Below, one piece after another: positions 1 to 34,870 of a stretch of DNA of 34,870 nucleotides (positions within the stretch are counted from its first letter, which is position 1; every line of letters begins with the position of its first letter). This stretch comes from Acidobacteriota bacterium (lineage in GTDB: Bacteria; Acidobacteriota; Thermoanaerobaculia; Multivoradales; J023). Under the pieces are notes generated by a model. That model ran no database searches. It worked only from the letters and a program-made list of their open reading frames with translations, and had not been told where the DNA came from. The position numbers and the translations under genes are program-made. Location: positions 1-34,870 of the forward strand of contig JAJCXO010000248.1 in the NCBI GenBank assembly GCA_029263395.1. Direction: 5' to 3'.

Positions 1-64
1 GGACTAACAGCCGATAGCTCGGACCGTCCCGTCAGGAGCGTCATCAACAGTGTGAGGGTTTTAC

Positions 65-79
65 CCCTCGCGCGGAGGG
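65..79 (-). terminator. Possible terminator hairpin after the orphan gene
   Basis: CCCTC and GAGGG (5 bp) are separated by GCGCG just past the stop codon of the gene ending at 82. An alternative stem, GAGGG at 54-58 with CCCTC at 65-69, shares one arm. There is no T-run after the stem on the minus strand, so this is only a weak candidate. Nothing else was recognised in bases 1-81. Confidence 0.25.
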
Positions 80-81
80 CA

Positions 82-435
82 CTAGTTTGCTGTGTCCTCG
101 GAGGCGCCTTCCTCTTCGAGGATGTCGAGGTGGCCCAGGCCTTCCAAGGAATCGACATCGAGCTCAGCGACGCAGCGCACCTTGACGTAGTCGAGGGTCA
201 GGTTGCCGGCCATTTTGATCTTGCCAGACTTGTTGTCCCAATCCGCGCCAGCGAGATCGGAATGGTCAGGATCGAGGCGAAACCCGAGCTCGGTGCCGCC
301 CCGGGTCTCGGTGAACTTGATGTGGACGTAGTCGCGACCAATACAGTCCTGCAGCTCCTGATGCGGATCGTCGAGCCGACTTGGGAAAATGACCTTGTGA
401 TCACCCTTGGACAGTTTGTGTGGAAGCTCGCTCAC
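82..435 (-). CDS. Conserved-looking small soluble protein of unknown function
   Basis: This is a 117-residue acidic protein with no signal peptide or membrane segment. It starts at GTG (433-435), preceded by a strong AAAGGAG about 7 bases upstream, which decides both strand and start. I do not recognise the family. Visible features are a central segment around TETRGGTELGFRLD (about residues 42-55), a lysine- and glycine-rich stretch DNKSGKIKMAGNLTLDYVKV, and an acidic C-terminus ending in LDILEEEGASEDTAN, with many Asp and Glu residues. The look is of a small beta-rich binding or subunit protein, but that is inference. It lies on the same strand as the SDR and transporter operon, 204 bp downstream of its last gene, so it probably has its own promoter. 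The 178-residue frame on the opposite strand is a shadow. Confidence 0.7.
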   Translation of the reverse strand: MSELPHKLSKGDHKVIFPSRLDDPHQELQDCIGRDYVHIKFTETRGGTELGFRLDPDHSDLAGADWDNKSGKIKMAGNLTLDYVKVRCVAELDVDSLEGLGHLDILEEEGASEDTAN

Positions 436-520
436 GTATTTTCTCCTTTGTTCGAAATCCTGGTTGCGTTGTGCTTCGGGTTGCGTTCCCTTGCGATGTC
501 GTCGCTGGGCGGTGATTCGT

Positions 521-551
521 CTTGGACGATATTCGCTTTGGACGATATTCG
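521..551. repeat. 16-bp direct repeat upstream of the orphan gene
   Basis: TTGGACGATATTCG occurs at 522-535 and again at 538-551, a 16-bp period, with a further partial ATTCG just before at 515-519. The repeat lies in the 204-bp gap (436-639) between the SDR operon and the GTG start at 435, about 85-115 bp upstream of that start. That position is compatible with a tandem activator or repressor site. No convincing -35/-10 pair was picked out and nothing else is recognised in the gap. Confidence 0.5.
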
Positions 552-639
552 AAAGCGCCTTTCGGCTCGATGTTTCAGAAAGATTTAGTAGGAAGTGATA
601 AATCTTGGCATGTCAGAGTGACTTGACTGTGGCCAAGCA

Positions 640-1422
640 TCAATAAGGCGTATCCCCACCGTCGACATTGATCGCCTGACCACGGATGATATCCGCTTGA
701 CTCGAGAGTAGGAAGACGATCACCCGCCCGACCTCGATCGGCTGAATGTGACGACCGAGCTGGGCCGGGGTCATGGTGGCCAGCAACTGTTCGGGCTCGT
801 CGCCGGTGCGTTTGGCGATCCAGGCCGCAACCTCACCGAGCATCGGTGTTTCGACGCCACCGGGACAGACGGCGTTGACGTTGATGCCATGCTCCGCCCA
901 TTCGGCCGCCAACGAACGAGTCAGGCTGATCACCGCCGCTTTGCTGGCGTTGTAGCCAGCCATGTTGGGATAACCCACCTTGCCGGCGTTGGAGGCTATG
1001 TTGACGATGGCGCCGCCTTCATCAGGTTGGGTGATCATTTGGCGCGCAGCGATCTGGCAGCAGGTGGCGACCCCCTGAACGTTAACCGCGAGTTGGCGAT
1101 CGAGGTCGTCCGCTGGGCTGTGTAAGGCGCTGCCCATCGCCAGGACCCCCGCGTTGTTGACCAGGCCATCGAGACGTCCGAAACGCTCGACTCCTTGTTC
1201 GATGGCGCCTGCGACCGCGGAGCGATCCGTGACGTCGGCAGCAAGGGCCAACGTACGGTCGCCTTCCGGATCGATGTGGTGGGCGGTGGCTCGAGCAGCG
1301 GGCAGGGTCAGGTCGGTGAGAATCAAGTGTGCGCCTGCGTCGATCACCGCCTGAGCGGTGCCGCGGCCGATCCCTTGACCGGCGCCGGTGATCAGGATGG
1401 TTTTGTTGTTGAGCATGAGCAT
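640..1422 (-). CDS. Short-chain dehydrogenase/reductase (SDR), probably NAD-dependent
   Basis: A classical SDR of 260 residues with a Rossmann fold. The cofactor motif TGAGQGIG is at residues 12-19, NNAG at 89-92, catalytic Asn114, Ser144 and the YNASK motif giving Tyr157 and Lys161. Asp37 at the end of beta strand 2 (LILTDL) favours NAD(H) over NADP(H), by family rules. The C-terminal GQAINVDGGDTPY is the usual SDR ending. The ATG at 1422 overlaps the upstream SDR stop as TGATG, implying translational coupling; an ATG two codons later is an alternative. It is the last gene of the transporter operon. The substrate is unknown; a sugar or polyol freed from the imported compound is plausible. 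Confidence 0.9.
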   Translation of the reverse strand: MLMLNNKTILITGAGQGIGRGTAQAVIDAGAHLILTDLTLPAARATAHHIDPEGDRTLALAADVTDRSAVAGAIEQGVERFGRLDGLVNNAGVLAMGSALHSPADDLDRQLAVNVQGVATCCQIAARQMITQPDEGGAIVNIASNAGKVGYPNMAGYNASKAAVISLTRSLAAEWAEHGINVNAVCPGGVETPMLGEVAAWIAKRTGDEPEQLLATMTPAQLGRHIQPIEVGRVIVFLLSSQADIIRGQAINVDGGDTPY

Positions 1423-2207
1423 CAGAAAATCGGATGGGTGGTGACGCCGCCGTCGACCCGGAGATCGGTGCCGGTGATCCAGCGGGCGCCGACGGACGCC
1501 AGGAATAGGCAGGCGTCCGCCACGTCGTCGGGGTGTCCGAGGCGAGTTAGCGGTGCGGCGGCCTGCCAGCGTTTGACGCCATCAGGCCATTGGTCTTCGA
1601 TACCGGGGCGACCGATCAGGCCTGGGGACACCGAGTTGACCCGGATACCGTGAGGACCAAGCTCGAGGGCGGCGGAACGGGTGTGCATCAACACGCCAGC
1701 TTTGGCGGCGGAGTAGTGGGAGTGCATGGGTGCCGGGTGTGTCCCTTCGATCGAGGCAATGTTGATGATCGCGCCACCGTTGCCCTGGTCGATCAGACGC
1801 TTACCGGCGCCGCGAGTGACTAGGAAAACGCTTCTGAGGTTGGCGTCCAACGATTGATCCCAGTCGTCTGTGCTCATTTCGGTCAAGCCAGCGAGGGGGT
1901 AGATACCGGCGTTGTTGATCACCACGTCGAGCCGAGCGAAGGCGGTGACGGCATGGTCGAGCAGAGTCTCGACGTCAGCGGCGCGGGTGACGTCGGCACG
2001 GACGGTGATCGCCTGTCGACCGAGGGCTTCGATATCGGCGCGGACCGTCTCGGCGCCTTCGGCACTCGACCGGTAGCTGACGACAAGATCGGCACCTGCT
2101 GCGGCAAATCGACGGGCGATACCGGCACCGATGCCACTGCCAGCGCCAGTCACCAGGACGACGCGACCGGTGAAGTCGAGCAGCGACTCGACGGCGGGTG
2201 AAGTCAT
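1422..2207 (-). CDS. Short-chain dehydrogenase/reductase (SDR), probably NADP-dependent
   Basis: A 261-residue classical SDR. TGAGSGIG is at residues 20-27, NNAG at 98-101, Asn123, Ser152 and YSAAK with Tyr165 and Lys169. After beta strand 2 the sequence reads VVSYRS. The arginine at 46 and the absence of an acidic residue there suggest NADP(H), in contrast with the next SDR. The C-terminus has the family pattern ITGTDLRVDGG. It overlaps the permease gene by 4 bp (ATGA) and the following SDR by 1 bp (TGATG). Two SDRs with opposite predicted cofactor preference side by side could run successive oxidation and reduction steps on a sugar, which is inference. Confidence 0.9.
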   Translation of the reverse strand: MTSPAVESLLDFTGRVVLVTGAGSGIGAGIARRFAAAGADLVVSYRSSAEGAETVRADIEALGRQAITVRADVTRAADVETLLDHAVTAFARLDVVINNAGIYPLAGLTEMSTDDWDQSLDANLRSVFLVTRGAGKRLIDQGNGGAIINIASIEGTHPAPMHSHYSAAKAGVLMHTRSAALELGPHGIRVNSVSPGLIGRPGIEDQWPDGVKRWQAAAPLTRLGHPDDVADACLFLASVGARWITGTDLRVDGGVTTHPIF

Positions 2208-3118
2208 GGCTGGAGGCCTTTCTGTTGAGCTCTTCGAGAATTGATGATGGCCAGCCCGATCAGCGTCACTACGTAGGGCAGCATCTCGGTCAGCTGCGAC
2301 GGGATGTCGCGTCCCTGCAGGCGGAAGCCTAACGAATCGGTGAAACCAAACACCAGACAGGCGACCGCGACGCCTACCGGGTGAGCTCGACCGAGCAGCA
2401 CCGCAACCACTGCGATCCAGCCCCGGCCAGCACTCATCCCCTCGACGAACAAGGTGACGCTACCGAGGGAAAGTTGAGCTCCGGCGAGGCCGCAGAGCAT
2501 GCCAGACACGATCAATGCAGCCGCTTGGACGCGTCGAGTGTTCACTCCCAAGGTGGCGGCAGCATCGGGTTGCTCGCCAACCCCCCGCAGGCGCAGCCCG
2601 AGAGGGTGGTGAAACAGCACGACCCAGACGATCGCCACCAGCATGAGCGCGGCATACACCAACCAGCTGTGTCCCGAAAGTAACGGACCGACGATAGGGA
2701 TGGCTTCGATCAAGGGTAATCGCACGCTACCCAGGCCTTCGATCCGCGGATCTTGAAAGGCGCCCTTGACGCCAAACAGTGCCCGCAACAAGAAGACGGT
2801 GAGGCCGGACGCCAGGAGATTGAGGGCGATGCCGACGACTATCTCGTCGCTTCTCAGGCCGACGACAAATCCTGCATACAGCGCGGCAAGGGCTGCCCCG
2901 GCCACCACCGCCGCACCGACGCCGCCGAGGACACCGGCGTAATAGCTGCCGGCGACGGCAGCAAAGGCACCGGTCAGCATCAACCCTTCGAGGGCGATGT
3001 TGAAGATCCCGGCACGTTCGCAGATCAAGCCGCCAAGGGCGGCGAGAAGCAGCGGCGTGGCGAAGCGCATCGTCGAGCTCAGTAGTGCAGCGTCAAACAG
3101 GTTGGCGAGCTCGTTCAT
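2204..3118 (-). CDS. ABC transporter permease, BMP/nucleoside family (NupQ/YufQ-like)
   Basis: A hydrophobic 304-residue inner-membrane protein with about eight membrane segments. It belongs to the branched-chain-permease-like family that pairs with BMP binding proteins. The early motif GLICERAGIFNIALEGLML (about residues 29-47) is the family hallmark, where an E-G-L/M loop follows the first segments. GLRLRGVGEQPDAAATLGVN, about two thirds along, is the cytoplasmic loop expected to contact the ATPase. It overlaps the other permease upstream and the SDR downstream by 4 bp each (ATGA), so it is cotranscribed. It should form a heterodimer with the neighbouring permease for uptake of nucleosides or similar ligands. 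Confidence 0.92.
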   Translation of the reverse strand: MNELANLFDAALLSSTMRFATPLLLAALGGLICERAGIFNIALEGLMLTGAFAAVAGSYYAGVLGGVGAAVVAGAALAALYAGFVVGLRSDEIVVGIALNLLASGLTVFLLRALFGVKGAFQDPRIEGLGSVRLPLIEAIPIVGPLLSGHSWLVYAALMLVAIVWVVLFHHPLGLRLRGVGEQPDAAATLGVNTRRVQAAALIVSGMLCGLAGAQLSLGSVTLFVEGMSAGRGWIAVVAVLLGRAHPVGVAVACLVFGFTDSLGFRLQGRDIPSQLTEMLPYVVTLIGLAIINSRRAQQKGLQP

Positions 3119-4218
3119 GATGAACTCGCTTTTTCAGCGGGGGCATCCCGGTGGGTTGGCGTCAATAGACGGCTGCGGGCCGCAATCAGCAGAATCATCA
3201 AGGCTTGTAACACTCGGGACAGTTCTCGCGGCACTTGGGCGCCGCGCTCCATGCCAAAACCGCCAGTGTGGACGGCGGCAAAGAACAGGCCGGCGGCGAG
3301 AACGCCGAGGGGACTCGAGCCTGCCAGCAACGCGGCCATCAAGCCGGTCCAAGCGTAGAGCGGGGCGGTCAACGCGTTGTCGATAAAGCGGTGATGGGTG
3401 CCGAGCACTTCCATCGCCCCGACCAGGCCGGCGATGCTGCCGCTGATCGCCATCGTGCCGAAGCCGAGGCGGACGGTGTTGATGCCGCCGTAGCGAGCAA
3501 AGTCAGGATTGAGGCCGGTCATGCGCAACTCGTAGCCGACCCGGGTGCGGCGTACTACCCAGGTGGCGACCAGTACCAGGGCCAACACCATCAAGGCACC
3601 GACGTGGAGTCGCGTTCCAGGCACCAGGTAGGCGAGCTCAACCCCCTCTGGAACACGGTGGGTCTGTGACATGCCGGAGGCGACATCGCGCAGCGGGTGA
3701 TTGACGAGATAGGACGCCAAGTAGCGTGCCGGATAGTTGAGCAACAGAGTGCCGATCAGCAACGGGACTCGAAAGACACGATCGAGACCGGTCGCCAACA
3801 ACGCCCAGGCGGCACCCGCAACAGCCCCGCCGACGAGCGATACCGGCAGCAGCAACCATCCCGGGAGCGGCAGATAAAGTGCCACCAGCGCTGACGTCAG
3901 GCCGCCGAGCACTAACTGGCCTTCGCCGCCCAGGTTGAGGTAGCCGCCGCGCAGGGCAATTGTGATGGCCAGTCCCATGCCGACGATCGGCGTAGCACGG
4001 GCCAGAGTCGCCATCAGGTTGGCGAGCTTGCGACCCCCGAGAGCACCTTCGAACATAGCGCGATAGGCCGCCAGCGGATCGTGTCCGGTGACGAGCATCA
4101 ACAAGGCACCGAGCACCAAGGCACCGAGCACGGCTAGGAGAGGCGCGGCGAGCGGTCGCAGACGTTGGGTGAGTTGGCTGCTGCTGCTGCCGTCCTGAGT
4201 GGCGCGGTGGGTACTCAT
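3115..4218 (-). CDS. ABC transporter permease, BMP/nucleoside family (NupP/YufP-like)
   Basis: A 367-residue membrane protein with roughly ten hydrophobic segments, the second permease of the BMP-type transporter. The loop motif GYLNLGGEGQLVLGG (about residues 91-105) corresponds to the GxxNIGGEGQ hallmark of this family. GYELRMTGLNPDFARYGGIN resembles the ATPase-contact loop. The first membrane segment carries a perfect 15-bp tandem duplication at 4102-4131, which reads LGALV/LGALL in the protein. The gene overlaps the ATPase gene and the next permease by 4 bp each. The substrate is inferred from the linked phosphorylase to be a nucleoside; the sequence alone does not show it. Confidence 0.92.
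   Translation of the reverse strand: MSTHRATQDGSSSSQLTQRLRPLAAPLLAVLGALVLGALLMLVTGHDPLAAYRAMFEGALGGRKLANLMATLARATPIVGMGLAITIALRGGYLNLGGEGQLVLGGLTSALVALYLPLPGWLLLPVSLVGGAVAGAAWALLATGLDRVFRVPLLIGTLLLNYPARYLASYLVNHPLRDVASGMSQTHRVPEGVELAYLVPGTRLHVGALMVLALVLVATWVVRRTRVGYELRMTGLNPDFARYGGINTVRLGFGTMAISGSIAGLVGAMEVLGTHHRFIDNALTAPLYAWTGLMAALLAGSSPLGVLAAGLFFAAVHTGGFGMERGAQVPRELSRVLQALMILLIAARSRLLTPTHRDAPAEKASSS
4102..4131. repeat. 15-bp perfect tandem duplication in a permease gene
   Basis: CAAGGCACCGAGCAC occurs at 4102-4116 and again at 4117-4131. It is in frame (five codons) and lies within the first membrane segment of the permease, adding LGALV/LGALL. Confidence 0.85.
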
Positions 4219-5756
4219 ACCTCGCCTCCCGCAGCCAGCAGGCCGATCGTGGCTTCGGCAGCTGGATCGTTGGCCAGCTCTTCAGCTAGCAATTCACCGA
4301 CGATTCGTCCTTCGAACATCACTAAGATGCGGTCACAGAGCGCCAGGATCTCGCTCGATTCGGCGGAGCTCAGCAGGACGGCGCGCCCTTGGTCGCGGAC
4401 CGCGAGTAAATTGTGGTGGATGCTCTCAGCGGCGCCGACGTCGACCCCTTGGGTGGGTTGCTCAGCAATCAACACCAACGGCTCCTGGGCCAATTCACGG
4501 GCGGTGACCACTTTCTGCCGGTTGCCACCTGACAGGTGATCTACCGCCTCCCGCACTGAGGCGATCTTGATATCAAAACGTTCCACCAAATCCGTGGTGT
4601 AACGCTCAATCCCAGCCTGGGACAACACGCCACGTTGGGTCAGAGTTGGGTTGTGACGTCCCGTCAGGATCAGGTTGTCAGCGACACTAGCGGCCAGCGC
4701 CAGCCCAACCCGGTTGCGGTCTTCCGGGATGTAGGCCAGCCCCGCCTGTCGCCGAGCCGCGATGGATGTGGCGGTTACGTCGTCTTGATTCAGCAGGATA
4801 CGTCCCGCGGCTGGGGAGCGTAGGCCAGCGATGGCGGCCACCAGCTCACTCTGGCCATTGCCGGCGACGCCGGCCAGGCCGACGATCTCGCCGGCCCGCA
4901 CTTCGAAGCTGACTTGGTCGACAATCCGCCGTCCTGTGTTGTCGAGTACCACCAAGTTGTTGACCGCCAGCAATGACTCACCGGTCGCTTGGGGTACTTT
5001 GGCCAATTGGGGCAGTAGATCCCGACCGACCATGTGTCGACAGAGCGCCTCAGGGGATGAGTCCGCTACCGCAACCGTGGCTTCGACCATGCCACCTCGT
5101 AACACGGTGGCATGGTCGGCGAGATCCATCACTTCTTGCAGTTTGTGAGTGATGAAGATCACCGTTTTCCCCTGGCTCGCCAGCTCGCGCAAGATCTGGA
5201 ACAGTCCTTGTCGCTCCTGGGGTGTCAGCACCGCCGTCGGCTCGTCGAGAATCAGCACCCGGGCGTCCCGGTAGAGTGTCTTTAGGATCTCTACGCGTTG
5301 TCGCGAGCCGACCGGTAAATCCGCCACCCGAGCCGCAGGATCGACCTGGAGCCCGTAACGTTCGGCCAATTCGGCAACTTGCCGGGCGGCAGCGGTGCGG
5401 TCGAGCAATCCCCAGCGTTGCGGCTCACGACCATAAACCACGTTTTCGGCCACGGTCAGGGACGGGAACAACATGAAATGTTGATGGACCATGCCGATGC
5501 CAGCGTGGATGGCGTCGGTCGGGGAGCGGAAGCGCTGGGCTTTGCCGTCGAGCAGGATCTCACCGTCATCGGGTGGATACAGACCGTACAGGACGCGCAT
5601 TAAAGTGGTCTTGCCGGCACCGTTTTCTCCCAGCAGGGCGCGGATCTCACCGGGGGCGACCGCCAAATCGATGTGGTCGTTTGCCAACACGCCCGGGAAG
5701 CGTTTGACGATGCCGCGCAGCTCGAGAGCCGGTGCCTCGGACGACGTCGCCACCAC
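4215..5756 (-). CDS. ABC transporter ATPase with two nucleotide-binding domains, BMP/nucleoside type
   Basis: Two fused ABC domains, as in ribose and nucleoside importers (RbsA/NupO/YufO type). Domain 1 has Walker A GENGAGKT, a relaxed signature LPVGSRQRVEI and Walker B VLILDEPTAVLTP. Domain 2 has a degenerate Walker A (AGNGQSE, no lysine), signature LSGGNRQK and Walker B IAEQPTQGVDVGA. This asymmetry is normal for the family. The open frame extends to 5873, but that part overlaps the end of the lipoprotein gene. Tandem GTG codons at 5756 and 5753, 5 bp after the lipoprotein stop with a GAGGGA upstream, are the likelier start and give about 513 residues, the usual size. It energises the two downstream permeases from the cytoplasmic face. 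Confidence 0.92.
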   Translation of the reverse strand: MVATSSEAPALELRGIVKRFPGVLANDHIDLAVAPGEIRALLGENGAGKTTLMRVLYGLYPPDDGEILLDGKAQRFRSPTDAIHAGIGMVHQHFMLFPSLTVAENVVYGREPQRWGLLDRTAAARQVAELAERYGLQVDPAARVADLPVGSRQRVEILKTLYRDARVLILDEPTAVLTPQERQGLFQILRELASQGKTVIFITHKLQEVMDLADHATVLRGGMVEATVAVADSSPEALCRHMVGRDLLPQLAKVPQATGESLLAVNNLVVLDNTGRRIVDQVSFEVRAGEIVGLAGVAGNGQSELVAAIAGLRSPAAGRILLNQDDVTATSIAARRQAGLAYIPEDRNRVGLALAASVADNLILTGRHNPTLTQRGVLSQAGIERYTTDLVERFDIKIASVREAVDHLSGGNRQKVVTARELAQEPLVLIAEQPTQGVDVGAAESIHHNLLAVRDQGRAVLLSSAESSEILALCDRILVMFEGRIVGELLAEELANDPAAEATIGLLAAGGEV

Positions 5757-5761
5757 GCGGG

Positions 5762-6817
5762 CTATCGTCCCTCGGGAAACATCGGGTCTGGGATCTGGAT
5801 CTCGCCATCGACGATCTGGCGCACCAGGCCGCGCAGGGAGTCGAGCACCTCGGGATGATCGAGGATTCGGCATTGGCTCGACGCCGGGTCGTCGCTCGTC
5901 AACGTCACTAGGCCGACGCCGCCATTCGCCAGGCCAAATTCGAGTACCGGTTCGGAAGTGCCAGCGAGGATGGCATCAATCGCCTCGGGGATGACTACGT
6001 CGACCCGCTTGATCATATTCTCGACCACCACCTCGGGCGCTAAGGGGCATTGGTTGACGTCGATACCGAACGTCATAAAACCTTGTTGCTTGGCGGCTTC
6101 GAAGACTCCAAGATTGCCCGCCGCCGCCGCCGTCAAGATGTAGTCGGCGCCGTCGGCAGCCATCGCCAAGGCCTGCTCTTTGGCGCGTACCGGGTCGGCA
6201 AAAGGTTTCTCGCCTCCGACCCACAGCGTCGAGATTCGGATCTCCGGTGCGATGTGTCGTGCGCCCAGTGCAAAACTTTCGGTATACCGGTGGAGAAACG
6301 GAATGTCGAGGGCACCGATAACGCCGACATGGCCGGTCTGGGACAACGACGCCGCGGCGGCGCCGATCAAAAAGCCGGATTCATACTCCTTGAATACGCC
6401 GCAGTGGACGTTGGGTGGCGGGTTGTTGACACATTGATCGACGATCAGAAATTCGACGTCGGGATGTTCCTTGGCGGCGCGTGGAACGATGTCGCCAAAC
6501 TCGAAGCCGAGTACCAGCACCAGGTTGGCTCCTTCGGCGATCGCGGCGCGCACATTCTCGTCGCGGGTGGTGGGGTCCTCACTCTCGAGTACCAGTGTGC
6601 GGGCACCATGTTTGGCGGCTGCTTGCTCGATACCCTCCTGGCCCATGATCAAAAAAGGGTTGACCCCCATCGGCGACGGCGAAACGTAGGCGAACAGCGG
6701 TGTCTCGGGCACGTCGCCCTCACCTGGAGTCTCGGACGACGGGGCGCAGGCAACGGCGGTGATCAAGAGAGAGCAAGCGATGGTGCCTCCGCACAGCAGG
6801 CGATGGAAGGACCTCAT
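5762..6817 (-). CDS. BMP-family substrate-binding lipoprotein of the nucleoside-type ABC transporter
   Basis: A 351-residue secreted protein with a lipoprotein signal. It has a basic start (MRSFHR), a hydrophobic core and a cleavage site TAVAC with Cys24; Ala at -3 is a less common lipobox residue. An acidic linker follows. The mature part resembles the basic membrane protein family (PnrA/Med), with a two-lobed fold. Recognisable segments include VGVIGALDIPFLHRYTESFALG, ADYILTAAAAGNLGVFEAAK and FMTFGIDVNQCPLAPEVVV. Family members bind nucleosides. The ATG at 6817 has AGAGGA upstream and lies 28 bp after the phosphorylase stop, so it is probably in the same transcript. The ATPase start follows 5 bp after its TAG. 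Confidence 0.92.
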   Translation of the reverse strand: MRSFHRLLCGGTIACSLLITAVACAPSSETPGEGDVPETPLFAYVSPSPMGVNPFLIMGQEGIEQAAAKHGARTLVLESEDPTTRDENVRAAIAEGANLVLVLGFEFGDIVPRAAKEHPDVEFLIVDQCVNNPPPNVHCGVFKEYESGFLIGAAAASLSQTGHVGVIGALDIPFLHRYTESFALGARHIAPEIRISTLWVGGEKPFADPVRAKEQALAMAADGADYILTAAAAGNLGVFEAAKQQGFMTFGIDVNQCPLAPEVVVENMIKRVDVVIPEAIDAILAGTSEPVLEFGLANGGVGLVTLTSDDPASSQCRILDHPEVLDSLRGLVRQIVDGEIQIPDPMFPEGR

Positions 6818-6845
6818 GAAAGCAGTTCCTCTCGCGGGGGTTGAG

Positions 6846-7643
6846 CTATTCGGGGTTGATTTTGACGAGAGCGTGCAGCGCGATCCGCAGCGCTTGTTCG
6901 ACGCCCTCGGCGACGACGTTACGATGCGGATCGTAGGCGCTCATATCTTGCACTGCGAGGGTTGGATTACCGTCGACGGTGAGGATCGCGCCGGCCTTGA
7001 GGCCATGGAGAGCGGCAATCACGAAAAGTGTCGCTGCTTCCATTTCGACCGCGACCACCCGACTCGCCTTCCACACGGACCAATCCTGGCCCAGAGCCTT
7101 TGAAGGGTAAAACAGATCCGAAGTCAAGATCACCCCGGTGCGGCAGGGGGTCTTGACACTGTCTGCCGCTTTGGAAGTGTCTGCCGTTTTGGAACTGTCT
7201 GACGTTTTGATACCGGCCGCGGCGTTGACAAGTCCGGTGATCACCTGGTGGTGAGCCAACGCCGGGTAACCGAGCGGAATCAGTCGTGGTGTCAACCCTT
7301 CGTCGCGCACCGCTCCAGTGGCGATGATGGAGCTGCCGTCCGCGATACCGTCGGCCACCGCGCCACAGGTCCCCACGCGGATCAACACCCGGGCGCCACC
7401 ACGCGCCAGCTCTTCGAAAGCGAGGCCGGCACCCGCACTGCCGATGCCATGGGACACCACGGTGATCCGCTGACCTTCAAATCTTCCGGTGAAGGTCACG
7501 TACTCCCGGTTGTTTCCGACCTGCACCGAATCGCTGAGCAAGGTTGCGGCCTTGCGGGCGCGAGCCGGATCACCAACGACTAACACGCGTCGGGAGATAT
7601 CGTCCGGGGAGAGATGGAGTAGAGGGAGGCTTTCCTGAGGCAT
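6846..7643 (-). CDS. Nucleoside phosphorylase, uridine phosphorylase-like
   Basis: Member of the PNP/UDP phosphorylase family, which cleaves a nucleoside with phosphate to base and ribose-1-phosphate in the cytoplasm. It has VVGDPARA near the N-terminus (phosphate-site GDP.R), SHGIGSAGAG, RVGTCGAV (phosphate-binding Arg) and VEMEAATLF (ribose-binding Met-Glu). The frame opens at 7691, overlapping the divergent gene. The ATG at 7643 (MPQESLPLLHL) gives a normal 265 residues. An 18-bp tandem repeat at 7158-7211 inserts a low-complexity SKTADT-like stretch between conserved blocks, in an expected surface loop. Being first in the operon with a BMP transporter strongly suggests that imported nucleosides are the substrate. 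Uridine versus purine specificity is not certain. Confidence 0.9.
   Translation of the reverse strand: MPQESLPLLHLSPDDISRRVLVVGDPARARKAATLLSDSVQVGNNREYVTFTGRFEGQRITVVSHGIGSAGAGLAFEELARGGARVLIRVGTCGAVADGIADGSSIIATGAVRDEGLTPRLIPLGYPALAHHQVITGLVNAAAGIKTSDSSKTADTSKAADSVKTPCRTGVILTSDLFYPSKALGQDWSVWKASRVVAVEMEAATLFVIAALHGLKAGAILTVDGNPTLAVQDMSAYDPHRNVVAEGVEQALRIALHALVKINPE
7158..7211. repeat. 18-bp tandem repeat, three copies, inside the phosphorylase gene
   Basis: Units at 7158-7175, 7176-7193 and 7194-7211 differ at a few bases (first unit ACTGTCTGCCGCTTTGGA). The unit is six codons, so the frame is kept. It encodes repeats rich in Ser, Lys, Thr, Ala and Asp that are not part of the conserved phosphorylase core. 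Confidence 0.85.
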
Positions 7644-7680
7644 TGATGGCGTAGGATAGCACCCGATCAAGGAGTCTGAG

Positions 7681-8307
7681 ATGAACAACACTTATCGCGT
7701 CGTCACCGCCTACAAGCGGCAGCAGCATTTCGATTTCTTCTCGAACTATCGCAATCCCTTTTACGCCACAACCTTCGAACTCGACATGACAGCACTCAAG
7801 GCCTTTACTGCGAAGCGTGGCTACCCGCTGTACGTCAACCTGTGTTACTTCGTCACCCGTGCGATGCGCGAGATCGAGGATTTTCGTTATCGCCTGCTCA
7901 ACGGTCAGCTGGTGCTCTACGAAGAGATTCATCCCGGCTCGACAGTGCCCGCCCCAGGCGGCCTCTTCAACTTCGCTTACTTCGAATACGATCCTGACGT
8001 CGCTACCTTCAACCGCCGTGCTCACGAGATCGCCAAAGCTGCTGAGCAGGGCGTCGAACTGCAAGATCCCCAACATCGTAACGGCGTCTGGTTCACGGCG
8101 TTACCCAAAGTCCCATTTACCAGCTTTACGCATGCCTCCAACCTGGCGACCGACACCGAGCCTCAGATCGCCTTTGGAAAATATCACGAGGCTGAAGGCA
8201 AGCTGTGGGTGCCGTTGGGCGTGCAAGTCAACCACATGTTGATCGACGGCAACGCTCTTGGTGAGCTTGTTGAGCGTACTCAGCGGTGGTTTAGCGAGCC
8301 AGCGTAG
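7681..8307 (+). CDS. Chloramphenicol acetyltransferase-fold protein
   Basis: A 208-residue protein matching the trimeric CAT family in length and order of blocks. The N-terminal block is RQQHFDFFSNYRNPFYATTFELD, where the family has HFxxFxxxxxPxYxxxxxxD. The FTSFTHA segment comes mid-protein, and the C-terminal active-site block is QVNHMLIDGNAL. The catalytic His (second His of the family HHxxxDG signature) is kept as His185 and Asp189 is present, but the first His is Asn184. Real CAT activity cannot be assumed; many chromosomal members acetylate unknown acceptors. The ATG at 7681 has AAGGAG 10 bases upstream. Only 37 bp separate it from the divergent phosphorylase start, so promoter elements must overlap coding sequence. 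Confidence 0.85.
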   Translation: MNNTYRVVTAYKRQQHFDFFSNYRNPFYATTFELDMTALKAFTAKRGYPLYVNLCYFVTRAMREIEDFRYRLLNGQLVLYEEIHPGSTVPAPGGLFNFAYFEYDPDVATFNRRAHEIAKAAEQGVELQDPQHRNGVWFTALPKVPFTSFTHASNLATDTEPQIAFGKYHEAEGKLWVPLGVQVNHMLIDGNALGELVERTQRWFSEPA

Positions 8308-8327
8308 CGGGAGTCGAGAGAGCCAAG

Positions 8328-8459
8328 TTGAATCGTTGGTTGCTCATTGCGGCTGCGGTTGGTATGGTGAACATATCGGATTCGGCCAACGAATCAACCG
8401 CTACTCTCCCGCCAGAGGCGACAGCTCAAACCCGTCCCTTCCCGCAGTCGAGTATCTAA
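8328..8459 (+). CDS. Possible small secreted or membrane-anchored peptide, 43 residues
   Basis: A short frame starts at TTG (8328) and ends at TAA (8457-8459), lying between the CAT-like gene and the RRM gene. The N-terminus LNRWLLIAAAVGM looks like a signal sequence (basic residue plus hydrophobic core). A Ser/Thr/Pro-rich tail follows, ending in FPQSSI. GGGAG and GAGAGAG lie upstream as weak ribosome-binding sequences. The start codon is non-standard and no family is recognised, so this is tentative. The rest of the 241-bp gap (8308-8548) shows no other feature. Confidence 0.3.
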   Translation: MNRWLLIAAAVGMVNISDSANESTATLPPEATAQTRPFPQSSI

Positions 8460-8548
8460 CGCTTCTTTTGCCCTCCCGTGGGCTCGGCCCCGTGTGGCCT
8501 AGCATCAATGTATTTTTCCCGCAACCAAGCGGACAGGAGACGTGAGTC

Positions 8549-8833
8549 ATGTCGAAGAAAATCTACGTAGGTAACTTGCCTTTCAGCGCGACCGAGGACG
8601 AGATCAGAGGTCTGTTCGGTGAATTTGGAACCGTCGATTCGGTTGCCCTGATCACCGATCGCGACACTGGTCGGCCGCGAGGCTTCGGCTTCGTCGAGAT
8701 GGAGAACGGTGCTGACGAGGCGATCCAGGCGCTCCACCAGAAGGATATGGACGGCCGGACCCTCAATGTGAATGAGGCACGCCCTCGCGGTGATCGCGGC
8801 GGTGATCGCGGCGGTTCGCGCGGCGGCTGGTAA
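8549..8833 (+). CDS. RRM-type RNA-binding protein with RGG tail
   Basis: A 94-residue protein with one RNA recognition motif. RNP2 is IYVGNL at residues 5-10 and RNP1 is RGFGFVEM at 44-51, with the aromatic residues that stack on RNA. The C-terminus RPRGDRGGDRGGSRGGW (from about residue 78) is a short RGG tail. The length and architecture match the bacterial Rbp family known from cyanobacteria and several other phyla. AGGAG at 8535-8539 precedes the ATG. A strong hairpin follows the stop, so it is probably monocistronic. Likely role: binding of single-stranded RNA, possibly as a cold-response chaperone, which is inferred from the family only. Confidence 0.93.
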   Translation: MSKKIYVGNLPFSATEDEIRGLFGEFGTVDSVALITDRDTGRPRGFGFVEMENGADEAIQALHQKDMDGRTLNVNEARPRGDRGGDRGGSRGGW

Positions 8834-8846
8834 GCAGTTGAGTACA

Positions 8847-8879
8847 AGCCAGAGGCCGGCCCTGGGCCGACCTCTGGCT
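8847..8879 (+). terminator. Strong hairpin downstream of the RRM gene
   Basis: A 15-bp stem with one C-A mismatch and a 3-base loop (CTG); the arms begin AGCCAGAGGCCGGCC and end GGCCGACCTCTGGCT. It starts 13 bases after the RRM stop. No U-run follows, so it may terminate inefficiently or protect the 3' end. Confidence 0.6.
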
Positions 8880-9004
8880 GGTCTCCGACAGCTCTGCGTC
8901 GTCCTGCACCAGCTGTCTCATTTCAGTCTGCGGATGATGTCCTCATCGAAAATCTGATTCCCGCAACCAACACAGCCTCTACGGCCGCGTATTGGAATCG
9001 CCTA

Positions 9005-9982
9005 TTGGCGCCGTACATGGTGCCAAATGCCGGCAAAGCACTCTTCCAGCTCCTGACTACCGGGACCTTATTTATTCTCGGTTGGTTGTTGATGCTCTGG
9101 AGCCTCGAGGTCTCGTATGGCCTCACTCTGCTCCTCGCCGTGCCGACCGCCGGCCTGCTGATTCGGCTCTTCATCTTTCAGCACGACTGTGGCCATGGAG
9201 CCTTCTTCTCATCTCGTCGTGCCAACGACACGGTTGGCTCCGTTATCGGGCTGTTGATCTTGACGCCCTACTACTACTGGCGCCGCACCCACGCCATCCA
9301 TCATGGTAGCTCTGGCGACCTCGATCGGCGGACGTTCGGGGACATCAGAACACTTACGGTGAGAGAGTATCTGGCCCTGACGCGCTGGCGGCAGTTTGGC
9401 TATCGGCTCTACCGCAGCCTACCGGTGCTGCTGGTCCTCGGGCCGGTCTATCAATTTCTCCTCAAGCATCGTTTGCCGCTCGACATTCCACGGAGCTGGA
9501 AGCGCGAGTGGGCCAGCATCTTGTGGACCGATCTCGTGATCCTCGGAGTGATCGTTGTGGCCTGGCTGACGATTGGAGTCGATCGTCTGCTCTTGGTACA
9601 TCTTCCGATTGTTCTCGTCGCTGCAGGGTTGGGGGTCTGGCTGTTCTACGTCCAACATCAGTTCGAGGATACCTATTGGCGGGAGCATCCACAGTGGGAC
9701 TTCCATCGCGCCGGTTTGGAAGGCAGCTCGCTCTACGATCTACCTGCGGTTCTGCATTGGTTTAGCGGCAACATCGGTTTCCACCACATCCATCACCTGT
9801 CGAGCCGGATTCCGAACTACCACCTGGAACGCTGCTTCCGTGAGAGGCCGGAGTTACAGGGCGTGACGCGGTTGAGCTTGCGGCAGAGTCTGAGTTGTGC
9901 CCGGTTGAAATTGTGGGATGCCGACCAAGGGAAGCTGGTGAGCTTCCGAAGCGTCGAGGCTCTGGCACAGCCCATGGCTTGA
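9005..9982 (+). CDS. Membrane fatty acid desaturase (start uncertain)
   Basis: Integral-membrane di-iron desaturase family, which introduces a double bond into an acyl chain of membrane lipid. The three histidine clusters are HDCGH at residues 60-64 (counted from 9005), HAIHH at 96-100 and HHIHH at about 260-264. Hydrophobic pairs flank them in the expected topology. No ATG or GTG exists in frame: 9005 is a TTG. The residues just upstream, AAYWNRLL then APY, look like the conserved N-terminus of the family, so translation probably begins earlier. In-frame candidates are CTG at 8954 or ATT at 8957. An ATG at 8934 is in another frame and stops at once, so a frameshift or sequencing error is also possible. 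The RRM terminator separates it from the upstream gene. Confidence 0.88.
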   Translation: MAPYMVPNAGKALFQLLTTGTLFILGWLLMLWSLEVSYGLTLLLAVPTAGLLIRLFIFQHDCGHGAFFSSRRANDTVGSVIGLLILTPYYYWRRTHAIHHGSSGDLDRRTFGDIRTLTVREYLALTRWRQFGYRLYRSLPVLLVLGPVYQFLLKHRLPLDIPRSWKREWASILWTDLVILGVIVVAWLTIGVDRLLLVHLPIVLVAAGLGVWLFYVQHQFEDTYWREHPQWDFHRAGLEGSSLYDLPAVLHWFSGNIGFHHIHHLSSRIPNYHLERCFRERPELQGVTRLSLRQSLSCARLKLWDADQGKLVSFRSVEALAQPMA

Positions 9983-9991
9983 AGATCCGTA

Positions 9992-10013
9992 GTGCAACCT
10001 CTGGCGGTTGTGC
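9992..10013 (+). terminator. Possible terminator hairpin after the desaturase
   Basis: GTGCAACC pairs with GGTTGTGC over 8 bp including two G-U pairs, with a 6-base loop, 9 bases after the stop. It has no T-run. The following 10014-10245 contains no supported gene or other recognised element. Confidence 0.35.
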
Positions 10014-10249
10014 TCCGCAGCTGTCGCGGCGAGGCTCAGGCCAACACCTGCATCACCACCGCCTGAGTTGACTCCTGGGTTGTGCACGAAGATCTGGCGA
10101 TGCTTGTGGTCGCGTGGCCGAGGTGTGCGCCTGGATGAGGCGGACACGACGCTGGCTGAGGCTCGTCAAGTTTAAGCATGGGCAGAAGATCTCCAACTTG
10201 CGGCTCGGGGAACCGGCTGCGTGAGCTCAACAACTAAAGAGATCAGAGT

Positions 10250-10640
10250 ACTTTGCCCTTTTGGACGTCAACGGGGTCAAGCGCAATGTGCGCTTTGCCT
10301 TTTCGGACTTCAAATGGGTCAAGCGAAACGAGTGTTTTGCCTTGATGAACTTCAACATGGTCAAGCACAATGTGCGCTTTGCCTTGATGGACTTCAACAT
10401 GGTCAAGCACAATGTGCGCTTTGCCTTGATGAGCCTCAACATGGTCAAGCGCAATGTGTACTTTGCCTTGATGAGCGTCAACATGGTCAAGCGCAACGTG
10501 TGTTTTGCCCTGATGAACGTCAAAAGGGTCAAGCGTAATGTGTGCTTTGCCTTGATGAACGTAAACTGGGTCAAGCGCAACGTGTGCTTTGCCCTGATGA
10601 ACGTCAAAAGGGTCAAGCGTGACTTGTGCTTGACCTGAGT
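10250..10640. repeat. 42-bp tandem repeat array, about nine copies
   Basis: GTCAAGC recurs with an exact 42-bp period at 10276, 10318, 10360, 10402, 10444, 10486, 10528, 10570 and 10612. A partial unit precedes and a decayed one ends the array. Conserved cores are GTCAAGCGCAATGTG and TTTGCCTTGATGAAC. Units 6 and 8 differ at a single base (TGT/TGC), suggesting block duplication. The period is a multiple of three and the unit lacks stops in most frames, so long frames appear on both strands (for example 10261-10638 plus and 10227-10685 minus). None has a convincing ribosome-binding site or a clear synonymous bias. The array lies between two convergent genes and is visibly less GC-rich than its surroundings. 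The last unit carries an inverted pair, GGTCAAGC and GCTTGACC, at 10611-10635. Confidence 0.95.
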
Positions 10641-10709
10641 CAAGAAGGATGCGGAAAAACGACCGTTCCAGATGACACAAGCCACGGGCTGCTTAGAGGT
10701 TGTAGCCGC

Positions 10710-11432
10710 TTACGGCGCCCACCACACCTCGACGCGACCGGACCGTAATACTGCCCGGATCGGTAGCTCTTCCGCTTGGCCGTGCTGTAAGGCCCGCTGG
10801 TAAACCTGCCACTTCTGCTCGCCGGTGATGTGGAGAATCAGCCGCCGACTATCGAGCAGTGCCTTCAGGGTGAGACTCATACGAGGATGGGGTGCGTCCG
10901 GTGGACGGACGGCGAGGCACGTATCCTCCGACGTGAGGTCGAGTCCGGCGGGGAGCTCGGGTGCGTCAGGGAACAGAGAGGCCGTGTGGCCGTCGCCTCC
11001 CATCCCCAGGACAACCACATCAAAGGGTCGGGAGATTGCCGCCAAGGCCTGTTCGCAGGGTTTACGCCCTTGTTCTGGCGTCTCCTCGGGGGTCTTGAGG
11101 CCGATGAGCGTCGCCTTGGACGCTTTGCCGGTGATGAGCGTTCGCCGGACTAGACGTTCGTTCGAGGCTTCATGCTCGGTGGGTACCCAGCGCTCATCCG
11201 CTAAGGTGACGGTGACTTGATCCCAGCCAAGGGATTCTCTACTGAGGCCCGCAAAGAAGGGTTGCGGGGTCGAGCCGCCAGAGACGACGAGGCTGGCGGC
11301 TCCACGTTCGGCGATGGCGGTGCGCAGATCGTCCGCTACCTGGCCGGCGAGAGCGGCGGCCAGGGTGTGGCGGTCTGAGTAGCGGTGCACGGCTGGAATC
11401 GAGTCAGGATTCAGAGTCGACGTGGTGTTCAT
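10710..11432 (-). CDS. 6-phosphogluconolactonase
   Basis: Hydrolyses 6-phosphogluconolactone to 6-phosphogluconate, the second step of the oxidative branch. The protein is 240 residues from the ATG at 11432, a typical size, with family blocks VSGGSTP, TLADERWVP and GMGGDGHTASLFP. The open frame continues to 11603, but that part overlaps zwf extensively and is not conserved in character. Starting at 11432 leaves a 29-bp overlap with the 3' end of zwf, consistent with coupled translation. It is third in the eda-zwf-pgl operon. Cytoplasmic. Confidence 0.93.
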   Translation of the reverse strand: MNTTSTLNPDSIPAVHRYSDRHTLAAALAGQVADDLRTAIAERGAASLVVSGGSTPQPFFAGLSRESLGWDQVTVTLADERWVPTEHEASNERLVRRTLITGKASKATLIGLKTPEETPEQGRKPCEQALAAISRPFDVVVLGMGGDGHTASLFPDAPELPAGLDLTSEDTCLAVRPPDAPHPRMSLTLKALLDSRRLILHITGEQKWQVYQRALQHGQAEELPIRAVLRSGRVEVWWAP

Positions 11433-12894
11433 ACCAGGACCGTCCATCACGTTCGAGCAAGGCGATTGACTTTGGGGGACCCCAGGTGCCGGCATTGTAG
11501 GAGCGGGGACGACCACCGAGCTCCTGCCAACCGTCGAGGATCGGCTCGACCCATGTCCAGGCGGCTTCGACCTCGGTGCGATGCATGAAGAGGGTGGTGA
11601 CACCGCGGATAACGTCGAGCAAAAGACGTTCGTAGGCCTGGAAGGTGTGGCCGCCGGGGCGATCCGCCAAGTTGAGATTGAGCTCCTCGCGCTCCAAGAT
11701 CATGCGAGGCCCTGGCCGCTTGGTCATCAGGCCAAGCTTGATGAACTCGTCGGGTTGCAACCGGATTACCAGACGGTTGGGCTGGATTGCGCGTGAACGG
11801 CTTTTGAACAGTTGATGTGGCACTTGCTTGAACTGGATGACGATCTCCGAGACGCGATGCCCCATCCGTTTGCCGGTGCGGAGGTAAAAGGGCACTCCTG
11901 CCCAGCGCCAGTTATCGATCTCGGCCTTGATTGCCACGAAGGTTTCGGTGGTCGAATTCTTGGCCACATCGGGTTCGTCCAGGTAGCCGACCACGGTCTC
12001 GCCAGCGATTGCCCCTAGCCGGTAAGCGCCGCGGACGGTTTTCTGTTCAATCTCCTCAATCTCTTCGAGGTTGAACGGGCGCAGGGCGCGCAGTACCTTG
12101 ATCTTCTCATCGCGGATCATGTCCTGCTCGAGCTGTGCAGGAGGCTCCATGGCAGTGAGGCAGAGCAGCTGCAGGAGGTGATTCTGGATCATGTCCCGCA
12201 TCGCACCGGATTTGTCGTAGTAGCCGCCGCGGCCTTCGACGCCGAGGGTCTCGGCGGCGGTGATCTGGACGTGATCGATGTGCTCGGAACGCCACATCGG
12301 CTCGAACAGGATGTTGCCGAACCGAAGCGCCATCAGATTCTGGACGGTCTCCTTGCCGAGATAGTGATCGATGCGGAAGATCTGATGCTCTTCGAACGCC
12401 TCGCCGACGCTGGAATTGATGGCGGCGGCAGATTGTAGATCGGTGCCGATCGGCTTTTCGAGCACGATGCGAGAGGTGGGGGTCACCAACCCGGCGGCGT
12501 GGATCGCCCGGCTGATCGCGCCGTAAAGCGTCGGAGAAGTTGCGAGGTAGAACACCCGCACCCGGTCCCCGCCGTCTGCCAGCCGCTTGGCGAGTTCGTT
12601 ATAGGTGGTCGCGTCGGTGGCGTCGACGGTCACGTAGTCGAGCCGTTCGGTGAAGCTCGCCCAATCCTCGGTGGTCAGCTCGTCGGCTTCGATGTGGCGC
12701 TTGGCGCTGGTGCCGGCTTGCTCGATAAAGCTGTCGCGATTCCCTTCTTGACGTGAAACCGCGAAGATGCGGCCTTGGGACGAGATCTCGCCGTATTTGT
12801 GCAGGAAGTACAGGGCTGGCAAAAGCTTGCGGCGACCCAGATCGCCGGTAGCCCCGACCACGACCATGTCGAACGGAATATCGGATTTGGTCAT
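11404..12894 (-). CDS. Glucose-6-phosphate 1-dehydrogenase
   Basis: Oxidises glucose-6-phosphate to 6-phosphogluconolactone with NADP or NAD. The protein is 496 residues from the ATG at 12894 (MTKSDIPFD), the normal family length. The N-terminal nucleotide-binding motif GATGDLGRRKL is at residues 14-24. The active-site block RIDHYLGKE, with the catalytic Asp-His pair, lies near residue 195, and EKPIGTDL precedes it. The ATG overlaps the eda stop as ATGA. The longer frame to 12981 would overlap eda and is rejected. It makes NADPH and feeds the Entner-Doudoroff enzymes encoded on either side. Confidence 0.96.
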   Translation of the reverse strand: MTKSDIPFDMVVVGATGDLGRRKLLPALYFLHKYGEISSQGRIFAVSRQEGNRDSFIEQAGTSAKRHIEADELTTEDWASFTERLDYVTVDATDATTYNELAKRLADGGDRVRVFYLATSPTLYGAISRAIHAAGLVTPTSRIVLEKPIGTDLQSAAAINSSVGEAFEEHQIFRIDHYLGKETVQNLMALRFGNILFEPMWRSEHIDHVQITAAETLGVEGRGGYYDKSGAMRDMIQNHLLQLLCLTAMEPPAQLEQDMIRDEKIKVLRALRPFNLEEIEEIEQKTVRGAYRLGAIAGETVVGYLDEPDVAKNSTTETFVAIKAEIDNWRWAGVPFYLRTGKRMGHRVSEIVIQFKQVPHQLFKSRSRAIQPNRLVIRLQPDEFIKLGLMTKRPGPRMILEREELNLNLADRPGGHTFQAYERLLLDVIRGVTTLFMHRTEVEAAWTWVEPILDGWQELGGRPRSYNAGTWGPPKSIALLERDGRSWYEHHVDSES

Positions 12895-13502
12895 GATGCG
12901 TCTCGAGCGAGCTCCGTGATGCGTGTCCAGTTGGCTGCTGCAACCTCGGCGCCAGGTGCGACCCACGAACCGCCAACGCACAGGACGTTGGGCAGGGCCA
13001 AGTAGTCGCGGAAGTTCGAAGCCTTTAAGCCACCGGTAGGGCAGAAGGCGAGCTCTGGCAAGGGGCCGTACATCGATTTCAGCAGGCCGATGCCGCCCGC
13101 GGACTCTGCCGGAAACAGTTTCAGGGTGTCGAAGCCCTGTTCCCGAGCAACCAGAGCTTCGGTAGGTGTCATGACGCCAGGTAGGAATGGCATTTCGACG
13201 GAGCGCGCCGCGTCGGCCAGCTCACGGGTCAACCCGGGGCTGACTGCAAACTTACCACCGGCTCGGCTGACCCGTTGGAAGTCGCTCGGTCGGGTGACGG
13301 TGCCGGCGCCGACGATCACTTCCGGGACCTGGGCGGCGATCCACCGGATGGCCTCGACGGCGACGTCAGTGCGCAACGTCACCTCCAGCACCGACAACCC
13401 ACCGGCTGCTAGGGCGCGGGCCAGCGGCACTGCATGGTCGAGGTCGCTGATCTTGAGCACCGGTAAAACCCGGGCTTGGCGAAGGATGTCACGGATTTGC
13501 AA
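12891..13502 (-). CDS. 2-dehydro-3-deoxy-phosphogluconate (KDPG) aldolase
   Basis: Cleaves KDPG to pyruvate and glyceraldehyde-3-phosphate. The protein is 203 residues, close to the family norm of about 210. Class I aldolase residues are visible: Glu40 in LEVTLRT, GAGTV at 65-69, the Schiff-base Lys128 in KLFPAE, and CPTGG for the phosphate site. It starts at TTG (13500-13502), supported by AGGAG nine bases upstream and the lack of any alternative. It is first gene of a minus-strand operon with zwf (ATGA overlap) and pgl, divergent from edd. A LacI-type palindrome sits directly upstream of its ribosome-binding site. Confidence 0.96.
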   Translation of the reverse strand: MQIRDILRQARVLPVLKISDLDHAVPLARALAAGGLSVLEVTLRTDVAVEAIRWIAAQVPEVIVGAGTVTRPSDFQRVSRAGGKFAVSPGLTRELADAARSVEMPFLPGVMTPTEALVAREQGFDTLKLFPAESAGGIGLLKSMYGPLPELAFCPTGGLKASNFRDYLALPNVLCVGGSWVAPGAEVAAANWTRITELARDAS

Positions 13503-13524
13503 AGCTGAAATCTCCTGGTGGGGG

Positions 13525-13534
13525 CAAGCGCTTG
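13525..13534. promoter_or_regulatory. Candidate LacI-family operator between eda and edd
   Basis: CAAGCGCTTG is a perfect 10-bp palindrome with the central CG and AA..TT flanks typical of LacI-family operators (for example the catabolite-response-type core AAGCGCTT). It lies in the 90-bp divergent gap, 9 bases upstream of the eda AGGAG and about 60 bp from the edd start. One repressor could therefore control both directions. No LacI regulator gene is in the window. Confidence 0.5.
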
Positions 13535-13592
13535 AGCCCTATTCAATCGATTTAGGAAGCATCATGGCTCAGATTGGATACGATAGTCGATT

Positions 13593-15446
13593 ATGAGCTC
13601 TTACGAAACCAATCCGCCTGACGCCAGTCGGTTCGATACCGACCGGCTCGATGCTACCGTCCTGCGCGTTAGCGAGCGACTCCGTGACCGTAGTCAAACA
13701 TCCCGTCAGGCCTACCTTGCCAAGATCCGTCGAGCGGCTGCCAGCGGTCCGCAGCGGCAGCGGCTGTCATGTTCCAATTTGGCCCACGGCTTCGCGGCCT
13801 GTGAGCTGGGCGACAAGAGTGCCCTCAAAGATACCGATCGCCCCAACATTGCGATCGTCTCGGCCTACAATGACATGCTCTCGGCTCACCAACCGTTTGC
13901 CACTTATCCGGACCAGATTAAAGCCGCAGTCCGTGAGGTGGGCGCAGTGGCGCAAGTGGCGGGGGGCGTGCCGGCGATGTGCGACGGTGTGACGCAGGGG
14001 CAGCCAGGGATGGAGCTGTCGTTGTGGAGTCGCGACGTGATTGCGATGTCGACCGCGATCGCCTTGTCGCACGATATGTTCGACGGCGCGATCTGCCTCG
14101 GGGTCTGCGACAAGATTGTGCCAGGCTTGTTGATCGGTGCGTTGTCCTTCGGTCATCTACCGGTGGTGTTCCTACCCGCCGGCCCGATGCCCTCTGGGCT
14201 CTCGAACAAAGAAAAGGCACGGGTGCGTCAGCTGCACGCCGAAGGCAAGCTGTCCAAGAAAGAGCTGCTCGACTCCGAGTCGGCGGCCTACCATGCGCCG
14301 GGCACCTGCACCTTCTACGGCACCGCCAACAGCAACCAGATGTTTATGGAGCTGATGGGGCTGCATCTGCCAGGGGCGTCGTTTCCCAACCCGGCAACAC
14401 CGCTGCGTGAGGCGATGACCACCGCCTCGGCCCAGCAGCTGGTGCGGCTCACCGCTGCCGGCGAGACACCGACGCCGCTCGGCGAGATCGTCGACGAGCG
14501 CGCGATCGTCAACGCGATCGTCGGCTTGTTGGCCACCGGTGGCTCGACCAATCACACCATTCACCTAGTGGCGATTGCGCGTGCCGCCGGCATCGTGATC
14601 GACTGGCAGGACTTCGACGACTTGTCGGCGGTGGTGCCGTTGCTCACCCGGGTCTACCCCAACGGCCCGGCAGACGTCAATCATTTCCATCAAGCCGGTG
14701 GCTTGGGTTACTTGATCGGCCAACTGATCGACGCCGGGCTGGTGCACTCGAATGTTCGAACAGTGTCTGGTCAGAGTCTCGATGCCTATCGCACAGAAGC
14801 GCAGTTGGTGGACGGCAAGCTGTCTTGGACCGCGGGTCGCGAGGCCAGCGGTGATGAAGACATCGTGCGGCCTGCTTCTCGCCCGTTCCAGGCGACCGGA
14901 GGGCTGCGCCTGCTCCACGGTAATCTTGGCCGGGCGGTTGCTAAGATTTCAGCGGTCAAGCCCGAGCACCGTAGAATCGAGGCTCCGGCAGTCGTATTCG
15001 ATCATCAGGACGAGCTGGCCAAAGCTTTCCAAGCCGGTGAGCTCAATCGAGACTTTATCGCCGTGATGCGCTTCCAAGGGCCACGAGCCAACGGTATGCC
15101 GGAGCTCCACAAGCTGATGCCGCCCCTCGGCGTTTTGCAAGACCGCGGCTTCAAGGTTGGTTTGGTCACCGATGGACGGTTGTCAGGGGCCTCCGGTAAG
15201 GTCACCTCGGCGATCCACGTATCGCCCGAAGCCGCCGTTGACGGTGCGTTGGCGCGGCTGCGGACCGGCGATCTGATCACCCTCGATCCAGAGAACGGCG
15301 TCCTCGAAGCGCGGGTCGATCTAACGACCCGCGAACCCGCGTCGCCAGATCTCACGGAGGCCCACCAAGGCTTGGGACGCGAGTTGTTCAGAGCCTTCCG
15401 TGCCACCGCCACCAGTGCCGAGGAAGGTGCGATGAGTTTTGGCTAG
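13593..15446 (+). CDS. Phosphogluconate dehydratase
   Basis: Dehydrates 6-phosphogluconate to KDPG; an iron-sulfur enzyme of the IlvD/Edd family. The 617 residues match E. coli Edd closely from about residue 23 onward. Blocks seen are [68 protein letters not shown] and [12 protein letters not shown]; cysteines in the second to fourth blocks are the expected cluster ligands. The N-terminus is about 20 residues longer than E. coli Edd. The ATG at 13593 has no clear Shine-Dalgarno. It is divergent from eda-zwf-pgl and completes the pathway. Confidence 0.97.
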
Positions 15447-15489
15447 CAAGATCCAATCTACAAACGCCTCGAGAGCTCGGTCGATCTTG
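15447..15489 (+). terminator. Possible terminator structure after edd
   Basis: CAAGATC, immediately after the edd stop, pairs with GATCTTG (7 bp), with a small inner CGAG/CTCG stem in the loop. There is no T-run. The remainder of the 213-bp gap to 15659 shows nothing further. Confidence 0.35.
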
Positions 15490-15659
15490 TGGGCTGCGCC
15501 GCCGCTCCAGAACTCGCCGGATCTCTTGCAGTCTGCCTAAGTTATGGTGGTGCTATCGGATACGAGATGCGAACAGGTGCGAAGCTCAAACATGCTCGCT
15601 GCTTGCTCGCTCCACACGACCTCCCTCCCTGAGCCGAAAATGGCAAAACGAGACGGGAT

Positions 15660-16067
15660 CTAGCCAGGCGACTCGCTGCGAAACACCCAGGCGGTCAAGG
15701 GGCCAACAACCGCAAATTGGGCGACGGTAAAAGCCGTCTCCAGGGTCACGAAGTCGGCGATTGAGGACATGGGATATTTGGCCGCAACCGCTAGGGTCGT
15801 AAAGGTCCAGGATAGCAAGCCTGCCGCTGCGCCATAACGCAGCCCCTTCGACCACACCGATCCCGTGGTGAACAGCCGGGGGAAGGCGAGGGCGGCGAGG
15901 ATGCCCTGAATCACGATGGTGACGAAGCCGAAGGGGATAATGAGCTCCTCGCGATAAATCGCCAACGCTTCATAACGGTGGGCGAAGATCACCAGATGCC
16001 AGAGGTAGGCGATGGCGAAGGTCGGGACCAGATAGGCCATTACGGCCAGAACAAATCGTGGGCTCAT
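15660..16067 (-). CDS. Small four-helix membrane protein of unknown function
   Basis: A 135-residue protein from the ATG at 16067, which has AAGGAG about 8 bases upstream; the longer frame to 16106 lacks such a signal. About four hydrophobic segments are visible: VLAVMAYLVPTFAIAYLW, FGFVTIVIQGILAALAF, a segment around AAGLLSWTFTTLAVAA, and AQFAVVGPLTAWVF. The protein resembles a family of uncharacterised four-helix membrane proteins of this size, but I cannot name a function. Its upstream region carries two palindromes, suggesting its own regulated promoter. It reads in the same direction as the VOC and sigma-factor genes but is separated from them by about 200 bp. Confidence 0.75.
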   Translation of the reverse strand: MSPRFVLAVMAYLVPTFAIAYLWHLVIFAHRYEALAIYREELIIPFGFVTIVIQGILAALAFPRLFTTGSVWSKGLRYGAAAGLLSWTFTTLAVAAKYPMSSIADFVTLETAFTVAQFAVVGPLTAWVFRSESPG

Positions 16068-16133
16068 GATGAGGGCTCCTTGCAGGCTGTGGTGAAAGTG
16101 CTCCACGCTGAGAGCGAGGAATTTTTCGTCAAA

Positions 16134-16175
16134 TCAAGGCTTGAAATCGCATGGATATTGGTGATCTCTAGAGAT
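16134..16175. promoter_or_regulatory. Two palindromes upstream of the small membrane-protein gene
   Basis: TCAAGGCTTGA (5+1+5) at 16134-16144 and ATCTCTAGAGAT (perfect 12 bp) at 16164-16175 lie about 70-110 bp upstream of the start at 16067. Their centres are about 31 bp apart, roughly three helical turns, so they would face the same side of the DNA. This is compatible with operator sites, but no regulator is identified. Confidence 0.35.
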
Positions 16176-16265
16176 TTCGTAACGCAGAGTTGGCGGAAAA
16201 GAACCGTTCTCCGCGTGGTCTGACTTTTGCCACAGCCTGCTAACCTGGATTCAGGGCGCATCAAC

Positions 16266-16652
16266 TCAGCTGTCTTTCTGTGGGTAGGTGATGAAGGCCA
16301 GGCTGGCGCCGAACGGATCTTCGATCACCGAAATTCGACCGACCCCGGGGGCCGAGAACGGTTCGGCCAGCACCTTGGCGCCGGCTTCAAGAGCTGCCTG
16401 GGTGCGGGTGTCGACATCGTCGACGGTAACGTAGGCTAGCCACGAGCTGGTTGAGGCGGGTTTGGGGGAGAAGCCACCGATCGGTTGCTCGCCGAGCAGG
16501 ATGCCGGGATAGGAACTGCCATCTTGCATCGGCATGTCGGTGACGGTCCAACCGAGGACCTTCTCGTAAAAAGATCTGGCTGCCGCCGAGTCCTGGCCTT
16601 GAAATTCGACCCAGCTGAAGGCACCGTGGGTTTGCATGGGATTGACGCTCAT
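16266..16652 (-). CDS. VOC (glyoxalase/bleomycin-resistance fold) family protein
   Basis: A 128-residue protein with a paired beta-alpha-beta-beta-beta fold. GAFSWVEFQGQDSAAARSFYEKVLGW opens the first module. WLAYVTVDDVDTRTQAALEAGAKVL and VIEDPFGASLAF form the second. This is the subgroup often annotated as a glyoxalase-like or 27-kDa-antigen-like protein. The His/Glu metal ligands of true glyoxalase I are not clearly all present, so the reaction is unknown. The ATG has AGGAGAG eight bases upstream. It lies 113 bp downstream of the ECF sigma gene on the same strand and may be part of its regulon. Confidence 0.85.
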   Translation of the reverse strand: MSVNPMQTHGAFSWVEFQGQDSAAARSFYEKVLGWTVTDMPMQDGSSYPGILLGEQPIGGFSPKPASTSSWLAYVTVDDVDTRTQAALEAGAKVLAEPFSAPGVGRISVIEDPFGASLAFITYPQKDS

Positions 16653-16765
16653 TGTTCTCTCTCCTGTCCTGAGTTAGGGAGATCGACCGTCCCGCCTGTA
16701 TGGCGAGGGGTCGGGTTGTCGTTCAGGCAGAGGACGGATGGGCCGACGCGAAACCGACAGTCAGA

Positions 16766-18094
16766 TCAAACTTCGTCTAACTTTTTTCCGACGCGTTCGA
16801 GCTGTTGGCGGATGTGGGCTCGTTCAGCAGGAGTCCGAGCCAGGGTGAGGGCACGCTGATAGGCCGCTCGCGCTGGCGTTTCGTGACCGAGTTTGGCCAA
16901 CAATGCCCCGTGCACGCCGTGGTAGTGGAAATATCCATCAAGAGGCTCACGGAGGCCTTCGACGAGCTCCAACGCCGCAGCGGCGCCGCGGGTCTTCTCG
17001 ACAACCACCGCCCGGTTCAGTGTCACCACCGGGGACGGCATCAGGCGCTCCAGGCTTATGTAGAGCCTCTCGATCTCCTGCCAATCAGTGTCTTCAGCGC
17101 GACTTGCATGAGAATGCACTGCGGCAATTGCCGCCTGGATCTGAAACGGACCGGGTTGGTGTCGACGCAGCGCCTTTTCGACCAGCACCAACCCTTCGGC
17201 TATCGCCCCAGCATCCCACTGGCCACGATCCTGATCTTCGAGCAAGATGAGGTCGCCGTGGGCGTCGAGGCGTGCTCGACTGCGTGCATGCTGGAGCAGG
17301 CAGAGGGCGAGCAGTCCCATGATTTCCGCTTGATCTGGGAACAGACGCAGCAGCAGGCGGGCTAACCGGATCGCCTCGTCGCAAAGGGTGGTCCTGATCT
17401 GATGGTCCCCTGCGCTTGCCGAATAGCCCTCATTGAACAGCAGGTAGATCATGGTGGAGACCGTCCGCAATCGTTCCGTGCGTTCGTCGGCCGTCGGTTG
17501 TGCAAACGGGATGTTGCGCTCGGCGACACGGCGTTTGGCGCGAGTGATGCGCTGCTCCATCGTCTTGGGCGCTACCAGGAAGGCGCGGGCGATCTCGGGG
17601 ACCGTTAAACCCGCCACGATGCGCAGGGCCAGCGCTAGTTGCTGCGGAACCTCTAGCTGTGGATGGCAGCACACGAACAGCAGGCGCAGCACATCATCGC
17701 GGACCTCTGCCTGATCAAGCGCTTCGATCATCTGGACCTCGCCGTGTGCTGTTTCGATCAGATCGTCGTGTTCTGGCAGAGGTTCGCGACGTTGTTGTCG
17801 ACGCTTCTGGTCCAGCCCGTAGTTGCGGCCGACGAAAATCAACCAGGCCGGGGCATCACGCGGTGGCCCCTGGTCGGGCCAGCGACGCAGGGCTCGAAGG
17901 CAGGCCTCTTGGAATGCTTCTTCCGCTGTGTCCAAGTCCCTGAAGTAACGGGTCAGCGCTGCGATAGCTTGTGGACGAGCCGCGACGAGTTGCGGCTCGA
18001 TCCACGCCAGGTCTGCAGACGATATTGCAGCAGACGATGATGCAGCAGACGATGAGGCGTCAGCCGGCTTGTCCACCCTTGGAGGCTCGGCCAT
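16766..18094 (-). CDS. ECF-type RNA polymerase sigma factor, ECF42-like, with C-terminal TPR-like extension
   Basis: A 442-residue protein. Region 2 spans the segment around ALTRYFRDLDTAEEAFQEACLRAL and region 4 lies around LALALRIVAGLTVPEIARAFLVAPKTMEQRITRAK. DDVLRLLFVCCHPQLE and YLLFNEGYSAS are characteristic of this long sigma subgroup (ECF42, DUF6596 extension). A helical, TPR-like C-terminal domain replaces an anti-sigma partner; in this family the extension is needed for activity. The ATG at 18094 overlaps the YciI stop as TGATG; the in-frame TTG one codon earlier is less likely. The N-terminus contains a 15-bp triplicate (18015-18059) giving a Ser/Ala-rich leader. Confidence 0.93.
   Translation of the reverse strand: MAEPPRVDKPADASSSAASSSAAISSADLAWIEPQLVAARPQAIAALTRYFRDLDTAEEAFQEACLRALRRWPDQGPPRDAPAWLIFVGRNYGLDQKRRQQRREPLPEHDDLIETAHGEVQMIEALDQAEVRDDVLRLLFVCCHPQLEVPQQLALALRIVAGLTVPEIARAFLVAPKTMEQRITRAKRRVAERNIPFAQPTADERTERLRTVSTMIYLLFNEGYSASAGDHQIRTTLCDEAIRLARLLLRLFPDQAEIMGLLALCLLQHARSRARLDAHGDLILLEDQDRGQWDAGAIAEGLVLVEKALRRHQPGPFQIQAAIAAVHSHASRAEDTDWQEIERLYISLERLMPSPVVTLNRAVVVEKTRGAAAALELVEGLREPLDGYFHYHGVHGALLAKLGHETPARAAYQRALTLARTPAERAHIRQQLERVGKKLDEV
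18015..18059. repeat. 15-bp tandem repeat, three copies, in the sigma-factor gene
   Basis: Units at 18015-18029, 18030-18044 and 18045-18059 begin GCAGACGAT and differ at the 3' end. They keep frame and encode the N-terminal Ser/Ala run ahead of sigma region 2. Confidence 0.85.
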
Positions 18095-18486
18095 CAATCT
18101 GAGGTCGCAGTGGGCAGCACACCGGGCTCGAACCAGCCGATCGGACGGACTTCCAAGGCACCGCTGTCGAGGGGCAGGGTTTGAGCGGCGGCAATCGCTT
18201 CATCCAACGAGTCACACTCGAAGATGTAGAAGCCTACGAGATGCTCTTTGGTCTCTGCGAACGGTCCATCGAGAATCACCGGCTTGCCGGCCTTCTTGGC
18301 GGTACGGTTTTGGGTAACTGTCACCGCCGCGGTGGTTGGCATCAAGCGAGCGACGGGACCGAGGCGGCCAGCGCTGCGCAGCGTCTTCTGCAGGGCGATG
18401 TGTTGTTCGAGGTGAGCTGCGTTCTCGGCAGCGGGGCGGGCCTCGACAACGGCTTCTGAGTCGTAGATCAAGATCGAATACAGCAT
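18094..18486 (-). CDS. YciI/DGPF-domain protein, partner of the ECF sigma factor
   Basis: A 130-residue protein of the YciI-like (DGPF) family. The hallmark VILDGPFAETKEHLVGFYIFE is present mid-protein, with the acidic and His residues of the predicted active site around it. It begins MLYSILIYDSE, a first beta strand. In ECF42 systems one or more DGPF proteins are encoded next to the sigma factor and belong to its regulon; the exact biochemical role is unsettled. The ATG at 18486 is preceded by AGGAGAAGG. It overlaps the sigma gene by 1 bp (TGATG). The 202-bp gap to the divergent glgX (18487-18688) should hold promoters for both sides. Confidence 0.93.
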   Translation of the reverse strand: MLYSILIYDSEAVVEARPAAENAAHLEQHIALQKTLRSAGRLGPVARLMPTTAAVTVTQNRTAKKAGKPVILDGPFAETKEHLVGFYIFECDSLDEAIAAAQTLPLDSGALEVRPIGWFEPGVLPTATSD

Positions 18487-18688
18487 GCCTTCTCCTATGG
18501 GTACTTTAGTCTGGCGTTCCTAGGACGCTGGAAAGGCCCGTGATCCGACCGAACATGGCGATTTTGTGCGGACCATGTTACGTTGACGATCGAGCTTTGA
18601 GCATGGCTGGTCTTCGACACGATTTCAAATCGGCACTGCGCTCCCTGCGGGCGGCACGGGTTGCGCCGTTGGAATTGTTGCGCGCTGA

Positions 18689-20797
<2,109 letters not shown>

Positions 20798-20801
20798 TTG
20801 G

Positions 20802-23800
20802 TCAGAGGTCTTGCTGCCGAAAGACGGCAAGGTCCTTCTCAGCACGCCCCAGTAAGGGATGATGCAGTGTCTGGTAACACCGTAAGCGACGTTCTAGGAA
20901 GTCTGCTTCCCAGGGTACGTGAGGCTCGAAGGGGGCGAGGGCTTGCTCGCAGAGAGCCGCAAAAGCGGTGGTTTCTGCGATCTCGAGGCGAGTGCGTTGA
21001 CGGGCTTCGTCGAGCAATTGGACGGAGAAGGAGTCTCCCAACACACGGAACAGGTCAAGGCCGTGGACGGCGTCAACGCGGCTCAATTCGACAGCTAGAG
21101 CAAGGGCTCGCTCAAGGGTCGGGCGGTGGATCCAAGGATGGCTGCGGGCACCGCGAAAGACCGCCATCAGATGGTCTCGGGTTGTGTCCAATTGTCCCGT
21201 TCGGTAGGTGAAGCGCGCCCGCACCGCGTCCGCGGCCACCGGCTGTCCGGTGGCCGTCAGCTGGGTAGCGTGCTCCAGCGCTCGAGGGTCGCCGCTTTCG
21301 GCCAGCGCTTCAGCAACGATCAGCCGGTCGATAGGTGACGCTGCAGTGCTGGGTTGGGAATGCCAACGGCGCCCGGCGGCGATCAAGTCGCCGAGGATGT
21401 AGGCATTGCGGGCTGAAATTCTGGAGTCGGCGTCGTCTTCGAGGCCCAAAGGCGAGCTGAGGGCACCCCACTTGGCATCGCGAGCGGTCCGCAGCTCGAG
21501 CACTCGACGCCAATCGAGGCGGCCGTTGCGGATCGGTGGCAGATGTTCGCGACGGGCTGTCGCCAGCGCCGACAGACGATGCACGCTGAAGCCAAGGTCA
21601 CGCCCCAGGCCGCGGGCGAAACCGAACTCGACTATCGGATGGTCGTCGGTGTTGAGGGTGGCCACCTGGCGATGGATTGCGGTCGCGAGGGAGGACGAGG
21701 CTATAAAGCCGGTGTAGAAACCCTCGGCGCCTTCAACTCCGAGAGTGAACTGGAGGGCGCTGCGTAGAGGTTCCTCCAGGGTGCGTCGCTGGGTGCGGGC
21801 AAGGTCGTGATCAATCGGCGACTTGCTGGCTGCCAGCAAAAGGTCACCGCTGGCCAATTGCCAAATCTCGACGTGGGGAATCTCCGCAACCAGCGTCGCG
21901 ATCACGGTGCGCACCAGGTCGGCGTCCACGTGGTAACTCTGCAGCCACTGCAGAAAGATGCCCTCGTCCGCCAGCCGGGTTGCGGCGTCTCGGTAGAGGT
22001 CGCGGGTAAACAAGCTGGCGATGCCGGCACGGTAGGGGTTCGACGGTTCGGAGAAGATCAGATCGTAGGTTTGGCGAGACGTACGCAACATCTCGCGCCC
22101 ATCGCCGATGTGGAGGTGGACTGCCGGTTGCGACAAGACGTCATGATTGACCGCGGTGCAGATCTTGGCGACGTCGATCATCGCGGGTTCGAGTTCGGCA
22201 ACGTCGACCCGAAGGATGCCCGGGACCTGAGCCAGCCAGCCAGCACTCGAGCCTGTACCCAACCCGATGACTAGGGCATTTTTGGGCGCGGGGTGGAGGG
22301 TTGCGCCAATCAACACACTCATCACCTGAGTGGGAGCGTCACTGATCGCGCTACCGTCAGCTTTGCCATTGACCAACAGTGAGGCCTCGTCGAGGCCATG
22401 GATCGCTACGCTCGACTCGCGGCCATCTCGCTCCCAGCCGATCGCCCGGCGCACCGCATGACTCATCCGCCGCACTTCGTTGGGGCCGTCGAAGGCCGAC
22501 GGCATACCCCCGGCGCCGGTAGGTGTGTGGCGCCAGACTGCGCTCGGCCCTGGGGCCATTGTTGCCAACCCTAGGGTTCCGAGGGTTGCTGCCAGAGGCC
22601 AAACGAGTCGACGAGTGGCGGTCCTTGAAGGACGGGCCAGCACAATTGCCCAGCCGGCGAGGACCAATAACGACAAGGCGACCAGGATCCATAGATGGGG
22701 CGCCGAGAACAATGTGAGCAAACCCAAGCCGCCTGCCGCCGCGCCAGCCACCGCACCGGCGGTATTACAGGCGTAGGCTTGACCGATCTGACGTCCAAGG
22801 TGTTGTCGACCTCGGCCGAGCAGGGCAATCAGCAATGGGAATTGAAAGCCAGCGATCACCGCCGCCGGCAACACGACCACCCCAGCCAGCGCCGCCCAAC
22901 CGGCGACCTGCAGAGCAAAACTGACCTCACCAAGAGGCCTGAGCAACATGGCGACGACGGCGATCCGGTCCCCGAGGGCATAGGGGATCAGCAGCAGCAG
23001 CGCCTCCGCGGTGCAGGTGCCGGCAAAGGTCAGCAACGTCGGGCTGTGTCTTCGGGAGCTGGCGCCATAAAGCCACCCCCCGAGACCAACACCGAGCAAG
23101 GCCACCGCCAGAATGAGTCCAAAGGTGTAGGACGATCCACCCAACACCGGAGCGAGCATGCGGTACCACACCATCTCCATCAAGAAGAAGGCAAACCCAA
23201 CCGCTGCGGCTGCGGTCAGGACAAATCTCGGGTGAGTCGCTCGAAGCTCGAGGGCCTCTTCGGGTAGGTCCTCGGCAACCTCCTCGAGACGTCCCAGAAG
23301 AGGTGCCTCTTGGGCGTCTGTCGTCGATGCTCTGCCGAGCCACCAGGCCACCGCCGCCACCAGCAGATTGAGGCCGCTTGCCGCCCATAACGTGCCGCGG
23401 ATCCCGAGGTGTTCCAAGGCCAGAAAAGTTGCCGCCAACGCGCCGCACACGGCGCCCAGGGTATTGGCGGCATAGAGCAAGGCGACCGACCGTCGCCCAG
23501 TGTCCGTTGTGTGGGCAATGGCTCGGCTAGCAGCTGGCAATGTGCCGCCCATCAGGAAGGTCGGGACGCCGAGGACAAGTGCCGACAGCGCTAAGCGGAG
23601 TGCTGTCGCGGTTGGGCTGCCGAGTTCGCTGGTACCCCCGAGGCCGAAGTAGATGTGCTGTGCGACGAGGATCAACCAAGGGCTGAGGGCTGCCGAGATC
23701 GCCACTCCCGCTTCCAGCCCTGCATAACCGATGAGTGGGCGCCGCCAACGGTCGGCACGGGGCCCCAGGATCAGGCTACCGATACCGAGGCCGGCCATGA

Positions 23801-23942
23801 AGATCGCCAGGGTGACTGCCGAGGCGGTGGTACTGCCGCCGAAGATCAGCCTAAGAAGACGGAGCCAGGCGACTTGAAACACCAGCGCACAGAAGCCGGA
23901 GAGCAAGAGCAGGGGAGCCACCCGTGAGATCGATAACGTCAT
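20802..23942 (-). CDS. Large membrane protein with fused spermidine-synthase-like domain
   Basis: 1046 residues from the ATG at 23942, one base after the stop of the paralogous upstream gene (TGAGATG). The longer frame to 24158 overlaps that gene and is rejected. The N-terminal half has about twelve or more hydrophobic segments in a transporter-like arrangement (LLLLSGFCALVFQVAWLRLL opening, MGGTLPAASRA, LLYAANTLGAVCGA, then a second set). Next comes an aminopropyltransferase-fold domain: ALVIGLGTGSSAGWLA binds the nucleotide cofactor, DVAELEPAMIDVA follows, and the active-site region reads SEPSNPYRAGIASLFTRDLY. The last 300 residues are helical, TPR-like, of unknown role. The family (fused MFS/spermidine synthase) has no settled substrate. 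Polyamine synthesis should not be assumed. Confidence 0.85.
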   Translation of the reverse strand: MTLSISRVAPLLLLSGFCALVFQVAWLRLLRLIFGGSTTASAVTLAIFMAGLGIGSLILGPRADRWRRPLIGYAGLEAGVAISAALSPWLILVAQHIYFGLGGTSELGSPTATALRLALSALVLGVPTFLMGGTLPAASRAIAHTTDTGRRSVALLYAANTLGAVCGALAATFLALEHLGIRGTLWAASGLNLLVAAVAWWLGRASTTDAQEAPLLGRLEEVAEDLPEEALELRATHPRFVLTAAAAVGFAFFLMEMVWYRMLAPVLGGSSYTFGLILAVALLGVGLGGWLYGASSRRHSPTLLTFAGTCTAEALLLLIPYALGDRIAVVAMLLRPLGEVSFALQVAGWAALAGVVVLPAAVIAGFQFPLLIALLGRGRQHLGRQIGQAYACNTAGAVAGAAAGGLGLLTLFSAPHLWILVALSLLVLAGWAIVLARPSRTATRRLVWPLAATLGTLGLATMAPGPSAVWRHTPTGAGGMPSAFDGPNEVRRMSHAVRRAIGWERDGRESSVAIHGLDEASLLVNGKADGSAISDAPTQVMSVLIGATLHPAPKNALVIGLGTGSSAGWLAQVPGILRVDVAELEPAMIDVAKICTAVNHDVLSQPAVHLHIGDGREMLRTSRQTYDLIFSEPSNPYRAGIASLFTRDLYRDAATRLADEGIFLQWLQSYHVDADLVRTVIATLVAEIPHVEIWQLASGDLLLAASKSPIDHDLARTQRRTLEEPLRSALQFTLGVEGAEGFYTGFIASSSLATAIHRQVATLNTDDHPIVEFGFARGLGRDLGFSVHRLSALATARREHLPPIRNGRLDWRRVLELRTARDAKWGALSSPLGLEDDADSRISARNAYILGDLIAAGRRWHSQPSTAASPIDRLIVAEALAESGDPRALEHATQLTATGQPVAADAVRARFTYRTGQLDTTRDHLMAVFRGARSHPWIHRPTLERALALAVELSRVDAVHGLDLFRVLGDSFSVQLLDEARQRTRLEIAETTAFAALCEQALAPFEPHVPWEADFLERRLRCYQTLHHPLLGRAEKDLAVFRQQDL

Positions 23943-23943
23943 C

Positions 23944-26319
23944 TCAGTGTTCCCCGAGTTGCTGCCCGCCCAACAGAGCCTGTCCGCCGAGCAGACCCTG
24001 CTCGATGCTTGGTGGCCTCTGAGCTTCGAAGATGGTGACATCTTGCCGAGCTTGTTTCGACAAGGGATGGCGAGTGCGTCGGTAACAGGCGACACGATCG
24101 CGCAGGAAGGTGTCTTCCCACGGCGGGTGCGGCTCGAACGCTTCGAACGCTTGTGCACACCGATCAGGGTCGGTGCTAGCGAGCGCGATCCGGGTCTTCA
24201 GGCGCGCCTCGTCGAGCAGCCAAACCGCAAACGGCTCTTCCAGAGCGTCGAACAATTCGGAGGTGATCGACCCCAGATAGCTATCAGCCTGGGCCAGCTC
24301 GACGGCGAGCTCGAGGCCACGTATCAAGGTTGGAGGATAGACCCGCGGGTTGGCATGCGCCGCACGAAAAGCAGTGAGCAGGTGCCGGGTGGCGGCGGCA
24401 GGTGCTCGACGCCGCAGCTGCCAGCGGGCGAGGATGATCTCGGTTTCGATTGGGCGATTCTGCCGCAGCGCTTCAACCAGCTCCGGGACCCGATCATCGG
24501 CTAGCTCGGCGGAGGTCTCGGCAACCAGCAGACGATCGAACGGACTGCTCGGTTGTTGTCCGGCAGTCGCCCATTCGATCCGAGCTCGCCTGAGGTCGCC
24601 GCGCAAAAACGCGGTGGTAACAGGGTCGTGATCGGTGCTCATCTGCTCCCATGTTGCCAGTCGAGTACGGTCCAGAGCAGTACGGTCTAGAGCGTCGACC
24701 CGAGACCCTGCGGCACCCGGTAACGTCTCACCACGGACGAGGAACTCTGCCAGCCCTTCGACACCCCACAACCAGTCGAGAGCACCACGGTAGGGCTCTT
24801 GCTCGGCGAGCGTTCGCAGGCGCTCGAGATCGGGAGTAATAGGCTCGGCACTTGCAACCAGCAGAGTGCGATCGTGTTGCACTTGCCAGGTTTCCACCTG
24901 TGGCAAGCTACGTTCGAGCTCGGCTCGCGCTATCTTCAGGTGCCGTGACGGCAGGTGCCGAGACGGCAGATGTCGAAGTAGGAGCCCGCCTGGCGCCAAC
25001 CGCTTCGCAGCAGCTCGATAGAGCCCCAGCGTGTTGCGAGTCAGGTGCGACGGGTCGATCAGGATGAGATCGTAGCGATCGTCGCTGGCGGCGGGCAGGC
25101 CGTGCTGAACGATCAGTCGCACTTTGGGATTTGTTAGCGCGTCGTGATGGAGCGCCGCGAACGCTGTTGCGGCGCGTTCCATCGCGGGTTCGACCTCGGT
25201 CACGTCTACGCGTTCGATCTCCGGCACGGCGGCGAGCCAGCCAGTGCTTGTGCCGCTACCGAGTCCGACGACCAAAGCCCGCCTTGGGCGAGGATGAAGA
25301 GCAGCGCCAATCAGGCCGCTCATCACTTCCGCCGAGACATTGTGGAGACCGCCCACCGGACGACCATTAACTCGCAGTTCGGCGCCGCGCCGCGTCGCCA
25401 AAGCGACCCCCGAGGTTCTGCCGTCGGTGGCCCATTGGATCGTGCGTTGTTCTTGCTCGATCCAACGACTGAGCGCTGCCCGTCCGGAGAACGCCATTGG
25501 CCCGGTGACGGACGCGTCCACTGCGATTGGGCTGTGCTGCGAAATCGCAGTCGGTCCGGGCAAGCTGGCTAAGCAGATCGCTAGAGCGGCCGGGGGCAAG
25601 CTACCGACGAAGCGTCTCCACGGTTTGCCGTGACGCCAACCGCGCATCGCCAGGGCCAGAGCCAGGATGGCTAGTGTGAGCGCAACGATGCGCCAAGCAC
25701 CAACCACGGTTAGCCCATGGAGCATCTCCGTGCGTGCCCCGAGCCAGCTGAGCAACATGCTCAACATCACCACACAAAGCGAACGTGCGAGCTGTCGAGG
25801 CTTGCCGGTCGCTAGCGTCCGCCCCAAGCTTGCACCGAAGCCCAGTGCTGCAGGCAGTACCAGAGGCATCGCCACCAGGCACCAGCCGAGGAGCCTCGAC
25901 CCCTCACCAGCGGTGCTCATCGGCCGCAGTAGCAGCGCCAATAGAGCAAGTCGATCGCCGAAAGCGTAGGGCAGGATGAGCAACACAGCCGTCCACGCGA
26001 TCGCCACCCTTGTTGGCCGGGGCCTTACGACCTGTAAAACCCAGCCGACAGCGAGGCCGGCCACGACGAGGCTCAGCACTAGCCACCAGATTTGCCCGGG
26101 CTGCGGCAGACTTGGCCCAGATCCGAGCAGAGGGGTCAGCAGGCGGATCCAGGTGGCCAGCATTAGGCCGAGGCAACAACCGAGGAGGCCGGCGAGGATC
26201 GTCGCCTGGCCGTTCGAGAGCTCATCGGCTGCTGCTAGTGACGGTGGGTCGTTCAAAGGCTGGGCGAGTTCTAGCGTGTTGCTATCGAATCGATCCGCGG
26301 ATCGTAAGGGGTGGGCCAC
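23944..26319 (-). CDS. Divergent paralogue of the membrane/spermidine-synthase-like protein
   Basis: About 791 residues from a GTG at 26319; the start is uncertain, and the open frame runs to 26433 inside selA. It is paralogous to the next gene: PYAFGDRLALLALLLRP versus PYALGDRIAVVAMLLRP, ALVVGLGSGTSTGWLA versus ALVIGLGTGSSAGWLA, and FEPHPPWEDTFLRDRVACY versus FEPHVPWEADFLERRLRCY. It lacks roughly the first six membrane segments. Its catalytic-region motif is DPSHLTRNTLGLY instead of EPSNPYRAGIASLF, so enzymatic activity may be lost or altered. It contains three short in-frame repeats (23962, 24662, 24937). A tandem duplication followed by decay or specialisation of this copy is the simplest reading. 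Confidence 0.8.
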   Translation of the reverse strand: MAHPLRSADRFDSNTLELAQPLNDPPSLAAADELSNGQATILAGLLGCCLGLMLATWIRLLTPLLGSGPSLPQPGQIWWLVLSLVVAGLAVGWVLQVVRPRPTRVAIAWTAVLLILPYAFGDRLALLALLLRPMSTAGEGSRLLGWCLVAMPLVLPAALGFGASLGRTLATGKPRQLARSLCVVMLSMLLSWLGARTEMLHGLTVVGAWRIVALTLAILALALAMRGWRHGKPWRRFVGSLPPAALAICLASLPGPTAISQHSPIAVDASVTGPMAFSGRAALSRWIEQEQRTIQWATDGRTSGVALATRRGAELRVNGRPVGGLHNVSAEVMSGLIGAALHPRPRRALVVGLGSGTSTGWLAAVPEIERVDVTEVEPAMERAATAFAALHHDALTNPKVRLIVQHGLPAASDDRYDLILIDPSHLTRNTLGLYRAAAKRLAPGGLLLRHLPSRHLPSRHLKIARAELERSLPQVETWQVQHDRTLLVASAEPITPDLERLRTLAEQEPYRGALDWLWGVEGLAEFLVRGETLPGAAGSRVDALDRTALDRTRLATWEQMSTDHDPVTTAFLRGDLRRARIEWATAGQQPSSPFDRLLVAETSAELADDRVPELVEALRQNRPIETEIILARWQLRRRAPAAATRHLLTAFRAAHANPRVYPPTLIRGLELAVELAQADSYLGSITSELFDALEEPFAVWLLDEARLKTRIALASTDPDRCAQAFEAFEPHPPWEDTFLRDRVACYRRTRHPLSKQARQDVTIFEAQRPPSIEQGLLGGQALLGGQQLGEH
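23962..23997. repeat. 18-bp tandem duplication at the 3' end of the paralogue gene
   Basis: Imperfect copies CTGCCCGCCCAACAGAGC and CTGTCCGCCGAGCAGACC sit at 23962-23979 and 23980-23997. They encode LLGGQ-A-LLGGQ near the C-terminus, a segment not seen in the sister protein. Confidence 0.7.
24662..24691. repeat. 15-bp tandem duplication in the paralogue gene
   Basis: Imperfect copies CGAGTACGGTCCAGA and GCAGTACGGTCTAGA are adjacent at 24662-24676 and 24677-24691. In frame they give LDRTA then LDRTR. Confidence 0.75.
24937..24981. repeat. 15-bp tandem repeat, three copies, in the paralogue gene
   Basis: Units at 24937 (CAGGTGCCGTGACGG), 24952 and 24967 are in frame and encode HLPSR-HLPSR-HLKIA, just after the cofactor-binding domain core. 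Confidence 0.85.
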
Positions 26320-26341
26320 AGGTTGTATAGACTCTCCGTTT

Positions 26342-27754
26342 ATGACCGACTTGTCTGCACGAGATCTTCTGCGTCGAATTCCTAAAGTTGATCGCCTGTT
26401 GGCGGCAGCTGAGCTCGAGGCCCTCCACCTCACCTATCCGCGCCTGGAAATTGTCGGGCGCCTGCGCGAAACTCTGGATGCCCTGCGTCGCCAGGCGAGT
26501 GCCGGGACACTCCGCGAAGCCGATCTCGAGGTGCAGGCGATCCGAGATCGGATCGAAGAGCGGTTGATCCGTCGGTTTCGTCCGTACTACCGCAGAGTCG
26601 TCAACGCTACCGGCGTCATCCTTCATACGGGTCTCGGCCGTGCACCGCTTGCCCCAGAAGCGGTGACGGCGATCAGTGAGCTGGCAGCACACCCTCAGCG
26701 GGTCGAGATCGATCTCGAAACCGGCGAGCGCGGCGGCCGTGGCCTGGGCTGCGAACGCCTGCTGTGTGAGCTAGTGGGGTGCGAAGCGGCGGCGGTGGTC
26801 AACAACAATGCCGCGGCGACCATGCTCATCCTCGCCGCCCTCGCCCGAGGTCGTCGGGTGTTGTTGTCGCGAGGCGAGATGGTGGAGATTGGCGGCTCCT
26901 ATCGCATCCCGGAAATCATGCGGGAGTCCGGCGCGGTGTTGGTCGACATCGGGACCACCAACCGTACCCACGAACGTGATTATCGCCAAGCCCTGGACGA
27001 CGAGGCCGGCATGATCCTCAAGGTCCACACCTCGAATTATCGCGTGGTGGGCTTCACCAGCGAAGTCGAGATCGATGCGTTGTGTACGATCGGTCGTGAA
27101 CACGGGGTGCCGGTTGTCCACGATCTTGGCTCCGGCTGCTTGGTCGACTTGGCGGCCCACGGTCGACCCGGGGAGCAGTTGGTGCGTGACTCGGTGGCGG
27201 CGGGCGCCGACCTGGTGTGCTTCAGCGGTGACAAGTTACTCGGGGGGCCGCAAGCCGGTCTCATCGTCGGCCGGCGCGAAGCGGTCGAGGCTTGCCGACG
27301 CCATTCACTGTTTCGCGCCATGCGTCCCGGGCGGTTGATCTACACCGCCCTCGAAGCGACCCTACGGCTTTATCTCGGTGGCACCGAGGAGGCGGTTGAG
27401 AAGATCCCGGCTCTGCGGCGTCTCACCGCTGACGTCAACACGTTGCGGCCGCGAGCCGAAGCGTTGGCCGCCCGTCTCGCCGACCTGCCAGCCCTCGAAG
27501 CGACCGCTATCGAATGTGCGTCGCAAGCCGGCAGCGGTTCGATGCCGGCTCGCGAAATCGCCAGTTGGGGCGTCCGTATTGTGCCGCGTGACGTATCTGT
27601 CAAAGCCTTTGCTACCGATTTACGGCGCGGCGAGCCAGCGGTCCTCACACGGGTCCAGGACGATGCCTTGATCATCGACCTACGGACGGTGGACGAAGAC
27701 GAGTGTGTAGAGATCGAACAGCGCCTGCGCCAGCTGAGTTCGGTGCCAGACTAG
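26342..27754 (+). CDS. L-seryl-tRNA(Sec) selenium transferase
   Basis: PLP enzyme that converts Ser-tRNA(Sec) to Sec-tRNA(Sec) using selenophosphate. The protein is 470 residues from the ATG at 26342 (MTDLSARDLLRRIPKVDRLL), the normal SelA length and N-terminal pattern. The longer frame to 25976 runs into the divergent gene and is rejected. Lys298 in FSGDKLLGGPQAG is the PLP lysine (Lys295 in E. coli). RVVNATGVILHTGLGRAPL, VNNNAAATMLILAALA and VVHDLGSGCLVD are also family blocks. It implies that the organism makes selenocysteine; selB, selC and selD are not in the window. No clear Shine-Dalgarno is seen. It heads a probable operon with the transporter downstream. Confidence 0.97.
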   Translation: MTDLSARDLLRRIPKVDRLLAAAELEALHLTYPRLEIVGRLRETLDALRRQASAGTLREADLEVQAIRDRIEERLIRRFRPYYRRVVNATGVILHTGLGRAPLAPEAVTAISELAAHPQRVEIDLETGERGGRGLGCERLLCELVGCEAAAVVNNNAAATMLILAALARGRRVLLSRGEMVEIGGSYRIPEIMRESGAVLVDIGTTNRTHERDYRQALDDEAGMILKVHTSNYRVVGFTSEVEIDALCTIGREHGVPVVHDLGSGCLVDLAAHGRPGEQLVRDSVAAGADLVCFSGDKLLGGPQAGLIVGRREAVEACRRHSLFRAMRPGRLIYTALEATLRLYLGGTEEAVEKIPALRRLTADVNTLRPRAEALAARLADLPALEATAIECASQAGSGSMPAREIASWGVRIVPRDVSVKAFATDLRRGEPAVLTRVQDDALIIDLRTVDEDECVEIEQRLRQLSSVPD

Positions 27755-27817
27755 CCGGCTGCCGGTGGTCCGCGCGAGAGTCTGGGCCGTCTTCCCATAT
27801 CCAACAAGGAGCTTTTG

Positions 27818-28738
27818 ATGTTCAGTGTTTCGATGCCACGTGTCCCAGCTCGATTTGTGATCAGTCTCGGCCTTGTGCTCGCCGTCGCCGGTTGTGGCGG
27901 CGACAGTTCGGAGCCGACCGCGGAACCGGCGGCTCAAGCGAAGGTCTTCCGGTTCTCCGCTATCCCCGACCAGAACACTACCCAGGTGAGCGAGAAGCTA
28001 GCGCCACTCGTCGAGCATCTGTCGCAGCAGCTCGGTGTGAGGGTGGAATATGTACCGGCCCGCGACTACCAAGCGTCGGTTGAGATGTTCAAGAACGGTG
28101 ATGTGCAGCTGGCTTGGTTCGGCGGCCTAACCGGCGTCCAGGCACGGCAAGCGGTGGCAGGTGCTTTGGCTATCGCCCAGGGCGAGAGTGATCCCAGCTT
28201 CTACAGCTACTTCATCGCCCACAAAGATACCGGTCTCGAGCTGTCGGAGGAGTTTCCGACCGCCATCAGCAAGCTGAAATTCACCTTTGGTTCTGAGAGT
28301 TCAACCTCGGGGCGGCTGATGCCGGAGTTCTACATTCTCGACAACACCGGACAATCCCCAGCCGACTTCTTCGAAGCGCCGGTCGGCTTCTCCGGCAGCC
28401 ACGACAAAACCGTCGAATTGGTGGAGTCGGGGCAATTCGAAGTGGGTGCCGTCAACTACACGGTGTACGACAAACGCGTGGCGAATGGCGATACCGACCC
28501 TGAGGTGGTGCGGGTGATCTGGAAGACACCGCTTTACGCCGATTACAACTGGACGGTGCGACCCGATGTCGATGCAGACTTTGGCGCTGGGTTTAGCGAA
28601 CGCCTGCGCCAGACCCTGGTGTCGATCGACGATCCCATGTTGCTTGCGGCGTTGCCGCGTCAGCGTCTGATTCCGGCGACCAATGAGGAGTTCGAGGGTA
28701 TCCGCAAGGTTGCGGAGTCTTTGAACATGTTGCGCTAG
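27818..28738 (+). CDS. Substrate-binding lipoprotein, PhnD-like, putative selenium-oxyanion ABC transporter
   Basis: 306 residues from the ATG at 27818, with AAGGAG six bases upstream. It has a lipoprotein signal with lipobox VAGC (Cys26) and a following Gly/Ser/Glu/Pro-rich linker. The mature part is of the phosphate/phosphonate-binding PhnD type: FRFSAIPDQNTTQVSEKLAPL, VEYVPARDYQASVEMFKNGDVQLAWFGGLTGVQAR, and a SESSTSGRLMPEFY loop that would hold the anion. This subfamily is the one annotated as putative selenate ABC transporter binding protein because it occurs beside selenium genes. Its position 63 bp after selA fits that. Ligand identity (selenate, selenite or another selenium compound) is not experimentally implied by the sequence. 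Confidence 0.9.
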   Translation: MFSVSMPRVPARFVISLGLVLAVAGCGGDSSEPTAEPAAQAKVFRFSAIPDQNTTQVSEKLAPLVEHLSQQLGVRVEYVPARDYQASVEMFKNGDVQLAWFGGLTGVQARQAVAGALAIAQGESDPSFYSYFIAHKDTGLELSEEFPTAISKLKFTFGSESSTSGRLMPEFYILDNTGQSPADFFEAPVGFSGSHDKTVELVESGQFEVGAVNYTVYDKRVANGDTDPEVVRVIWKTPLYADYNWTVRPDVDADFGAGFSERLRQTLVSIDDPMLLAALPRQRLIPATNEEFEGIRKVAESLNMLR

Positions 28739-28746
28739 AGGAGTTG

Positions 28747-29529
28747 ATGAGCGAGCGCGGCGCCAGTTTCCGGCTCGACGGAGTCTCCGTCACCTTTGGC
28801 GAAACTGCTGCTTTGCGCGAGGTCAACCTCGAAATCAAGCCTGGCGAAGCAGTCGGTTTCGTTGGGCCGAGTGGCTCGGGTAAAACGACGCTGTTGCGGC
28901 TGCTGAACGGTGCCGTCCGGCCGACGAGCGGCACCGTGGAGGTGAATGGGGAGGCTCTGACGAGCCTGAGCCCGCGCCAGTTGCGGAGCCTACGAAGCCG
29001 TGTTGCCACGGTCCATCAAGACTTGAGCTTGGTGCCCAACCTGCGGGTGATGCGCAACGTCCTGCTCGGTCGTTTGGGTCGTCTGTCGTTGTTGTCGACG
29101 TTCCGGCTGTTGTTCCTGCCGCCACGCAGTGAGGTGTTGCGGGTACACAAAATCCTCGAACGGGTGGGGATCGGTGAGAAGTTGTATCAACGGACCGATC
29201 AGCTGTCTGGCGGCCAGCGCCAGCGCGTCGCCATCGCCCGGGCCTTGTATCAAGAGCCGTCGGCCCTACTGCCCGACGAGCCGATTTCAAGTCTCGACCC
29301 GGCGCGCTCTCGGGACACGATGGGGCTGTTGATAGAGCTATCGCGAGAGACGGGCATCACCCTGTGCGTCAGCCTGCACGACCTTGAGGTAGCGCGGGAG
29401 TTTGTGCCGCGCCTGATCGGGTTGCGGCGCGGCAAAGTAGCCTTTGATCGATTGACGGAAGAGCTTACGAGCGAGGACTTTCGCGAACTCTACGATCTGG
29501 CCGAAGACGAGATGCTCGATGGCGTTTAG
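28747..29529 (+). CDS. ABC transporter ATPase, PhnC-like, of the putative selenium transporter
   Basis: A 260-residue single ABC domain. Walker A GPSGSGKT is at residues 40-47, the Q-loop VHQDLSLVPN, the signature LSGGQRQRVAIARAL, Walker B ALLPDEPISSLDP and the H-loop SLHDLEVA. The catalytic Glu after Walker B is present. The residue before the Walker B Asp is Pro, where Ala is usual, a minor oddity. The ATG at 28747 follows GAGGAG by three bases and lies 8 bp after the binding-protein stop; an in-frame TTG precedes it. The 3' end overlaps the first permease by 11 bp, indicating one operon. Confidence 0.93.
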   Translation: MSERGASFRLDGVSVTFGETAALREVNLEIKPGEAVGFVGPSGSGKTTLLRLLNGAVRPTSGTVEVNGEALTSLSPRQLRSLRSRVATVHQDLSLVPNLRVMRNVLLGRLGRLSLLSTFRLLFLPPRSEVLRVHKILERVGIGEKLYQRTDQLSGGQRQRVAIARALYQEPSALLPDEPISSLDPARSRDTMGLLIELSRETGITLCVSLHDLEVAREFVPRLIGLRRGKVAFDRLTEELTSEDFRELYDLAEDEMLDGV

Positions 29530-30373
29530 CAGTCGCGGACTGGTGCTGTTGACCCTTGGAGCAGCGGGCCTGTGGGCAGCCTTCGAGCTCCGCCTCGACC
29601 CGCGGGACCTGGTGCCCAGTGACGGTGGCATGGTCATGGCGCGTGAGTTGTTCTCCCGTGCCTGGTCGCCAGCGCTGGCCTACGAGGCAGCGGATGTTCC
29701 GGCGGGTACTCGGCCACTGCTGCTCAAGGCCCTCGAGGCGGCCCGTTTGACGGTTGTTTTTGCGGCTGCCGCGATCAGCCTGTCGTTGGTTTGTGGTGGC
29801 ATCCTCGGTTTTTTTGCCTCAACCGCCTGGTGGGTAGGGGATCAAACTGGTGGGGCGAAGGTGGGATGGTCGAGACACGGGGTTCGTCCCGTGGTTTATG
29901 GGGTTGCGCGGTTGATCATCGCGCTGATGCGTTCGGTGCACGAGTTGCTGTGGGCAGTGCTGCTGCTTGCAGCCTTCGGGCTCAGTCAACTGTCGGCGGT
30001 GATCGCCATCGCAATTCCTTACAGTGGCACCTTTGCCAAAGTTTTCTCCGAGATGCTGGACGAAGCACCGCGCGACTCGGCCGTGGCGCTGCGCTCCGCT
30101 GGCGCGTCGTCGTCGCAGATCTTCCTCTTCGGCTTGTTGCCACGGGCCCTGCCGGACATGAGTGCCTACGCCTTCTACCGTTTCGAATGTGCCCTCCGGT
30201 CCTCCGCCATCCTTGGTTTCTTCGGCTACCCGACCCTCGGTTATTACATTGCTGCGTCGTTCGAGAACCTCTATTACGGCGAAGTCTGGACCTATCTCTA
30301 CACCCTGGTTTTGTTGGTAGTCGTCGCGGATTGGTGGAGTGGTGCGTTACGCCGTCGGTTGGTGTTGGCATGA
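29519..30373 (+). CDS. ABC transporter permease, PhnE-like (first of two)
   Basis: A 284-residue inner-membrane protein with about six hydrophobic segments. The EAA-type cytoplasmic loop reads EMLDEAPRDSAVALRSAGASSSQIFLFGLLPRALP, the contact with the ATPase. ARLIIALMRSVHELLWAVLL and RSSAILGFFGYPTLGYYI are PhnE-family blocks. The ATG at 29519 lies inside the end of the ATPase gene. The stop overlaps the second permease as ATGA. It should pair with the second permease as a heterodimeric channel for the selA-linked binding protein. Confidence 0.92.
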   Translation: MAFSSRGLVLLTLGAAGLWAAFELRLDPRDLVPSDGGMVMARELFSRAWSPALAYEAADVPAGTRPLLLKALEAARLTVVFAAAAISLSLVCGGILGFFASTAWWVGDQTGGAKVGWSRHGVRPVVYGVARLIIALMRSVHELLWAVLLLAAFGLSQLSAVIAIAIPYSGTFAKVFSEMLDEAPRDSAVALRSAGASSSQIFLFGLLPRALPDMSAYAFYRFECALRSSAILGFFGYPTLGYYIAASFENLYYGEVWTYLYTLVLLVVVADWWSGALRRRLVLA

Positions 30374-31293
30374 GTGTCGACGGTCGCATCGCTGAAGTCG
30401 AACGACTCCGTCGTCGTCGTCCACGCGATCGTTTCGCTCGGCTGAGCGTTTGGGCGCTCGTACTCTTGACCCTGTTGGCTTGGTCGAGTGAAGGCCTGTG
30501 GTCCACAGACTACTTCTCGCCGCGTCGCCAGCAGAACCTGCAACGGTTCCTTGGCGAGCTACGGCCGCACCCCTTGCAAGGGCAGCCGTTCGACGTCTCG
30601 GTCGCAACCGCCTGGGCGGGTGAGATTCTGAGCGAGCGCGGTTGGGAAGCGGCCCGCATCACCCTCGCGATGTCGGTTGCCGCCATCGTTTTGGCCTCCC
30701 TCGCCGGACTGGCCTTGACGCTCACTTCCGCTCGCACCCACGCAACATCTGAGCCGTACCTACCGGGGCCACGACCGCCAACCCGTGGCCAGCGTTGGGT
30801 ATGGCGCGCCGTTGTGGGTGCCAGCCGTCTCGTGCTGATCCTGATCCGTTCGATCCCCGAATACGTCTGGGCGTTTATCTTGCTCGCGGTGCTCGGTCCC
30901 AATGCCTGGCCCGTCGTGCTGGCCTTGGCCCTCCACAACGCCGGCATTGTCGGCAAACTCACTGCTGAAGTCGTCGAGAATCTCGAACCGGGGCCGTTAC
31001 GTGCCTTGCGAGGCGTTGGGGCCGGTCGACTACAGATCGCCGCAACCGGCCTCTTCCCGCTGATCCTGCCGCGCTTTCTACTGTTCTTCTTCTACCGTTG
31101 GGAGACTTGCGTGCGTGAGGCCACCGTCCTCGGCATGCTCGGCATCACCTCTCTAGGCTTCTGGATCGTCGACTCCCGAGCCCGCAATCATTATGACGAG
31201 ATGTTCTTCTTCGTCCTGATGGGCGCTGGCCTCGTGCTGATCGGCGATCTGGTGTCCGCGGTAGCGCGCGAAGTTGTGCGTCGGGCGGCGTGA
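30370..31293 (+). CDS. ABC transporter permease, PhnE-like (second of two)
   Basis: 307 residues from the ATG at 30370 (MSVDGRIAEVERLRRRRPRDR), which overlaps the previous stop as ATGA; the frame open from 29791 is a shadow inside the first permease. It has an Arg-rich cytoplasmic N-terminus, then about six hydrophobic segments. The EAA-type loop is ENLEPGPLRALRGVGAGRLQIAATGLFPLILP and the final block is REATVLGMLGITSLGFWI. It has the same architecture as the preceding permease with clear but distant similarity (RSIPEYVWAFILLAVLG versus RSVHELLWAVLLLAAFG). Last gene of the selA operon. Confidence 0.92.
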   Translation: MSVDGRIAEVERLRRRRPRDRFARLSVWALVLLTLLAWSSEGLWSTDYFSPRRQQNLQRFLGELRPHPLQGQPFDVSVATAWAGEILSERGWEAARITLAMSVAAIVLASLAGLALTLTSARTHATSEPYLPGPRPPTRGQRWVWRAVVGASRLVLILIRSIPEYVWAFILLAVLGPNAWPVVLALALHNAGIVGKLTAEVVENLEPGPLRALRGVGAGRLQIAATGLFPLILPRFLLFFFYRWETCVREATVLGMLGITSLGFWIVDSRARNHYDEMFFFVLMGAGLVLIGDLVSAVAREVVRRAA

Positions 31294-31322
31294 TTCAGCC
31301 GATAGCCGTCCAGAAACAGGGG

Positions 31323-31397
31323 GTCTTCGAAGACGGACCGAGCTTCTCGTCGAAGCCACCTATAAGAGCAACAAGACCACCGTCCTTCCGGGTGGTC
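31323..31397 (+). terminator. Palindrome and hairpin after the selA operon
   Basis: GTCTTCGAAGAC at 31323-31334 is a perfect 12-bp palindrome. Further on, GACCACC (31375-31381) pairs with GGTGGTC (31391-31397) over a 9-base loop. Either could mark the operon end. Neither has a T-run. Confidence 0.35.
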
Positions 31398-31481
31398 GCA
31401 ATACCACGCCGCAGTACGGTTCGTTCTAGGAGGGGAGATGCGACGATCGCCTCTAGAGAAGCACTAGTCGAAGGAGAAAGC

Positions 31482-31544
31482 ATGAAAGGACATAGTGTCG
31501 AAGCACTTGCTCATAAGATTTGCGCGTGGACGGGAGCCTGCTAA
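31482..31544 (+). CDS. Possible 20-residue leader peptide or small protein
   Basis: The ATG at 31482 is preceded by AAGGAG five or six bases upstream and encodes a 20-residue peptide beginning MKGHSVEAL and ending ICAWTGAC. It lies in the 407-bp gap (31294-31700) before the stress-protein gene. Two other short frames there also have good ribosome-binding sites: ATG 31438 after GGAGGGG (nine residues) and GTG 31646 after GTAGGAG (23 residues, stopping at 31717 inside the next gene). No family is recognised. Read together, they suggest leader peptides or translated small frames, with low certainty. Confidence 0.25.
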   Translation: MKGHSVEALAHKICAWTGAC

Positions 31545-31700
31545 ACCCCTGGCCACCAAGCGTAACGGATACTCAGTGAACTTCGCAGAAGACCCAGAGA
31601 GCGAAATCACAGGGCCGCTACCGGACTGGTCGAGGTAGGAGAACCGTGACGGCACAGCTCTACCCAAACGTCGGTACGACACCTGAATTGGAGGAAATCC

Positions 31701-32147
31701 ATGGCCGAGTTCTCTAGGATCCTTGTGACCACCGATCTCTCCGACCAAGCTCTGCCGGGCGTCGTACGGGCAGCCTCGCTCTCCCGTCTGCTTGGCAGCG
31801 AAGTCGTCCTGCTTCTAGTGGTGGAGGACGACTTGCCGCCAATCCTCGGATTACCTTCGGATTCGGAGCGCGATCGGATCCTGGAAACGCACCGAGAGCG
31901 AGCGGCTGAAGCGTTGACCGAGTACGCCGGAGAGCATCTGGTTGGCTGTCAAGTGGAGACCGCTGCAGTGCTAGGGGTGGCCGCTAGGGAGATCGTCGCC
32001 TATGCGAAGGAAAACGCGGTCGATCTCATCGTCATGGCGAGCCATGGCTATGGCCCGATACGGCAGATCCTCCTGGGCAGTACGACAGAGCGCGTGCTCC
32101 ACCACGCCCCATGCCCGGTGCTGGTGACCCCATCACGAGGCGGCTGA
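31701..32147 (+). CDS. Universal stress protein (UspA family)
   Basis: A 148-residue single Usp domain, cytoplasmic. It opens with FSRILVTTDLSDQA and ends with HAPCPVLVTP, both typical. The ATP-binding loop reads ASHGYGPIRQILLGSTTERV (about residues 113-132). Gly116 and Gly126-Ser127 of the G-2x-G-9x-G(S/T) motif are kept while the first Gly is Ala, so ATP binding is likely but not certain. GGAGG precedes the ATG by six bases. No neighbour explains its trigger; its gene stands alone between the selA operon and a convergent cytochrome gene. Confidence 0.93.
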   Translation: MAEFSRILVTTDLSDQALPGVVRAASLSRLLGSEVVLLLVVEDDLPPILGLPSDSERDRILETHRERAAEALTEYAGEHLVGCQVETAAVLGVAAREIVAYAKENAVDLIVMASHGYGPIRQILLGSTTERVLHHAPCPVLVTPSRGG

Positions 32148-32317
32148 CGTCAAGCTTGGCTGCCGAACAGGGCGCAGCTTTCGCAGACTGGGCTGGCGTG
32201 AGCGAAGTCCCGAAAGCGCCGAAGGAGGCATCCTAGGATGGCCGCACGATCCGAGCCGTGGCCTGTTGGTGCCGGGATTGATGGCGAAACTGTCACGCAA
32301 CAGGCGACGGAAGGCAA

Positions 32318-32357
32318 CAGCCGGACGCAGAGTGAGAAGGAACCCAGCGTCCGGCTG
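32318..32357 (-). terminator. Perfect 11-bp stem-loop between convergent genes
   Basis: CAGCCGGACGC at 32318-32328 pairs exactly with GCGTCCGGCTG at 32347-32357 over an 18-base loop, 14 bases past the stop of the minus-strand cytochrome gene. On the minus strand TTGCCTTCC follows, a weak T-rich tail. It may terminate that gene and, from the other side, the stress-protein transcript. The rest of 32148-32371 shows nothing else. Confidence 0.55.
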
Positions 32358-32371
32358 CCGACCTAGGGGCT

Positions 32372-34870
32372 TTAGGGCAAGTTGATCTTGGTCCCGAAGC
32401 CGTGCAAACCGCTCTCGACCCGAAACATCATGCGAAAGGCGACAGATTCGTTGATGTCGGTTGAGATCACTTCCGCGATGCCTCCCTGGCCAACGGTGAC
32501 GTTGACCGTCGAGAACGTTGTCGAAACCCGACCCTGAGCGTCGGTGGTGCCGCTGAAGTTCACTGGGTTGGCGGTGATCGCTCCGGTGCCTCCCGGAATC
32601 CACTCGAACCAGTCGAAGTCGACTGTGACCGGGTGGTTTGCAAGGGGTGCGGAGGTTGCACCGTCGTGGATCTGGAAGGTGGCTCGCAGCAGAAATTGGC
32701 CGGTGCCGACGCCGATGGCCACCACTTGCAGATCGGTGCTCTCGACATGCATGGTGTTCTGGAACAGCCGTGGCTGCATGTTGACTGCCGGGGTGATCGG
32801 GAAGGTTTGGCTGTTGGCCGGGCTGGCCGGATCTGCCGTCACCACTTCGACGGTGTAATTGCGACCTGCAATCAGACCGCGCACTACCTCCGAGTGTTGC
32901 CACTTGAAGGTCAACTCCTCGGCGGTGGCGACGATGTTGCCGTTTTCGCGAACGATAACCCGACTGATCGACTCTTCGTCGGTCAGCCAGCGCACCTTCA
33001 TGACGTTCGAATTGAACCAGGCAACTGCAGGATTGATAGCGGTCGGCGCTTGCGCATCGCCGCTCGGCAGGCTGGTAGCGTCATTGGGATTGGAGCCGAG
33101 ACGGATCTCGTAGCCATCAGGAAATGTGTCGCTATCGGTGTCTGGAGTGAGGTGACTCGAGCACACCGTCGGTGGGCTGGGGCAGGTCTTCGACTCGTCG
33201 CCGTCGAAGACGAAGTCCATGTCGCGATCGATGCCGAGGCGATAACCCAGTCCAACCGGTGTACCTATGAAGGTCAACACGGCGTTGCCGGCCTGAGCAA
33301 AGTTGATCAGCTGCGTCGCGTTGTAGGGACCGAGGCCGGTGGTATCGGTGATATACAGGCCGCCAAGCTTGTACATGCTGATGTCCTGCATCCCAGTGCC
33401 TGGATCGAACCGGCCGCGGACGATGACGTCGTTGTGTCCGACATTACTCGAGACCACCAGCTGGACCGCATCCTGTGGGATGTTGGCGACCGAGACCTGA
33501 TCCATGGTCCAGGCGTAGGCCGTCGTCGGTGCCATGCCGGTGTCGAGTTGCTTGAAGAACTCCTTGACGGAGTCCTTCTGCGCCGGCCCGCCAAGACCGC
33601 CACCGGCCACCTCGACAAATTGATCGAAGCTGTCGAAGATACCCAGATTGCCGAAGCCCCAGCCGGAAACCGGGAACATCGGTTCCGCAGCAAACGGCGG
33701 GTGGTCGTATTGGTCGCTCAACTTGTCGTTCATCGCACGCAATTGGGTGACGTCACCGGGGACAACCGCGCCACCGCTGTCGTTGGTGACTTGATTGATG
33801 GTGCCGGAAAAGCCGGCCATGGAGTGGCAGTCCTCGCACGAGACGGACATCGAACCGAAAGGAGGGCCGTTGTCGTCGGTGCGGAAGGTCAGACTCAGGG
33901 GATTGAAAAAGCAGGATGCACCGTCGAGCGCCGGAGCATCGTAGACGCGGTCGAAGCTCTGCTCAGGGTTCGGCCGGTAGGATAGGCTGAAGATGAAGTC
34001 GTCGAGCTCCTGGACTTGTTGCGCATTCAATATATTGCCGCCCAACAGGCCTTCTTGGGCGTCGTTGAACGCCGCCAGGTCGTCGCGATCACCACGCCAG
34101 TGAAAGGGTGGCGTCTCTTCGATCCCACGCAGTGACATCGTCACCTTGAGGTTCTTGTTATCGCGGAGGAACAGGCGATCGAGAGCGGGTAGCGGTTGGC
34201 CGACTTGTGAGGGAATGTCGCCGCTCAGGTCGCTGAGATTCCAGGCGATGCCGTCGGTATGGCCGAGGAGATGGCACGATGCGCAGGCTTCGGTGCCAAA
34301 GGCAGAGTTGGCCGTATTGTTGAAGTGGAAGCGCCCCGCGATCACGTTGGGTGGTGTGATGTTGTAGCCGATCGACGTCGGCACTGTCTGCACTGGCGCA
34401 TTGACTGTGCCAGTGGCTGGGTTGTCGTTGTAGACCCGGAGGCTGCTGTCACCCTGCTCGTAGGAGTAGACGACATGGCGGCTTTCGTCGAGCAGTAGGC
34501 CGAAGGTGCCGAAACCAACCTGGTTGGTCACTGTGGCGCCGGAACGCAACTCGGCGATCACCTGGGTTGGTGGGTAGTCGAGCACCGCGATGTTGTTGCT
34601 GCCGTAACACGAGACATAAAGGCGGTTACCAGCTGCGTTGAAGGCCATCTGGTTGGGAAAGGCGCAGCGGTAGCCGAGGCTGGCCAGTGCCCCGTTGACG
34701 TTGGCTGGATCGTTGAGGTCGAAGTGGTTGACCGTCAAATTGGAGGTGGCCGAGGTGGCGTCGGGACCCATGCTGATGCGGTGAATCGTCGGCCGACCGA
34801 GCTCGACGGTGTCTTTGGGGTAGAGCTGCTCGGTCAGGATGAGGTCGTTGCGCATTTCCATGTTCGACAC
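32372..34870 (-). CDS. Large extracytoplasmic di-haem protein with beta-propeller and Fn3-like domains (5' end outside window)
   Basis: At least 832 residues; the true start lies beyond the right edge. The N-terminal visible part has YVTN/beta-propeller-like repeats (AFNAAGNRLYVSCYGSNNIAVLDY). Two c-type haem sites follow: CASCH at about 34274-34288 and CEDCH at about 33823-33837. The region around them (TMSLRGIEETPPFHWRGDRDDLAAFN) resembles the di-haem cytochrome c peroxidase/MauG group. Then come a calcium-binding thrombospondin-type-3 motif (DTDSDTFPDGYE), a fibronectin-III-like stretch and an Ig-like C-terminus. It is probably periplasmic or surface-exposed. Function is unknown; electron transfer or peroxidase-like oxidation is possible. 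The stop TAA is at 32372-32374. Confidence 0.85.
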   Translation of the reverse strand: MSNMEMRNDLILTEQLYPKDTVELGRPTIHRISMGPDATSATSNLTVNHFDLNDPANVNGALASLGYRCAFPNQMAFNAAGNRLYVSCYGSNNIAVLDYPPTQVIAELRSGATVTNQVGFGTFGLLLDESRHVVYSYEQGDSSLRVYNDNPATGTVNAPVQTVPTSIGYNITPPNVIAGRFHFNNTANSAFGTEACASCHLLGHTDGIAWNLSDLSGDIPSQVGQPLPALDRLFLRDNKNLKVTMSLRGIEETPPFHWRGDRDDLAAFNDAQEGLLGGNILNAQQVQELDDFIFSLSYRPNPEQSFDRVYDAPALDGASCFFNPLSLTFRTDDNGPPFGSMSVSCEDCHSMAGFSGTINQVTNDSGGAVVPGDVTQLRAMNDKLSDQYDHPPFAAEPMFPVSGWGFGNLGIFDSFDQFVEVAGGGLGGPAQKDSVKEFFKQLDTGMAPTTAYAWTMDQVSVANIPQDAVQLVVSSNVGHNDVIVRGRFDPGTGMQDISMYKLGGLYITDTTGLGPYNATQLINFAQAGNAVLTFIGTPVGLGYRLGIDRDMDFVFDGDESKTCPSPPTVCSSHLTPDTDSDTFPDGYEIRLGSNPNDATSLPSGDAQAPTAINPAVAWFNSNVMKVRWLTDEESISRVIVRENGNIVATAEELTFKWQHSEVVRGLIAGRNYTVEVVTADPASPANSQTFPITPAVNMQPRLFQNTMHVESTDLQVVAIGVGTGQFLLRATFQIHDGATSAPLANHPVTVDFDWFEWIPGGTGAITANPVNFSGTTDAQGRVSTTFSTVNVTVGQGGIAEVISTDINESVAFRMMFRVESGLHGFGTKINLP

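Follow-up and report, generated by a model that had tools for sequence, protein, structure and literature searches.

The four genes that follow selA in the window (the whole stretch of 34,870 nucleotides analysed here) probably encode a dedicated importer of an inorganic selenium oxyanion; from the sequence, we put the probability of this reading at about 0.7. The first gene of the locus, selA (26342..27754), encodes an L-seryl-tRNA(Sec) selenium transferase of 470 aa, which scored 534.7 bits against TIGR00474, above the cut-off of 267.9, and 436 bits against Pfam SelA. It is followed by genes for a PhnD-like periplasmic binding protein, a lipoprotein of 306 aa (27818..28738), a PhnC-like ABC ATPase of 260 aa (28747..29529; PF00005, 124.6 bits), PhnE-like permease 1 of 284 aa (29519..30373; PF00528, 52.7 bits) and PhnE-like permease 2 of 307 aa (30370..31293; PF00528, 59 bits). 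All five genes are on the + strand and every frame is intact. The overlaps and short gaps claimed in the original prediction are present: a gap of 63 bp separates selA from the binding-protein gene and one of 8 bp separates the latter from the ATPase gene, the ATPase and permease 1 genes overlap by 11 bp, and the two permease genes overlap by 4 bp (ATGA). The five genes therefore form an apparent operon, a proposal that is based on spacing and strand because a pattern scan gave no sigma-70-type promoter match within 26100-31760. In the same scan, nothing resembling a terminator separates selA from the binding-protein gene. The binding-protein gene has an ATG start with AAGGAG upstream, and the lipobox VAGC of its product was assigned by eye to residues 23-26. 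Rfam gave no match across the window, and a Pfam scan of 16 window ORFs revealed no gene for phosphonate or phosphite breakdown.

A search of the window genome for selB, selC and selD, which had been suggested as a check, found all three. The complete Sec system of this genome consists of selB (346 bits), selD (365 bits) and the tRNA-Sec gene selC (68 bits), which ARAGORN calls tRNA-SeC tca. SelD is itself a selenocysteine-containing protein, with Sec within the motif CGUAAK, and the selenoneine genes senB-senA adjoin selD. In the mechanism that we propose, the transporter genes would be co-transcribed with selA, and the lipid-anchored binding protein would catch the oxyanion in the periplasm. 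Alignment to a solved homologue shows a small pocket of a Tyr, a Ser-Thr-Ser loop, a His, an Asp and a capping Tyr. The loaded protein would dock on a heterodimer of permease 1 and permease 2. In ABC transporters of this type, an ATPase dimer powers import. The imported selenium might be reduced to selenide, a putative step, after which SelD would produce selenophosphate and SelA would load selenium onto tRNA-Sec. The products of senB-senA at the selD locus probably use selenophosphate for selenoneine, as judged from their families.

The binding protein belongs to the PhnD-like group named for selenate, as had been claimed; it scored 320.3 bits against TIGR04553 (ABC_peri_selen, 'putative selenate ABC transporter'), which has a cut-off of 250 bits. 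TIGR04553 is an NCBIfam model of the kind 'hypoth_equivalog', its label is a hypothesis, and no selenium-binding measurement for the family was found in the open-licence PMC literature. The AF2 model of the binding protein has a mean pLDDT of 91.1, and its best PDB match is 7s6g, the picocyanobacterial PhnD1. All 11 pocket residues of PhnD1 (D11, Y44, T65, S123, S124, T125, S126, H156, N174, D203 and Y204) are identical in the window protein. In an alignment of the relatives that carry the transporter (carriers), the pocket Y, S, T, S and H and the capping Y are invariant in 69/69 and the Asp is kept in 68/69; this alignment omits the carriers L072, L073, L075 and L076 and the control L139, whose sequences were broken or not long enough. 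In a careful tree, carriers and PhnD1 form one clade, separate from PtxB and other PhnD homologues, with 96/71 support (bootstrap/SH-aLRT), of which 71 is moderate, and PhnD1 is nested inside the carrier family with 100/95. A topology in which the carriers form one clade without PhnD1 had a p-AU of 0.031. This tree contains 78 rows, after 24 controls and 11 carriers (mostly near-copies, plus the divergent L110) were dropped from the 113 rows of the quick tree. The two closest relatives of the window protein are L071 and L024, and the three rows group at 100/99.

Genes of selenium metabolism recur beside the transporter. selA/selB, selD or senA/senB were found near the cassette in 16 of the 73 loci of relatives, and 57 had no selenium gene within the stretch examined. 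According to a random-placement estimate, this linkage is more than chance. Among 38 controls, which were hand-picked, mostly higher-scoring homologues below the cut-off (L114 and L119 included), only one was linked (1/38 vs 16/73, p 0.005), and the match there was egtD and nothing else (L170), a gene that is not specific to selenium. L112 was excluded from these controls since it had been fetched because it lies beside selD; when it is included, the comparison becomes 2/39 vs 16/73 (p 0.016). The 73 loci count two genomes twice (L057/L115 and L060/L167, identical sequences), and the stretches of L108 and L164 were extended beyond 8 kb to take in a known nearby selD, although both would also count as linked at about 8 kb. 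Relatives L023-L076 were collected by tblastn, with best segments 46-74% identical; L060 and L068 were the two of these scored against TIGR04553, and both were above the cut-off. Sen, SelA and SelB identities were confirmed with NCBIfam for chosen examples.

Adjacency to selA is not typical of the family. Apart from the window, it was found in one of the 73 loci (L168), where the order is phnD-phnC-phnE-selA-selB, and selA lies within 8.5 kb in two further loci, L030 and L164. In L071 and L024, senB is directly behind permease 2, whereas the window has selA in front. The window, L071 and L024 are one transporter lineage with two selenium pathways. Conserved non-selenium neighbours were also considered as hints to the substrate and were set aside, being mostly reverse-frame shadows or neighbours common to close relatives. 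L034, L057 and L067 have a binding-protein gene with no ATPase or permease match beside it.

The family also tracks selD in two proteobacterial classes. When genomes are treated as independent, selD was present in 7/7 carriers vs 32/178 other genomes in the gammaproteobacterial sample (Fisher p 1.2e-5) and in 10/11 vs 50/278 in the alphaproteobacterial sample (Fisher p 7.3e-7). The lone selD-negative alphaproteobacterial carrier, G730, has selA-selB directly behind the cassette (L168). If only stand-alone SelD is counted, as sorted from fusions by hand using frame length and score, the figures are 4/7 vs 18/178 (p 0.004) and 6/11 vs 14/278 (p 1.9e-5), respectively, by Fisher tests that ignore kinship. 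The possibility that Ndh-SelD fusions are not SelD ('fusion_not_SelD') was rejected, since six that were scanned reached 457-492 bits, below the cut-off of 700, and 291-310 bits on the selD model, which has a cut-off of 125. No enrichment of selD in carriers was found in the phylum of the window (3/4 vs 195/293 others) or in Planctomycetota (9/12 vs 136/199 others), and selD is common anyway in both. Across all phyla, selD was found in 45 of 51 distinct carriers, a count that left out L073-L076; because the base rates are already high (198/297 and 136/199), this global co-occurrence was given no weight. The six carriers in which selD was undetected were all deposited as MAGs. Among gammaproteobacterial homologues below the cut-off, those of 187-240 bits occurred in genomes with selD in 0/9 cases, and four of the next six (144-181 bits) were in selD-positive genomes. 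One of these weaker homologues, L112 (G718), adjoins selD-mnmH, so that homologues outside the TIGR04553 family can also be linked to selenium. Overall, the sequence evidence supports the dedicated selenium importer of the original prediction, given that selD accompanies the family in two proteobacterial classes and that selA/selB, selD and senA/senB are repeatedly found close to it.

The two permease genes are distinct, as noted earlier for this DNA; their products share 30% identity across 210 aligned positions. Both permeases are parts of a single chain of about 490-510 aa in relatives from the alpha- and gammaproteobacteria, and NCBIfam found two PhnE stretches in each of the three fused permeases scanned (L106, L158 and L168). 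In view of these fusions, permease 1 and permease 2 presumably form a heterodimer, in agreement with the earlier suggestion.

With respect to the cargo, selenite is favoured over selenate because the pocket is that of PhnD1, which binds pyramidal phosphite above tetrahedral phosphate. PhnD1 binds phosphite with KD values of 0.05-4.3 uM and phosphate with values of 7-182 uM (PMC10284923), which corresponds to a 6- to 3,600-fold preference according to ratios that we computed from Table 1 of that paper. The chance that the cargo would be selenite specifically is about even. The TIGR04553 label names selenate, whereas the pocket favours selenite, and 'selenate' is probably the wrong oxidation state. 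Import of selenate, which is a sub-case of the selenium-oxyanion reading, is rather unlikely: the label itself speaks for it and selenate is tetrahedral like phosphate, a PhnD1 ligand, but the PhnD1 pocket prefers XO3 to XO4, and the Asp kept in nearly all carriers is a hydrogen-bond acceptor. At neutral pH, selenate, like sulfate, has no proton to donate to this Asp, and selenite is largely HSeO3-. It is very unlikely that, in place of an inorganic oxyanion, the cargo is a small selenium compound that is organic or reduced, such as methylseleninate. The linkage to senB/senA shows that carriers handle organic selenium, and most PhnD1 tolerate the methyl group of methylphosphonate, with a KD of 17-109 uM, although one Synechococcus protein does not bind it (PMC10284923). 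However, the capping Tyr that is invariant in the carriers is a steric barrier in PhnD1 (PMC10284923), and selenoneine and selenosugars should therefore not fit.

It is also unlikely that the genes encode a PhnD1-type phosphite/phosphate transporter with incidental selenium neighbours. The first-shell pocket is the same as in PhnD1, which nests within the family, and phosphite, phosphate and methylphosphonate are ligands of the nearest homologues that have been characterised; in a broad thermal-shift screen, phosphorus sources alone stabilised PhnD1 (PMC10284923). On the other hand, the 16 loci near selenium genes involve three pathways and several phyla, and selD is associated with the family in two proteobacterial classes. 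The window proteins also missed the equivalog cut-offs for PhnD (TIGR03431, 136.5 bits against 261.1), PhnC (TIGR02315, 251.7 against 266.1) and PhnE (TIGR01097, 146.2 and 145.1 for permeases 1 and 2 against 216.7). In addition, phosphite does not support the growth of picocyanobacteria that have phnD1 but no genes for phosphite or phosphonate breakdown, and P starvation does not induce the phnD1 operon (PMC10284923).

Import of an inorganic selenium oxyanion remains our preferred reading. According to a 2026 review, no specific high-affinity prokaryotic selenium transporter is known, and this locus and its relatives, which occur in several phyla and close to genes from three selenium pathways, are a concrete candidate. 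At slightly less than even odds, the TIGR04553/PhnD1 clade as a whole may represent the hitherto missing system by which bacteria take up selenium with high affinity; it would be specialised for selenite and would supply the synthesis of selenocysteine, selenouridine and selenoneine alike. Prochlorococcus and Synechococcus would then import selenium through PhnD1, which would bind phosphite tightly because phosphite is a structural mimic of selenite. This may answer a published paradox, in which a phosphite-binding transporter is kept by picocyanobacteria, most of them without phosphite-use genes (PMC10284923).

Among known systems, picocyanobacterial PhnD1-C1-E1 (PDB 7s6g, 5lq5 and 5lq8) provides the closest solved structures by sequence and fold, and purified, crystallised PhnD1 already exists. 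PhnD1 shares its pocket and its clade with the window protein. All 97 picocyanobacterial genomes in the Cyanorak database have the transporter, and Prochlorococcus and Synechococcus are described as having a NADH-dehydrogenase-SelD fusion and ybbB (PMC1273633). The authors of PMC10284923 argue that PhnD1 transports phosphate constitutively and with medium affinity, and they describe tesA as its conserved neighbour. Selenium is absent from the main text of that paper and of PMC5700983, and the sections of PMC10284923 consulted mention no selA neighbour for the PhnD1 operon, unlike the window. Phosphite-binding PtxB has the fold, the STS loop, the His and the capping Tyr in common with the window protein, but it has Gln at the position of the pocket Asp (3/3 aligned) and forms its own branch apart from the window family in the quick tree. 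E. coli-type PhnCDE has the same folds and protein families, whereas the window has two permeases. Several relatives (L071, L024, L048, L106-L108 and L158-L163) are in or near SenABC clusters; in the window genome, by comparison, the transporter accompanies selA, and a different contig (C222) holds the sen genes.

An intact selA (26342-27754, + strand), scoring twice the TIGR00474 cut-off, is followed on the same strand by intact genes for a PhnD-like binding protein (27818-28738; a signal sequence with a terminal lipobox by eye), a PhnC-like ATPase (28747-29529), PhnE-like permease 1 (29519-30373) and PhnE-like permease 2 (30370-31293). The spacings are, in order, a 63-bp gap, an 8-bp gap, an 11-bp overlap and a 4-bp overlap, consistent with the overlaps or short gaps of the original prediction; its account of the locus was accurate, and the putative selenate-transporter label predates it. 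In pattern scans, the interval from selA to the binding-protein gene showed nothing resembling a terminator, and a sigma-70-like promoter was likewise lacking across the selA-cassette region. Co-transcription of selA and the cassette is inferred from spacing and strand. The binding protein scored above the cut-off of TIGR04553, the putative selenate ABC transporter family (320 versus 250 bits), and below that of PhnD, and the ATPase and permeases likewise missed the PhnC and PhnE equivalog cut-offs. A separate universal stress protein gene lies downstream at 31701, and a methyltransferase-domain gene lies upstream of selA in the opposite direction. The - strand at 20802-26433 holds two large adjacent genes that look related by eye and are perhaps a tandem duplication; the first encodes an MFS and spermidine-synthase-like protein of 1118 aa, and the second, of 829 aa with a methyltransferase domain, has an open frame overlapping the selA start head-to-head. 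An 832-aa open frame (32372-34870, - strand) reaches the window end, carries CASCH and CEDCH heme-like motifs by eye, and had no Pfam match at E 0.001.

Permeases 1 and 2 are 30% identical. Alpha- and gammaproteobacterial relatives have a single fused permease chain of about 490-510 aa (L106, 9927-11453; L107, 3879-5366; L158, 9492-10961; L168, 1486-2955). NCBIfam recognized two PhnE stretches in each of the three chains scanned (L106, L158 and L168), for which there was no Pfam match. Therefore, the heterodimer suggested from the two distinct permease genes is well supported as a prediction from sequence. Two-permease PhnE systems are known elsewhere, and such a heterodimer is not itself novel.

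The window genome (10.7 Mb, 291 contigs, the window being C248) encodes the other selenocysteine functions. A search for selB, selC and selD had been proposed with the original prediction, and all three were found: selB at 346 bits, tRNA-Sec at 68 bits (tRNA-SeC with anticodon tca in ARAGORN) and selD at 365 bits. SelD is probably itself a selenoprotein, because its active-site motif CGUAAK has an in-frame TGA. The selD locus (contig C222; L116, 2-3486) also carries senB, truncated by the end of the contig so that its 3' part remains, and senA on the other strand (491 bits against a cut-off of 420). Selenoneine is therefore a probable product of this organism, alongside selenoproteins. A PhnD paralogue on contig C171 scored 100 bits for TIGR04553 and 188 bits for PhnD, and fell on a different tree branch from the window binding protein.

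Scanning genome contigs with the window binding protein gave 54 relative loci. All four transporter genes were recognized, in conserved order, in 42 of them; the other 12 were without one to three cassette genes, some at contig ends. Three loci (L034, L057 and L067) had no ATPase or permease match in the 3.6-8 kb after the binding-protein gene, and are orphan binding proteins or have transporter genes elsewhere. Neighbours were screened for SelA, SelB, SelD, SenA, SenB, EgtD and MnmH in stretches mostly up to about 8 kb. Selenium genes were near 8/62 carrier loci (the 54 relatives and eight from other searches) and 8/11 alphaproteobacterial carriers, in total a minority of 16/73 with the window excluded; among control loci the count was 1/38 (egtD only), or 2/39 counting L112. 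Under a simple random-placement model assuming 3-8 selenium clusters per 3- to 4.5-Mb genome, 16/73 has a p of 4e-7 to 9e-16.

The key point of this linkage is that the layouts vary. The order is binding protein-ATPase-fused permease-selA-selB in L168, with genes overlapping or close, and cassette-senB-senA-selD in L024. L071 has cassette-senB, and senA and senB adjoin the cassette in L048, L106 and L107. L158-L163 combine the cassette with an NADH-dehydrogenase-SelD fusion and senB, and with senA in L158, L159, L162 and L163. In L108 egtD adjoins the cassette and senA-senB-selD lies 6-9 kb away; selD and selA are near in L030, selD in L031, and selD-selA-selB in L164, where selB ends some 7 kb upstream of the cassette. 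NCBIfam was used to check examples of the Sen, SelA and SelB assignments, and likewise six SelD fusions. L112 (gammaproteobacterial genome G718, 5517-10447) carries a PhnD-like transporter of another kind, immediately followed by selD and by mnmH, which encodes selenouridine synthase; its binding protein scored 150 bits for TIGR04553 and is on the PtxB branch. Recruitment of the PhnD fold to selenium transport may have occurred at least twice.

Co-occurrence with selD differed among phyla and classes. TIGR04553 exceeded its cut-off in 7 and selD was present in 39 of one sample of 185 gammaproteobacterial genomes. selD was found in 7/7 gammaproteobacterial carriers versus 32/178 others (p 1.2e-5), and in 10/11 versus 50/278 among 289 alphaproteobacteria (p 7.3e-7); the tests assume independent genomes and so take no account of relatedness. 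The sole selD-negative alphaproteobacterial carrier, G730, has selA and selB at its locus, L168. Counting only stand-alone SelD, sorted from fusions by hand, the values were 4/7 versus 18/178 (p 0.004) and 6/11 versus 14/278 (p 1.9e-5), respectively. Gammaproteobacterial genomes whose best homologue was just below the cut-off (187-240 bits) had selD in 0/9; the next six, with weaker homologues (144-181 bits), had it in 4/6, including G718, where the homologue adjoins selD. There was no enrichment in Acidobacteriota, the phylum of the window (3/4 carriers versus 195/293 others), or in Planctomycetota (9/12 named relatives versus a sample rate of 136/199), because selD is common there anyway. 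This lack counts against the selenium reading.

In a maximum likelihood tree of 78 binding proteins rooted with PtxB, the 59 kept carriers, window included, formed one clade with two picocyanobacterial PhnD1 proteins at moderate support (96/71, bootstrap/SH-aLRT). PhnD1 was nested inside at 100/95, with L108, L109 and L113 outside that node, and a tree holding the carriers together without PhnD1 was rejected (p-AU 0.031). The window grouped with L024 and L071 at 100/99 (99 in a quick tree), and both have senB directly behind the transporter. Thus one transporter lineage accompanies selenocysteine synthesis in the window genome and selenoneine synthesis in its nearest relatives, and the simplest factor common to both settings is selenium supply.

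The cassette's true ligand may instead be phosphite or phosphate. The AlphaFold2 model of the window binding protein (mean pLDDT 91.1) best matched PhnD1 (7s6g, 5lq8, 5lq5), as did the sequence search, and the PhnD1 'phosphate' binding proteins 7s6g and 5lq5 exceed the TIGR04553 cut-off at 337 and 303 bits. By alignment, the window protein is identical at 11/11 residues named in and around the PhnD1 phosphate site (PMC10284923). Measured KD values of PhnD1 are 0.05-4.3 uM for phosphite and 7-182 uM for phosphate (PMC10284923 Table 1); by our calculation, phosphate is bound 6 to 3,600 times more weakly. Its thermal-shift screen of many compounds, listed in a supplement, gave shifts with phosphorus sources only (PMC10284923). 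PhnD1 is termed paradoxical there: it occurs in all 97 picocyanobacterial genomes of Cyanorak and is not induced by P starvation, and phosphite did not support growth of Synechococcus WH8102 and MITS9220 or, as cited there, of Prochlorococcus MIT9313 and MED4. Phosphite does sustain growth of Prochlorococcus MIT9301, a strain that carries phnD2 and the breakdown genes in addition (PMC10284923). The string 'selen' is absent from the main text of PMC10284923 and PMC5700983. Prochlorococcus and Synechococcus likely use selenium, because they have an NADH-dehydrogenase-SelD fusion and ybbB occurs in cyanobacteria (PMC1273633).

For selenium uptake, the pocket bears on the oxidation state. Six pocket residues were invariant in 69/69 carriers and the acceptor Asp was kept in 68/69. 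Phosphite and selenite are pyramidal XO3 ions and selenate is tetrahedral; by general chemistry, HSeO3- should be able to donate to the pocket Asp, and selenate should not. Since the PhnD1-type pocket prefers phosphite and selenite is also pyramidal, selenite rather than selenate would be the favoured putative ligand by analogy.

The name TIGR04553 itself already proposes selenium transport. The literature found on it, as far as its accessible parts go, only uses the label, in a proteomics table (PMC9426549) and in a genome paper that interprets it as selenite export (PMC13077682); the window locus therefore belongs to a known but hypothetical family. Passages of a 2022 review (PMC9312934) and a 2026 review (PMC13188914) state that a high-affinity prokaryotic selenium transporter is not known. 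Our study adds the controlled selenium-gene association, the sen-cluster linkage, the placement of PhnD1 within the clade, and reasons to prefer selenite. The window protein has its fold in common with AioX (6eu7), which has been solved in complex with arsenite and so sets a precedent for a further reduced oxyanion or oxyacid as ligand.
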